A stretch of DNA of 64,000 bases, from assembly GCA_029168955.1 (NCBI GenBank), contig JAPDOI010000172.1, positions 62,001 through 126,000 of the forward strand, given 5' to 3'. The notes beneath the pieces were generated by a model. The model did not search any database. It worked only from the letters and a program-made list of their open reading frames with translations, and was not told where the DNA came from. Below, in pieces: positions 1 to 64,000 of the stretch (its first letter is position 1; each line of letters opens with the position of its first letter). The stretch comes from Aplectana chamaeleonis. Lineage: Eukaryota > Nematoda > Chromadorea > Rhabditida > Cosmocercidae. The position numbers were made by a program, and so were the translations under genes.

Positions 1-632
1 GAACCATAAGCCAGGGGTTCGCGCCGCTTCGCGGCGCTCTGTCCGGAAACTGTGTGGCTTTTTTGAACAAATTAAATCCTCACGGTCAGGAAACCCCGGC
101 CAAAGCGCCGCTTCGCGGCGCTTTGTCCGGGAACCATAAGCCGGGGGGTTCGCGCCGCTCTGTCCGGAAACTGTGTGGCTTTTTTGAACAAATTAAATCC
201 CTCACGGTCAGGAAAACCCCGGCCAAAGCGCTGCTTCGCGGCGCTTTGTCCGGGAGCCATAAGCCGGGAGGTTCGCGCCGCTTCGCGGCGCTCTGTCCGG
301 AAACTATGTGGCTTTTTTGAACAAATGAAAACCCTCACGGTCAGAAAAACCCCGGCCAAAGCGCCGCTTCGCGGCGCTTTGTCCGGGAACCATAAGCCGG
401 GGGGTTCGCGCCGCTTCGCGGCGCTCTGTCCGGAAACTGTGTGGCTTTTTTGAACAAATTAAATCCCTCACGGTCAGGAAAACCCCGGCCAAAGCGCCGC
501 TTCGCGGCGCTTTGTCCGGGAACCATAAGCCGGGGGGTTCGCGCCGCTTCGCGGCGCTCTGTCCGGAAACAATGTGGCTTTTTTGAACAAATGAAAACCC
601 TCACGGTCAGAAAAACCCCGGCCAAAGCGCCG
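1..632. repeat. Tandem satellite, about 133-bp unit, five copies
   Basis: Five head-to-tail copies begin at about 1, 131, 253, 387 and 520, giving spacings of 130, 122, 134 and 133 bp. Each unit carries two self-complementary GC-rich blocks (CGCCGCTTCGCGGCG type) separated by an AT-rich stretch with a T run. The third-from-left spacing is short because one copy has lost the inner TTCGCGGCG part of a palindrome. The array starts before the window and ends where the 580-bp repeat begins. Open frames across it on both strands arise from the repeat and show no sign of being genes. Confidence 0.95.
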
Positions 633-1982
633 CAGAATTTGAAGGGTTATCCGACCGGTGGTAAAAGGATAGTCCTTGATTACTTTTGCAGCATAAATCC
701 GTGAAGTTGTGGTCGTTGAAGAAGGTTTTTAGGCTACACAGACATCCTCTAATGAATCTTGGAGCTGCTTGAAAAGATTTTGATAACGGTTCATCGGGGT
801 TTGGGGCGGGGTATAAGTCCGGGAGGTGGTTCTAAGTCACGTCGATGATGTTGTAGTGTCACCAACGCACGAAGGTCGTGACCCCAGGTGATGCCGAGAA
901 TTGAATCTCCTCCACGTAATGAGGGTGAAGTCGTTTGGCTGAAAAAAGGAAAGGAACTCGAACTGCTCGCAGATTTTTTGGCTGTTTCGATGGCAGAATG
1001 TTGAGAACCGAAAAATGTAATCCCCCAACCTTCCCCTAAATGAGTGCACAATCGTATGAGCCTAACTAAACTTTGAAGGTTTTGGTGAACTGAAATGCAC
1101 ATACAGCTCAATACTGTTTTGGAGTGGTTAAAGATGTGACGAAATAGTGCTATAGTGATGGAGGCCCAGGTGGTCGTACTTTGTGCTCCGATTCTTTTAT
1201 TATATGGAAGGATATGGAAGGATATGCCTGATGATTTTTCAGGCCAAAAAAAAATTTTTTCTTTCCCGATGCAGTAAACGATGCGAAAATGGTGTCTAAT
1301 GGGTATTTGACGCGCTGATCACGAATTTGCTATCAATTTTGCATTTAAAAGTCTCGTTAAAGAGTTATGGAGTGAGTTTGGGTTGGGGATGTTGTGTAGT
1401 ATCAGAATTTGAAGGGTTATCCGACCCGTGGTAAAAGAATAGTCCTTGATTACTTTTGCAGCATAAATCCGTGAAGTTGTGGTCGTTGAAGAAGGTTTTT
1501 AGGCTACACAGACATCCTCTAATGAATCTTGGAGCTGCTTGAAAAGATTTTGATAACGGTTCATCGGGGTTTGGGGCGGGGTATAAGTCCGGGAGGTGGT
1601 TCTAAGTCACGTCGATGATGTTGTAGTGTCACCAACGCACGAAGGTCGTGACCCCAGGTGATGCCGAGAATTGAATCTCCTCCACGTAATGAGGGTGAAG
1701 TCGTTTGGCTGAAAAAAGGAAAGGAACTCGAACTGCTCGCAGATTTTTCGGCTGTTTCGATGGCAGAATGTTGAGAACCGGAAAACGTAATCCCCCAACC
1801 TTCCCCTAAATGAGTGCACAATCGTATGAGCCTAACTAAACTTTGAAGGTTTTGGTGAACTGAAATGCACATACAGCTCAATACTGTTTTGGAGTGGTTA
1901 GAGATGTGACGAAATAGTGCTATAGTGATGGAGGCCCAGATGGTCGTACTTTGTGCTCCGATTCTTTTATTATATGGAAGGA
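633..1982. repeat. Direct duplication: two copies of a 580-bp block (633-1212 and 1403-1982)
   Basis: The block starting CAGAATTTGAAGGGTT at 633 recurs at 1403, an offset of exactly 770 bp, and stays nearly identical for about 580 bp. The 190 bp between the copies is found once, so this looks like two units of a 770-bp tandem repeat with the second cut off at 1982. Each copy has a 106-codon minus-strand frame (791-1111 and 1561-1881) differing by very few residues. I do not recognise it and its similarity only reflects the duplication. Confidence 0.9.
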
Positions 1983-2211
1983 TGGATCATGGCTCATGAG
2001 CAGAGTACCAAAGTGCAATACAGCATAATAGCAACAGATCAACAAAAGGATGCCTCTGGGAGGTTTTAGGATGGCAGTTTGGAGGCAGAATGGGTTGTGT
2101 CGGGGTCATCAGACCGGGAATGGGTACGGTCAAGCAAAGCTGAAGAACAGGCGATTACGAGCCAATGGTGATGGAACGAACGTTGTTCGTTGATGGCTGA
2201 TTCCTGCTTAA

Positions 2212-2682
2212 AGACAGTGTTGACGATTAAAATCCCTTTTCTGTTTTTTTTTTGCCTCTTCAGTTCTTGAGAACGGTCCCATTCTGATTCCAATGATGTC
2301 TCTGGGATCGTACAAGACCTTCTGGGAGCAGAGTTATGGTCCCTCAAAATTGAGCTAGTGGAGCATGGTGGACGAGTTGTCCGAAACCTGTAATTTCCGT
2401 CTTTTGCAACCGATGTATGCGGGCTGACCTGAGTAAAGAGAGAAGTTGAGAATAAAGGTAAGAACGAGGCTTTCGATCGGAAACCATCGCTCATCTCACG
2501 ATCTCGAATGTTCCATTGTTCACGTCGAGGAGCGGAAAGGGGCCGGGTCTGCCCACTTCTATAAGCAGTTTTACGGCTCCTGGGTTGCTTTTCGTCCCGT
2601 TTCGTTCTGTTCTGCTTCTGAGAGCCACGAGGAGCGTTTGTCCTGGAAAATTCGAGGATGAAGTTTGTCGTGAAGAGTGCCT
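2212..2682. mobile_element. TTAA-flanked MITE, family A (diverged copy)
   Basis: The left end (AGACAGTGTTGACGATTA) follows a TTAA at 2208-2211. The right end is a diverged inverse copy followed by TCAA. The interior from about 2225 to 2527 matches the family A copies at 49359, 57897 and 59246, including the stretch around GAGTTATGGTCCCTCAAAA. There is no transposase, so it would have been moved in trans. The interior after 2530 differs from the other copies, which suggests a subfamily. Confidence 0.75.
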
Positions 2683-3120
2683 TCAAGTAGTGAAAAGGTG
2701 ATCGGACGTTGTTCAAGATGATTCACTGTGGCATGAATCAGATATGAGATGGGAATGGTTAGTCCCTTGTATTCCTCCGCGCTCAAGTCCCTGATATCCC
2801 GCTGAGTTACAGTTACACAGCTCCACGCTCGCGAAGAGGCAGGCTAAGTTCATGCTATTGATCCGTGCTAACCCCTGACCCTTAGGCTCCGTCCACAGCA
2901 GACGTCCTAGCGTCAAGTGACCGTAAAGTAACGCTGAAGGTTCGCATATTCAGCATTTGTTATTGATCTGATTCCCCAGCGACTCCCCAGCGACCACTGC
3001 AGCCGGTCAGTCGCTGACGGTGGAGGCATAGTGACAGTACAGGCTGTCACTAATATTATCGATACCATCGTTTACCACGTGCCGTCCTCCGACATGTTGA
3101 TTGCGCCAAACGTAGAGCCT

Positions 3121-3150
3121 CATGCGCCAGCGTTTGAGCGCTGGCGCATG
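3121..3150. repeat. Perfect short hairpin
   Basis: Two exact 12-bp arms (CATGCGCCAGCG and its complement) surround a 6-base loop. It lies in sequence with no recognised gene and no U-run follows it. The roughly 1 kb on either side (2690-4070) holds no recognisable gene or repeat. Confidence 0.8.
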
Positions 3151-4072
3151 ATGCTCCGACGCCTTGACGCTTTGCCGCTGGTCGTCTGCTATGGACGGAG
3201 CCTTACAGCTTCTATCGCGGCGAGAGTGGGCCACAGACTGTTGGCTGGAGTATTTAACGAAGTTCCAGGTTTGGAGCATCGTCATGGGATATACGCTGAG
3301 TATCGGTCATCGTTTTTAGCACACGGTCCTTATAACAACAGTTGTTCACAGCTTCGGAACGCCGTTAACAAAAACTTTCGCTGAGGGTCTTGCGAGCCTC
3401 ATCAGGAAAACCATCATCGTGCGATGCGGCGGCATTACAACCATGAGTAGCTCTTGATAGTGCGTCGTAAACCAATCAGTATTTAAAGCAAAGATTCGCG
3501 GTGGTTGGCGATTTAAGGGCAAAACTCCCGGCCCACGCCTGTTGGCATTTTTCAAGACGGAGACGTCTACAGGCTGCGGCGAGCTTCAAAACGAAATTCG
3601 CAGCCCTTCAGAATCTTGCTTCACTCTCTGCAATTAGCACAATGCCGACTGCGTTTACAGGTCGACAGGGTAGCGACCTGAGAGCCTAAGGCAAACTTAG
3701 CGAGCTGGATTCGTACCCAAAAATGGAGAGCCGTTTGCTCCTACGGGTAGAATAGCTGGTCAAACACCCTTCAAGTGTGTACTGGAATTTCATTTGCTCA
3801 GCTTGAACGACAAGAAAATTTCCTGAACTATAATGCAAGTAGAATTATTGGGCAGCGGCTTAATGCACGCGGGTTACTGCTGCTCGGAGTCATCTTTGCT
3901 GCAAATCTGGAGGGATGAACGGATGGGAATGACTGGAGAGTTCCTAAGCGAGGGAATTCAGTTGGGAGGTTCTCGAAGTTTACCAGCGGTCACTCCTTTG
4001 TACATGACTTGAAAGCACAGAACGCCGGAAAAGTTATTTATTAGATTGCATGCTTTTCTTGAAGATCAGATC

Positions 4073-4192
4073 TATATTTATATTTATATTTATATTTATT
4101 ATACGCCGTAGCCGACCTGCTCATAATCCACAAAGTAGCGAGTTAGAGCCATGAAAATGTATACAAAAACAAATCAAATCAAATCAAATCAA
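4073..4192 (+). repeat. Two microsatellites: (TATATT)n and (AAATC)n
   Basis: A TATATT-type run lies at 4073-4100 and an AAATC run at 4170-4192. The same AAATC motif, on the opposite strand, ends the LINE fragment at 57150. By analogy the run here may be the 3' tail of a 5'-truncated plus-strand LINE whose body is too decayed to read. No gene was recognised between 3690 and 4950. Confidence 0.7.
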
Positions 4193-4966
4193 GTCTCCTC
4201 GCAACGATTTAACTGCCGACCACAAGGCCATGGTCAAATTAGAGAATAATCGAAAAGGCGTCACTAGACAAAGCCAGGAGCCATTAAAGGTTGTGGGGGC
4301 AGTAAGGCGAAAACCCAAGTAGTGATAGAGGCTTGGAACCGTTCAGTGTTTCTTGGTACGGGGAATAAATTCATAGTAATCCATTTCATATTCAAGCTGC
4401 AATGAAAGCGTTTCATATTCAAGCTGCAATGAAGCGACCCTACCCACGCGGCATCCTAGGATACATACTGTCCTCCGACCGCTGTTAGGTATCTGGGTGA
4501 TGTATCTTACGATAATTTCAAGTGTCAGGGGTTAATTAGTGTAGATGACAGGCGGAGACAACTCAGTTCCCAGCTGCAGGCCTATAGCACCAACTTGAGA
4601 TAGAGGGAAACCTGAAAACCGAAGGAAGAATAAAAATATGGCTCCGAGCCCAGGTAGCGATACCCTTATGAGATATGGGATGGACATTCGGTCAGTGATT
4701 GACATAGTTAAATACGTAGCGGTGGACAATATTAAACAGCGAGAAGGCAATATGAGAAGAGGAGCTCGTGCAGTGCTAGGTGATGTAGCCACTGGTAAGT
4801 GAGTAGGTCGCCATGAGACGTCATAGGATAGCATTAGATAATGTCGGTGATGCCGATAACTTGAAAGACATCAATTCTCTTCAGAGCTGTCAGAAAATGA
4901 AACTGTCTGCCACGCCAAACACAGCCCATCACAAACACGAAACCATCAAATGCACTTCATAAGCTC

Positions 4967-7900
4967 CTACGCTTCTGCAATGTTCAAATTAACAATCAAG
5001 TCAAGTTTCTTCAGCCTATTTTTAAAAGTCAAAACATTTGGACAATCTATGACTTCTTGTGACAGCAATTCAAGCCATCTTGATCCCCTGAAGAAAAGTG
5101 AATTGAAAAGTCGATCATGGTTTCGTCTTCTCACACTAATGCACTGAATACCAAATCTCGACGCACGCCCTCTACACGGTCGGAAACACCAGTATTTACT
5201 TGCCTTCAGTTTCAGATCACCCTTGAGTAATTTGAAACAGAAGACCAGATCATTGAAAATACGACGGTGGTAAAGACTGCGTAGTTTAAAGTGACAAAGA
5301 CGCTGCCTGTACGTTCGCAAATTTTGGAGAGAGCTAAAGTCAGTGGAGCATCTAGACATCAAGATCTTCACAAACGTTTTCTGCACTTTCTCAATTTTTT
5401 CTATTAGTTTTTTAGTGAACGGGCTCCAAACCTGAGATCCGTACTCTAGGATTGGTAAAACGTAGGCTTTATAGAGTCTTAACCACAGCGATACGTCATT
5501 GCTTTTGATATTTCTACAAATCGTAAACAAGGTTGAAAAAGCTTTCGAAACCATTCTGCTTATATGTGTCTCAAAGTCAAGTTTTGGATTGAAAAGCACC
5601 CCCAGATCGCGGACTTCTTCCGAGCTTACTAAAACAACATCACCGAAGCTATATTCCATTAGCTGACTTCTCCCAATGTGAAAAACACTAGTCTTTGACA
5701 GATTAACAGGCAATTGCCAAGACGACGACCACTGCATCATGTTGGAGATTGACTGCGAAAGCGCCTCGTAGACCTCTATCTGATTTTCACGGTTGTAAAC
5801 GCCATAAATTTTTATGTCATCCGCATACATTTGCACTTTTACATTAATATGCGTTTTGAGTTTTGCTGGTAAATCAAAAGTGTAAGCAAGAAATAAAAGC
5901 GGTGAAAGAACTCCGCCCTGCGGCACTCCGCTAGGGCAAGGGTAACGCTTAGAGTAAGAGTTGCCCACTTTCACACACATGATTCTATCCCTAAGATAGG
6001 AGCGAATCCACTCAAGAAGTGGCCCCTTGATACCGAGAAAACTGAGTTTTTGTAAAAGTTTGTCATGATTTACTTTGTCAAAGGCTTTAGACAAATCGAA
6101 ATAGATCACGTCTACAGAAGATCCATTGTTCACTGCCACATTCCAGTCATAAACAGCATCGGCAAGCTGGGTGATTGTGGAGGCACCACTCAAGAAACCA
6201 TGCTGCTCTGGGGGAATGAGATTATTGCTGGTGAACCACGAAATTATTTTTCCACGAATGATCTTTTCCAGCACTTTAACAGGAGTTGGAGTTATGCTTA
6301 TTGGTCTGAAATTCGAAACTAAATTGGAGTTTGAAACTTTTGGAATTGCAGTGACTATGGCTTCTTTCCATAACGATGGAACTTCATTGAAAATCAAAGA
6401 GATGTTGAAAATCATAGAAAGAGGTCTACAGAGAGCAGTCGCGCAGTTTTTATAGACAATTTGTGGAATTCCATCGAAAGTTGCCGCATTGGATTTTTTT
6501 AATGATTTCAAAATTTTGAGTACATCGTGCGGGAATACTACTACTTCATCTGGAGAGTTCAAAACTTGATCGCAACAAAGGTGATTACTGAAAACATCAT
6601 CATTTTCAGAGGAAAAAACCGAAGCAAAATACTTGGCTAGTGCTTCCGCTTTGCCCTTATCGTCCATCCATCTGTTACCAGTATCGTCTTCGATTACGAA
6701 GTCATGACACTGAGATTTCAGTTTGAAATTTATAAGCTGGTATATCGCTTTTCTGTTAGGACTGCTACTGGCACGTTTCTCTTGGTTGGCCAAGAATTTT
6801 TCAAATGGCGATCCAGCTCGTCGCAAACCTTCTTGTAGCACGCATGAGATAAAGGTTCAGGCAAAGTGTAAAAAAGGCGATTTTTTTGAGAGACTAGATT
6901 ACATATATGTCTAGGATACTGTACTTTTCTTTCCTGTCTAGTCTCAACTGGAACGAACTGAGCCAAACCCGAGTATACTCTGCGGCAAAATCTTTGATAA
7001 ACATCGTCAACAGTAGTGTAACCTTGGAAAGTTCCCCACCAATCAATGGAGGAGAAGTATGCAGATAATGCATGATAGTCGGCTTTGTTGAAATTTGGAA
7101 ATGGTAATAACGGGATTGATGGCAATTCGCTACAAATCCGGAAGGAAATCATATTGTGATCAGAAGTGGCAGAAGGGGGAATGACCGAGATATTGTCCAA
7201 GATAGGTTCTGAAGTTAAAATTACATCTAGAAACGAAGTGCCCCGAGTTGGTGAGCGCACATACTGGGACAAGTTACAACACTTGAAAAATTCTAGGAAT
7301 TTTCTACTATTCGCATCTCTTCCTACACTCAATACCCAATCTATGTCAAGATTCAGAACTCCTAGCATTATTAGAAATTTATAAGAAAGACAAGAGTCCA
7401 CAAGAACATCAAGAAGTGCTTCGTCATTGGCAGAGGTTGAGCTGGGCGGCCGATAAAGCAAGACTATTCTGAACGTCGACGAAAACTGCGAATCAAAAAC
7501 ATCCAGGACGAGCAAGTTCGATTTAAGAGCAGGGGGGAAAGTGCACGATAAGATGTTCATAGAGCGTTTAACAAGGCAACATATTCCACCACCTCTACTA
7601 CCCCCACGATCTGATCGAAAAATTTTATAGGGAAATTTCGAGATTATTTCGGAATTGGTAATCTTAAGCGCCTTTCACAGTCTGCCGGACGACGCCGTCC
7701 GGTATGTTATAAGATAGGACTGCGGCGTCGGTGAGACCCGCACTGCGGTATCGGCCGACCGACTTCGCAGTGCGGTGAAATCATTGACACGACGTCGGAG
7801 CAAGTTATGACGGGTCAAAACGGGTAGGTTTCGCCTTACATTTTGTACTGATGAGTCGGAACTGACGGTTGTTCACCGCAGCTTCCCTCGCACTGCGGGA

Positions 7901-8069
7901 ACTCTAATAACGTACCGGACGTCGTCGTCCGGCAGACTGTGAAAAGCGCTTTAGATGAGAGCCATGTTTCTGTTATAAAAACCATGTCTGGAGTATGAAC
8001 TGCAAGGAAATAGTGAAGGTGATGAATTTTATTACAAAGGCTTCGAGCATTAAAAAGGAAGCAACTCAA
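4967..8069 (-). pseudogene. LINE ORF2: APE endonuclease plus reverse transcriptase, interrupted
   Basis: This would nick target DNA and reverse-transcribe the LINE RNA. The endonuclease start (FNARSLCNK, VFITETWLSS) lies at 7954-8069. It continues after the inserted MITE with a typical SDRGGSRGGG block, LLYRPPSS and SDHN. The RT follows: FRPIS, QHGFLSGAST, YFDLSKAFDKV, GVPQGGVLSP and the catalytic YADD at 5816-5827. The frame changes at an A5 run at 6796-6800: the endonuclease frame ends with an unrelated tail while the RT frame carries on the family sequence. The open frame has no ATG before the endonuclease motifs and lies just after ORF1, so reinitiation or frameshifting is possible. Non-functional in this copy. 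Confidence 0.88.
7667..7950. mobile_element. 284-bp MITE with TTA target duplication, PIF/Harbinger-like
   Basis: The ends are inverted copies of about 28 bp (AGCGCCTTTCACAGTCTGCC at left, a near-identical complement at right). They are flanked by TTA at 7664-7666 and 7951-7953. Three-base TWA duplications are typical of the PIF/Harbinger superfamily. The interior is GC-rich, has further inverted repeats and no protein. It sits in the endonuclease coding part of the LINE; dropping the element plus one TTA puts the endonuclease back in one frame. Confidence 0.85.
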
Positions 8070-8088
8070 ACCTTGGGGTGCTCCGTGA

Positions 8089-8803
8089 CTAACTAGGCGT
8101 TTCCCGATCTAGGTAGGTCTTGGACGGTAGATCTAGGTAGGTCTTGAACGCGCCGAATTTCGCCGCGGTACACAACCCAAGAACGCGAGAATTTAGTTGT
8201 TTGTTGCGCTCTCGACACTCCTGTCTCATTTCGAACTCTCGCTGACGCTCTTCTCTAGTCATACTTCTACGCACGTAAGCGTCAGGAAAGTTGGACCCAC
8301 GAAGCCGGTGGGTGTTAGCCAGAGCCGTTGCCCAGTACGACCGCGTGGGTAGTACAACTTTAACCAGACGCGGACGTGCGCTCGACTCACTCAAAGCGCC
8401 CATGCGAAACACATCTGATGGCCTGCAGTCCACGTTTAGTACGCTCATAACTTGGTCCACTTTGTTCTCCAAATCAGCCCGCTTCTCCAAGGGAGGCATC
8501 TCCTTCGGAGCCTCAGGGAGACCGGAGATTACTATGCTACGTGCCATTTTTTCCGATTCAATGCCTGCCGAGACCTGTTCCGGAAACTTGTGTAAAAGAG
8601 CACGAACCATCCTCTCTACCAGGGGATCCTTGTTACGTTGGAGTATGGCGTTCATGAGGTCAAGAGCTGACATCTTTGCAATGTCAGCCTCCAGAACCTC
8701 ATTACAAGCCTGAGGATCCCTAGTGGATGATGATTCGAGCTCTCCCGCGACAACTCCGGGACCTTTATTTGCCTGGCGAGTAGTTGGCTTTGACGGTTTT
8801 GAC
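8089..8803 (-). CDS. LINE ORF1 protein (nucleic-acid-binding chaperone type)
   Basis: About 237 residues if translation starts at the MSKPSKPTTR methionine (8803). An upstream methionine 14 codons earlier is less attractive because its extension is hydrophobic and unlike the rest. The N-terminal part is polar, followed by a helical stretch, then a segment starting ARSIVISGLPE and running through RPRLVKVVLPTRSYW, in the style of the RRM-like ORF1 domains of LINEs. The C-terminal part is rich in Arg and Glu (MTREERQREFEMRQECRERN). The LINE ORF1 at 25867 shares the RSIV(I/L)SG and VVLP blocks. It would bind element RNA; this is inference from layout and family resemblance. Confidence 0.72.
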
Positions 8804-9110
8804 ATTATCGTACAGCAGGTGCAATCGAGAAAAAAAATCTCCAACTATCTGGGCAACAACGAAAAAAAATCTCTCCAACTATCTGGGCAACAAAATTTTA
8901 AACTTTGAACTTAGACTGTGTCCGAGAATGTGAGCAGGCGCCGCAACACGTCGAAGTTGAAATGAGAATGATATAAGGTCAAGTACGACCACACCACAAC
9001 CAGAGAGAGCAGTCGAGATCGACCGCACACGAGGCACACCACTCAAAATTCGAATCGCGAATCGAATCTACTGCATTTGTTTGATGATAAAGTGAATTTG
9101 TGGGTGAATT

Positions 9111-9132
9111 CTCAAACTTGGGTAATTAAACC
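9111..9132 (-). other. Spliced leader SL1 sequence at the 5' end of the LINE
   Basis: On the minus strand these 22 bases equal the canonical nematode SL1 leader, from GGTTTAATTACCC to the final GTTTGAG. A chance exact 22-mer is negligible in 64 kb. An SL1 RNA gene would continue with a GT donor, an Sm site and a stem-loop; here the next bases are AATTCACCC, so it is not an SL RNA gene. It lies exactly where the 5' end of the LINE transcript is expected, 307 bases before the ORF1 start chosen here. It therefore looks like a trans-spliced LINE RNA copied back into the genome. Confidence 0.85.
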
Positions 9133-9138
9133 AGATTG

Positions 9139-10380
9139 GTACCACCACCAAGACCTTCTACGAACGGAGTTATTGCTCCTTGAAAAATGCCTATGGTCCG
9201 TAATAAAGCCGGCGATAAACTCTGTTTAGCCTAACTGAATCCATGTTCTGAAAAGGTTTCAGACGAACCGCACATATTTCAGATGGGCGTGTTGTAGGAT
9301 GACGACCTGGGCTAAGTGAAGAAAACCAGCCACAAACAAGATAAGCTGGATCCTGTCAGTCAGACCTGACTGATTAGACTCATTCAGCTCTGACTGAATT
9401 TTCGGCTAGAGAGGAGAGAAACAGCGTGCTAGATCAGGAGTGCGCTCGTGATTTTTCTAAGGAACAAAGGAGCAACTTAAATATTTCAGCAGAGATATCA
9501 GCTTATCGATGTAACAATGCTTATCAGTATCGATATCAACTTTCGCGAAATCACCAGCATTTCATTCATTGCGAAACGGGGCGTCTAGTTGGTCCAGTAG
9601 TGGATGACCACGTACCAAATAGGGAGGGCCGGTTGTTCTCATCATCACAAGTATCATCCTGTCCTCATCATATCATTGATTGGCGAGACCGACCGCTTGG
9701 ATGCAATCTACCGCTTGATACGATTCTGAACTCTTCTGAGTCCTGCCTGAATCATTTCGGGCTCCTCTTATCACCCACTCAGATGATCCTGACTGAGTGG
9801 TGGTTCACTACGGGCCTATATTTTAAGAACGATAATTTGGTGGGCGAGTGGTTTCAGGCCCGTATTTCTCTTCATTCGTACTCGCTGCACGAGGGCGAAC
9901 CAGAATGAAAAGAAAAACCGAGGATGAAGTGGAGATCGAAGGCGAGGTTGGAAATCATCCATCCATATGGCCGCTATAGAGTTCAAAAATCAAGAACAAA
10001 GATGTGGTCCGTGGTGGAGAATGGGCTGGGTTGGGCCCATGGTGGATGTTTATACCTAGCTTGTTTGGAGGAAATGAGAGCTCTCACACTGGAAGTGTTC
10101 TACAGAAGGGACCTTTTGGAAAATAAATGAATATCACAAAAAGCATGTACGAGGGTGTACTTTGATGAAAAGTTTAACCTGAGAATGTCTTCCAAATCTC
10201 TTCTTATTTTGAAGACGGTCCTACGCTGATTCCAGAGATGTCTCAAAAATCGTAAAAAACGTCACAGGAACTGAGTTATGGCTCCTAAAAAAGTCCCAGA
10301 ATTGAGCGGCGAAAGCATGGTGAACGAGTTATCCGAGGCTTGTAATTTCCGTCATTTGCAACGGATTTACAAATTGCGTA
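9139..10380. repeat. Decayed TTAA-family MITE sequence
   Basis: Fragments resembling the TTAA elements occur at 9139-9200, 9890-10170 and 10195-10380, for example GAGTTATGGCTCCT and GAACGAGTTATCCGAGGC. The piece at 9890-10170 resembles 30150-30423. Intact ends were not found. The 160-codon frame at 9426-9908 shows no family resemblance or exon signals and I do not call it a gene. Nothing else was recognised from 9200 to 12060. Confidence 0.5.
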
Positions 10381-12102
10381 ATCCAGGCAGGAAGCCATGA
10401 CGCTGCTTGGCGATCGAAAAGTCGTCTGAGGGGTCGTGACAAAGTGGCTTCTTGCTGCGGGAGCGCCAGGGTGGCTCCTTCCTACATCCCATTTATTCGT
10501 GTCAAATTGAGAGCTCACACTTATCAGGTGTCTACTTCAACATCATACGGTAACTTCAGATTTTGACCCTGAGGTTAGACTGTGCCTTTGAAGGCACCTA
10601 CCAGAGTACAGGTGAAAAGCAGAGTGAGCGCTTGGTCGCGTCCACTTAATTGCTGATTTTGGGCTTTAATTACTGACTCGCCGGTCAAACGGTGGTCGAC
10701 GAGTGACTATTCAGAGGGCGGTCAGTAAAAACACCAAGCCTACGATACTGCTAGGCCAGCCCGCTCACTCATGACGGTTTGCCATTAGCCACTGCCTGAG
10801 ATGATAGGACACTGCACTGCCACCACTGTATTAAGCCATCCGTGAAGTTGAATTTGTAACATCATCATGCTACAGCTCCTCGTCTAATTTCCAGTAATCG
10901 CGTGGCCAGCTTACCACTTACAATGAACCTATGCAGAAGCAGCTGAAGGTTCCCACTTAGGCGGGTCCTGGCTCTAGTGGGAGTGCCAAGGAGCAAGGGG
11001 TACTATCGCTAGTTTCCTATTAGAGGAAGGTGCAATCAGTGGCAGACACTCATTCAAAGCAAATGCAGTATCTGATACTTTTGACAACAGATGCCCCCGA
11101 GAAATCGTAGACACGTCTAGAAATGCTAACGTTTTTCAGATAACGGTAACGAATGGGATAAAAAAGATGGCGAAGGTTTCGAAGGTTAGAATTTTCCTTT
11201 TCTGTGTTTTTATTTTCTATATGTGATTTATATATCTCTTTCTCTAAATTATAGCCTCGGCTTTCGATGGAAACAATCCGGAATTCTGGAATTTGAAAAC
11301 CATCCATTTCCAATCTTAGAGCAGCGCAAAGCCCTACCAAGAAACTGGGGGCCCAAAAAGTCAAAGACAGCAAACGCTCAAAATCGATAACATTTTCATG
11401 GCCTGAATCGAACTCTTGAGCAGCTGGAACTAAGAGCTGACGAAAAACCTGTTAAGCTCGATTGTGACGAGTTACATCGCATTGGTTGAGATAGCGAACC
11501 TATAGGAAAAATATTGAGATTACGATGCCCATGACCTTGTACGGTCTTTACTGAGCACCTAATATGTTGAAAGCGTACAAAAGAATGAGCCAAAGTGCGT
11601 ATGCTACAGGCACTCTCAAGAATAAAACTGCCAAAAAAGTCTTCGTCGAGTTATTCCGACCATTTCAGTGAGTCGCCATGTCAAAAAAAGTGCGCCCTTC
11701 CTTCACGTTTTAGCTGTCGTCCACGCATTCTCGAAACTCCCGTGTAAATAACTGTTTTCTAGCCACGATTGTCATGCTGTGAATACGCGATCCCTGATTT
11801 TGAAGCTATTTCCTCCAAAAGCAGTCGACTCATAATTCCTGAGACGTCCAGTCGATGTTCATCTAAGGCAGCCCAATCTACTCAACCCGAATTCCGGTAG
11901 AGTCAAAGTTTCACCGGACCTAGCCTTTGAAGGCAGCTTACAACGTCGTAAACGTTCTAATGGGACCGTACGACCCCGCTATTTCAACAACTTCTGTGAG
12001 CTTGTATGCTTCAGGTTACCTCACTTGTACTGATAGTCTAACCCTCAAACGTCGATCTCCTTTCAAAAGTGTTCCATTTTGTTTATCCCGACAGCCAGTA
12101 CT

Positions 12103-12130
12103 ATGATGAGATTTGTCTCAGCGGTATTCG
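12103..12130 (+). CDS. Possible first coding exon of the glycine-rich gene
   Basis: A CAG acceptor at 12092-12094 is followed by a short leader and ATG ATG (12103), nine codons (MMRFVSAVF) and a GT at 12131. The resulting intron is 58 bp, normal for a nematode, and its one-base phase matches the next exon. The short distance from the acceptor to the ATG would suit SL trans-splicing. Against it, nine residues are too few for a full signal peptide, so the true 5' exon may lie further upstream. Confidence 0.35.
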
Positions 12131-12188
12131 GTGGTTCAAAACACTTTCTTTTTTCCGTAGCTCAGGAATCCTCAAACTCTTATTTCAG

Positions 12189-12857
12189 ATAGTGGAGATA
12201 AAGCGATTGGTGGAGCAGGAGGAGCTGGAGGCGCTGGTGGAAAAGGAAGTGGTGGCGACAAAAACGGTTCTGGTGGAAAAGGTAGCGGTGGCGACAAAAA
12301 TGGTGCTGGTGGAAAAGGAAGCGGCGGCGACAAAAATGGTGCTGGTGGAAAAGGAAGTGGCGGTGACAAAAATGGTGCTGGTGGAAAAGGAAGTGGCGGG
12401 GACAAAAATGGTGCTGGTGGAAAAGGAAGTGGGGGGGACAAAAATGGGGCTGGGGGAAAAGGGAGTGGTGGCGGCAATGATGGTTCTGGTGGTAAAGGAA
12501 GTGAGGGCGGCAAGGATGGTTCCGGTGAAAAAGGAAGTGGCGGCGGCAAAGATGGCTCTGGCGGAAAAGGAAGTGGTGGCGACAAAGATGGTTCTGGTGA
12601 AAAAGGAAGTGGTGGCGGCACAGATGGCTGTGGGGGGGAAGGAAGTGGTGGAGGAAACGATGGTTCTGGTGGAAAAGGAAGTGGCGGGGACAAAAATGGT
12701 GCTGGTGGACAAGGAAGTGGTGGCGACAAGAATGGTGCTGGTGGACAAGGAAGTGGTGGCGACAAAAATGGTGCCGATGGACAAGGAAGTGGTGGCGACA
12801 AAAATGGTGCTGGTGGAAAAGGAAGTGGTGGCGACAAAAATGGTGCAGGAGGGACAG
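12189..12857 (+). CDS. Glycine-rich repeat exon: 17 units of 12 residues
   Basis: The exon follows a TTTCAG acceptor (12183-12188), begins with two bases of a split codon and ends with one base before GT at 12858. After a short [14 protein letters not shown] lead-in, 17 exact 36-bp units fill 12239-12850. Units 1-6 and 13-17 follow [12 protein letters not shown] with K to Q changes in units 14-16. Units 7-12 vary (NDGSG, KDGSG, TDGCG and similar). No unit gains or loses a base and many differences are at third positions, as expected for a translated repeat. The composition suggests an unstructured, flexible extracellular or matrix-type segment. The other frames across it are shadows. Confidence 0.85.
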
Positions 12858-12918
12858 GTGACTGAAAATGCACTACTCGTAAGGACAAGTCAACAATAGC
12901 CGACAGCCATTGTTTCAG
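12858..12918 (+). other. 61-bp phase-1 intron
   Basis: GT at 12858, TTTCAG ending at 12918. If it were not removed, the frame would meet a stop three codons after the repeat (GGT GAC TGA). Removing it continues the glycine-rich reading frame, which supports splicing. Confidence 0.75.
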
Positions 12919-13014
12919 GTGCTGGAGGAGATGGCAGTGGTGGAGGCGCTGCTGGGAAAGGTAGTGGCAAAGACGGTGGTGATCTGGGCGTCAAGGGACG
13001 CGAAGGTGGAAGCG
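12919..13014 (+). CDS. Glycine-rich exon after the repeat array
   Basis: 96 bases with the same phase pattern as the preceding exon (2 + 31 codons + 1). It encodes a non-repeat Gly/Lys/Asp-rich stretch containing [20 protein letters not shown] and ending [11 protein letters not shown] strong GTGAGT donor follows at 13015. Composition and phase tie it to the array exon. Confidence 0.8.
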
Positions 13015-13840
13015 GTGAGTAAAATGCCCAGTCGTATTATAGGAAGCTGACAATGTTTTCTCTGCTTCTGAAATTCAAGATGTTTCTGTCAAGCTTTCTC
13101 TCATTGAATCTTAGGTCTTCTTCAGAGATCTGGTGGTAAATTCGGTTTTCAAAAGTGCGCTACACAGAACCCCCAGGGCTTTGTATTTTCAGCCGGCATC
13201 ATGACACGCCCCAAGAGACAAATATGAAGAATCGTTGCTATTCGGTAAACCCCTTCGAAGACAGTGTTCACGATGAATCCCGCCGTTGCGTTCCAAGTGT
13301 GAAATACTATGCTGGCAGATACTAACGATTAGCGGAAAAAACCAGCAAGCATGAAAAGACAATAAGCGGTTGCGAATTGACAATTTTGCATTAACGACAC
13401 GGCCGACAAGCAGAGCTCAGCCTGCTGGTTTGAACAGTTGAGAACCTGACATCATGATAACAACCAATAATCATCTCTCCAAAACCAATTAAAGCAAGGG
13501 TGGTCTCATTCTTCTCAAAAAATTTTGGGTTATAATTGGGTCACTTTCCAGAACTAAGTCTAGAAAAGAACTATTTTAAGCGGTTGTAGGACCTTCTTTT
13601 TTGGCATAGCTGTTACATAAGGCGCCAGACCTTCTGTATTCAACGGATAACTCAGGAACCAAGTTCATGGAGAGGTCACTCGACTCCGCAGGTGCTGCAT
13701 TTTACCCACTTAATGATTTCATGAATATAAATGCTTTGCAAGCGAAATGAATGAAACAATCCTCTTTGTCTCAACACTGAATTTTCTGGAAGCATCCGTA
13801 AGATCCCCATTGCTTTTCAAGCGAATCATCCGCTCATGTA
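13015..13840. other. Intronic stretch without recognised gene
   Basis: The only feature noticed is a lone TTAA-family end at 13257-13282 (GACAGTGTTCACGATGA) with no matching partner nearby. More exons of the glycine-rich gene could be hidden here or further on, but none has convincing signals. Confidence 0.5.
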
Positions 13841-14329
13841 TACTAATAAAATGTATTCATCTCTAATATAGGAGCGGCTCTGTCATGGGCCTCAAGTGTT
13901 GGTGCACCAAGCAACGTTGCTAGTCTTCCACGTCTCATTTCAGCTTGATGAACCAGTTTCTCAAATATGGTCTGTTTACTAGCCCTGCGCTCAAAATTAT
14001 AGATCACTCCGAGCAGTGCACAATAATCAGTGCTCATTTCGAGCAACTAACACTTGTAAAGTAATGCAACGTGAATCGTACCGCCTGTTTCGTGATCACT
14101 GCTCCCCCGAGAGAAGTTATCCACACAGATAATGGGATTAAAGGGGAGCCAGCTTTGATATGGTCAGCAATGAATCACCCATTTCTGGTGTCAGACATCT
14201 GCTAGCCGGCGGTGCACCAGAATGCTGGCGGACCGCCGGTAGTATCATTAATATTAGGTTGTACAAATGAAGATCGCTTTTGATGCGTAATTTCAACCGT
14301 CTATAAATCAACTCAAACAAAACTTTATT

Positions 14330-14880
14330 AATCAGATTAAGCATCATTGGAATCGATACAATTCCGCCAACGTTTTACACAATCGCAAGTACCCTTTCGG
14401 AAGAAATCCGAACTTCTGGAAGCAATGAAGTCGTTGAAAGCAGTTTGAGCTTTTGTCTGACTATTGCACACCCTGCCCTTCGTGAAAATCTTGACGTGCA
14501 TGAAAATATGGTAATCCGTTGGCGACAGGTCTGGTGAGTATGCTGAATGAGGCAGAGTTTTATTGCCGGAGTCATTCAGCTTCTGGACGCAGAAGCCAAA
14601 GTAACGCCAATGAGATCTGATAGCGTTAGAACATCTGTAGAACGTTTAATTCATGGGGTACCACCTGATCCATCTTTTTCACCTTTCCAAGTATCTTCAA
14701 ATGGTCGGCGACGGTCGAACGCGAAACTTGAAATTCATCCGCTAATTCCCGAATAGTTTTTCGTGGACTCGACTCCACCAGTAAGCAAGATCCGACCTCG
14801 ACCTGTCTCACCTTGAGGGTTTGTGTTTCCGGATCGGAATTTTCGAAATCAGGGTTGAGTACTGCGAATTGAAAAGAAAC
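14330..14880 (-). pseudogene. Internally deleted mariner transposase relic
   Basis: On the minus strand, an N-terminal paired-type helix-turn-helix is readable: SPRKTIRELADEFQVSRSTV, then LGKVKKMDQ and VPHEL. In another frame, 14390-14530 carries the C-terminal part of a mariner transposase with YSPDLSPTDYH, containing the last catalytic Asp, and ends near RWRNCIDSN. The intervening portion with the first two catalytic Asp residues is missing: only about 120 bp separate the two halves. Terminal inverted repeats were not identified. Dead copy. Confidence 0.78.
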
Positions 14881-15331
14881 GATGTAAAGATCGAATAAAT
14901 AATACGCAAGAAACAGTGTGTTAAAAAAATTTATTGCAAAATATTCATATCGCCGCGATTTAATCACAACGTTGCTCAATGGACAGCGGCGCCGATGCCA
15001 TCGCGGCGATATGCATATGTGCTCAATATTTCCTAGAAAGGCTTGAAGACGTAGATTTCAACTGATCTGAAATGATTATATCATCCCATTTCACTCACCG
15101 AGATGCCGATCGGCTCTTCAAAGCAATAAATTCCTTCAAAAGCGCGGAATCGCCGCTATTGATCGATATCGCTCTTCCTCACCCATGATCCCGGCCCGAA
15201 ACTTCCAAAAGACCAAAAGGTTGAGATATCATGTCGCCTGATAAATGTGGTAGGTTCAAATCTAGTGATGCTCAGAGGCAGAGAAAACGCTCAAGGTAGT
15301 TTCGAGGTTTCAGCAAGAGCGAATTAGGCAG

Positions 15332-15422
15332 CAACTAAAAATTATGTTCAAGCTCTTCATGGAGATGCGGCGAAGAAAGGTAGTTCTGGTACGAACGATG
15401 CAGATGAAGAATCGAGTGGCAG
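15332..15422 (+). CDS. Putative acidic linker exon of the glycine-rich gene
   Basis: Contains a run of codons for HGDAAKKGSSGTNDADEESS followed by GTAATG donor at 15423. It leaves two bases (AG) at the end, which with the first base of the exon at 21430 make a Ser codon. Its start phase matches the exon at 12919. The acceptor is less clear: AGGCAG at 15331 is used here, because an in-frame TAG at 15325-15327 excludes a start at the better TTTCAG (15313). An alternative acceptor lies at 15352. Confidence 0.6.
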
Positions 15423-15449
15423 GTAATGAGAACTCATCTGAAGGCAGTG

Positions 15450-15860
15450 GTTGCGATGTGAAAAAATGTGGAGAAAACATCAAAACCAGCTTGATTCGAA
15501 AACGGCTAAAAGGCAACAAAATTTACGAGGCAAGAAACGAGCCATAAGTAGAGTTATTCGTATCCTAAGTTGCCAATTCGTGACTCGTGCACAACTCCGC
15601 CCAAAGAGATCGGAGTGTAATGATGCTGGGCAGTCGAAAATCATATATGGTTTCCGTTTTCATTTTAGTCTGACGCATGGACCAGGTGGCTGGCCGCGCA
15701 GGGTTGGCGGCCTCACTGGAGAATGGGGTTTCGATTTGCGCGGGGTGATCTACCGTCGCAGCCCTGTCCATTCATCAGACTAAAATGATTGCGCGAACTC
15801 TACGTTCACAGTTAGAAATAAATGCAAACTTAACTATTGAAAACAGTTGAACGATGAAAA
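15450..15860. repeat. Family D-like repeat carrying a 165-bp inserted repeat (family R)
   Basis: 15450-15648 and 15810-15860 resemble the interior of the family D element at 22525-23072 (CGTGCACA, GGCAGTCGAAAATCAT, ACAGTTGAACGATGAAA). The middle, 15648-15812, matches 21925-22085 (ATGGTTTCCGTTTTC, CATGGACCAGG, CCGTCGCAGCCC). So family R appears to be a separate repeat inserted in a D-like element. R could be a SINE or a short MITE; I cannot tell. Confidence 0.55.
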
Positions 15861-15944
15861 CTAGCCCTTAATTCAATATTCAGCTCGGCGGGGCCAAAAA
15901 TGCTCGAGCAGGTCAGTCCGAACTCTGAGAAAATTTGCGGTGAC

Positions 15945-16005
15945 GGCACCGCAATGCGGCCGTGTAGGTGCCCTATAGTCACCTACACGGTCGCATTGCG
16001 GTGCC
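15945..16005. repeat. Long near-perfect hairpin, 26-bp arms
   Basis: GGCACCGCAATGCGGCCGTG and following bases pair with 15980-16005 around a 9-base loop, with one mismatch. A second partial inverted repeat with the same GTAGGTG core lies at 16095-16140. Probably foldback-transposon remains. Nothing else recognised from 15870 to 16690. Confidence 0.75.
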
Positions 16006-16689
16006 TTCATTTCAAATCGCCCTGCCTGCGCGCCGATAGCGAAGTAGGCTCCGCAATCGCACCTCGCTGAAGAGCCGATTGCCGCGTCGGCTGAGCGTTG
16101 ACGCCGCGTAGGTGTTTTCCAAGTCACCTACGCGACCTCGCTGCGAAGCCTCCGAGGTGAGTCGAATATAATTGCCCTCACCATAATAAGGGATACCGAA
16201 TAGTTGTTTGTTAAGCAATACACCGATACAGCTGATGATACCGCTTTCCAGTTTTCGCCACTCACCCATTTTACAAGTTTTCTTCGTAATCCTTTGGTTT
16301 GAAATGGTACTCGAACGATTTGTTTCTTTATCTATTTTAGCTTTCCAAACCCATACGAATGCGGAAGTCACCGAACCGTTATCCAAAAAAAGTTCCATGC
16401 AAATCAAACACAAATTGCATACATCTAGCTTTGATACCTGAATGTAGAAATCTCGATGAAAACCTCACCCAGCTTAATCGGACATTAAATCAGGTTAAGT
16501 AGTCTTCATGACAGCTGCGTTGAAACACACAATCTTACGAAAACCATTAACGTTGTGCATGTGACTACAGATTTTTACAGTGATGGTTTTCGCTGCTCTG
16601 TGGAAGTTTTTTGAATCGTTTTGTTCCAAGACTACTCAGCATTTAGAGAAGTGTTCGCCATTTAGTGGCGCGATGCTAGGATGAAGTGC

Positions 16690-17560
16690 AATACCGGTGA
16701 TATCGTTTGCGTTTTTGGGCATGAAAACCCGTTTTTATGCTTCTTTCTCAACTCTCTGTTCAAAATAGACCATTTGTTGATCTGGAGTCAACATCGAGAC
16801 CCCTTTTTAAGAGACACATTGCTTACTTTGGAACAAGGTTTTTAGGAGAAGTTAGCCTTAACACAATCAACACAAGAAACGCTTCTAACTGAAAGACTGA
16901 GAGAGCAGTGATGAGTGAATGTGTCCATAGTCGAGCCTATATACTTTGTTTGAGAGTCAGCCATGTGCCAATTTAGAAAAAAAAACACTCGATGTTAATC
17001 CCGAAAGTGTCTTTATATTCCTCAGCGAAGACCGAGAACGTAATAAAATGTGGTTTTCGAGTAACTCGAGCAGTCGTTCATTCGAAAAAGCACGAAAACA
17101 CCAGAAATGAAAACAAAGCCTGTAATTCAAATGAAGCGAATTTTCGTGAGAAATCACCGAGATCAATACCGGTTTTAATTTTTGCATTTTCCGCAAAAAC
17201 AAAGCGCAAAAAAGCGTTTTTTTCCTTTTTTCATAGCTCTGTTCAAAATGGTCCATTCGGGAATCTAAAGAGATATTGGGAACCGGCATAGTGTGCACAT
17301 CCTCCTGGAATGACACATGACTCACTCTTCAGCAAGATGTATAGGCAAAATTAGACATGAAACAACCAACCCGAAACACGCGTAAAACGTGATTTAGTTA
17401 GCGCATTTATGAGCGAATGTGTCAATGTCACGCTTACAGCTTTGTAAAAAATTCCAAATATCTCTTTAGATTCCTGAATGGACCATTTTGAACGAAGTTA
17501 TGACGAATGGGCGAAAAAAACTTTTTTTCGCCGAAAACGCAAAAATCATGACCAGCACTG
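16690..17560. repeat. Two related repeats, the second a foldback element
   Basis: 17165-17282 is complementary to 17451-17560; the clearest shared part is TGGTCCATTCGGGAATCTAAAG against its complement near 17465-17490. 16690-16960 resembles the same sequence in direct orientation (GTTCAAAATAGACCATTTG, then TTAGGAGAAGTTAG and GAGTGAATGTGTC). This looks like two copies of a MITE family in tandem. Frames crossing it are repeat-derived. Confidence 0.65.
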
Positions 17561-18840
17561 TACGCTACGTACTCGACTTGAAATCGGACCGGATGATTTA
17601 TTGAAAAATAATCACATTATTCGTTTTATGCCCGAGTACTCGATTGATCTGGGAACTAAAATTGTCGGATTTCTCGAGGACTCGATTTATTTATGAAATC
17701 CAAATATCCGCTTCCTTAAGGATTCATTTAAGAACATTTGAGTGTTCGGTTCTCCGATTAGTTCGATAATGAATGTGCAGAAATATCTATGAAATATTTG
17801 AAAAGTCGAATCGAATGGGTCGAGAACTTTTTCGAATATTAATATCAAACAAATATAGTGAGGTCTTCGGATCCGTTCACTCATGCGGAAATTTCGGAAA
17901 GTTTTTATTTGAAATTATCATTCAATCGGGCAATTCCAAAAAAAAGATAATTGAATTACACTCCCTCCTTCATAGGTTTCAAAAAAGCAATATTTCGAAA
18001 ATTTGTTCATTTAAAACTTTTTGACAGTTGCCATTTAAATTATAATTTTTTCAAGAACAATAAGCCATTGTTTCTGAAAATGCAATGTTCTTTCGTTTAT
18101 TTGGAAACTACCGTCGAATGACCATGGCAGCTCGGCCCTCTATCTAAGGGATGAATTCAGAAATTCAGGAAGACTCCGAAAATACCCGAAAATTCAAGAA
18201 ATGGAAGAAATGGCATTGTTTCTGAGATCGCGGTTGCTTCAGTTTTAAAAACGAAATCTAGAAAAAGACAAGAAGCGCAATACGCGGAGACGTAAGAGCG
18301 AAAAAAAGCGATCAAGAATACATTAGTTCATGTCACAATATAAAAAAGATATATTAGTTATTGTCACAATATAGGGAAAGACGTATTGCGTGAGATGGAA
18401 ACTCAATATAAATGCAATTTCACTGCATAGGCGGTGTATGCTGTGGTAAAAATGTGGATAACATAAAAAAAACACGAATTTGGACAGCACCGGAAAAGGA
18501 ATCGGCGAGTCTGGTTGGAACTTAGTTATGTTTCATGAATTCTCTGTTTCCTCATACTAACAAAGTCGTGTGTTTGTTTTATGCCCCATGCCACTCCCCT
18601 CTGCTATTCGACATGTGGATCTCGTAGGAGTTGGCGGACCTACAAAGTTGGTATCCGGAATCGCATCTTCGCTAGCGGTTTGCAGTGTTGGCGGCCACTG
18701 CTCTTCGCCTCGAGCTCTCCACTCCCTCCCATGGCCCCTTGTTTCATATCCCGTATGCAGGGATTTTCTTTTTTCATCGTATCGGTGGTTTTACCAAATT
18801 TTAAATTTTCTGTTGTGTTATAGTTGCCGATAAAAATCAT
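17560..18840. other. AT-rich stretch without recognised gene
   Basis: Low GC sequence, probably intronic to the glycine-rich gene. A short internal duplication at 18305-18385 (ATTAGTT..TGTCACAATATA) is the only structure I saw. Confidence 0.5.
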
Positions 18841-18849
18841 AATCATAAC

Positions 18850-19320
18850 TTCGATCGATACTGCAGTATGACTCGTGTGCGCCAGTTCCGAGGTGTGTCG
18901 AACGCGGAGCCGACGGGATACCGAAAGCCTGCTCACTCATCGCGGTGCCGGCGCAGTTTCGCCGAGGAGCCTTGTTTTCGACGCTGCCTCTTTATCGGAC
19001 TGCGGAGCCGACATAAGGCTACCGCGGGGCCACCGCGTCACGCACCACTTTTCCACAATCGCGGAGGCGCCAATCAACTGCCGATACCCCATGGCGACAC
19101 TAGCGAGAATCTCGGTGCTATCGCGAAACCAGCGGTACCGATTTTCTCAGAGAAGACGATTGTTCACTGATTGAATCCTCCTCAGGCAAACTAGGGCGTC
19201 GACAACAAGTTGATCCCCTCACCATGAGTCGCTGCTGGCCAAGGCGCCGATATTCGGCGGGGCCGTAGCCGCGAGTTATGATCCGGTCGATTTCGAGCTG
19301 TTGCACAGCTAGCATTTTTC
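18850..19320. repeat. GC-rich block, probable repeat
   Basis: Composition changes sharply from the AT-rich sequence on the left. It contains many CGGCG and CGCGG words like the hairpin repeats at 15945 and 19785. Two overlapping plus-strand frames of about 100 codons exist because GC-rich DNA has few stops. I do not regard them as genes. Confidence 0.45.
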
Positions 19321-19358
19321 AGCTCTAGATAATAGGGAAACATACAACGCATTTTCAG

Positions 19359-19709
19359 GCATGTTTCAAGTGCCAAAAGTACGGTCGGTTCAATTACCCG
19401 AATTCGCAGTACATTGACCCCGCACAAAATTCACCCGTGACGTGTGGGTGTGCCGACGAGTGTCGGTGTGAAGTAGTTCCTAAGCTAGTTGAAACAGTCC
19501 TGCAAAATAAGAAACTGCTGCTAAACACGACACATCGAAATGTTATCAGCTTGACAATAGGCGGACGTCCTTGCGCAACGGGCAGATCTCAGGCTGACAA
19601 TACGTGCGATATGAGTTGCCAACAGGATAACGATTCAGGAGATGACAACTTATCACACTTTTCGACGTCCCAGTTTGCCCGAGCATATACGAAGAATTAC
19701 CGTCGATAA
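19359..19709 (+). CDS. Possible exon of an unknown cysteine-rich protein
   Basis: An ATTTTCAG acceptor precedes 117 in-frame residues ending in TAA. The protein starts ACFKCQKYGRFNYPNSQYID and has a CGCADECRCEV cluster and a CATGRSQADNTCDMSC segment. The C-x2-C start hints at a small zinc-binding module but no complete motif is present. Its phase does not fit the glycine-rich gene, in whose large intron it lies. Not recognised. Confidence 0.35.
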   Translation, partial: ACFKCQKYGRFNYPNSQYIDPAQNSPVTCGCADECRCEVVPKLVETVLQNKKLLLNTTHRNVISLTIGGRPCATGRSQADNTCDMSCQQDNDSGDDNLSHFSTSQFARAYTKNYRR

Positions 19710-19874
19710 CTTCAAAAAGTGGGGATCGGCGAGAAGTGTGCAAATTTCGCGCCCGCTACAGTAACCTGCGCATCTAACGCCTGCACTGCGGTGCCGCCGA
19801 TTAGGGCGCGTTATTCAGCGCCACTTCCTTGGAGGGGAGGGGTTGTCGGAGAACTCAGTCCCGTCAGGCCGCAG

Positions 19875-20070
19875 AAGACGTGATCGTGGGAATTCAGCAG
19901 CGCTTCAGAAGGAGTGAACACGGTGTCGTGGGAATTCAGTAGGGCTCGAAAAGACGTGATCTGAGTGACGTGAAAATTCAGCAGGGCTTCAGAAGGCGTG
20001 ATCAGGGTGTCATGGGAATTTGGGAGGGCTTGGGAAGACGTGGCCAGTGTGGCTTGGAAATTCACTCGAC
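19875..20070 (-). repeat. 42-bp minisatellite, about five units
   Basis: GAATTCAG-type starts recur near 19888, 19930, 19973, 20014 and 20056. Because 42 is a multiple of three, a minus-strand frame reads a 14-residue repeat (SEALLNSHDT type). No start, splice signal or flanking homology supports translation. Confidence 0.75.
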
Positions 20071-20452
20071 GCCGGAGTTTTGCTTGGCGAAGCCAAACTA
20101 ATCCTACGGGAGATAATAGAAAGATGGCACAAATGCTGCAACCGGGTAACGGAAAAGCGTCGACGGAGCCAGCCTTCCTGTTGGAGGCGAGTGATAACCA
20201 AGGGGCGGGCATAGCCGGCCTCTAGTTTGGCACAGCACAGGCAGGAGTTTATTTTCGATTTGGGAACAAAACGAATGCTGCAGTGGATAAGTGCTTCAAA
20301 CAACCAGCGACTGAGTGCTGGCATACAGCTTTAGGGGGACGCAATAGCCAGCTTAACGCGAGGTGGCGGCCAGCTGAGCGCCCGGAGTGCCCACTTTTGC
20401 CAACACGCCGCACGATTATTTTTCCGGAGGAGAAAAACTCAGTAATCCTATT

Positions 20453-20473
20453 TCATTGTGAACACTGCCTATG
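20453..20473. repeat. Lone TTAA-family terminal repeat
   Basis: ATTGTGAACACTGCCTAT is one end of the shared terminal repeat, with no clear partner or TTAA. A relic. 20500-21080 has no recognised feature apart from an unconvincing 82-codon minus-strand frame at 20739-20987. Confidence 0.5.
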
Positions 20474-21086
20474 AAAAATTATGACCGCTTAAAGACAGGA
20501 AGTTTATCGTTTTACTCATTTATTTGTTGTGCTCGGATGAATGTGTCAAATAACTATCGTTAATACATGTTAGATGTTCTAAGTACGAAAAAAAAACAAT
20601 GCTACTGAAAATCAATCAACAACATAGGATTTGAAAACAGATTACGATTTCTGCCACTGGTAGCACAAGCTGATTTACAAACTCACCCTAGCTTCAGCTT
20701 AGCGAGTGCGTTGAAAAGCGACATAGAAAATTTATGTCTCATAGATCGCGTTCCTGTGCGAGCCGAAGAACCGGAATTGGCTGTGTGAAGCACCTATGAC
20801 ACATTGATGACATAATGTCACAACTTCGGAACATGGAATTCATGGCTTTCCTCATGGAAGTTGTATGTTGGTCAAGCAGCTCTTGTCCGCTAGTAGCCGA
20901 CCAGATTAGCAACAATACTCTCGTGATTTTACGGTGACCCCCAAAACTTCCATTTTTCGTGGCCACTACTGTTGCCATTCTTGCCACAGCTGCTCAGCAA
21001 ATAGCTAAAAGAAAACATATCGTTCGAACAGTTAGTAGCCAAACAAAAAACTAGCTAGTCTAATAGCGAGGCAGAGAACCATATAA

Positions 21087-21206
21087 CATCGGCATGAATC
21101 GTGAAGAGACGTTGCGTTCCCTATTGGAGGTTGGCGCAAGCTCGGTGCACATATGTTATATATAGCTTATGGCACCGAGTTTGCGCCAACCTTCAACAGT
21201 GAACGT
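21087..21206. repeat. Foldback MITE, about 140-bp family (copy 1)
   Basis: Arms containing GGTTGGCGCAA..CTCGGTGCA and its complement surround a short AT-rich centre. Copies lie at 22093-22210 and 38801-38948. The outer ends share CGGCATG and GAAGAGAC. The last copy is the most symmetrical, ending CTCTTCACGTTCCATGCCG. Confidence 0.8.
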
Positions 21207-21429
21207 GGCCAGGCTGCTAAACGTGGTGGACTTTCATCTAAAATTACCCGTTCCTGAGCTGCTTAATTGTTTTTCGCTCATTTAAATACAACAGAAGACG
21301 CCTTATGTAACTTAGAAAAATACTCTGTGATGCATGTACACTGTGATGTGCATATGCCCCTAAAAAGCAGCGAATCTGCTATCGATGAACCCCATTATTT
21401 CCATCTGTAAAATGAAGTTTTTTTTTCAG

Positions 21430-21607
21430 CTCGGCTACCACCGTTACCATCATTCTTTGTTTGGTAGGCTTGATCATACTGCTGGTGGTTGTCGCAGTTA
21501 TTGGGTTCATCGTGTTTTCCAAGAGAAAGAGAAAGGCAAACGCCTCGAAGTCTTCTGCTTCTCAAAAGAGCGGAAGCAAGAAGAAGAAGAAAACAGGGAA
21601 GAAGTAG
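21430..21607 (+). CDS. Terminal exon: transmembrane helix and basic tail of the glycine-rich gene
   Basis: A long T run and CAG (21427-21429) is followed by one base completing a split Ser codon, then 58 codons and TAG. ATTVTII is followed by about 24 hydrophobic residues (ILCLVGLIILLVVVAVIGFI, then VF), a single membrane-spanning helix. SKRKRK follows, then a Ser/Lys tail (SQKSGSKKKKKTGKK). The positive-inside rule places the tail in the cytoplasm and the glycine-rich repeats outside, a type I-like topology. The upstream exon is about 6 kb away and that intron holds repeats, so RNA evidence would be needed to prove the join. Confidence 0.72.
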
Positions 21608-21640
21608 ACGTTTCATTTGGTGTTCACTCATGTATTACGC

Positions 21641-21646
21641 AATAAA
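21641..21646 (+). promoter_or_regulatory. Polyadenylation signal AATAAA
   Basis: AATAAA lies 34 bases after the stop codon of the transmembrane exon, a normal position for a compact nematode 3' UTR. This supports the exon as the true 3' end. Confidence 0.7.
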
Positions 21647-21924
21647 ATTTTGCGCACCTAAAATCTCATCGAGCTGAACGCAGACAAGCCGTTTCTACGA
21701 GCGAAAAATATAAAAAACGTGTTTTCCTGAGAATGAATGATGTCGCAGAAACTTTCCATATGACATTTTCGACTCAAGCCTTCCCTTTCCGGCTAATTTG
21801 AGTGACAGTGAGACAGCTGAAAGGCCAGCTGCTTGAGTTTTTCTATTTTCATGGTGTTCAAACACTTGATCTATCAGCTTTTGTTGTATTTCTCGCCGTG
21901 TGAATTTGCGAAAAAAAAACCAAT

Positions 21925-22085
21925 GTATGGTTTCCGTTTTCGATCTAGTCATGCATGGACCAGGCGGCCGGCCGTGCCGTGTTGGTGGCATCACATGCCA
22001 AGGTGGTTTCGGTAGCTCGCGCGGTGACGTACCGTCGCAGCCCCGCGTATTCATCAAACTAAAATTGTTACGTAAACTCTACAGC
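21925..22085. repeat. Family R repeat, second copy
   Basis: Matches 15648-15812 over most of its length, including GTATGGTTTCCGTTTTCGAT, CATGGACCAGG and CCGTCGCAGCCCCGC. No inverted ends were obvious. Function unknown. Confidence 0.6.
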
Positions 22086-22092
22086 CGCATAC

Positions 22093-22210
22093 TTTGCGTT
22101 CCCCATTGAATGTTTGCGCAAACTCGGTGCACCTATATCAGAGCATATTGCACTAAGTTTGCGCCAACATTCATTAGGGTAAGCAAAGTCTCACTAGGTT
22201 TCATGCCGAC
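22093..22210. repeat. Foldback MITE, about 140-bp family (copy 2)
   Basis: Arms with TTTGCGCAAACTCGGTGCA and its complement, diverged from the copy at 21087. The right end reads TCATGCCGAC. Confidence 0.7.
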
Positions 22211-22524
22211 TGTATGTATAGGTAGACTCTGGAAATCACAAGGGCCCATAGCAAACCCCCCGCAGCCACCACATAAAGATGGCAGCCGACCTGAGGTACA
22301 TGGTGCCCAGATGCCACCTACTGTCGCCAACCCCGAGTGACCCTTTTTAGCAGGACAATTCTATTTGCTACAATCGGCCACACGATGGAGCTCACCCACA
22401 TGCGCTGGTCGCAGCGATAGCGCGCACAGCAAGTGTACCGCGCGGTCATATTGGAGGCGGCATTCTCACAGTTAGCAAGGGTGTGAGGTGGACAAATTTT
22501 ATTCCATGCATATCGTTTTCTTAA

Positions 22525-23072
22525 AGGCAGTGGTCACGATGAAAAACGTTATCGAAAAAACTACAAAAATCAGCTTAGATCAAAAACAGCTGAAAAACTA
22601 TGAAGATAGCGCGGTGAAAAACGGGCTAGAATTAGGGTTTCTAAGCCCAAAAAAAGCCAGTTCGTGCACACGTGCACAGCGTCGACCAAAAAGATCGCAG
22701 TCTCATGCCGAGCAGTCAAAAATCATCGACATTCAGAGGAAGAAACAAATGCAAATTTAACGAATAAAAACAGTTGAATAATGAAAGCATCACTTCAGTC
22801 AATGTTTTTGACTAGATGTGTACATAAATTCGGAGGTTCATTGATTGACATTCAATTTCAAGCTAACTGATGTTCTTGATATAAGAGGTCATCGATGCCG
22901 ATGATGTGGAGTGGGCTCGTCCACCATCAAAAGACAAGAATGCTCAGGTTTCAAATTTGGCCCAAAACAGTGGTTTTTTCGCGATTTTTTCGTATAGGTC
23001 CTACTACTCGAGACCCAGGAAAGGATTTGGAGAGAAAAAGACGACAAACATATTTGATCGCGACCACTGCCT
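22525..23072. mobile_element. TTAA-flanked element, family D (intact ends)
   Basis: TTAA at 22521-22524 and 23073-23076 flank AGGCAGTGGTCACGAT and its inverse. The 548-bp interior differs from families A, B and C and has no transposase. A second, inverted and truncated copy lies at 32850-33321. Confidence 0.88.
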
Positions 23073-23329
23073 TTAAGGTCTGCTTTCTATCCTACTAAGC
23101 TAAGTTCATTACAAATTATGCTCTGCTATTTCTGCTTACACGTTTTCAGCAGTTGCACAACAAAATTTTTGAAACGGCACAGAAGTTCATGGTCGCTGTT
23201 TTTTTGGTAAAGTCCGCAGGTTACTCGAAACTTGATGAGAATGATTTTTGACGTCGAAAATTATCCAGTCTCCCCCGTGCTATTGACGTTGGAAATTATC
23301 CAGTCTCTCCCTTGCTATACTTACCTTAT

Positions 23330-25802
23330 TCAAAACTAAGCAAGGGATTCAAGATGTTCAATCTACGCGTGGTGGATCTGTGGACTCGACGTCATGGAGA
23401 CTCATCAAACGGACATCAATCACTCAATGTGGAGTTTTTTTCTTATGGGGAGTGTAACTGGCTAGCTGCTACACTCCTCTGTATTCTACTTCTACGAGTT
23501 GGCATTGAGAGGAATCGGGGACCGCGCAGCAAGGCATCACGATATCCCTACTGTCACTGCGGGCTATCTGCTCAACGTGCAAGCATTCAATGTGGTGGTT
23601 GCCTTGGCTAGGTGCACCTCAAATGTTCGGGATTGTCCCGCTATGATGACTACACTCATGCTTATTGTTGCATGTCTTGCTCTGTAAATCCTCCCAGGGT
23701 TCCTCACCATAGTCTTAGCATTTATCAACTCAATATCAATGGCCTGTGTGCCAAAATTGCTGAACTCACAGTGTATGTAGATCGCACTCAACCTGATGTC
23801 ATCCTCCTGCGGGGGACCAAGCTTAGCACATCTTCCTCCTCCCTCCCCCGTCACCCCGGTTATTTATCCTATAATATTCCACGTACTTCCCATGGTGGTG
23901 GTATTTCAACACTTGTAAAATCACCTATCCCTTCTCACCTAATTGCTCTACATACTCATGATGTCGTTGAATGTCTTGGTGTTCATATTGTATTACAAAG
24001 TGGCCCCCTGATATTGCCAAAGTCTATATACCCCCATCCACATCCTGTCCCAATGCGTTTGACCCCACAAATTACTTACTTGCTGTTCATGCTGCCTTGT
24101 CATCTAGTTCGGTTGTAGTAGCTGGTAAATTCAATGCTCATCCTTCGTGGTTCTCTCCTATATAGCCTGACAATAGAGGAGAGCTCATTGAATTATTTGC
24201 TGATGATTGTGATATTGTACCGATCAATGAGGATTCTCCCACTCGTCTTCCGGCAGTGGGTAGCCTTTCCTCACCCGACATGACTTTTGTATCATCCTCG
24301 CTAGCTATCTCCTGTAACTGGTCTACCAATGTGGCCCTGGCCAGAGATCATGTTCCCATAATTACGTCACTGGATTTGTCACTTAATAGCTTGCTTGCTC
24401 CGTTTTCTGGCTCTCGTTGCAAGTCTTATTCTAATAATCGTAAGGCCAACTGGGACCTATTCAAAGAGGTGTTGCTCAGCCAGGTGGCCGACTACCCGAT
24501 GAACGGAACAGTCTACGACAAGGAGAAGTTTATCGTCAGTGCCATCGAACGTGCCTCCAAAGCAGCTATTCCTACTGGACGTGTTAGGACTTTTCACCCA
24601 AAGGTGCCCAGCGAAGTCCTTGATCTGATCATCATGAGAGACGACAAGCGAAGATCGGACCCCAATGATCCTACGATACAACAGCTGTCTGACAACATTA
24701 CCGAGCTGCTAGATCAAAACAAGCAGCAGCGCTGGAAAGAGCTTACCGAGTCAATTGATTTTACCGTGGATGCCAGAAAAGCTTGGACTACACTGAAACG
24801 AATTTCTGGCAAAAAGATGAGCACGGACCGCAACATGCTCAAGTTTCCGTCTGGAAGATTCGAGCATGGATACAAAGCAGCTTGTCTGCTCGGCAAAATT
24901 TCACATCTGCATCATCGCCTCGAAATATGCAAAACAGACGAACAATGCGAGCAATCAGGAAGCTCAATCGGCTGGATGTCCCTGCTAATACTCCTTCCGC
25001 CAGAAGATCATCAAGTCGATTAAAAACTTGCGTGCAGAGGGACCTGACGGGATCTCGGCTGTTCATCTCAAGCACCTTCCTGATCCCTACTATGAACTCT
25101 GATCTCATATATTCGTCATCCAGTTCTGGTGTTATTCCGGCGCGCTGGAAACAAGCTGTCATCATTCCCATCGCCAAACCAGGCAAGCCAAAGGGGAAAG
25201 GCTGCCTCAGACCGCCCCATCTCCCTCCTCTCCCCCTTGCCAAGCTTTTGGAAGAAGTCGTCAATCCGCTCCTCCAAAACGCCTTACAGCACAACACTCA
25301 CCAGCATGGTTTCAAGAAGGAGCATTCTTCCATTACTGCCTTGACATCAATCCCCGAGCATATCATCGCTGGATTTAATCGCAAGACTCCGGCTGGTAGA
25401 AGCCTAGTCGTCGCCATTGATATCACTGCTGCGTTTGATAGCGTAAGTATCCCGCTTCTATCGAAATCGGTCCCTTTGAGAGCTGGTGCCCCGCAAGGCG
25501 GGGTGTTGTCCCCTAGCCTGCTTTCGCTATTTCTGTCTGATATTCCTGAGCCACCAACTGGTATTCATCTGTGCCTGTACGCTGATGACATCACCATCGT
25601 TTGCACGGACTCAATTATAGACCGAGCCGCTGCCACCTTGAACACCAAAGTTGCTGACTGTTTCTGCCTCCCAGTCAAGTGTCACACTATGTACAACGGC
25701 TACTATCGAACATCGGCTTCATTCCAAGGTCATCTGGCAGCCGCAGTGGGCAGTCGGTCTTTGCACTGTTCTCCAAGGCCTCCCTCGCCAACCACATCCT
25801 GA
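23330..25802 (+). pseudogene. LINE ORF2 with PHD-like finger, endonuclease and reverse transcriptase, decayed
   Basis: The N-terminal part has a PHD-like zinc finger: YPYCHCG, IQCGGC, a TAG where a Trp is expected (23609-23611), then HLKCSG and AYCCMSC. The endonuclease follows (IYQLNINGL, SHGGGISTLV). The frame shifts near 24000 into one with VVVAGKFNAH, a TAG at 24163 and LPAVGSLSSPDMTF. The RT has HQHGFKKEHSS, VVAIDITAAFDSV, GAPQGGVLSP and YADD at 25578-25589. Only about 16 residues separate FDSV from APQGG, where this class normally has about 60 or more, so an internal deletion is likely. The C-terminal RT region is absent. Confidence 0.8.
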
Positions 25803-25866
25803 CATTCTGTTGTGGCCATTTGGAACTTCATCTCTACGTCAGACCTCTATATTCTCATCTTTCAAC

Positions 25867-26470
25867 ATGGTCGCCAGTACTCGCCGTTCGAAAAGATCTG
25901 TTTCTACCAGCCATACTGACAGTTCGTCACACTTGTCTCTCGAGGACGCTATGGAGGACCTGAATGACTCGACCGCTGTTCCGGACTGTGTTAAAATCGC
26001 ATTCTCCAAGCTAGCAGAGGAGCTCGAAGTTGTACGACAGGAGCGAGACCAGCTACGTGAGGAGAACAGGTTGTTACAAGAGAAATTCGGTGTTCCACAT
26101 GATCTTGGTATCCGTTCTGATGCATTTACGAATTTTGATCGCGTGATTAATTCCGGTGACCCCCTCCCCCCCTGATCAACCTCGTTGCGATTGTGAGGAA
26201 ATCGAGCGCTTCAGATCAAGCTTCAGATCAATTGTATTGAGTGGAATTTCTGAGTCTGATTCTGATGATGTAGCTGACAAATTAAGTCATGATCATGATA
26301 AGTTATGAGTGTTTTAGGTCATCTCAAAGTTGAATGCTCTCCTTTATCAGTGTAAAGGCTTGGTAGGTCATGGTAGATCTAGATTGATGAAAGTAGTTCT
26401 TCCAGCCTCATATTTTCAGCGTTCCGCAGGGAGAAACGCCCCGAAACTGCTCAGAGGATCGCGGGGTCGT
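25867..26470 (+). pseudogene. LINE ORF1 relic (coiled coil plus RNA-binding domain)
   Basis: ATG at 25867 opens about 100 codons: a Ser/Arg-rich start, then a clear coiled coil (KLAEELEVVRQERDQLREEN). A frame change near 26170 leads to CDCEEIERFRSSFRSIVLSG, matching in style the RSIVISG block of the ORF1 at 8089. Further fragments (GHLKVECSP, MKVVLPAS) run to about 26440. It directly abuts the RT fragment on its left, as if the 5' end of one element joined the broken end of another. Confidence 0.65.
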
Positions 26471-26488
26471 AATGGAGCACAATAGGCT

Positions 26489-26732
26489 TTTACCTCGACG
26501 AGAATAGCGAGGGCAGCACGACGTGGAGAGCTGCTGTTCGAGCAGCACGTGTTGCCTTTGTGCTGCTCTTAGCAGCACGTGCTGCCCTCGTCCACCTTTC
26601 GTCGCCCCAGCTGCTGCTCCCCGTTTTAGCCAGCGCAGTGTGGTAACTTTGCTCAAAGTGGTTCATTTGGGCAGCTACAAGGACATTCATAATCAGTTTG
26701 GAGAGTTATTTCTTTTGAGCATGTACATTTAG
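26489..26732. repeat. Hairpin-bearing repeat, family J (copy 1)
   Basis: A hairpin of CGAGGGCAGCAC..GTGCTGCCCTCG (26511-26592) is followed by about 130 bp that matches 28690-28830 (GGTTCATTTGGGCAGCTACA, CATAATCAGTTTGGAGAGTT). Copy 2 is at 28629-28830. Confidence 0.7.
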
Positions 26733-26859
26733 ACTTCTGGGTATCTGTATACATAGTGCACACGCACGCCGCTTCGCAGCGTACTTGTGGGCGTGCTTTA
26801 AGATCTATGGATTATTTGATTTACAGAGCAGTGCCTCGCTGCGCTAAACAGCCTCGAAG

Positions 26860-27290
26860 GCACAGTGCAACATCAGGAGTAAAATTTGATATTATAGCCC
26901 GCCCACCGAGAATAGCAACCCTGCCAAGCGCGAGATCTCAATTCGCTGTAATAGGTGAGAAACTTCAAGGAAAATGTCGGCTCCGCCCCAAAGGCCTAAC
27001 TGCATCGCCCCGGAAAGGGAACCAAGAGCTCTGCTATTGTACATTTTGCTTTTGAGCATCGCCACACAAACTAATTAACATTCCGTTCGCAAAAATTTGG
27101 GTTACCTTTTCGGGGTCTAAACGCTTGATTATGCTTTTAGGGTGTTGTGAGCGGGGTCGACTTTTTCCGTATAGTTTCTCACTTATTTCATCGAATTGAG
27201 TTCTCGAGCTTGACAGGGTTGCTATGCACGGTGAACGGACTATAATATCGAATTTTACCCCTGAGGTACAGTTCCGCACGATTTTTCGCA
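26860..27290. repeat. Inverted-repeat element with about 150-bp arms
   Basis: 26868-27020 is similar to the complement of 27110-27275 (AAATTTGATATTATAGCCCG against its complement; CAAGC.CGAGA.CTCAATTCG). About 90 bp separates the arms. The arms have drifted, so the insertion is old. Confidence 0.65.
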
Positions 27291-27693
27291 GAAAAAACAT
27301 TTTGCGCTTGCAAAGCGCTGCATCGCTATAACTTGCTTCAAAGTGGTCCGATTCCAATTTTGAAGTAATTTCTAAATTGCTTTCAATGAGTCCTATGCGA
27401 TAGTATCAGAAAACAATAGATTGAAGGCAAGAAGTGCATCGAATTATGCATATTCGCACCAAAAAATCCCTCACTATGAATTGGTCAGATGATCATGACA
27501 GCAGAAATCTTTCATTTTCTAATCTGTGGTCGACATGAATTTTTGAAGGAAATGCACCTTTTTCAACAGGATACCGGAGTCGCAATGACTCTTTATTTGC
27601 CTCACTGAGAGGAACACGAAAACTACCTCAAAATTTCATTTCGTCAATTTTGAAGCGAGATATGGCGATAAGGCGCTTTTTCTGAGAAATATT

Positions 27694-27968
27694 GCAGTGA
27701 CTCTTTCGCTGCTGCCCAACGACTCCTTCGCGATCCCGGACCATCCCCCGACTCCCAAGTGACCCTGGACTCCGCGGCTTCGCCTCGACTTCCCCGTGGA
27801 TCACGCTTTCGCTATTCTACTGGGACTCCCCCGGAACTCTTCTGTGACCCTACCGCGATTCGGTCAATAAAGAATCGTCCGCGGTTCTGCCCCTCATCTC
27901 CACTGCAACTCTTCCGGCAGGCGTCAAACCGGAGGAGTTGCGGCGAAGTCGCGGCAATATATCTCAGA
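27694..27968. repeat. GC-rich CCGCGACT-type repeat, family I (copy 1)
   Basis: Repeated CGACTCC/CGATCCC words end in GGAGTTGCGGCGAAGTCGCGGC and CTCAGAG. The same right end is seen at 42700-42751. Probably a foldback element whose left arm has been expanded by short tandem duplications. Confidence 0.6.
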
Positions 27969-28445
27969 GTTGTATGAGCAAAAACATCACAAAAAGCTTT
28001 TTTTGCAAAAAAAACTTGCGCTTTCCTGTATGTTTTCAAGGAAATCAGTTACCCTATTCTCAATAAAGCTTACACAGGGTACTTATGTATTGCAATGCAT
28101 AACTCTTCACAGTCTGACACAGATTTTTTGAAGAAGAGAATCCGCCGAGAAAGTTATGTCACACTTCCCCATGGTTTGGTGAACTTTCCGGGGTGCATTA
28201 ATGTCCTGCTCAGTTCTTGAGCTCATCCCAGAAAGCTGTCTCCCCAGGAAGTGATTATGAATGAGCATTCGAAGGAATAGGCACAAATGAGCAGTAGAAC
28301 AGTACTCAGAACTGATTGTTCTCTTGATTTCCCATTGACACGAAGCAAGGTCAATGACCACAGCTGCACAGCTGCATGCGTGGACAGTGGGTGTGACAGC
28401 CGGGTGTCGATTGTTAACGACGGATGACGATGAATAATTTCCGTT

Positions 28446-28497
28446 CACTTTCTCTCTCACACACACACACACACAGACGGTCACACACACACACACT
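28446..28497. repeat. (CA)n microsatellite, interrupted
   Basis: Two runs of CA repeats are split by CAGACGGT. A preceding CTCTCTCT run is also present. Confidence 0.9.
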
Positions 28498-28628
28498 TAG
28501 CCAAAAATAGTTAGTAGGATCAATTGACATCTTGTTTTTTTGTGTTTTTCTCCTAAACAATGTGTACAGAGTTTAAGCAAAACAATCGGTCGTCATCTTA
28601 AAAGTTGTAAGGGGGCGCACTCAGCTCC

Positions 28629-28830
28629 TCGAGAACAACGAGGGCAGCACAAATGGACGAGCTCCTGCTTGAGGAGCACGTGCTGCCCTCGTTCTCCATT
28701 CTTCTCCTCAGCTGCTGCTCTCTCTTGTGGCCAGCACCGTGTGCAACATTTCTCAAAATGGTCCACTCGGGTAGCTACAAGCACAGTCATAATCAGCATG
28801 AAGAGTTCTTCGCTTCTAAACGTGCACATG
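28629..28830. repeat. Hairpin-bearing repeat, family J (copy 2)
   Basis: CGAGGGCAGCACAAATGGAC and GTGCTGCCCTCG form the hairpin. The right part matches copy 1 at 26489. 28840-29500 has no recognised feature. Confidence 0.7.
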
Positions 28831-29510
28831 CTCTACTCTCATACAACTTAGAGTTAGAGTTCACACAACCAATCGATCTCCAGCCATATCACAAGGACTA
28901 CCCTAAAGCGTACGCGCAAAAAAAACGTATTCTTTTTTAAATTTCTGCAGGTAGGCCTACCAGGTTGTGATATATCGCAAAGAGGCCACCCAAAATACGC
29001 AAGCTTCGGAGAAAAACTCGTTTGAAAATCCCGTAGCATTCAGCTTCCTTTAAATACGTCTGTTCGGTGTGTATTGTGTAATACACCAATGTCGAAAATT
29101 TGAACGTCTGAATTGGTTTAGCCCCTTAGCTTTTTAGGTTCCGCAATTCTTTTCGCCTCTTTGTTGCCGAAATTCTCTAAGACAAGAAGCTCTTAATACA
29201 GAGGTTTGAACGAGGACCTCTCGGAATAAAGAAAATAGACTTTTGGAGTTTCGCGGCCTATCGGAACCTGTCGTGGTGCTTCTGTTCCTGGTGTCAGATG
29301 ATGCCTTTTCAGACCTCGAAACAATTTCGACGAACTTATAGCATTATAAATGCGCTACATTGAGGTCTCAAGTTTCGCTATCTCCACTTGGTTCAAGCAT
29401 TGGAGTGAGAAGAAAACTCAAAGTGCGGATTTCCGCCTAAAAAAAGGAAGCTGCCTTTAAAGGCACAGAACACCCAGAAGATGATTTTTTAGTTTTTATG
29501 CTGGTCTTAA

Positions 29511-29995
29511 AGGCAGTGTTCACGATGGTTCTCGTTTCTAAGTTTTCCACTCAAAACAATGCGTTGAGAACCAAGTGTTTCCGAAATCACGAAGAAACGG
29601 CGAGGAACGCACTAATTCGTCTTATTTCAGTGACATTATTCCATGGCTTAGACTAGTTGTCTGTTTGGATGAACATGTTCACGGTGGTTGTCACCGGTAA
29701 AAAATGGGACCAATCGAAAATGGAAGAATATTTTGGCGAAACAGTATTAGTTAGGGGCCCTGAAGGAAAGAACGGAGCAATAGAAAGTAGGGAATTGTTA
29801 AGGACGGTCCACAAAAGATTTCATCGTTGCAACGAACAGTTCCACTGATACTTAAGAGGCGGGCTGATACTTGAAGATTTCTGTGCCCTTCCGGTGCATT
29901 TTTCTCGGTTTCTTCGTCATTTCAGTTCTACTGGGCTGCCAAGCAACCGATTTAGCGATTAATCTCAAAATCGAAGATTATCGTGAACACTGCCT
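29511..29995. mobile_element. TTAA-flanked element, family B (485 bp)
   Basis: TTAA at 29507-29510 and 29996-29999; ends AGGCAGTGTTCACGAT and complement. The interior matches, in reverse, 38124-38607 and 54843-55326 (GAACATGTTCACGGTGGTTG, TTTTTCTCGGTTTCTTCGTC). The 63-codon frame inside (29657-29848) is not conserved in the other copies and is not called. Confidence 0.92.
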
Positions 29996-30002
29996 TTAAG
30001 GA

Positions 30003-30423
30003 GGGTCACACTTTGATCACAATAGTATCTATTTTTTTCGTCCGAAACCCCTATGAACAGAGTTATGGCTTATTAAAGATGCCTGTAATTAAAGGGTGAA
30101 AAATTGGCGGATGAGTTGTCTCTTATCTTCATTTGCAATCGTTGCCCGAGGGCGAGCCAGGATAAGGAGACAGTCTGGCTATGGTCTGAAGAACGACGAC
30201 TTGTTGAGAATTCAGTCATTTATCTAGCCGCTACAGGTTTGGAAATCTGGTGAGGGGTGTGGCCCGTGGTGGTGAGCGAAGGAGGTCGGGCCTAAGGTGG
30301 TCGCCTATATCTCGCTTATTCGGAGGAATTGAGATCTCGCACTTGGCACGTCTTATAAAAGGGGGTCTACTAGACAATCAAATAAAAATCACAAAATTCA
30401 TATCTGAGGGTGTAGTGTGACTT
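30003..30423. repeat. TTAA-superfamily-like repeat, family E
   Basis: GGGTCACACTTTGATCACAA at the left, a near-inverse GAGGGTGTAGTGTGACTTCA at the right. The interior resembles 37540-37960 and 9890-10170. It lies directly against the family B element with only seven bases between. Confidence 0.65.
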
Positions 30424-30429
30424 CAAGGT

Positions 30430-31790
30430 ACGCAACCGCTTGTTTGGAGGGGGCTGTGGTGGGGGTTAGGTGTTCTCACCGCGTTTTCTGAGACGACGCA
30501 TTATGAAATAATCAATGTCGAATTCGTATAGAGTGTACTGTCGCATATGAGAAAGCTTGCCAGAAGCCTGTATGAAGGGAAAGCAAACCACAGATGATGT
30601 CGAGTATCTTTGCAGCCATCTTCCAGAAAAGACACAGAACGGATATCAAATTGGGGAATAGTTATGTAAGCAAAGAAAGTGTGAGAACTGCTTCATAAGT
30701 ATTGTACGCGTATGTAGATTTTGAGGGATGCGTGCCTACTCCTACTCGCTATTTTTTAACCATCAATACTCTGCTCGAAATCTATTCTAAGATCCACCAA
30801 AAACGTCCTTTTTTCATGAGACAGTATGCCATCGCAAGGAATTACGGCGCAACTGTCTTTTAATCGGTAGGCAGATCATTAAATGATTGGAAGTGCACCG
30901 CTATATTTCTCCATGCCTCAGTATTCCGCTGTTTTTTATAATAGAAATCCTGAGCTCTATAGAAGTACCCCAAAAATTAGGTTGTTCACATTAGACTAAA
31001 AATGTAGAGCACATAAATCATTGAATCTGTAGTAAACTAGGAAATCTGTATATTACCAAACATGTTTTGGTAATTTTTCATCATTTCCATCGAAATCCAG
31101 TAAGAATGCATTCAAGTGAGCTTTCGGATCGGATAAGCAGGGTGGGGCGCCGCAACATGCGCTCGGCGGGAGGCGGACACGCGGAGTTTTTGGCATGGTC
31201 TGAGTCTGGGGTCTTGCCCGTAAACTTTTCAGTTCCAAGCGTGAGCGATTCACCTGTTGACCTGCGCGGCCACCTCAAAGGTGGTAATTTGATGGAAAAT
31301 TCACATTGTCGTTGCATCAAGTCTTCCAAAAAAAATCTGGTACTTTATTGATCATCAAATCGAACGCCGTCTAGAGAAAAAGGATTTTCGTTAGGTTTGA
31401 GATGGTACACTCGAGTAAAATAGTTCCTTGCGAGCAATGTGAATGGTTCAGCTCGGTTAAAGGCTGATGAATTATACTGAAAAAGATGATGAGTGGTCAT
31501 TCTCATAGGATGATAGTTGTGTGGAACCGACCGAAAATTTGAGAAATGTTCAACCCTTTAGAAATAATTTGTTCAGTGTGTTTCACAAGATTCGACAACA
31601 ACTTGAGTTTTTTTTCAAATCTTGAAGGTAAGTGTCGAAAACTTTGGAAAATCACGTTCTTATTTTGAAATTCGTTTTCATGACTTTTAACTTTACTCGC
31701 ATTTTCCAGTGAAACATATTTTTTTGATTTTGGACAAGGACTCTGCGCTCGTCTAATACCAAACTTGGAGAACTCGACAACTCTCTGCAA
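30430..31790. other. No recognised gene
   Basis: Overlapping frames on both strands at 31053-31351 show neither splice signals nor a family resemblance. I see nothing convincing in this stretch. Confidence 0.4.
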
Positions 31791-31792
31791 TT

Positions 31793-32044
31793 TTATTTAT
31801 GAACATGTATTACAATTTTGAGAAATCTCTGCTCCACACACCTATCCGTCATCAGTGGCCTTCCAACACTCGATTGGCTGCCGTCTGCACCGACACCAGA
31901 AGGTGTACCTTTATAAAGATCCCAGAGAGCTTCTTCGTACTCGTTTTCGAATTCGATATTATCCCTGAATTGCACTTCCTTGTCTTGATCAATGCCACCA
32001 CCCGTACCACCGCGGTTTCTGCGTGAACCCAATTTATTAGCGGT
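31793..32044 (-). CDS. Possible terminal exon, unknown nematode protein
   Basis: Minus-strand frame ending in TAA at 31793 that overlaps an AATAAA. It reads through RRNRGGTGGGIDQDKEVQF, an acidic NIEFENEYEEALWDLYKGTP and a Gly/Ser stretch. Low-complexity glycine and an acidic aromatic helix look protein-like. Its connection to the exon at 32088-32352 is likely from order and strand, but the splice phases did not resolve. Function unknown. Confidence 0.4.
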   Translation of the reverse strand, partial: TANKLGSRRNRGGTGGGIDQDKEVQFRDNIEFENEYEEALWDLYKGTPSGVGADGSQSSVGRPLMTDRCVEQRFLKIVIHVHK

Positions 32045-32087
32045 AGCAACTGCATGCCATCAAACGTTGCGTTTACCTTTTTTCTTG

Positions 32088-32352
32088 TTATTTCAGCTTC
32101 GAAATTTCGTATCCTCTCGTCAGCGCTTTGGACTTGATGTAATCGAAGTGATTTCTCACTTGCTTTCCGTCGATTTCGAATCCATACTCCTCCTTGATTT
32201 CTTTTACCAATCGAGCCATAAGCGATCCTCTACGTGTCGATATAGCCACCGATCGAGCATTAGTGTTGGTCATAAGGACGTCTGGATTGTTCACACTGAA
32301 ATCATCGATAAACTTCGAAATCTGTCTCGGTATCTTTTGCGACCTTGCAGCT
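32088..32352 (-). CDS. Possible exon, helical SANT/MADF-like protein
   Basis: A TTTCTTCAG acceptor (32353-32361) opens a frame of 87 residues to TAA at 32088: SQKIPRQISKFIDDFSVNNP, then SLMARLVKEIKEEYGFEIDG and KQVRNHFDYIKSKALTRGYE. The alternating helices with basic and aromatic residues resemble small Myb/SANT or MADF-type DNA-binding folds, but this is a weak visual match. A strong internal donor (GTGAGA) follows KQ. Could be a host exon or part of a transposon-encoded protein. Confidence 0.42.
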
Positions 32353-32439
32353 CTGAAGAAACGAGTATTTAGCTAATTGTATTTTAAAGTTGATTTCCGC
32401 AACTTTCATGGATAAAGGAAGGCATAATCCCCCTATATA

Positions 32440-34230
32440 ATCAGATCCTCCAAGAACCTTGGCAATGATGCTTTTCAAAACAGCCGCGGACACCATGACT
32501 ACGCAACATGACATGGGGTAACTGGTTGTGGAGGAGCTGGCCGAACACAACTAGCAACAACATGGTTTCCATAAATTGCATTCCACCACTGCGGCCATGC
32601 TGGAAATTGTTAGCTTTGCTCTATCCGGCTTCAATGCTAGGAAACTCCAACGTACTATCGGAGTAGCCCTCGACCTTACAAAGGCGTTCGACACTGTAAT
32701 TCTAGACTAACTATCAGAGAGTCTGTTGAAGTCAACCATTCCGCCCTGGCAGAAGCGGTGGAGAACCGCCTTAACTAAAGGACGTCGGGCAAATGTGCTA
32801 TTCCAGAGACATGCCTCTAATAGCATCCCCCTTGGCGCTAAAACGACCTATAAGAAAAAATCGCGAAAAACCACTCTTTTGGGCCAAATTTGAAGCCTGA
32901 ACTTTCTTGCCTTTTGATGGGGGACGAGCCCACTCCACATCATCGGCATCGATGATCTCTCATATCAATAACATCAGCAGGCTTGAATTTGAATGTCAAT
33001 CAATGAACCTTCGGATTTATGTACACATCTAGGCAAAAACATTGACTGGAGTGCTTTCTTCCATTGCTCAACTGTTTTTATTAGGTCAATTTGCATTTAT
33101 TTCCTCCTGTGAATGTCGATGATTTTTGACTGCTCGGCATGAGACTGCGATCTTTTTCGTCATCGCTGTGCACGTGTGCACAAACTGGCTTCTTTGGGCC
33201 CTAGAAACTCTAATTCTAGCCCGTTTTTCACCGCCTTACCTTCATGATTTTTCAGCTGTTTTCCACCTGAGCTGATTTTTGTAGTTTTTTTCAATAACGT
33301 TTTTCATCGTGACCACTGCCTTTAAGGAGGAGTTTCATCGCCTGCCCTTTTCAATTTATATACTGAAATCTGCCCGTTCCCCCTCGAGACATCAAGGTCG
33401 GTGGATAAGCGGATTATATCACTCTATTCTCTGCTGGGATCGCGACATAAATGTAGCTTCCAGTAAGATCAATTAGTACTTGATCGAGTTGAAGTGTTAT
33501 CTCGGTAGCTGAACGTTCACGGTCTCTGCCCCAAAATCATCCGTCACCGTCTTTTCCACTGATCCTGCGGAGCAAAGTGCCCATCCTATGGTGAAATGGG
33601 ACGGAACTCACTTGCCGGCCGACCGATTCCCGAAGCTACCTGGACTCATGTTGGATCTTTCGTTGTTTCACAAGAACACTGAGCAAAAGCAAGCTGCAGT
33701 AAAAACAAATTCAAAGTCCTGCGTGCCCTTGGCGGAACTTTCTGAGGGTACAGTAAACAAATCCTCCTGACCATGTGGCTATTGTACAACCGTCTTGGAG
33801 TATGCTGCGTCAGACTGGCAGCCCATCGTGTCGTACACATCTTAGTCCAAGCAGCAGCGCGTCCGAAATTGTGCTCTGCGAATCGCAACAGGCTGTTCTA
33901 AGAGCACTTACACGCCGAAGCAATACTGCCAGTTAGAGACCACTACCAACTTCAGGCTCGACAGTTGTTCATTAACATCTTGAAGCAGCCCTGCTCACAC
34001 CACTTAGGGAGAGGCTCACAGAATATGTTCAGGTGACTGTAGAGGATGAAAACACAGATGATGCTTGGAATCGTAATATTCAGTTCAAAAACGCCCCCTC
34101 CCGCCTGCTTCACATCTACCTCTCACCAGAATCGAAGAAAACTAAAGAAAGTCGTAGCAAGTGTTACGCTCACCTCGAACGGCGAACAGCCGGTTTCATT
34201 TCGAATGCAGCAAAAAACGAATAAACACTA
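32440..34230 (+). pseudogene. LINE reverse transcriptase relic split by a MITE
   Basis: Left part (to about 32845): QHGFHKLHSTTAAMLEIV, then VALDLTKAFDTV, later ANVLFQRHASNSIPLGA. Right part (from 33326): GGVSSPALFNLYTE, then the C-terminal RT region with LEYAASDWQPIVS, RVRNCALRIATGCSKSTYTP. Many stops and frame changes. The family D copy lies between the two parts, replacing the region of the GxxQG motif. Related to the LINE at 23330 by sequence style; which clade is not decided. Confidence 0.72.
32850..33321. mobile_element. Family D element, inverted and truncated
   Basis: The right end CATCGTGACCACTGCCT is followed by TTAA (33322-33325). Most of the interior matches the complement of 22525-22990. 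The other end stops at GACCTATA, about 85 bp short of the intact copy, and there is no TTAA. It was inserted into the LINE relic. Confidence 0.82.
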
Positions 34231-34874
34231 CGGATTTCCTCAATCACTGAAAAAGCTCATAGTAGATCTCGTTATTGATTTGGCTTCGCCAAACGAAGGG
34301 CTGTCTTCGCCGGCTCCCCTCTGCGTTGTGTTCGTTTGCCTCGCCTAAGAAGGGCGGGCTTGACCACAATAGGATAGTCTACAGGCTGTTTCAGGCAAAG
34401 GAATAAAAGTTAAGTATATAGGTTCGTCTTCAAAATAAGAATGAAACCTCGTCTATATTAGGAAAAAAATATTAACTGCGTGTCTAGGTCTGAAATTCCA
34501 CGGTACGGGAGCGGACAATTGCGTCGTAATCAACACCGCATACAATGGCATGATGCGCACAGAGTTAAGTGATTGGGGCGCACTGGTGCCAAATTGATGA
34601 TGCTTGGCACGTAATCGATTGCTAAGCAGGATGATATGACATCGTTTTTTTTGATTTCGACTGTTTTCGGGACGGACAACCTATTTCGAACTCCTATTCA
34701 CACACAATATGGCCCAACGGGGCAATCAATATCAATGCCGAACACTTCAGTACAGTTGCTTCAAGTTTATCTGCACGTTGCGCTCCGAAACGCCAGATTG
34801 AGGCAGAAATATTTTGCACTAAGTATCTACGCTCACGTCGCGAATTTCAGTGAGTTGAGGGCGGCTGCAAGATG

Positions 34875-35084
34875 GTACAGGCCATAAAACGGCAAAGTCT
34901 CACCGTCGACTGCGTACCACGCGCTGCGCGACCGCACGCGCATCGGAAGCAGACGAGTTTTGCGCCGCGCGACGAGTTTCGGCGCCGCGGCGGCCGAAAC
35001 TCGTCTGCTTCCGACGCGCGTGCGGTCGCGCAGCGCGTGGTACGCAGTCGACGGTGAGACTTTGGCCGTTTTATGGCCTGTACT
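34875..35084. repeat. 210-bp near-perfect GC-rich hairpin
   Basis: GTACAGGCCATAAAACGGC at the left pairs with GCCGTTTTATGGCCTGTAC at the right, and pairing continues inward through CGTGGTACGCAGTCGACGG to the centre, which itself holds GACGAGTTTCGGCGCC inverted. Very few mismatches. Overlapping frames on both strands are mirror artefacts. A foldback transposon without protein. A shorter related sequence with GCGTACCAC lies at 56960-57020. Confidence 0.88.
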
Positions 35085-36720
35085 CCGCGCGTGGCGATTA
35101 ACGCGCGTTGCGTGTCGCGTCGCGGCGTACCAACATGTATTGATTGGGTCATCTCCCTTCAACGATTTCTTTGTAAGCTCGCCTGCCACCATAAGGTTGG
35201 ATAAGTCCAAGGAGTTGAGAAAATTGAGGTTCATAGAAGCGAACATCTATCTGCAACTCGAAAAAAGACTTCTTTAGCCGACTGGCTTTTGTGAATATGG
35301 TAGCTTCTAATGGGGATCGTTGAGAATTATTTAGTTGTGGGATTAATGTAATAAGATAGAATGTCTTAGCATCTAGTAATGGTTGTTAGGTGCTATGTGT
35401 GATGAGGGGCACTGTGGCGCGATGCACATTTGACCGAGCCGCACCAAATTTGAGCACCTGCCCGGTGTTCCCCTCCCTGCCATAATCAGGGTAGTCATTG
35501 CGGCACGGAAGAATGGGCGTGGCCAAGTGCGATACAACAGTGACCCCGCTAGGATAGCACCGCAAAAAGTTGAAGGGAAATCGACGCAAAATTTCCAAAT
35601 AATTTGTACCAGCTGGTCTCTGACGCCACATTCTCTTTAACCAAAAATGACACTGTCTGATAGCTAGGGCTGTATCTGGAAGCAATAACTGGTGTTAGCA
35701 CAGCAACTTACTCCTGACGAGAGAGAAGCGAGAAGGAATACGCATCAAGCCAGTAATGTGATTAAAAGGATATTCCGCATTTTGCAAGAAATTTTGTCGA
35801 CCATTCGACAGTAGTATACCTTTGGACCACCATGTTAAGTGATGAATTACAATAGAAATTTGGTTGGAACGATAACATGGGCGAAAAAAGTCTGAAATCG
35901 AGCTACTGCGCGAGCTGTGAGGCAGCTCGGTTCTGCCCAGACCTCTCTTTAGAAACTTTCGTACTGAATTATGCGACTTGCAAAAGACCACCCTAAAGAC
36001 CAAAAGATGCGTCACCGTCCACTCTTGCAAACAATCGTTGCGGGACCACCTCGAGATCCACTGGCAGCGAGACGCAGCTGGCAGCACCTGATTAAATGAC
36101 GGATCACTAGCAATCAAGAATGGGCATTTTCCTGATCGAAGTGGACACTTTATAGGCCTTTTCACAAATTTTTATAGTTTGCAGGACGCTTCCAGCAAAA
36201 AAAAAACTGAGAAGAAGCGGTTTTGACCGTACTACCCTGCTTTACACCTTGTCTCCCTTAACGTACACCGTCGTTCTTCTTCTATACGTGACTACGAGGT
36301 TTAAGCGTAAAAATAACTAACCATTCTTGAAAACTTGAAAAGAAAAAAATAATTTAGGTAAGGCAAAAGTAAAACCCTAGGCGTGAATTCTTCATAAAGT
36401 TATTGAAAATAACTTACGTAAAACAAAAGGGAACCGGAACCAAATGCCGAACTATTTCTTGTACGCAATGACGTCATTTAACAGTAATCTGTAAGGAACT
36501 GACTAGCTGCCAGCGGATGACGAGGTCCCGCCACGATTGTCTGCAACGGTAGATAATGACGCTTGTAGAAGTCCCAGCTTCAACGCCTGATCACCTACAG
36601 GGCTCTGACAATGCGCGGAGCAGTTTATGGTCTATAGAACGCGGTTGAGAGGAAGCGCAGCCTTCGACGCGGAGGGCGGGGCTACAAAACTACCACTACC
36701 AACAAGCAATTTTCACTTCT
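35085..36720. other. No recognised gene
   Basis: A 156-codon frame at 35695-36165 and a 99-codon frame at 35386-35685 (both minus) show no motif I know. A real but unrecognised exon cannot be excluded. Confidence 0.4.
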
Positions 36721-36723
36721 CAA

Positions 36724-36921
36724 TCACAAGAAGTCGCAATTCAAAAACGAAACTTCTGTGAGTTATATTCAAATGATGATACACAAATATTGAGTGTAAT
36801 GGTACTGAGCTCCATTACCTGCGCTAAAAGCAGCTGGTTCGCTCCTATAGCCAATGACGGCCGAGTCATAGGAGGAAAGAGGCGAAGATCTGCTGCCTGG
36901 GCTGGATTGGAAGAAGCTGGC
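36724..36921 (-). CDS. Two possible 3' exons of an unknown gene (36819-36921 and 36724-36755)
   Basis: Minus strand: CTCCTTACAG acceptor, a 103-base exon reading ASFFQSSPGSRSSPLSSYDS, AVIGYRSEPAAFSA, then a GTAATG donor. A 63-bp intron ends in CTCACAG, and the next exon restores the frame for 10 codons and a stop (EVSFLNCDFL). Phases match (1 + 2 bases). The Ser-rich content is not diagnostic. The 5' exons were not found; the open frame continuing to 37098 may be read-through of an intron. Confidence 0.33.
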
Positions 36922-37539
36922 CTGTAAGGAGAGTAAATAGCAGTTCATGAATTCTACTGATTCTTGAATTCTACCGAAATGGGCGAAATCGGAGACAGCA
37001 GCATCGAAAAAATTAGACAGCTCTAATGAAGGGCGAGGAGATTGGTGTCGGGATAATAGCCGCTGCCGCGGGCGTCGGCCGAAACTGCAGCGTTTCATTC
37101 AGCGCACAAGATTTTACCGCGCGCGGCGTTCGGACGAGTTCGCACGTCTAACTCACACTCATTGTCTTGCGTCGAAACGACGCCAAACTGCACCAAAATC
37201 ATCTGACGAATAAGAGGCGCTCCGGGGTTACTCCTGAATATCAGACGAGCTTCTCTGGGAATGCACGCTTTCTCACTGCTCTCTGTTCAGGTGATCTGTA
37301 CAAGTTCAGCTAACCTGATGAAATTAGCATCATCTTAAAAATGTTCATCATCTGAATGGTGCGCTTACAGATGAGATTCATATCCTTCACCATAGCATCA
37401 AGATAATCTTACAGATCATCTCAACATTTCTTCAGATGATTGTTTAGGATGATCTTAATTTTATTCAGAGGGGGTTTACTACAGCCCACAGTCCAACCTC
37501 AGAATCGAATTTTCGTTTCTCTGCTTATCCTGGATAAAA

Positions 37540-37960
37540 TTTCACGCTGATCACAATAGTGTCTCCAGAGTCGCTCAGAACCCACTGTGAACGGAGTTAT
37601 GGCTCCTCAAAAGTTGTGAATGGGAACTACGAGAATTTCGTGGACGAGTTGTCTCGGGCTTGTTTTTTCTTGTCACTCGCAATCATCGCTCTGGAGCAGA
37701 CTACATTATAAAGGTATACCGATAACAAATGGAAGAAGCAGGTTTTGACATAAGTCCATGGTGTGTCTCGTCCTAACTGAGCTCGAAAGCTCTGAAGTGG
37801 GCGGAGCAAATGGGTGCCGATTTAGTGGGCGGAGAGAACGGGTGCTCGATTTTTCTCGCATACTCTGAAGTGTTGAGATTACGCGTTTGGCAAGGTTGCC
37901 ACACACACCGGCCGGAGCCTAATATCAATTTTTACTCACGAGCTTGGACTGTACCTTTAA
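37540..37960. repeat. Family E-like repeat
   Basis: TTTCACGCTGATCACAATAG at the left, GAACGGAGTTATGGCTCCTC and GTGGACGAGTTGTCTCGG inside, shared with 30003-30423 and family A. Ends are degraded. 37100-37540 holds a short inverted, TGATC-rich stretch (37270-37460) and no gene. Confidence 0.55.
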
Positions 37961-38123
37961 TGCTCTTGGGATGATATTGATTTTATGAAGGTGGGCGCTG
38001 AAGAAGATTAACAAACTTAAAATGTGATACGAGTGCAAGTCTTTAGAAAATATGTGCAAGTATCAAAAAGGTTCGTGCAAAAATTAGACGTTAAAATACG
38101 AAGGGTTAATGTGCACTGATTAA

Positions 38124-38607
38124 AGGCAGTGTTCACGATAATGTTCGATTTTGAGATTAATAGCTAAATCGATTGTTTGGCCCCCGGGTAGAACATAAAT
38201 GACGAAGGAATCGAAAAAAACGCACCAGAAGGTCACGAAATTCTTTATTCTCACCCCACCTCTTTACTCTCACAGGAACTGTTCGTTGTGACAATGAAAT
38301 CATTTGTGGGCCCATCCTTTACAATTATTTGCTTTATGTTGCTCCGTTGTCTTCTTCGGTCCCTACCTTATACTATTTTGCCTGCAATATTCTTCCATTT
38401 CCGCCTGATCCCATTTTTCACCGGTGACAACCACCGTGAACATGTTCATACAACTGGACCACTAGTCCAGGCCAGAGATTAATGTCACTGAAATATGACG
38501 TTTTAGTGCGTTTCTCGCCGTTTCTTCGTAATTTCTGCAACACTCCACGGCCAAAGCTTTGTTTTGAGAGGAAAACTCGGGAACGAAAATCATCGTGAAC
38601 ACTGCCT
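38124..38607. mobile_element. TTAA-flanked element, family B (484 bp)
   Basis: TTAA at 38120-38123 and 38608-38611. Opposite orientation to the copy at 29511 and same orientation as 54843. Ends and length are preserved. Confidence 0.92.
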
Positions 38608-38800
38608 TTAAGATGGCATTATTGTGACGGAGACTTCGCTTCGAGCTGATGAGAAAAGAAAATTCAAGAAATGGTAGTTTTCTGACGATAAGTCAAGAAA
38701 AAAAGGATGAAAAAATGTTATCAATGACTATGAAATGCGAAGGGAATAATCTGCGAGTGAAAAAAATAATATGTGATATACGTGATGTGAAGATTTGTAA

Positions 38801-38948
38801 CGTCGGCATGGATCGTGAAGAGACTTCGCGTTCACCGTTGCAGGTTGGCGCAAACTCGGCGCCATATGCTATAACATAGGTGCACCGCGTTTGCGCCAAC
38901 CTTCAACAGTGAACGCAAAGTCTCTTCACGTTCCATGCCGATGTTATG
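38801..38948. repeat. Foldback MITE, about 140-bp family (copy 3, most intact)
   Basis: CGTCGGCATGGATCGTGAAG at the left against CTTCACGTTCCATGCCGATG at the right, with GGTTGGCGCAAACTCGG inside. This copy defines the full length of the family. Confidence 0.85.
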
Positions 38949-39078
38949 TGATAATGACTTACCTATATGTGATGCAAGTGCACGATGATTACGAAATGGT
39001 GAAGTGGGTGAGTGAACAGTGCAGTGCAATGTGAATAACCTAGAGAAAAAATGAAGATGAAGTCCTATCCTAGCGCTG

Positions 39079-42000
39079 TCAGTCCTTATTGATAGGGTTT
39101 AAACCCCATATTGAGTGTTGTAGAAAATAAACGGGGGTGTGTATACAAGTCTGTTGGTACCTGCTCGTTGGTGCCCCTGCTTCTACTGAACCCAGCAGAC
39201 GTTTGAGTGTACACAGGGAACGTTCGAGCGATATAGCGTGCACAACTATATCGCGAAAGTATCCCGCACATTGCATAAAGGTGTCGCCGTCCGGCACACT
39301 AAGGCCTCTGGTCCATAACACCTTAGGATCCGTACCTAGGGAGTCATGGAGTCTTTGGCCACAAGCCACAATTTCGCCACCCTGAACTGTCGATCGCTGT
39401 CGAGTGATATCCAAAAAACTGCGCTATCCAGACTTCTGAGCTATTTCCATGCACCGTTTGCTGCTTTGCAGGAAACCCGCCTCAAGGATAGACCCGTCAT
39501 CAGCGTCGGAGAGTACACCATCTACTGCGGTAACGCTGACGATAGGAGAGTGGGAGGCTGTGCAATAGCTGTAAGGAAGGATTTCAATGGTATGGTCAAG
39601 GAGTTCGGCTCAACGTCGTGTCGGAATGCATTCGTACGACTGCGGGATCTGAGAGGATTCAATCTGTGGATAGTGAGTGCTCATGCGCCCACTGAAACCG
39701 CCGAACAAATCGAAGGATGCGTTTTATGAGGAACTCAATACGTTGCTGGCCAGGATACCTTGTCAACATGCTGTTGTCGTGGGATTGACGCAAATGCGAA
39801 GATGGGACTTGATCAGGAATCCGAAGTACTCGATAAATGGTTCTGCAGTGGAGCAAACATCGGACAATGGCTACCGCCTTGTCGACTTTTGTGAACGCAG
39901 TGGTCTGATTATTGCATCGACATTCAAGAGGAATCATCGCCGCCATCAGCTTACGTGGCAGGGACCAACCCGGCTATCTCCAGAAGAGCAGCGGAAGCGG
40001 AAGATGACAACTTTGAAACTACAGCTTGACTATGTCCTAACGAGGAATATTCCAGTATCGGACATTCGAAGATCTAGAGCTGTGTGGGATGTCGCATTCG
40101 ATTCGGATCACCGTACTGTTCTGTTGAACTTCACTGCGAGGATTCATAAGAGGAAGCGAGGGGCTCAGCCTCCCCAGAGGATTGACATGACAAGTCTCAG
40201 AGATGAAGAGTGCAGAAGGAATTTCCGACAACGCGTTTCTATTCACATCGGAGTACGGACTAAGAAGAAACTTTGCGACGCGGATTCTTTTGTCAAGTGC
40301 ATCCAGGACGCTTCGAAAGAGGCACTCCCGGTTGTACAGCCTAAGAAGAAGTTCGCCTACGTCTCAGAAGAAACAACATCTACCTACAACAGAGTATGTG
40401 CTCTCCGAACTGCAGGAAACTTCGTGGAGGAGAAGCGTCTGAGCGTCTGGAGGAAGTTGCGTCGGCAGCTTCAAAGTGACTGCGAACGAGAGTGGACGTG
40501 TAGAGCTAAGGAGTTCGAGAAGGCTTGGGAGGAGAAGAATCCGAAGAAAGCCTACACGTTGCTGCGACAGTATAGCGGGAAGATGAAGAGATGTTCTCCT
40601 GTCTTGAACACTACCAATGGAGTTGCAGTTGGTGATGCGACGCTGCCAATATGGAAGGATTACTTTAGTTCACTACTGAATCGTCCAGCGCCATCAGTAC
40701 CTGAGCTCCCGCATGTTCAGAGAGCACATTACGATGTCAGTGAGGAACCGCCGACTGAGTCTGAAGTTTTGGATTGTGTCCGGAAAATGAAGAATGGAAA
40801 GGCAGGTGGAGATGACAACATCACTGCTGAAATGCTGAAAGCTCTTCCTCCGTCTGGGATTCGTGAAATGACCAACACCATCCGTGCCATATGGATGAGC
40901 GAAAGGATACCCGATTCGTGGAGACATGCGATCATCGTACCTCTTCACAAGAAGCTATCCGTCACGGATCCTAAGAACTACAGAGGAATCTCTCTACTTC
41001 GTGTCATGTACAAGGTTTTAGAACGTATCATTCTCGAGCGACTTATCAAACATCGTGAAGGAACGACCAGAGATGAGCAAGCCGGTTTTTGACCTGGAAG
41101 ATCGACCATCGACCAAGTGTTCGTCGTGAGAAGAGTAATTGAATCGTGGCAGCGGTATTCGAAGCCATTACAGCTTGCTTTTCTGGACTTTGAAGCCGCG
41201 TTCGACTCTCCTCATCGTGATCGATTGCTCAATGCTCTGCGAGCAGATGGAGTCCCGGAAAAGTATGTTCGGTTAATCGAGGACATGAACAAAGGAACAA
41301 CAGCAGCAGTTCGTACACCTGTCGGATTTACGTCAGCTTTTGAGGTGAAAACAGGAGTAAGGCAAGGAGCCGTTGCAGGACCTTTTCTTTCAACTTCGCC
41401 GTTGATGACATCATGCGTAGAGTTGCAGAACAGTTTCCTGCGGATGTGATCCTAACACCATCAGGACGCTCCTTGTCGACCTGGAGTACGCCGACGACAT
41501 TGTGTTATTCGCTGAAAACAACGCAAAACTGCAAAGGATTGTGAACCTCGTTTCGAAGTATGCCGCAGCCTATGGACTTCGTCTTCGTCCCGACAAATGC
41601 AAGCAGATGTGGGTCTCTCAGAGGCCTTCAACTGGAGTTTGTGTGGACGGACAATGTATCGAACTGGTGGACGATTTCTGTTATTTGGGCTGTTTGCTGA
41701 AGAACGATGGTAGTTATGCAGCGGATATTCGACAACGATGTGCGAAAGCTACGTCTGCATTCAATTCTCTAACCAAGTGTTTGTGGTCTACCACCATCGC
41801 GAAGAAAGTCAAGTTGCGCGTCTACCTATCCGCTATTCGCCCTATCATGATGTACGGATCGGAGACGTGGGCAGCACCGAAAACGCAGATGGAAAGGTTG
41901 GATTGCACGGAGAGGAAGCTTTTTAGGCGTTTGCTTGGATATTTCTGGCCGCGTGTATGCCATAACGAAGACCTTTACAAGGAAATCGACGCCTTCCATA

Positions 42001-42180
42001 TCAACGCTTGACACGAGAGAGGTGCCAACATCTCCCAACGCCAACTCAAGCGTCAACGGAAGGTCGTCTTCGTTTGTTCGCGCATAATTTAAGGAGACCG
42101 CCAGATTGCCAGGACGGCACGTTTCGGTAAAGATGAGGAATGATCGCGTCAGGCGAAAACCAACCGGCCTACACAAAAAC
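39079..42180 (+). pseudogene. RTE-like non-LTR retrotransposon, nearly full length but broken
   Basis: A presumed 5' UTR (39079-39345) is followed by an APE endonuclease starting MESLATSHNFATLNCRSLSS (39346) with LQETRLKD and VSAHAPTE. A one-base shift near 39705 moves to the frame of DAFYEELN through LQLDYVL and SDHRTVLL. The RT has KMKNGKAGGDDNI, IIVPLHKK, NYRGISLL and DEQAGF, then TGA at 41090-41092 where Arg (CGA) is expected. PGRSTIDQVF, FLDFEAAFDS, GVRQGAVAGPF follow. A missing T near 41388 and another shift near 41465 precede YADD at 41487-41498. The tail ends in SETWAAP and ERKLFRRLLGYFWPR. Autonomous movement is impossible. Confidence 0.88.
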
Positions 42181-42513
42181 ACCGAAAACTAGAACACGTT
42201 TATCGTCTGCACTGACTCTATGTTATCCCTGTAGTCGAACGAGTCGTGAGCCACAACTTTACCGCGGTTCTACCACGATACTGTGCTGCTCGATGCCTGC
42301 GAACCCAGTGGGGAGAAGTCGCGGGTTCGTTGCGGCGGAGTCCAGGGTTTGAGAAGCGGCTCTCATTTAGACCTCTTGTTGGGAGTAGATTTGCCGCCGT
42401 TTCTCGCAGATGACCACCTAGCACAATCGCAGCGAACGCTGGCGTGATGGGTCGATTGCAAGAAAATGGGCGACAAATACACTGCCAACAACAGGTCTAG
42501 ATGAGAGCCGCAT

Positions 42514-42760
42514 GCTTAGCCCTAGACTTCCAGCGACAACCCCGCATCATCTCCGCGTCTCCCCCGCGACTGCCCCGCAATTCCCCCGCGTTCTCCCCGC
42601 GTCTCCTCCGCGTCTTTCCCGTATCTCCTCCGCGACTGCCCCGCATCCCATCCGCGTCTTCTCCGCGACTCCTCCGGCTCGGCGCCGGCAGGCACCGAGC
42701 CGGAGGAGTCGCGGGGCAGTCGCGGGGGAGTCGCGGCAAAAATTCTCAGAGTAAGGGCTG
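42514..42760. repeat. Family I: CCGCGACT short tandem array plus hairpin
   Basis: About ten imperfect 14-15-bp units (CTCCCCCGCGACTGC type) fill the left side. CGACTCCTCCGGCTCGG and its complement form a hairpin at 42667-42710, and GCGGGGGAGTCGCGGC ends it. The right end matches 27930-27968. The tandem arm looks like expansion of one hairpin arm. Confidence 0.75.
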
Positions 42761-42779
42761 CAACTGATAAGGTGACGTG

Positions 42780-43670
42780 GGTCATTGGGAAAACTACGAA
42801 GGTAAAGGATGTGCTAGCCCTTGCTGTGTGACAGGGAGCGTGCATTTGCGCCTGGTAGCTAAGGCCCTACCTCAAGCAGTCTACATGCGGCATCAGATGC
42901 AAATACGGATACAGGGCTATAGGGTAGGAGGAAATTTTAGAGCCATACCACATCTGTGACTTCTGTCCTCCTCCACCCGTTTGTCCTAATCATTGTGCAC
43001 TCGACGTGATACACGACTGCCCCTTCGCAAGCCTTCTGCCACACCGGAATACAAAGGTAAGAGAACGCGGCTACGAGAGGATAGGAGCCTATCCCCATTT
43101 TATAGCGTGCGTGTCGACGACGGCGCTAACTGCTCGTAAAGCTAAGAGTAGACCTACGAGTAAAACTAAACCTAACTTACAGTAGAGCGCTTCGAGCGAG
43201 GGCGGGCTCGATCACTAAGGCCCAACGCAGGTTTCCCCATGCTGAACCTCGGTCCGATGCATCATGTCGTGCCGCAGCCTACCTCTCGCCACATATACAT
43301 GGTGATTCGCCGGATGGGGAGGTGGACCACAGCCCGTTCACAGTAACAAAGGGAAGGTCTTACCCCGCTCTCATGCTCGAAACCCTGCCACGCTGTTACG
43401 CAAATATAGGCCCGCGGGTCAGCCGGAAGCCAAATACCTGTTGACGAATTGGAGTGGCGACGGCTGGAACGGCGATAGACGGGGTGCAATCGATCTACAG
43501 GTCACTCCTAGCATGCCGGAATTGCCGTTCCATACGGGCAGAAGCAGCGGGAGACGACGAACCCTCACGGACGACGGGACGAATCGGCGACTGATTTGGG
43601 GGAACACAACTTTCCCTGGCGGAGGCAGGGCGAGTCGATGTCACGTGACTCGGCTGTGACTGGCCACCTT
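42780..43670. other. No recognised gene
   Basis: Decayed sequence; may include more remains of the Gypsy element downstream (minus strand), but no motif could be read. Confidence 0.4.
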
Positions 43671-43676
43671 TGGGGC

Positions 43677-44046
43677 ATAACGAATTGCTGGGCTCAATGA
43701 TTTCGCGTTCTTGCAAACCTGACAATATCTCCCTAAGTTCTGCATTCGTGCTCATTGGAATCGGACGCGCTTTCTACTTCATTGGCTTGGAATCACTTGT
43801 GTCTATCTCGCGCTCGACAGGACCTGCCTGCGTGAGTTCGTGATCTGAAACAGCAAAAACGTCATCAAAATGATCCATTAGCATTTTCGTTTCCTTCATA
43901 GCATTTTGCTCCTGTTCTAGTTCAAGAAACAGTCCAAGCATCATACCATTTTCCTCTATTTCTAGAGATGTGACTTTGCCAAGCATGTCGTTTGCATATC
44001 CAACTGGTCTTTCATGTTCGATGTCCGGCTCGTACTGTCCTATCAC
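43677..44046 (-). pseudogene. Ty3/Gypsy LTR-retrotransposon polyprotein fragment (start of RT)
   Basis: Minus strand: LMDHFDDVFAVSDHELTQAG, PVEREIDTSDSKPMK, a TAG, then KARPIPMSTNAELREILSGL and QEREIIEPSNS. This is the conserved linker and first RT block of Gypsy polyproteins (a DxFA, ELT, H/R-x-I-D-T, RP.P and IIEPS pattern). It stops just before the SPxxLV block. No LTRs, protease or integrase were seen. In Caenorhabditis this class is called Cer; the assignment here is by pattern. Confidence 0.75.
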
Positions 44047-44284
44047 CTCCCCGAACTAGGAGACATTGGTCCCCCAAGGTTATTCGTCACCATTACCTCT
44101 AACTGGGTATTATGACTCGAGAAATCATGTCAAGTATGAAATCGGTATGGGATTGCAGTACATCATCCTTACCAGCATCACACTTTACTGCATCCAGCTT
44201 GGACTCGCAGATACGCTCTCAGACTCACCAGAACAGATGTGGCGATGTAGACGGTTTTTTCCTTAAGCACGTTTTTTTCTGAAG

Positions 44285-44690
44285 GTGAAAATCAGGGTTC
44301 CAGTGGCGAAAACGCTGGTCAAATCTAAGTTTTCTTCCGTTAGTGTATTACCCCTATTCAATGATTTATTCACTGAGGACTTCATGTTCCTGTCGCTTAG
44401 CTCTTTTGAGCGCCAGGCCAAAAAAAAGCTTATGCACAGGATTCCTGGGGGTTACCATGCTTTTTGTTTTTATTTCTCCCATCCTGAGTTTTCCGTTACT
44501 GTATGCCATGATTTTGTTCAGTCTGATCCGCGCTACGCAGTTTCATTAGTTTTTTTCAATCATTTTTTTGCAAACTATCACTATGTAAGTTGTTGTAGCC
44601 TTATTGTTTGTTGTTGCGGGATAAGTTCCGCTTTAACCGCATGCATCCTTATGGGTTCGCGTCCGCGAATAAATACATAAATAAATGAGA
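44285..44690 (+). repeat. Possible 3' end of a plus-strand retroelement
   Basis: The stretch ends in AATAAATACATAAATAAATG, a simple A-rich repeat like a LINE tail, preceded by a long open but unrecognised reading frame. Weak evidence only. Confidence 0.3.
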
Positions 44691-44699
44691 TTATTCGCC

Positions 44700-45118
44700 A
44701 ACTCGAGCACTTGGTCCCCGGCTAGAACTGAATTGACGAAGAAAATGAGAAAAACGCACCAGAAGTACACGAAGTGCTGTACTCTCACTGCGCCTCCGTA
44801 CTCTCAGTGGAACTGTTTGTTGGGACTACCGAATCCTAAGTGCATCCTTTCAATGAAATTCTGAACTGTTTGTTGCTCCATTCTTTCCTTTAGATCCTAA
44901 CTAACACTGGTTTGCTCTATATATTCTCCCATCTTCGTTAGACTCCGCCACTCACTATTCACGATCGCCGAGAACACGTTAATTTTATCGGACAAATAGT
45001 CCAGGCTAACAAATTTCTCACTGAAATGAGGCGTTTTAGCTGGTTTTCAGCAGTTTCTTTGTTATTTTAGTAACACATGGTAGCCAACACAATGTTTGAA
45101 GTGAGAAACTTGGCTGCT
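44700..45118. repeat. Old, degraded family B copy
   Basis: GACGAAGAAAATGAGAAAAACGCACCAGAAG, shortened here to its recognisable GAAAAACGCACCAGAAG core, lies at 44740, and GAACACGTTAATTTTATCGG and TGAAATGAGGCGTTTTAGC follow in the order seen in 54843-55326. Both TTAA ends are lost. Confidence 0.65.
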
Positions 45119-45214
45119 TAAAGTGGATGAGCAGCACCATCTCTATCAAGGATTTAACGACGTTGTATGGTTTGAATTCACCAAGAGCTGTCGGGTGATT
45201 TTGCTCTCTCACCG

Positions 45215-45845
45215 GTGGGCCACCGACCATCAAGGAAGAACCACCCCCAGGCCCAGCCGCCGCAGGGTGTTTTAGCTACCACTAAGACCGGTAGCGGCTC
45301 AACTAAGCACAAAAGTAAGAAGTCGGCAGACCAACACACGAAGAACTCATCTGACTGTTGGAACATTCAAATGCCAATCAATCTGCACACAAGCACAGTT
45401 GAGCCTGTTAGGTGAAGAAACCAAAAGAATCAAATTCGACGTCATCGGCCTTTGTGAAACAAAGAGAAGACACCAGCTAAGCTGTACCTGGGCGAATGGT
45501 GCTGGAGTATTCCTTGGCTCAAGAAAAGAAAACTTTACGTTAGGAGGAATCGGTTTTATCGTCGCTCCTCGACTGTTGTCAAAAACCCAGCAGGTCGACT
45601 TCCTCCCCCAACGGATCGGAGTTCTGATTCTACAATTGTGCAAGGACACCAAGGTATCGATAGTCCAAGCTTACGCACCTACAGCAGACAAGGACGATAT
45701 TGAGCATGTAGATTTCTTTGACGAACTCCGCGATACCGTCTCAAAATGCAAGAGTTTTTACAAGATCGTCGCAGGAGGCTTTAACGCACACGTTGATCCG
45801 AGAAGACCTCATGATCTTTTCATCGGTGTTAATAGCCCAGAAAAC
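45215..45845 (+). pseudogene. RTE-type endonuclease fragment
   Basis: LSLLGEETKRIKFDVIGLCE, TKRRHQL, GGIGFIVAPRLL, VSIVQAYAPT, FFDELRD and IVAGGFNAHVDPR match the order of an RTE-clade APE endonuclease. It is cut off near 45845, where the opposite-strand CR1-like element begins. Different lineage from the element at 39079. Confidence 0.75.
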
Positions 45846-46975
45846 ACGAACGATGCTGCCTTTCTTGAAAACTGGTTTGACAAAACCTAGGCGCCATAAT
45901 GAAGGCACCTCTCCGTGAAGAAGGCACCAGTTAAACCAAAGTGTCAGCACGGGAGTCAGACCTAAGGCCTTTTTTGAGGAGTATGTAAGGAATTTTGTCC
46001 GGCGATGTTGAGTTCGAAGCGGTAATTTGACCAATGTTTCGTGAAGTAGCTCACTATTAATATCCAAGTAGTCAAGTTCACCCGTTGTGAAAGAAAATGG
46101 ATTGATCTTATCATTTGTTTGGTTTTTGCAAACAGATTTGAAGAATGACGCGAAGGCTTCAGCCTTCTCCACCTCAGACTCACAAGGTACTCCGTTAGCG
46201 TTAAGTAAGGTACCGATTGAATTCATACGACTGATTTTATTGTTGACAAAATTATAAAAAGCTTATGGATTAGTAGAGATAGCGATTTTCTCTTCTTGTT
46301 TGAGGTTTAAGAGTGCCAGTTCCCGCTTGAGTTTCCTGGAAAAACACAAGTACTTGTGTCTTCCAATAGAAAAGCGCGCATTGTACGGTCTATAATCTTC
46401 AAGTGCCGAATTGCGAGTTCTAGCTGGATATTTACTGACTGAATTTTTTTTGAGAGCGAATCGGATCAAATTTATTGATGAGGTCATTGCAATGCTCCAC
46501 ATAAATGCTGTAGCCCTCATCTGCAGTCTTGCACTGATCAATTAGCTGACGCCAGTTATTTCTAAGGAGATTTTGACATATTGCATCGTAATTGGCTCTT
46601 GGAAAGTCCTGATAAAATAAGTCAGAAGGTGGGTTGGTTGTATGTACAGCAAGATTGAAGGAAACAACAAGTGGTCGGAGGTAGAGAACGGCGGAAGGAC
46701 TCTCACGTCTTCTACAATAGTTTCGTTGTTAGTTATAATAAGGTCCAGTATAGTAGAGCCATGCGTAGGGGTGGTGACGAGCTGGGTGAGGGCACGCTCA
46801 TTGCAGAAATCGAAAAAGTCGCGAACAGAGCCGGAAGTTGTATTCGTATTATGTCTATTCCAAACAATAGAGGGAAAGTTTAAGTCACCTGAGATTAGAT
46901 TGCTCGTATTTTCCGGAATTGTGTCCGAAATGTGAGCAAGTGCATCTCGGAAGGGGGCTGCAGAACAACTAGGAC
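45846..46975 (-). pseudogene. CR1-like ORF2: endonuclease C-part and start of reverse transcriptase
   Basis: Downstream of the Penelope insertion the frame reads FRDALAHISDTIPENT, ISGDLNFPSIVWN, QLVTTPTHGSTILDLI, then a shift near the SDH position. Later blocks are EKAEAFASFFKSV and GEVPSLWRLGFVKPVFKKGS, the first RT motif. The remainder of the RT is absent. Confidence 0.75.
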
Positions 46976-48240
46976 TTCATGTCCAAGATAGAAAGTCCAG
47001 TGCTTGATCGTCGACCTGTGCTATATTGCCGCTACATTGACGACGTTTTCATCGTCTGTTCAACGCAAAAAAACTTGACGCCTGCTTCAACCTACTCAAC
47101 CATCAATCGCAAAACATAAAATTTACGCGAGAGGATCCACGGGAAAATTGGCTCTCTTTCCTCAATGTAGAAGTTCGTTTGGAGCGCGGTTTCTACACTC
47201 CATGTCTGCGCACACGTCTAGTACAAAACGTGCAGTCATTAAGAGCTTATACAGCACAGCGAAAAGGGTTTTGTCCGACAGCATGGAAAGAGCTGCCTCA
47301 CTAGAGCTAGCGCGAAAAGTTGCGTTATCGAATGGATACCATCCAGGGGGCCATCGTGCCGGCAGACCGCCCAGGGAGCACGGCGCCGCAACATCGGACA
47401 ATACTGCGAAAGTTCCTTTCTGCCTTCCCTTTGTCTCTGACGCTTTTAGCGCAGCGGTCCGCGCGGCCCTAAATAAATACAGTCTTGAAGACGCGGTCAG
47501 GATTGTTAAAACTCCGCCACCTAACCTAAAACAACAGCTGATCCGGAATCGGTTGTATGATCGATTTTGTGCTACCCCGGATTGCGTAGTATGCCCATTT
47601 GGACGCGAGGGAGACTGCATGACGTCAGGGGTGGTCTATGTTATCGTGTGTGGTCTTTGTCAAGACGAATATATTGGGGAAACAGGGCGTTTTCTATGCA
47701 CACGCGTTAAAGAACATCTTGCGGGCCTAAGGAAATCCAACCCTGCCACGCCGTTGGGTACGCACCGTAGACTGTGCCATGAGGACCTGGAGTTTGAGGT
47801 TACCGTTGAAATTCTAGCGCGGGAGCCACAAACTGCGGCACGCAAGACTCTCGAAGCCTTTTGGATAACCGCCAAAGATCCTAAAATGAACAGGAAAGAG
47901 GAGTGTCTTGCCATAACAGCTGAGCTCGCCCCGTTTCTTGACCTCTGTAGATTTTGACCTCAGCGTCTTCATGTCAAGGACGCGCGTCTTCTGACCACCC
48001 ACTGCATCTACCACTTATGGTGCCCACTGCTAACTTGGCTCGGCGCGAGTAAGGTAAGCATTCTGTGATCGTGTTTTTGCGTTTTTAAGTACAAATCTTG
48101 TGGTTACTTCGGACTTTGTTCTTGTAATTTGAAAGGTTGCTTGGGAGGATATGTCGCATTTGTTCTTGATTCTTCCAGGTTCCGACGAAGGCGATATAGC
48201 CGAAACGTCAACCGAATAAATCTACTAACGTCTTGGATTT
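46976..48240 (+). pseudogene. Penelope-like element: RT end plus GIY-YIG endonuclease
   Basis: The 5'-truncated element begins in the RT (VLYCRYIDDVFIVCSTQ; catalytic YIDD at 47033-47044) and continues NWLSFLNVEVRLE. The frame changes near 47200, apparently with a short deletion, then reads STKRAVIKSLYS, the linker with CATPDCVVCPF, and GVVYVIVCGLCQDEYIGETG, a GIY-YIG domain with YIG at 47670-47678, followed by RVKEHLAGLRK. Stop at 47955-47957. The 3' end carries CGAAACGTCAACCGAATAAA near 48200. Orientation is opposite to the host LINE. Confidence 0.85.
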
Positions 48241-48698
48241 GGCTCTACTAATATCTCACACATACTAACGACCAACCATACCAAGATTGACAGAAAGTCG
48301 TACATGGAACTAGGACTGCGATAGAGCAAGGTCATATAAATAGCATGAGGAGTAGATTTTAAACATAAAATAAAAGATTGACCATAGGGTAAGAAATTTC
48401 TCGAAGAAATGAGATCATGTGGAAAACTGTGATTAACAAGGGTCAATATACCGCCACCTATTACACTGCCTTCCCTGTCACATCTGTAAATGTCATATTC
48501 AGAACTTGGGGTCAGAGTTGAGTCATGAATGTTATCAGGCTTACACCACGTTTCGGTAATGAAAACCACTAAGGGATCAAAAAAGAGAATGTGGTGTAAA
48601 TCGGGAACTTCCTTACACGTTATTACGAGAGATCGAGCGTTAAAGAGCAGTGCCTCACAAAATGAGAATTCCTGATATCTGGATTGAACGGTTGCCAA
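48225..48698 (-). pseudogene. CR1-like ORF2: N-terminal endonuclease
   Basis: LLFNARSLVITCKEVPDLHH, VVFITETWCKPD, IYRCDREGSVIGGGILTLVN and TLLYRSPSSMYDF match an APE endonuclease as in the LINE at 4950. The end is lost at the Penelope junction. Only a distant relative of the first LINE, judging by the residues. Confidence 0.78.
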
Positions 48699-48747
48699 AT
48701 CGCTCGAAATTTTCTCGTCTAAACGCTCCGTTGGAGTGGTCCGCTAC

Positions 48748-50110
48748 CTAGGGCTGTGATGAGGAGCATGGGGCATTTTGCAGCGACCGAATTTCCTGAG
48801 TTCTCCTGCTGGGGCCCTGCGAGCTACCCAACACGTCATCACCGGTTGATTGGCTCAGCGCCGCGCCTGCCATGGGACGTTTGGGTAGATCACGTGGAGT
48901 ACTGAGTTTGACAATGTAAAAATCACGTACCACAAAGACCAATTTACCTTCCCTTGCGTTACGGTCACCAGCCTCTTTACGCAGCACTCTGTCCAGATTT
49001 AACTCCTCCGCAGTGTAATCTCTACGTGCGAAGGAGTGGACAAATTGCTTTGTGAGACTTTGGCGTCCGCTCCGCATGTGGGCAAGGAGAGAATTGCGCA
49101 AATTCTGACTGGGCAAGGAAATATTCATAATTCGGCCACGACTGTCAGGCTTGCGAGAATCGCCGACAGGGTGCCGATGAGAAGTGATTTGGCCGTTCTC
49201 AAACTCACGTATCAATTCTTCATCTCCGGAAGTGTTGACAACCTCTTTCAAGATCTCGCGGTCAAATCGGCGTGTCAACTCCTCACTCGACTGCTCATCG
49301 ATTCCGACCCATGTTATCCTCCTCGCCTTCTCATCGATTTTCTGCGTATAAGCCTTAAAGGCAGTGTTCACGATAAAAAATGTGTTTCAGTTTCCACCAG
49401 GAATGGGTAGTGGAAGGACACACTGTAACGTTGACGTCGAAATAACGCATGAAAACGAGCCAGGAAGAGCCCCAAAAGAACCCGAAGTTGCAACTTCGAG
49501 CGCATTGAAAACCCCAAAAGCGCATCACACGCCCACCGACGTGAACAAATGAATGCTCGAGATCGTGAGATGAGCGATGATTTTAGATCATTAGCCCCGT
49601 TATTCCCATCATTCTCAACTTCTCTCTTTACTCAGGTCAACTCGCACACATCGGCTGCAAAAGACGGAAGTTACAAACCTCGGACAACTCGTCCACCATG
49701 TTTCCTTAGCTCAAATTTTGAGAGACCATAACTCCGTTCCCAGAAGGTCTTGTACGTTTTCAGAGACATCATTGGAATCAGTATGGGGCTGTTTTCAAGA
49801 TAGGCGGAGAAACAGAAAAACGATTTTTATCGTGAACACTGCCTTTAACCTTAATCATTGTCCAGTAAAGAAGGCTTCTATGGGTTGACGGTGAACAATT
49901 TACTGCACTTAATTTCGCCTCTAAATCGGACAAACGTGCTAGGATTGTTTCTTGCGTGCTCTGAATGTTTTGAACTTGTGAGAGAAGACGCTCAAGCGCA
50001 TCACCGACAGTATTTGCATTGTGCAGGAATATAAATCAAACCTTTCTATCAACTTACTGGCCCACAAAGGCATTGCCTTTGCATCAAAATCATTTTCACA
50101 AGACTTTTTG
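48748..50110 (-). pseudogene. CR1-like ORF1, split by a MITE
   Basis: Upstream part: AMPLWASKLIERFDLY, then a coiled coil (ALERLLSQVQNIQSTQETIL, ARLSDLEAKLSAV). After the MITE: KAYTQKIDEKARRITWVGID, RGRIMNISLPSQN, RSGRQSLTKQFVHSFARRDY and EGKLVFVVRDFYIVKL, the nucleic-acid-binding part. The frame on both sides agrees if the MITE and one TTAA are ignored. A frame change is also needed near 50030. The apparent start MNTAFK belongs to the MITE end. Confidence 0.7.
49359..49844. mobile_element. TTAA-flanked element, family A (486 bp)
   Basis: TTAA at 49355-49358 and 49845-49848; ends AGGCAGTGTTCACGATAA and complement. Same length as the copy at 59246-59731 (486 bp) but inverted. Sits in the LINE ORF1. 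The 60-62-codon frames inside are shared with other copies only because the DNA is shared. Confidence 0.92.
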
Positions 50111-50330
50111 ATGTCGACTTGGCCATTTGAGCTGTTAGTGTTCTGAGTTGATGTTAATAGAAGTATATGAGGTGGAAATGATATTAGATGCGGCGAATCG
50201 GGCCCCGGGCGGCTCTACCTTAAAAAAATTTCATATGAAGAAGGTGGAAGACTCTTATGGAGTAGCCGTTTTGTCAAAAGCTTAGGTTGAAGAAGCAATT
50301 GTAATTGATATTGAGCAGTGATATATAATG

Positions 50331-51576
50331 ATATATTTTGCTAGACAACGTAGTTGTCGACGTAAAATATTTATTATATGAACTGCGAGCTATCAATTAA
50401 AGACACCCATCCGTTCCCTTCCCTTTGCTTGTTTGCCAACTCCGTCTATTTTAGCAAGATTGCAAAGCAAAATCGGCAGCGCCGCGAGCCACGCAAGCCA
50501 GCTAAAGACGATGGGAGGAACGATTTCAAGGAAGGGCTTAGCAACATAATCTGTAGTTGGGTCAGATTATAAAGGTTTGCTATTGATTGCAAGTGTTCTC
50601 GTGGGGTGTCTCGCTCTCACGCTCAGGGGTGCGTTCCAAGAAGATTTCCATGGGAGGAAAATGGGTCTGATAAGATATAACGAATGATAATCTAACAGAT
50701 AGGCTCATTTCATGTGGTCTCTCAATCTATCATTGGTCGGCTCTTATCAGATTCATTTTCCTCCCGTGGAAATCTTCTTGGAACAGCCAGCTGTTCGTTT
50801 TTGCCCGGCAACTGAGACATCCAGATGTTTATTCAGAAAGCAAGCCGCTTATCAGTATTACTATGAAAACATTGATAGCGAATACAGGTTGGCTACACTA
50901 AGCCGAAAAGCGGTCGCGAAGCCTCGGAATGAAAGCCTAGTTTTGACTGCTTGTGGTCGCTGCGGACACGCGAGGAGCAACTGTTCCCTTTTCATCGCGG
51001 GTAAAGGAAAGCCGTTCCAATAGTGATCGCTTCGTGGCAAACGTCCTACATCGCTGTTTCGCGGCGACGAAATCCTATGTTTTACTGCATCGCTGCTTGA
51101 AGAGCGATTCTCAATGGTCGCTGGCCATCGCTCCATCGCGGCCAAAATGGCAGCGATGGAGCGATTGCCAGCGAATGACACGTTTGGTCTAGTGAACATG
51201 GACCCTTTCACATGAAAAAAACAGTGTTTTCGAGTTGGAACGCGTTATGGATGAATACCAGCCATCAATTTCACTGATTGATTGAGTTTCTGCTATCATC
51301 CGTGGGCCTACGCACTGTGAACAGAATCGCTGCCGCTGCTAGATCGCTGCAGCAGCGGGTGCAAAATCGCTGCGATGAAAAACAGCAGCGATGCAGTCAA
51401 AACTAGGCTAAAGCCTCTGGCCTTTCGCACGCGTTGATTTGGCCGCGAGCGATAAGAAGTTAAACAAGAGATAAGGCAGGAGCTATCAGGCAGAAGCAAT
51501 TGTAATTGTAATTGATATATCGTAGATCATATAATAAACATTTTACGTCGACAACTACGTTGCCTAGCAAAATATA
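50331..51576. mobile_element. 1.25-kb element with about 70-bp terminal inverted repeats
   Basis: ATATTTTGCTAGACAACGTA at the left pairs with the complement at 51507-51576, continuing through GTTGTCGACGTAAAAT and ATTATATGA. No transposase is visible in the interior. Inside are a smaller foldback (50634-50783) and a pair of inverted repeats around GCAGTCAAAACTAGGCT (50930-50950 and 51391-51410). Outside both ends lies another similar stretch (AATTGTAATTGATAT), so the element may be larger. Confidence 0.7.
50634..50783. mobile_element. 150-bp foldback MITE
   Basis: TTCCAAGAAGATTTCCATGG and its complement at 50755-50783 form arms of about 40 bp, continuing into GTCTGATAAGA. It lies within the 1.25-kb element. 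Confidence 0.82.
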
Positions 51577-51589
51577 GCATTTTTTGAGA

Positions 51590-52290
51590 TCACGAAGACT
51601 GGATATACAGCGAAAGTCCGAACTGCGCCGGTCGGGCTTGATGCTGAGTGTGCCAGTTATACTTCGAAAGACATCGCTCGAGCGTTCGGCTGTGTAGCAG
51701 AACGCATGAAGAACAAGAGTTCTGTCTCCGAGTCGTTATAAAACTCCATTGATAGCCCAAGGCACACGTAGAGTTGGTTTCTGTGATCGGTGAAACATCG
51801 ACCTCTATCTGAGTTTCTTTGCACCGGTCGTTGGGAGGGTCCTTCTCCGAATGATTCGCTGACAAGTCTTTCTCTCTGATTCGTTCCACTTCATTAAAAT
51901 CGTATCCGCTTTAATGGTGCGATTCCAAAATATGACGATGTCGTCGGGAAACCCAAAGTTCGAACGGGGTTCTCAACACATGTGTGCCATTTTCGTCCTA
52001 TTCGAGCGACATCATTATACACTGCCAGTCGAAGATGAACAGATTGGGCGATATAGTATCGCCTTGTAGAACTCCCTTTCCAGTGAGAATGCTGAGAGGG
52101 CCTTGAAAGAGCTGTATCGTCATTGCAAAGTTTCGATTACAATCGGCTAACGTTCTAACATAGGACGGGTCCACACCTTGATCGACTAGAGCTGACAGAA
52201 CGGCATTTGCCTCAACTGTGTAAAAGGCTTTTTCATAGTTGGCGAGGGCGAGGGCCGGCGAGTTGATGAGGGAGATTACCGAATTTTAGT
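51590..52290 (-). pseudogene. RTE-like reverse transcriptase relic
   Basis: Minus strand: NYEKAFYTVEANAVLSALVD, QGVDPSYVRTLADC, IQLFQGPLSIL, GKGVLQGDTISPNLF, i.e. the AFD(S)V and QGD motifs of an RTE-group RT. About 300 bases later RTLERCLSKYNWHTQHQA represents the C-terminal region. Much of the sequence between, including the YADD segment, is missing. It ends against the 1.25-kb element. 52290-52750 has no recognised gene. Confidence 0.72.
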
Positions 52291-52759
52291 AGGCTCAGTA
52301 CAGTCATTACGAAAGGTATAAGGCTTTCAAAAGAAAACGTCTGTTACGATAAAGATAAGATCATCTTCAAAACAAGAACACCTTTCAAAAATCCAAAGTG
52401 ATGTTCATTCTCATTTAGTAGCTCACTCAAAATGTCGTTCCGAATAATGCTCAGTGAGTGCTCTGATAATGTTCTGCAACAAGATCTAACAGTCTTTCAG
52501 AGAAGCTGTGATTCTGACTATTGGGAGAGAGCAGACAGAGGGTGCGGCTCCCAATTGGGTTGGAGGCTCTTCGTGGCAAGTGGTTCGAAAGAGAACGCCG
52601 ATGCTGAGCCCCTCGAATTTCACCACCTCAAATTCACGATAGCAAATGAGTCAGTTGCTATGAGTCAGCGACCATTGTTCGCTAGGCAGTCGTAACGACG
52701 GTTCCCACCGTTGGCACACGATTTGCCTGCTGGTGATGCTTTATCACGCACAGACACGA

Positions 52760-53038
52760 CGTAAAGTGTGTCCGAATGAGAATGGCGGCCCATGCGGCGG
52801 GCGTGCGCTGCAGGCGGCCGTCGCATGTGCCGCTCTCGGAATAGTGTTCAAATAGCTGCCACCCCCCTTTCCCTCGGCTACGGTTCGTTTTCTGACGGCC
52901 GGTGCAGCCGGGCTCGTAGTCAATGGCTGTGCGGGGAAAGATTGTTTCGTATGCTCGTCCGAGAGCGGCTCATGCGACAGCCGCCTGCAGCGCACGCTGG
53001 CCGCTTGGGCCGTCATTCTCATTCGGGCACAGTTTACG
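52760..53038. mobile_element. 279-bp MITE with about 90-bp inverted repeats
   Basis: CGTAAAGTGTGTCCGAATGA at the left against the complement at 53010-53038; pairing continues through GCGTGCGCTGCAGGCGGC and GCCGCTCTCGGA. GC-rich, no protein. The frames listed on both strands are mirror images of each other. Confidence 0.85.
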
Positions 53039-53055
53039 CTTTCTCGCCCTCGCGG

Positions 53056-53352
53056 TATTTCGAGACGATTATAAATTGCCAACGGCACAAAATTCTCAAG
53101 GTAAACAAAATTGATGATACCCAATCGATAAATGGTAGATTATAAAAAATGAAGAGCGGTGTTTTGTAAACACACGCCGTCTTTTTTCCAGAGGTGAGCG
53201 GCTGAAGCTCTAAAGACACTAGGGAGTAGGGAAGCAGCCTCACCAGTGACAAAGATATCTTGATATCTGGCCTTAAACATGGAGAACTCTGGAAAGAAAA
53301 ACTGCTACACTTTCGTGAGAATTTTGTGCCGCTGGCAAATTATAAAGTTGTG
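53056..53352. mobile_element. Family G repeat (copy 1)
   Basis: Begins GACGATTATAAATTGCCAAC and ends TTTGTGCCGCTGGCAAATTATAAAG, so the outer bases are inverted. Other copies: 54207-54790 (interrupted) and 62040-62400 (diverged). Confidence 0.7.
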
Positions 53353-53788
53353 GTGTTTCGCTAGGAGGAATCCTTCTGAAACATGCTCGGGCGATACCAG
53401 CTTGACACATTTGTGGAGATTTTGTGTTGTTTTGGAGGTATCCACACAAAATGTTGTGGAGAGCCCTTAATTGTCATTGGATCTCTGTAACTAAGAATGT
53501 GGTGGGAGTGGAGAAACACGGCGCTCCTGTAAAAAGTTTTGCACATGCAGCTACTTGATGAATGTAGGTGTGGAGCTTTATGGCTCTCGTAATCAAAACT
53601 GATGATAACCAATTGATAAAGGGTAAGGTATGAAAGAAAAGGAGTGCGGTGTGTCTTCATTCACATGACGGGAAACTATTTGGGGGGGGGGCACTCAGGA
53701 TTCAGTTAGAGTATGAATGATACCGCTTTCAAACGTCGTATTTCCATGGAGTCTCCACGAAAACAATGACTGATAACGCTATCAGGCA

Positions 53789-54093
53789 CAAGCACGTCCA
53801 TGCAGATCATTTTTTCCGCAGGGCTACCGTAACCATTCTCCAACAAAACTTGATAACGAACGATAACACACGCTCATATCATGCGAGGTATAGAAGGGAA
53901 GAGGAGCGGTATGCATTCATTCACTCACCACTCTCTTCGAGAAGCCACTGGGAAGTGGCTGAGGAAGTCGAAATTGGGCAAGCATGTTTGTTGGCTATTA
54001 CGATGTGCTCATATCCAAGCTGACACTTGGCAAGTTTTCAAAGGCGGGTTACGGTAGCCCTGCGGAAAAAATGATCGGCATGAGCGTGCTTGT
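53789..54093. mobile_element. Family F element with imperfect 9-bp target duplication
   Basis: ACAAGCACG..CGTGCTTGT ends; about 50-bp inverted repeats including CATTTTTTCCGCAGGGCTAC. The flanks CTATCAGGC and AAATCAGGC agree at seven of nine bases. 305 bp, no protein. Confidence 0.82.
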
Positions 54094-54206
54094 AAATCAG
54101 GCACATGATATCAGCCCAAACCTTCATTTTCATGGATGAATCGTTTCATTTTCTCGAGTGTCCCCCCAAACGAATAGTTTCAAGCCCATTCACATACCGT
54201 CTTCCC

Positions 54207-54790
54207 CTAAGACGATTATAAATTGCCAACGGCATTAAATTCTCACGGTAAACAAAACTGATGATACCAAACTGATAAAGGGTGGGGTATAAAAGAAAGG
54301 AGGAGAGGTGTATTACATTCACACACCGTCTTTCTCCACAGGTAGGTGGCTGAAAAAGCACTCTTATGGCGATCAGTAGACGAAGGGCTACAGTATCCCC
54401 CCTTTAAAAAATTCCAAGTGTCAGCTTGGACATGAGCACATGCTAATGGCCAGCAAACATGTTTGCGCAATTTCGACCTCGTCAGTCACTCCCCAGTGGC
54501 TTCTTTAGTAGAGTGGTGTGTGAATGAATGCATACCGCTCCCCTGCCCTTTTACACCCAGCATGTTATGAGCGTGTGTTATTGTTCATTATCATGTTTTG
54601 TTCAGGAATGGCTACAGTAGCCCGACGTCCAAATGATCGGTATGAGCGTTATAATAGCGGCTGAAGCTCTAAACAGACTAAGGAGTAGGGGAGCAGCCTC
54701 ACCGGTGATAAAGGTGTCACGATATCGGGCCCTAAACATGGAAAACTCTGGAAAGAAAAACTTCTACACTTCTGTGAAAATTTTGTGCCG
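54207..54790. mobile_element. Family G copy split by an inverted family F copy (about 54380-54655)
   Basis: 54207-54365 matches the left half and 54655-54790 the right half of the copy at 53056. Between them is a diverged, inverted family F sequence (CCAAGTGTCAGCTTGGACAT, CATGATAATGAACAATAACA). F therefore moved after G. Confidence 0.72.
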
Positions 54791-54842
54791 TTGTTTGAAA
54801 CACGTCCAATTTCCAACACTTTTACATGCTATTCATACTTAA

Positions 54843-55326
54843 AGGCAGTGTTCACGATAATCTTCGATTTTGAGAATAATCGCTAAATCGATTGCTTGGC
54901 CCTCGAGTAAAACTGAAATGACGAAGAAACCGAGAAAAACGCACCAGAAGGGCACGAAATCCCCAAGTATCAGCCCGCCTCTTAAGTATCAATGGAAGTG
55001 TTTGTTGTGACAACGAAATCTTTTATGGACCCATCCACTGCAATCCTCTGCCCTCTATTGCTCCGTTCTTTCCTTGGGGCCCTAACTAATCCTGCCTTGA
55101 ATAAAATATTCTTCTATTTCCGATTGACCCAATTTTAAACCGGTGACAACCACCATGAACATGTTCATTCAATCGGACAACTAATCCATGTCATAGAATA
55201 ACCTCACTGAAATGCGACGTTTTAATGCGTTTCTCGCCGTTTCTTCGAAATTTTGGTAACACTTGGAGGCCAACACATTGTTTTCTGTGAGAAACTCGGG
55301 GACGAAAATCATCGTGAACACTGCCT
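54843..55326. mobile_element. TTAA-flanked element, family B (484 bp)
   Basis: TTAA at 54839-54842 and 55327-55330. Same orientation and length as 38124-38607. Confidence 0.92.
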
Positions 55327-55331
55327 TTAAG

Positions 55332-55481
55332 CGAAAGCAGCGAATGCCGCGGATTATAAGCAGAAAATAAGAAATGAGATGTTTGATACCGTTATCAGAC
55401 ATTTGATTTGTCATTCTAGACGGTATCAGACATCTAATTTCTCGTTTTCCCACTGATAATCGCGGACTTTGCCGCTCTCGT
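55332..55481. mobile_element. Family N foldback, uninterrupted 150-bp copy
   Basis: GCAGCGAATGCCGCGGATTA at the left and its complement at the right, with GATACCGTTATCAGACAT and its complement inside. It lies one base from the TTAA after the family B element. It is the uninterrupted version of the copy starting at 55526. Confidence 0.75.
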
Positions 55482-55572
55482 AAAAGTACGATGAAGGAGT
55501 TACATCTCAATGAAACTTTTGCGATAGCGGCGAATGCCGCGATTATCAGTAGGAAAATGAGAAATCAGGTGT

Positions 55573-55775
55573 GGGACTATCCTAGACGGGGGGGAGGCAC
55601 CCATGATTTTTTCATAGAAATGAACAAAAAACCCGTTAAAAAATACTTGTTGCTGCTACCAATCATTGTTCTTATTGAACTTCTATGGAAATCCTTCAAT
55701 GGATAGCTTACAGATCGGTGGTTCACTTCATTTCTATGAAAAAAATTTAGGTGCCCCCCCGTTCAGGATAGTCCC
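55573..55775. mobile_element. 203-bp hAT-like MITE (family M) with perfect 8-bp target duplication
   Basis: GGGACTATCCTAGACGGGGG and the complement of GGGGGGACGTTC-type end form the inverted repeats, and TCAGGTGT occurs at 55565-55572 and 55776-55783. Eight-base duplications are typical of hAT elements. A partial second copy starts at 62573. Confidence 0.87.
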
Positions 55776-55787
55776 TCAGGTGTCTGA

Positions 55788-56093
55788 ACAAGCACGCCCA
55801 TACCGATCATTTTTTCCGCATGGCTACAGTAACCATTCCTAAACAAAACATGATAACGAGCGATAACACACGCTCATAACATGCGGGGTATAGAAGGGCG
55901 GAGTAGCTGCATGCATTTATTCACACACCGCTCTCTTCGAGAAGCCACTGGGAAGTGGCTGAGGAGGTCGAAATTGTGCAAACATGATTGTTGGCTACTA
56001 CGATGTGCTCATATCCAAGCTGACACTTGAAAATTTTTCAAAGGAGGGTTACGATAGCCCTGCGTAAAAAATGATCGGCATGATCGTGCTTGT
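55788..56093. mobile_element. Family F element, 306 bp, 9-bp target duplication
   Basis: ACAAGCACG..CGTGCTTGT ends flanked by GGTGTCTGA (55779-55787) and GGTGTCCGA (56094-56102). The left flank lies in the copy of the M target duplication, so F came after M. Confidence 0.85.
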
Positions 56094-56204
56094 GGTGTCC
56101 GATATTGTTCTAAAAGGAGAAATTAGATGTCTGATAACGGTATCACACACCTAATTTTTCATTTATCTGCTGATACTTCACGGTATTCAACGCTATCTCA
56201 AAAG

Positions 56205-56560
56205 TGGGAATGGGAACCCTACACCTACGAGTAACAGGATGAGGAGTGAGGCATGTGAAAGCATTTGATAATTTAGAGTGATAGCACTATCAAGAGAGGG
56301 TCTACGAGAGAATCAGCTAGATTAACCAGATTATAACTTGTTTACATACCGATTAATTTCCATCCACTTTCAAGAAAACCGCTCTATTCCGGCTGGCTTC
56401 TAAAATGATGCATTTCGTCAGTAAACAGACATGTTATGATCAAATCAATCAAGCTGTTTCTCTCGTGGACTCAATTTGACAGTGCTATCACTCTAGGTTA
56501 TCAAATGTTTCACTCTTCATTCTGTTTTTCAAAGAAGTGGGGTTCCACAGGCCTTAGAGA
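56205..56560. mobile_element. Foldback element with 80-120-bp arms
   Basis: AGCATTTGATAATTTAGAGT at the left against ACTCTAGGTTATCAAATGTT at the right; both arms carry GATAGCAC and GACGAGAG-like blocks. Decayed. 56560-57140 contains a 60-codon frame but no recognised gene. Confidence 0.65.
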
Positions 56561-57149
56561 CCGGATTGCTCAGAACATGTCACAATGGATAGTCTTCAGT
56601 GCTTAAAAATTCGTTGATAAAATGGGTGAGGCCGCGCGGACCCATTTATGCTGTTACCTTAACCATGTTTGTGAGCATGTACGCTGCCTTTAAAAACTCA
56701 CCTACCACTCTTATCATAGGATCAGTTCAAGAAGTTAACAAAAGGGAGGTTCATAGAAGTTCACATCTATCGGTAAATTGAGAATGACTTATTTTGCAGC
56801 CTGATTTTTGAGAAGGTGATAAATTCTGATGGATACCGCTATGATTTCTGTATTTCTAGGTAAATACAATGAAATGAAATGTCCTAATATCCAAGACGGT
56901 TCTTAAACTGGAACGCAAACACTATTCGTGTTGACTACACGGTAGAGCGATGAGTCGATGGTACATAGCGCGCCGCGACGCAACACGCGTCGCGTGTCCT
57001 CACTGCGCGGGGCGTACCACTTTTCCCGCAGGTGGGTCTAGTAATCCGAAAGAGTACCGAAGCAACCGCTTCACTTCCAAGATAGCGTGATAATAGCTGA
57101 AACGCGCCTTCCTAGCGATAGGATACAAACCATAATTGGGATTTGTTGT

Positions 57150-58710
57150 TTTAATTTGATTTGATTTGATTTATCACGACGTTCAAGACAGCCGTATGAA
57201 ACATGAGTACAATGAGTACAATGATAGTGTTTGAAAATAGAGATTATATACAATACAATGAAACAGGAATAAAGTGAATGCAATTACATTTTCAGTTTCT
57301 GCTTTTTCCGATACCTGTCAATCACGTCGCAATTTCCTCAATCGCTGATAACTTGGCTCCAGCAAAACGTTTAAAACGTGATAGGGTGTTAATGTGAGCA
57401 ACGCTCTGCATCATTCGGCTTTACACAAAACCCGCTCCTATTGCAAAAGAGTGTGCAGCAGTGTTCGATTTTGTTCGAGGTATTACAACTTTGAACTGCT
57501 CTCCTCTCGTTCTTGTTCGCCTAAGGCTGAAAAACTGTGGGAACCTTATTTTAATTTTGTCGTTTAGAAGTTTGTAGACCGTGCATACATCAAAAACTTT
57601 TCTTCTTGAATCGAGCGTGGGTAAGTTAAAATAACTATTTCTTATCTAAGACCTTTTTATTCTGCTCTACAGAAGCCCATTTTTCCTAATGAAAAGCTTT
57701 CTCGTGAAGTTGTTTTGACAATTCTCAACTCTTAGAATATCGCTCTTTTTGCACGGATGAAAAACAGTGGTTGCACACTCCATGAGAGGTCGAATATATG
57801 TTTCGTATGCTTTTAAGAGAGTGGCGATCCTATTCGTGCAGAATACCTTGAACATATGATAAGTGCGGAGGTACACCTTGCTTTGGATCTCTTTAAAGGC
57901 AGTGTTCACGATAAAAATCGTTTCTCTGCTTTTCCGCAGTGCTGACGTTTAAAATCCCTTTTCTGTTTTTCAGCCTCTTCAGTTCTTGAGAACGGTTCCA
58001 AGCTGATTCCAATGATGTTTTTGGAATCGTACAAGATCTGGAAACGGAGTTATGGTCCCTCAAAGATTGAGCTAAGGAAACATGGTGGACGAGTTGTCCG
58101 AGGCTTGTAACTTCCGTCTTTTGCAGCCGATGTATGCTAGCTTACCTGAGTAAAGAGAGAAATTGCGAATGAAGGGAAGAACGGGGCTATTAATCGGAAA
58201 CCAGCGCTCATCTCACAATCTCGAGCATTCATTTGTTCACGTCGGCGGGCGTGGAAAGTGCATCTGGGTGTGACGAGCTGACGGGTGTCCAACTTTGGGG
58301 CCGTAGGGGACCGTACCGAGCTCAATTTTCTTAGTTTTTTTCAACGTTAGGGTTGCGCTAGGCCCCGCAGCTGCCGATCTCCACCAAAAAATCAGAGATG
58401 GTTTTTATCGTGGACACTGCCTTTAATATGATCGCTGAAGTCCAATTTGTGGTTATACAGGACGCTCAAATCTCTTACTGATCCACTCAGAACAATGATG
58501 TTGCCATCTATAGTATAGTTGAAAGTCACGTCAGAACTACCAAATCTCAAATAGTTTGTTTTATGAGGGGCCAACAGTAATTGCCATTCTTGATCCCACC
58601 GAGAAATTATATCAATTGTATTTTGAATTTCTGAACAATCAGCAGACGATTTGATTGACGTATAGATTTTGAGATCATCCGCATACTGTTTACACTCAAC
58701 TGTTTACGGT
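57150..58710 (-). pseudogene. CR1-like LINE 3' part: RT C-terminal half, split by a family A element
   Basis: Minus strand from 58710: VECKQYADDLKIYTSIK (YADD at 58674-58685), WDQEWQLLLAPHKTNYLRFG, SVRDLSVLYNHKLDFSDHI. After the MITE: EIQSKVYLRTYHMFKVFCTN, KAYETYIRPLMECATTVFHP and VFDVCTVYKLLNDKIKIRF. The tail ends in an (AAATC)n repeat at about 57175-57150, a simple-repeat 3' end. The 5' truncation at about 58710 is common for LINEs. Confidence 0.82.
57897..58422. mobile_element. TTAA-flanked element, family A (526 bp)
   Basis: TTAA at 57893-57896 and 58423-58426. Ignoring the element and one TTAA, the LINE frame runs straight from DFSDHI into K-EIQSK. The interior differs from the copy at 59246 in a segment near 58250-58390. 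Confidence 0.9.
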
Positions 58711-59245
58711 TTCACGTCACTTGGTACTTTTTTCTTGTTTAAAATTGAGAAGCCAGCTAGAGGTCCTTGGCTCCGTTCCAACCAATGGAGTCGTTCAGCG
58801 TATGGTACTTGACATAGAAGGATTACGCTGAAATAGTATGTTACAAAGACTTGTACCCGAAGACGGATGAATACCGCCGTCTACGCAATAGTACTCCAAA
58901 CAGCGTACGGTAACGATTGCCACAACGGCATGAAATGATGATATCATTTGCATTTCTCTATCAGACCGACCGACTTAAACTCTCAAATGAAAGTTGAAAA
59001 GTATTGTTTAGCTTTGTGGCAATAGGTACCGCACGGAACTTTGCGTCTAGTCTACGCAGTAGTTGAATAAGATGGCTCGTTCGCCTGCAAACAATGTTCG
59101 GTACTATCCTGGACCGGAAGGGACACCCAGGATTCAAGACAAAATGAAATGAATGGACCAAATGAAATGAATGACGGATTGATTACTCTGTCAACCAAAA
59201 TACCTGATTATCTCTGGTGCAAACCTAGTTGTACGGGCCACTTAA

Positions 59246-59731
59246 AGGCAGTGTTCACGATAAGAATCGTTTTTCTGTTTCTCCGCCTATCTTGAAAACG
59301 ACCCATTGCTGATTCCAATGATGTCTCTGAAATCGTACAAGACCTTCTGGGAACGGAGTTATGGTCCCTGAAAAATTGAGCTACGGAAACATAGTGGACG
59401 AGTTGTCCGAGGCTTGTAACTTCCGTCTTTTGCAACCGATGTATGCCAGCTGACCTGAGTAAAGAGAGAAGTTGAGAATGAAGGGAAGAACGGGGCTGAT
59501 GATTGGAAATCATCGCCCATCTCACGATCTCGAGCATTCATTTGTTCACGTCGGTGGGCGTGTTTTGCGCTTTTGAGGTTTGCCTTGAGCTCAAAGTGGC
59601 ATCTTCGGGCTCCTTTAGAGCTTTAACTGGCTCGTTTTCATGCGCTCTTTTGACGTCAAAGTTACAGTGTGCCCCTCCACTACCCATTCCTAGTGGGAAC
59701 CGAAACACATTTTTTATCGCGAACACTGCCT
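59246..59731. mobile_element. TTAA-flanked element, family A (486 bp)
   Basis: Left TTAA at 59242-59245; at the right, CTAA (59732-59735) is shared with the next element. Same orientation as 57897 and inverse of 49359. Confidence 0.9.
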
Positions 59732-59735
59732 CTAA

Positions 59736-60187
59736 AGGCAGCGTTCACGATGAACATCCTCGTTGACTTTGCACAGTGAAATGATAGGCGAGAAGGATCC
59801 TTGGCTCCCAGTGTCGAAAGAACGGTAGAAAACAAGCCAGTAGCGGCAAAATTACTGCTGCAAACAAGTGTTTTGGTGCCCCAGACACGCCTGGTGCCCC
59901 AGATCCGCCCCTCGGAAGGAACAAATGAAGATTCAGATTACAGGAACGATCAAGTGAAGGAAGTGCTGATAAGTTAGGTGATCTCTTCATTGCACTGATA
60001 GGTATCATCCTTCTAGCGGTCAATTCCTACACGCTCAAAAATCAACGTAAACAAGAGAGGGCCTGATTTTGCTCAAAAACGCGTCTTTCGTGTCCTTTTT
60101 AAGCATGCCTTGCTATAAAGGGCACGAGACCTTCCGTAAAGTAAACCATGGAGATATCGGAAGTGAAATTTATAGTGAACACTGAAT
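59736..60187. mobile_element. TTAA-type element, family C (about 452 bp)
   Basis: Starts AGGCAGCGTTCACGATGA directly after CTAA and ends ATAGTGAACACTGAAT followed by TTGA. The interior is unrelated to A, B and D. The right end has mutated at the CCT of the terminus. Confidence 0.78.
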
Positions 60188-60262
60188 TTGAGTACTTATT
60201 CAACAGATCAAACATTTCTGCCAATATCTGGTATTGAGTAGCGTTATCAGTCATTGTTTTAA

Positions 60263-60446
60263 AGGCAGTGTTCACGATAAATTGAATGGGCGTGATGGCC
60301 GTTCATTATCTTCAGCTACTGATAATGAAAAAGGACACTGTAGCTTGTTTAAGCCAGTGGAACAGCCTAACAATATCCAATAATCATTCATAATCAAAAG
60401 CAATGAACGGCCGGCACGCCCATTCATTCCATCGTGAACATTGGCT
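60263..60446. mobile_element. TTAA-type palindromic mini-element (184 bp)
   Basis: TTAA at 60259-60262; ends AGGCAGTGTTCACGAT and the complement of ATCGTGAACATTGGCT, then TTGA. The interior is also palindromic (GAATGGGCGTGATGGCCGTT against its complement), so almost the whole element folds into one hairpin. Confidence 0.85.
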
Positions 60447-61060
60447 TTGACAGAAACTCCATGAAAGTGTTTCCGATAGAGTGTCACTCATCCTTCAAAC
60501 GAATCTTGCTTAGGGTTGGTATTCCCCATAAACCCGCAAGCATCCGTACGAGATATTTGAGGCATTTCCTGCGTGCATTTGATATGTGTCGGCTAATATC
60601 CCTCGAGATGGCAATCGATGCGGGATATCAATCAACACATATCAAACACACCCTGCCCAGAAAGTAACACCGGTCTGCCCGACACCGCTGAAAGGCCTCT
60701 CCGAGCTGATCGCGGGAACATGACTAACAAATGGCGACAAGCAAAAGGCTGATCGCGAGAGGATATCAAGGCGCCGGTCGGACTGGCGACAGCCCTTAAA
60801 GTTTTTGTCGAATCGCGGGCCCAAGCGAAATTTGTCGGTAGGATCGCAGACAGCATTAGAGCGTTGCCTTCATGCCGGTTTCGTCCTAGGACGGTAGTGG
60901 TCGTATCACGGGGTGGGTGTTGATCGGTACGCCATGAGCCCGCGATCCGACCAGCGTTACTATCCGAGTGGAATCGCTCTAAACTTTCCGGTTGGTTGAT
61001 CAAAATTACCACGCAGGCATTCGGGCGGACGGCTTTCGCAGCAGTGGCGGTCGGGCTGTG
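60447..61060. other. No recognised gene
   Basis: A short inverted repeat TTTGATATGTGT / ACACATATCAAA lies at 60578-60646, and the 126-codon minus frame at 60632-61012 has no known motif. Confidence 0.4.
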
Positions 61061-61065
61061 CCCCT

Positions 61066-61369
61066 ACAAGCACGCCCATGACGATCAATTTTCCGCAGCG
61101 CTACCGTAACCATTCTTGAACAAAACATGATAACGAACGATAACCCACGCTCATAACATGCGGGGTATAAAAGGGCTGAGGAGTGGTATGCATTCATTAA
61201 CACACCGCTCTCTTCGAGAAGCCACTGGGAAGTGGCTGAGGAGGTCGAAATTGTGCAAACATATTTGTCGGCTATTACGTTGTGCTCACATCCGAGCTGA
61301 CACTCGGAAAATTTTTAAAAGAGGGTTAAGGTAGCCCTGCGAAAAAATGATCGGCATGAACGTGCTTGT
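61066..61369. mobile_element. Family F element, 304 bp, 8-bp target duplication
   Basis: ACAAGCACG..CGTGCTTGT ends; flanks GTGCCCCT and GTGCCTCT differ at one base. 61380-62030 has no recognised gene. Confidence 0.82.
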
Positions 61370-62039
61370 GTGCCTCTGAACAGCGGATCGATGTCAAAAG
61401 ATGTCAAGATCAATAACGGTTTTCTCTACCGTTATCTGCTCATGCGTAGCCCGTTTGCAGCCCCTGAGCGGCCTAAGGATTCGCATTTCCCCCACACTTT
61501 AAAGTCAGCAAACCACCGTTTCGACCTCGCTATCACCCCTCCCCAACTCCCGATTGACTGGTTGGTTGACCTCCTCCAGCTACGGTTACACCGTATCTCA
61601 ATAGAGACTAAATCAGTGATTGATAGCGGTATCAGGCAAGTGATATCAAGGTTTCTCTTCTTTTTTTTCTGTAGAAATCTTGAATGGTTCCCCGTCCAGG
61701 TTGAATTATGTTATACAGCCCCCCCCCCATTCGACTCTCGTGGGCCTCCGTGGTAGTTTGGCTGATGGGCGTAGCCAGCCCGGTCGATAATAATGAAAGA
61801 CACGAACGAGGTAGGGTGGAAAAAACACCCGATGTGGCTGGCCCGACCGATGTTTCCTATATATAAGGTTAGAAATGATTTATATACATGATATCGTTTC
61901 ACATAATTGACACATATTGACCGCGTCAGCCACTAACTGGCCACACCGAGTGCTTTTTGCAACCTCCATCGTCCATGTATCTATTTCATACGTATTAACC
62001 GGGTTGGCCACGGCAGGTTATGGCGATTTTTTTAACCAA

Positions 62040-62400
62040 GTGTGATAGTGACCGTAAACAAAATTGATGATACACAATTGATAAAGGGTAGAGGGCTTGA
62101 AACTAGTTAGGGGGCAGTCAAGAACCATTGAAAAAATGGAGATTTTGTCCCCTGCAACACGCGTTGAAAGCGTGGTAAACGTGTGGTATCACGTGTTCGG
62201 AACGTGCTAATAAAGATTTAATATCAATCATTTCGTTATGAATCTTGAGTGGCCCCCATCCACTTTCATACCGAGTAGGGAATAGAAAAAGTGGAGAGTG
62301 GGGTGTCTTCAATCACGCTCCCTTGCTCTCCAGGGGTCAGCAGATGAAGCTCCGCTCACACTAGAAATTAGCAAAACAGTGCCTTAGTTGGTCAGAGTAT
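62040..62400. repeat. Diverged family G copy
   Basis: GTAAACAAAATTGATGATAC and TTGATAAAGGGTAG at the left, CAGCAGATGAAGCTCC further on, in the order seen at 53100-53220. Confidence 0.5.
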
Positions 62401-62572
62401 AACACGATCGGAGTCAAATCCTTGGAAAATTTCAGTGGAATGACTGGGGTGGGGGTGGGCAGTATAAGAGTATCCGTCCAGGTTAGGGCCCAGTATTCAT
62501 ACATCCTGAACTAACCAACTATAAGTGCAAGTATGGAGCTTCAGGAGCCCGCACTGCTCCTAAATATATCGG

Positions 62573-62694
62573 GACTATCCTAGACGGGGGGGGCACTCAA
62601 GATTGAAGGCAGAAAAGTAATGAACCACCGATCTATAACGTCATCAATCGAAATATTTCTATGGAATTTGATCAACAACAATGATTGATTCCTA
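62573..62694. mobile_element. Family M fragment, cut by a long foldback
   Basis: Starts GGGACTATCCTAGACGGGGG as at 55573 and keeps similarity (CACCGATCTATAA, TTTCTATGGAA) until the foldback at 62695. The right end was not found. Confidence 0.65.
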
Positions 62695-63355
62695 AAAGTT
62701 TAGGTTCCTGGCAAAAGTAAATATTTGGCATGCCCATTTTTTCGAAAAATTAGAAATATACTAAGTTCAAAGGGGAAGGTAAAGAAAGTGAAAAAAGGTT
62801 TTGAAATATTCCTAAGAACGATTTGGCGTAGAATCATTTGATTTTTGGGAAATTTAGTGAAATAGTTGAAAGTAAGATTTGGCAGTCGAGTTTGGACCAG
62901 CTATTGATAAGAGTTGTGCAAAACGAGAGATCGCATTGTATGGGCTTATCCGTAAAACATATCGAAGCAAAATCACGCGTGATATTTAACAAACAGTTGA
63001 TTTTACTTCACATAGTTCGTGAAGACCGCGGCATTACAGCTCCGGAAAGTTTTGATGCTTGCCTTATTGCGCGTGATTTTGCTTTGATATGTTCTACGGA
63101 TAAGCTCATACAATGCGATCTTTCGTTTTGCACAACTCTTATCAATAGTTGGTTCAAACTCGACTGCCAAATCATACTTTCAACTATTTCACTACATTTC
63201 CCAAAAATCAAATTATATCTACGCCAAATCGTTCTGAGGAATATTTCAAAACTTTTTTTCATTTTCTTTACCTTCCTCTTTAAACTGAGTATATTTCTAA
63301 TTTTTCGAAAAAATGGCCATGCCAAATCTTTTCTTTTGCCAGGAACCTAAACTTT
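62695..63355. mobile_element. 661-bp foldback element with about 290-bp arms
   Basis: AAAGTTTAGGTTCCTGGCAA at the left and its complement at 63340-63355; long pairing through TTGATAAGAGTTGTGCAAAA and GGCTTATCCGTAAAACATAT. About 80 bp in the centre is unpaired. The 170-codon plus-strand frame at 62838-63350 and the minus-strand frame at 63008-63325 mirror each other because of the arms. No transposase. Confidence 0.88.
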
Positions 63356-63429
63356 CATGACTTTCATTTATTTTTCTTAAAGGTTCCCTTTCTAACATGA
63401 TTTATGCCTGGTGGTGTTAATTCAAAGTA

Positions 63430-63682
63430 AACCCACTAATGCCCTGCCCCCTCCCCCCTTCTATGACGTCCTGTGCACTCCAACTGATGGCCTGCACTCT
63501 ATCTGTGACGTACTGCACGCTCACCATCAATATCACGCACACTTTCTATGACGTCCTACACATTACCACTATTGTCCTGCGCACACCCGCTGATGTCCTA
63601 CACACTTTCTATGGCGTTCTGCGCACACCCATTTGGGTCTTACACACTTTCTACGGCGTTCTGCGCACACCCATTTGGGTCA
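63430..63682. repeat. Degenerate 42-bp tandem repeat
   Basis: The last two units (TACACACTTTCTAYGGCGTT, CTGCGCACACCCATTTGGGT) from about 63599 are nearly identical; earlier units to 63440 are more diverged (CACGCACACTTTCTATGACG). The open frame is a repeat artefact. Confidence 0.75.
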
Positions 63683-63900
63683 CAAGCACGCTCATGCCGA
63701 TCATTTTTTCCGCAAAGCTACCGTAGCCCTCCTTTGGAAAATTTTCAAGTGTCAGCTTGGATATGAGCACAACGTATTAGCCAACAATCATGTTTGTACA
63801 ATTTCGAACTCTTCAGCCACTTTCAAGTGACTTCCCAAAGAGAGCGATAAGTGAATGAACGCACACCGTTCCTCTGCCCTTTCATACCCCGAATGCTAAG
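63682..63900. mobile_element. Family F element, inverted, right end missing
   Basis: ACAAGCACGCTCATGCCGAT start, then TTCAAGTGTCAGCTTGGATA, in reverse order to 61066. It stops near GAATGCTAAGG. The last 100 bases of the window share CCAGCCCGGTCGATA with 61776-61790 and run off the end. Confidence 0.7.
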
Positions 63901-64000
63901 GCCCCGGTCATAGTTGGATGAGCCGACGCCTCCAGCCCGGTCGATACACACAGAATGCATTGGAAATGGGATGCAAAAATCACTCGGTGTATCCCCCCGC

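Follow-up and report, generated by a model that had tools for sequence, protein, structure and literature searches.

The window, that is, the whole 64-kb stretch of DNA that was analysed, carries on its minus strand a LINE with a spliced-leader exon at its head. Read from 5' to 3', SL1 is followed by a 305-nt leader, ORF1, ORF2 (an APE-type endonuclease and a reverse transcriptase, RT), and a 3' region of approximately 0.9 kb. The features of the element and its upstream flank are as follows.

9149-9188, minus strand: fragment of a dispersed MITE-like repeat, read as flank; 88% identical to 59338-59376
9111-9132, minus strand: SL1 spliced-leader exon, 22 nt, exact match; AATTC follows, with no GT donor
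8806-9110, minus strand: leader of 305 nt between SL1 and the start of ORF1, read directly
8826-8893, minus strand: tandem duplication of 34 bp within the leader, found by repeat analysis
8089-8805, minus strand: ORF1, without a Pfam match and identified by homology
7950-8180, minus strand: ORF2 start with the initial portion of the endonuclease, aligned with residues 1-73 of the related protein P0010
7661-7956, no strand assigned: MITE-like insertion of 296 bp with 54-bp inverted ends (91% complementary), splitting the endonuclease
6799-7665, minus strand: remaining endonuclease region (Exo_endo_phos_2), aligned with P0010 residues 73-363
4967-6841, minus strand: RT portion of ORF2, with an open frame of 624 codons and 59% identity to the related protein P0009
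4073-4099, minus strand: (AAATAT)n-like run, read directly and proposed as the 3' tail of the LINE

A pattern search of the 64-kb window placed an exact SL1, GGTTTAATTACCCAAGTTTGAG (22 of 22 nucleotides), at 9132-9111 of the minus strand, in sense relative to the LINE and upstream of ORF1 and ORF2. At up to three mismatches this exon was the only match in the window; at up to seven there were six, the other five of which carry 6-7 mismatches. None of 100 dinucleotide shuffles of the window contained any SL1 match at up to three mismatches. Given this uniqueness and the empty shuffles, a chance match was ruled out, and the exact 22-base SL1 that the earlier note had reported at 9111-9132 is borne out.

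The LINE and its relatives

The leader contains one upstream ATG, which opens an ORF of two codons. Eight relatives of ORF1 were found, and all five named ones belong to Nippostrongylus, Ancylostoma or Haemonchus; identity to relatives from these genera was 41-50%. The C-terminal end of ORF1 is matched by its relatives in another frame (residues 195-220 of P0001 align at 8188-8096), and the endonuclease piece at 7950-8180 overlaps this end and has two stop codons in the first part of the aligned frame. The alignment with P0010 is interrupted at residue 73: it ends there on one side of the insertion at 7661-7956 and starts again from that residue on the other side. The TAA read by eye on both sides of the insertion may be its target duplication. 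ORF2, which contains the Pfam domains PF14529 (APE-type endonuclease) and PF00078 (RT), changes frame at approximately 6800. Because the end of ORF1 is out of frame, ORF2 changes frame and the endonuclease carries a 296-bp insertion, the copy is broken, and the LINE that bears SL1 is thus disabled. Its earlier description as almost complete is fair for its length but not for its state. At the 3' end, the (AAATAT)n-like run at 4099-4073 is a candidate for the LINE tail, proposed rather than proven, and a second candidate is formed by GATTT units running near 4190-4170.

The assignment to the LINEs follows from two ORFs with an APE-type endonuclease and then an RT (PF14529 and PF00078, with ORF1 recognised through homology). 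The six best relatives of the RT are 53-59% identical to it, and the best named ones, among the best 120 of 832, belong to Ancylostoma ceylanicum, with 57% identity for the top one; among the matches listed, the closest named protein relatives of the LINE are thus strongylid nematodes. Identity of the RT to the stork proteins P0051 and P0094 is 33-34%, to a Schistosoma protein 34% and to a C. brenneri protein 31%; the solved L1 and R2 proteins matched the RT weakly (60 and 50 bits). The LINEs of birds are CR1, so the identity to the stork proteins hints at this clade, albeit weakly, and we use "CR1-like" as a working label. The earlier term "CR1-type LINE" accordingly stands as far as the two ORFs, the APE-type endonuclease and the RT are concerned, but its clade part is a weak hint, since the Schistosoma protein is equally close. 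Searches of public viral contigs and genome contigs with the SL1 pattern gave 0 and 0 matches, and ORF1, the RT and their alignments found nothing in public viral contigs. A separate search with the RT alignment yielded a single distant RT, at 27% identity, from a rumen MAG.

Several other retroelement sequences lie in the window. A second LINE of the same broad kind, badly decayed, occupies 45855-49143 on the minus strand, with a weak ORF1 match at 49143-48880, ORF2 pieces at 48665-48258 and 46898-45855, and no SL1 at up to three mismatches. A third LINE remnant at 57529-58703, also on the minus strand, consists of RT pieces (58703-58425 and 57834-57529) around a copy of a MITE-like repeat. 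On the plus strand, an RTE-like element lies at 39677-42008; Necator americanus accounts for all but three of the best 120 of its 269 relatives, with identities of 44-79% among the matches listed. Together with the relatives of ORF1 and the RT, this makes the host probably a strongylid nematode, perhaps close to the hookworms or one of them. A LINE fragment at 24166-25799, plus strand, has an Exo_endo_phos_2 match below the cut-off as well as an RVT_1 match.

Surroundings of the SL1 exon

The bases directly 3' of SL1 are AATTCACC. The first of them is A, so that no GT donor follows the exon, and the first GTR lies at nt 62 from the SL1 start. The earlier statement that the exon lacks a splice donor was therefore correct. 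An Rfam scan of the whole 64-kb window at the gathering level gave no match. Scans with E up to 10, covering 8900-9400 and 9000-9140 around SL1 and 3600-4300 around the 3' end of the LINE, contained no SL RNA or 5S family, the models having been run without a positive control. A weak match to mir-1954 at 9301-9374, minus strand (24 bits where the gathering score is 99; local-scan E 0.0074), is probably due to chance.

One Sm-like motif of the RAU3-6GR type, AATTTTGA, lies at 9050-9043, its first base being nt 83 counted from the start of SL1; strictly, it contradicts the claim that there is no Sm site. The window contains 124 such motifs over its two strands (approximately 0.1 per 100 nt per strand), and at this frequency the presence of one here is near chance. 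The absence of an SL RNA stem-loop was upheld, as the 123-nt stretch has no Rfam match and its predicted fold is no more stable than that of shuffled sequence (z -0.36; 67 of 200 shuffles at least as stable). An SL RNA gene, with a GT donor directly after the exon and an Sm site plus stem-loops, was thus not recognised at this locus; what we found is a genomic SL exon outside such a gene, with 22 of 22 nucleotides, no donor and no Rfam match to SL or 5S RNA. The earlier note had named a decayed SL RNA gene as the finding that would overturn its reading, and the check for one turned up neither a donor nor an Rfam SL match.

The region 5' of SL1 contains a fragment of a dispersed repeat, whose copies in the window are as follows.

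59242-59735: long copy of the MITE-like repeat
49355-49848: long copy of the MITE-like repeat
57936-58253: copy of the MITE-like repeat
2207-2528: copy of the MITE-like repeat
10197-10369: distant copy of the MITE-like repeat
37501-37663: distant copy of the MITE-like repeat

The fragment at 9149-9188 covers nt 17-56 upstream of SL1, leaving 16 unassigned bases between the two, and has further matches at 49728-49752 (92%) and 2313-2352 (78%). The two long copies are 89% identical over 494 bp; their inverted ends of approximately 38 bp (82%) give the repeat the look of a MITE. Its core, ATAACTCCGTTC..AGAAGGTCTTG, is visible as shared sequence in the alignment with the six copies. One copy (57936-58253) lies between the two RT pieces (58703-58425 and 57834-57529) of a decayed LINE, and for those at 59242-59735 and 49355-49848 the distance to LINE pieces is approximately 0.5 and 0.2 kb; around the copies at 2207-2528 and 10197-10369, no other LINE piece is found within about 1 kb. 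Because its copies occur both near or inside LINE fragments and away from them, the repeat behaves like a separate element, and 9149-9188 is therefore read as flank and not as part of the LINE. LINE sequence upstream of SL1 is unsupported, as this fragment matches a core that is found in other settings. That SL1 stands exactly at the 5' end of the LINE, as had been claimed, agrees with its sense orientation and with the dispersed-repeat fragment 16 nt away, but this boundary is one that SL1 itself defines.

The 5' flank of the LINE matched five of the six repeat copies better than all 200 shuffles did. In an empty-site check, a search of the 3' flank for the remainder of the repeat did no better than shuffles against any of the six copies. 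A search for a target-site duplication gave nothing convincing. The end of the 5' flank shares at most 6 nt with the 3' region, CAATCT at 4048-4043; this match is not adjacent to the tail, and the same hexamer arose in 117 of 2000 shuffles.

Other repeats were noted in the window. Positions 1-633 form a tandem array with a 133-bp (or 266-bp) unit and GCGCCGCGAAGCGGCGC palindromes. At 12233-12846, plus strand, approximately 17 copies of a 36-bp unit lie within an open frame (12042-12896) and encode glycine-rich repeats. Two near-identical open frames of 106 aa, at 791-1111 and 1561-1881 on the minus strand, are 770 bp apart and represent a recent local duplication.

Origin of the leader at the head of the LINE

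We consider it likely, with a probability of approximately 0.72, that a trans-spliced RNA of this CR1-like LINE, reverse-transcribed to its 5' end, explains the SL1 at the head of the copy. The transcript would have had a 3' splice site immediately 5' of AATTCACCC and would have gained SL1 by trans-splicing, like many host mRNAs. The capped, SL1-bearing RNA would then have served as template for a LINE reverse transcriptase, presumably the element's own, and first-strand synthesis that reached the first base of the RNA would have yielded a new genomic copy headed by the complete SL1 exon. We infer the trans-splicing and the copying to the cap; what is seen directly is an intact SL exon, a break exactly at the donor position, a LINE in sense and no recognisable SL RNA gene. 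The break follows nt 22 of SL1, the point at which the SL RNA is cut in trans-splicing, and therefore fits a trans-spliced RNA that was copied to its first base. This reading, already offered in the earlier note, has in its favour the 22-nt exon without an SL RNA intron, and no test contradicts it; against it stand the single LINE copy seen with SL1, the lack of a target-site duplication and a 5' boundary that is set by SL1 alone.

An unlikely alternative is a chimaera, in which SL1, with or without part of the leader, came from a template-switched host mRNA or from an older SL1-bearing retrocopy, and the RNA of the LINE was never trans-spliced. LINE reverse transcriptases can switch templates, host mRNAs make up most of the SL1-bearing RNAs in a worm, and the boundary of the LINE falls somewhere within 8806-9132, where the leader is without a known relative. 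However, a switch to an SL1-bearing mRNA would have brought host sequence with it; the leader shows no recognisable sequence of this kind, which makes such a switch somewhat less likely. A jump to free SL RNA would have copied the 3' part of that RNA, which is not recognisable with Rfam; both the copying of free SL RNA and an insertion into an SL gene are disfavoured because either would leave intron sequence.

Very improbable, in our judgement, is a history in which SL1 was fixed long ago at the 5' end of the LINE family and is now ordinary LINE sequence, with transcription from or before SL1 and no trans-splicing today. A full-length copy would then require only end-to-end copying, and SL1 is preserved at 22 of 22 nucleotides in an otherwise damaged copy. 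Nothing argues directly against such a history, and even then the sequence would have originated as a retro-integrated leader. The remaining alternative, a decayed SL RNA gene or one entered by the LINE (through NeSL-like insertion or with an SL-RNA-derived LINE head), could appeal to the intact exon and to the Sm-like motif that begins at nt 83, but we reject it as scarcely credible, because no donor lies 3' of the exon, neither the window nor either end of the LINE gave an Rfam match to SL RNA or 5S, the motif is near chance, the fold is no better than that of shuffles, and an intact exon beside an unrecognisable remainder would be an improbable pattern of decay.

If the LINE RNA was indeed trans-spliced, the SL1 seen here may reflect either the normal life cycle of the family or an accident of one transcript with an outron derived from upstream DNA; one SL1-headed copy is a clean example and not yet evidence of a rule. 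On the earlier proposal, trans-splicing may in addition serve to separate or cap ORF1. The stronger version, that the family trans-splices in its normal life cycle and uses the TTTGAG of SL1 as its splice acceptor in the following round, thereby renewing the 5' end exactly once per cycle, appears quite doubtful. An outron from any upstream DNA would then be exchanged for SL1 at the same place, and the LINE would possess a movable cap and a self-renewing mark of full length, both supplied by the host. The splice acceptor consensus of worms is TTTTCAG. The end of SL1, GTTTGAG, agrees with it at five of seven positions and has a poor G at -3; TTTTGAG within the leader (9048-9042) agrees at six of seven, and two AGs in the upstream flank at five of seven. 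The use of SL1 as an acceptor is therefore a weak proposal, the leader AG surpassing it and the flank AGs equalling it.

Comparison with known systems

The ORF2 described here carries the APE-type domain PF14529, and no recognisable SL gene surrounds the insertion, which sets the element apart from NeSL. NeSL elements possess a restriction-like endonuclease and no APE domain; neither this arrangement nor an insertion inside an SL RNA gene was found here. The earlier distinction from NeSL by virtue of the APE endonuclease thus holds, with PF14529 present and no SL RNA match at either end of the LINE. NeSL-1 and its relatives are described as targeting SL exons (PMC4640811), and they resemble the present case in that SL1 is physically attached to a non-LTR element of a nematode.

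The closest parallels come from reports of leaders that were integrated together with mobile elements. A count in Brugia malayi gave 316 elements bearing an SL1 signature; 120 of them are not associated with SL RNA genes or 5S rRNA, and 60 of these 120 lie no more than 1 kb from PAO elements. The conclusion drawn there is that expressed elements acquired leaders, which then integrated together with them (PMC7181701). Both cases have SL1 outside SL RNA genes beside a nematode retroelement, and the same explanation is offered; unlike the LTR-type PAO elements, with many copies and SL1 up to 1 kb off and sometimes on both sides, ours is a single APE-type LINE that begins at SL1 (PMC7181701). For Schistosoma mansoni, 32 additional SL loci have been described, six of them merged with transposable elements, and the authors suggest trans-spliced and retro-transcribed elements while cautioning about assembly chimaeras (PMC5832876). 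An SL exon encoded in the genome and joined to a mobile element is common to both, but that host is a flatworm with a 36-nt leader (PMC5832876).

At the RNA level, SL trans-spliced transcripts of Heterodera glycines overlap LINE/CR1 repeats (3.4% of 3,013 repeat-associated genes), which likewise associates CR1-type LINE sequence with SL trans-splicing; the difference is that a genomic SL at a LINE 5' end is not among the results in the portion of that report used here (PMC6362198). Dinoflagellate retrogenes carry relic DinoSL sequences, left when trans-spliced RNA was reverse-transcribed, and share with our LINE a leader tag in the DNA; those relics mark host genes and have lost their first seven nucleotides through renewed trans-splicing, whereas the leader here is complete and unrepeated (PMC12014239). 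The trypanosomatid L1Tc/ingi elements are also LINEs in a trans-splicing host, but their Pr77 is reported to drive unspliced, translatable transcripts (PMC8190864). In the strongylid Haemonchus contortus, SL1 was found on 37.4% of genes (PMC7652881).

Among the open-licence papers searched, none was seen to describe a CR1 LINE with SL1 at its 5' end, and in the literature found, the capping, translation and 5'-end copying of LINEs in trans-splicing animals are little documented. If the LINE RNA is trans-spliced, the leader left in the DNA would tag full-length insertions, and counting SL1 outside SL RNA genes would offer a cheap genome-wide assay of elements that use host trans-splicing. The retro-integrated leader is not a new idea, and the SL1 at the 5' end of this element is a LINE example of a kind already published.
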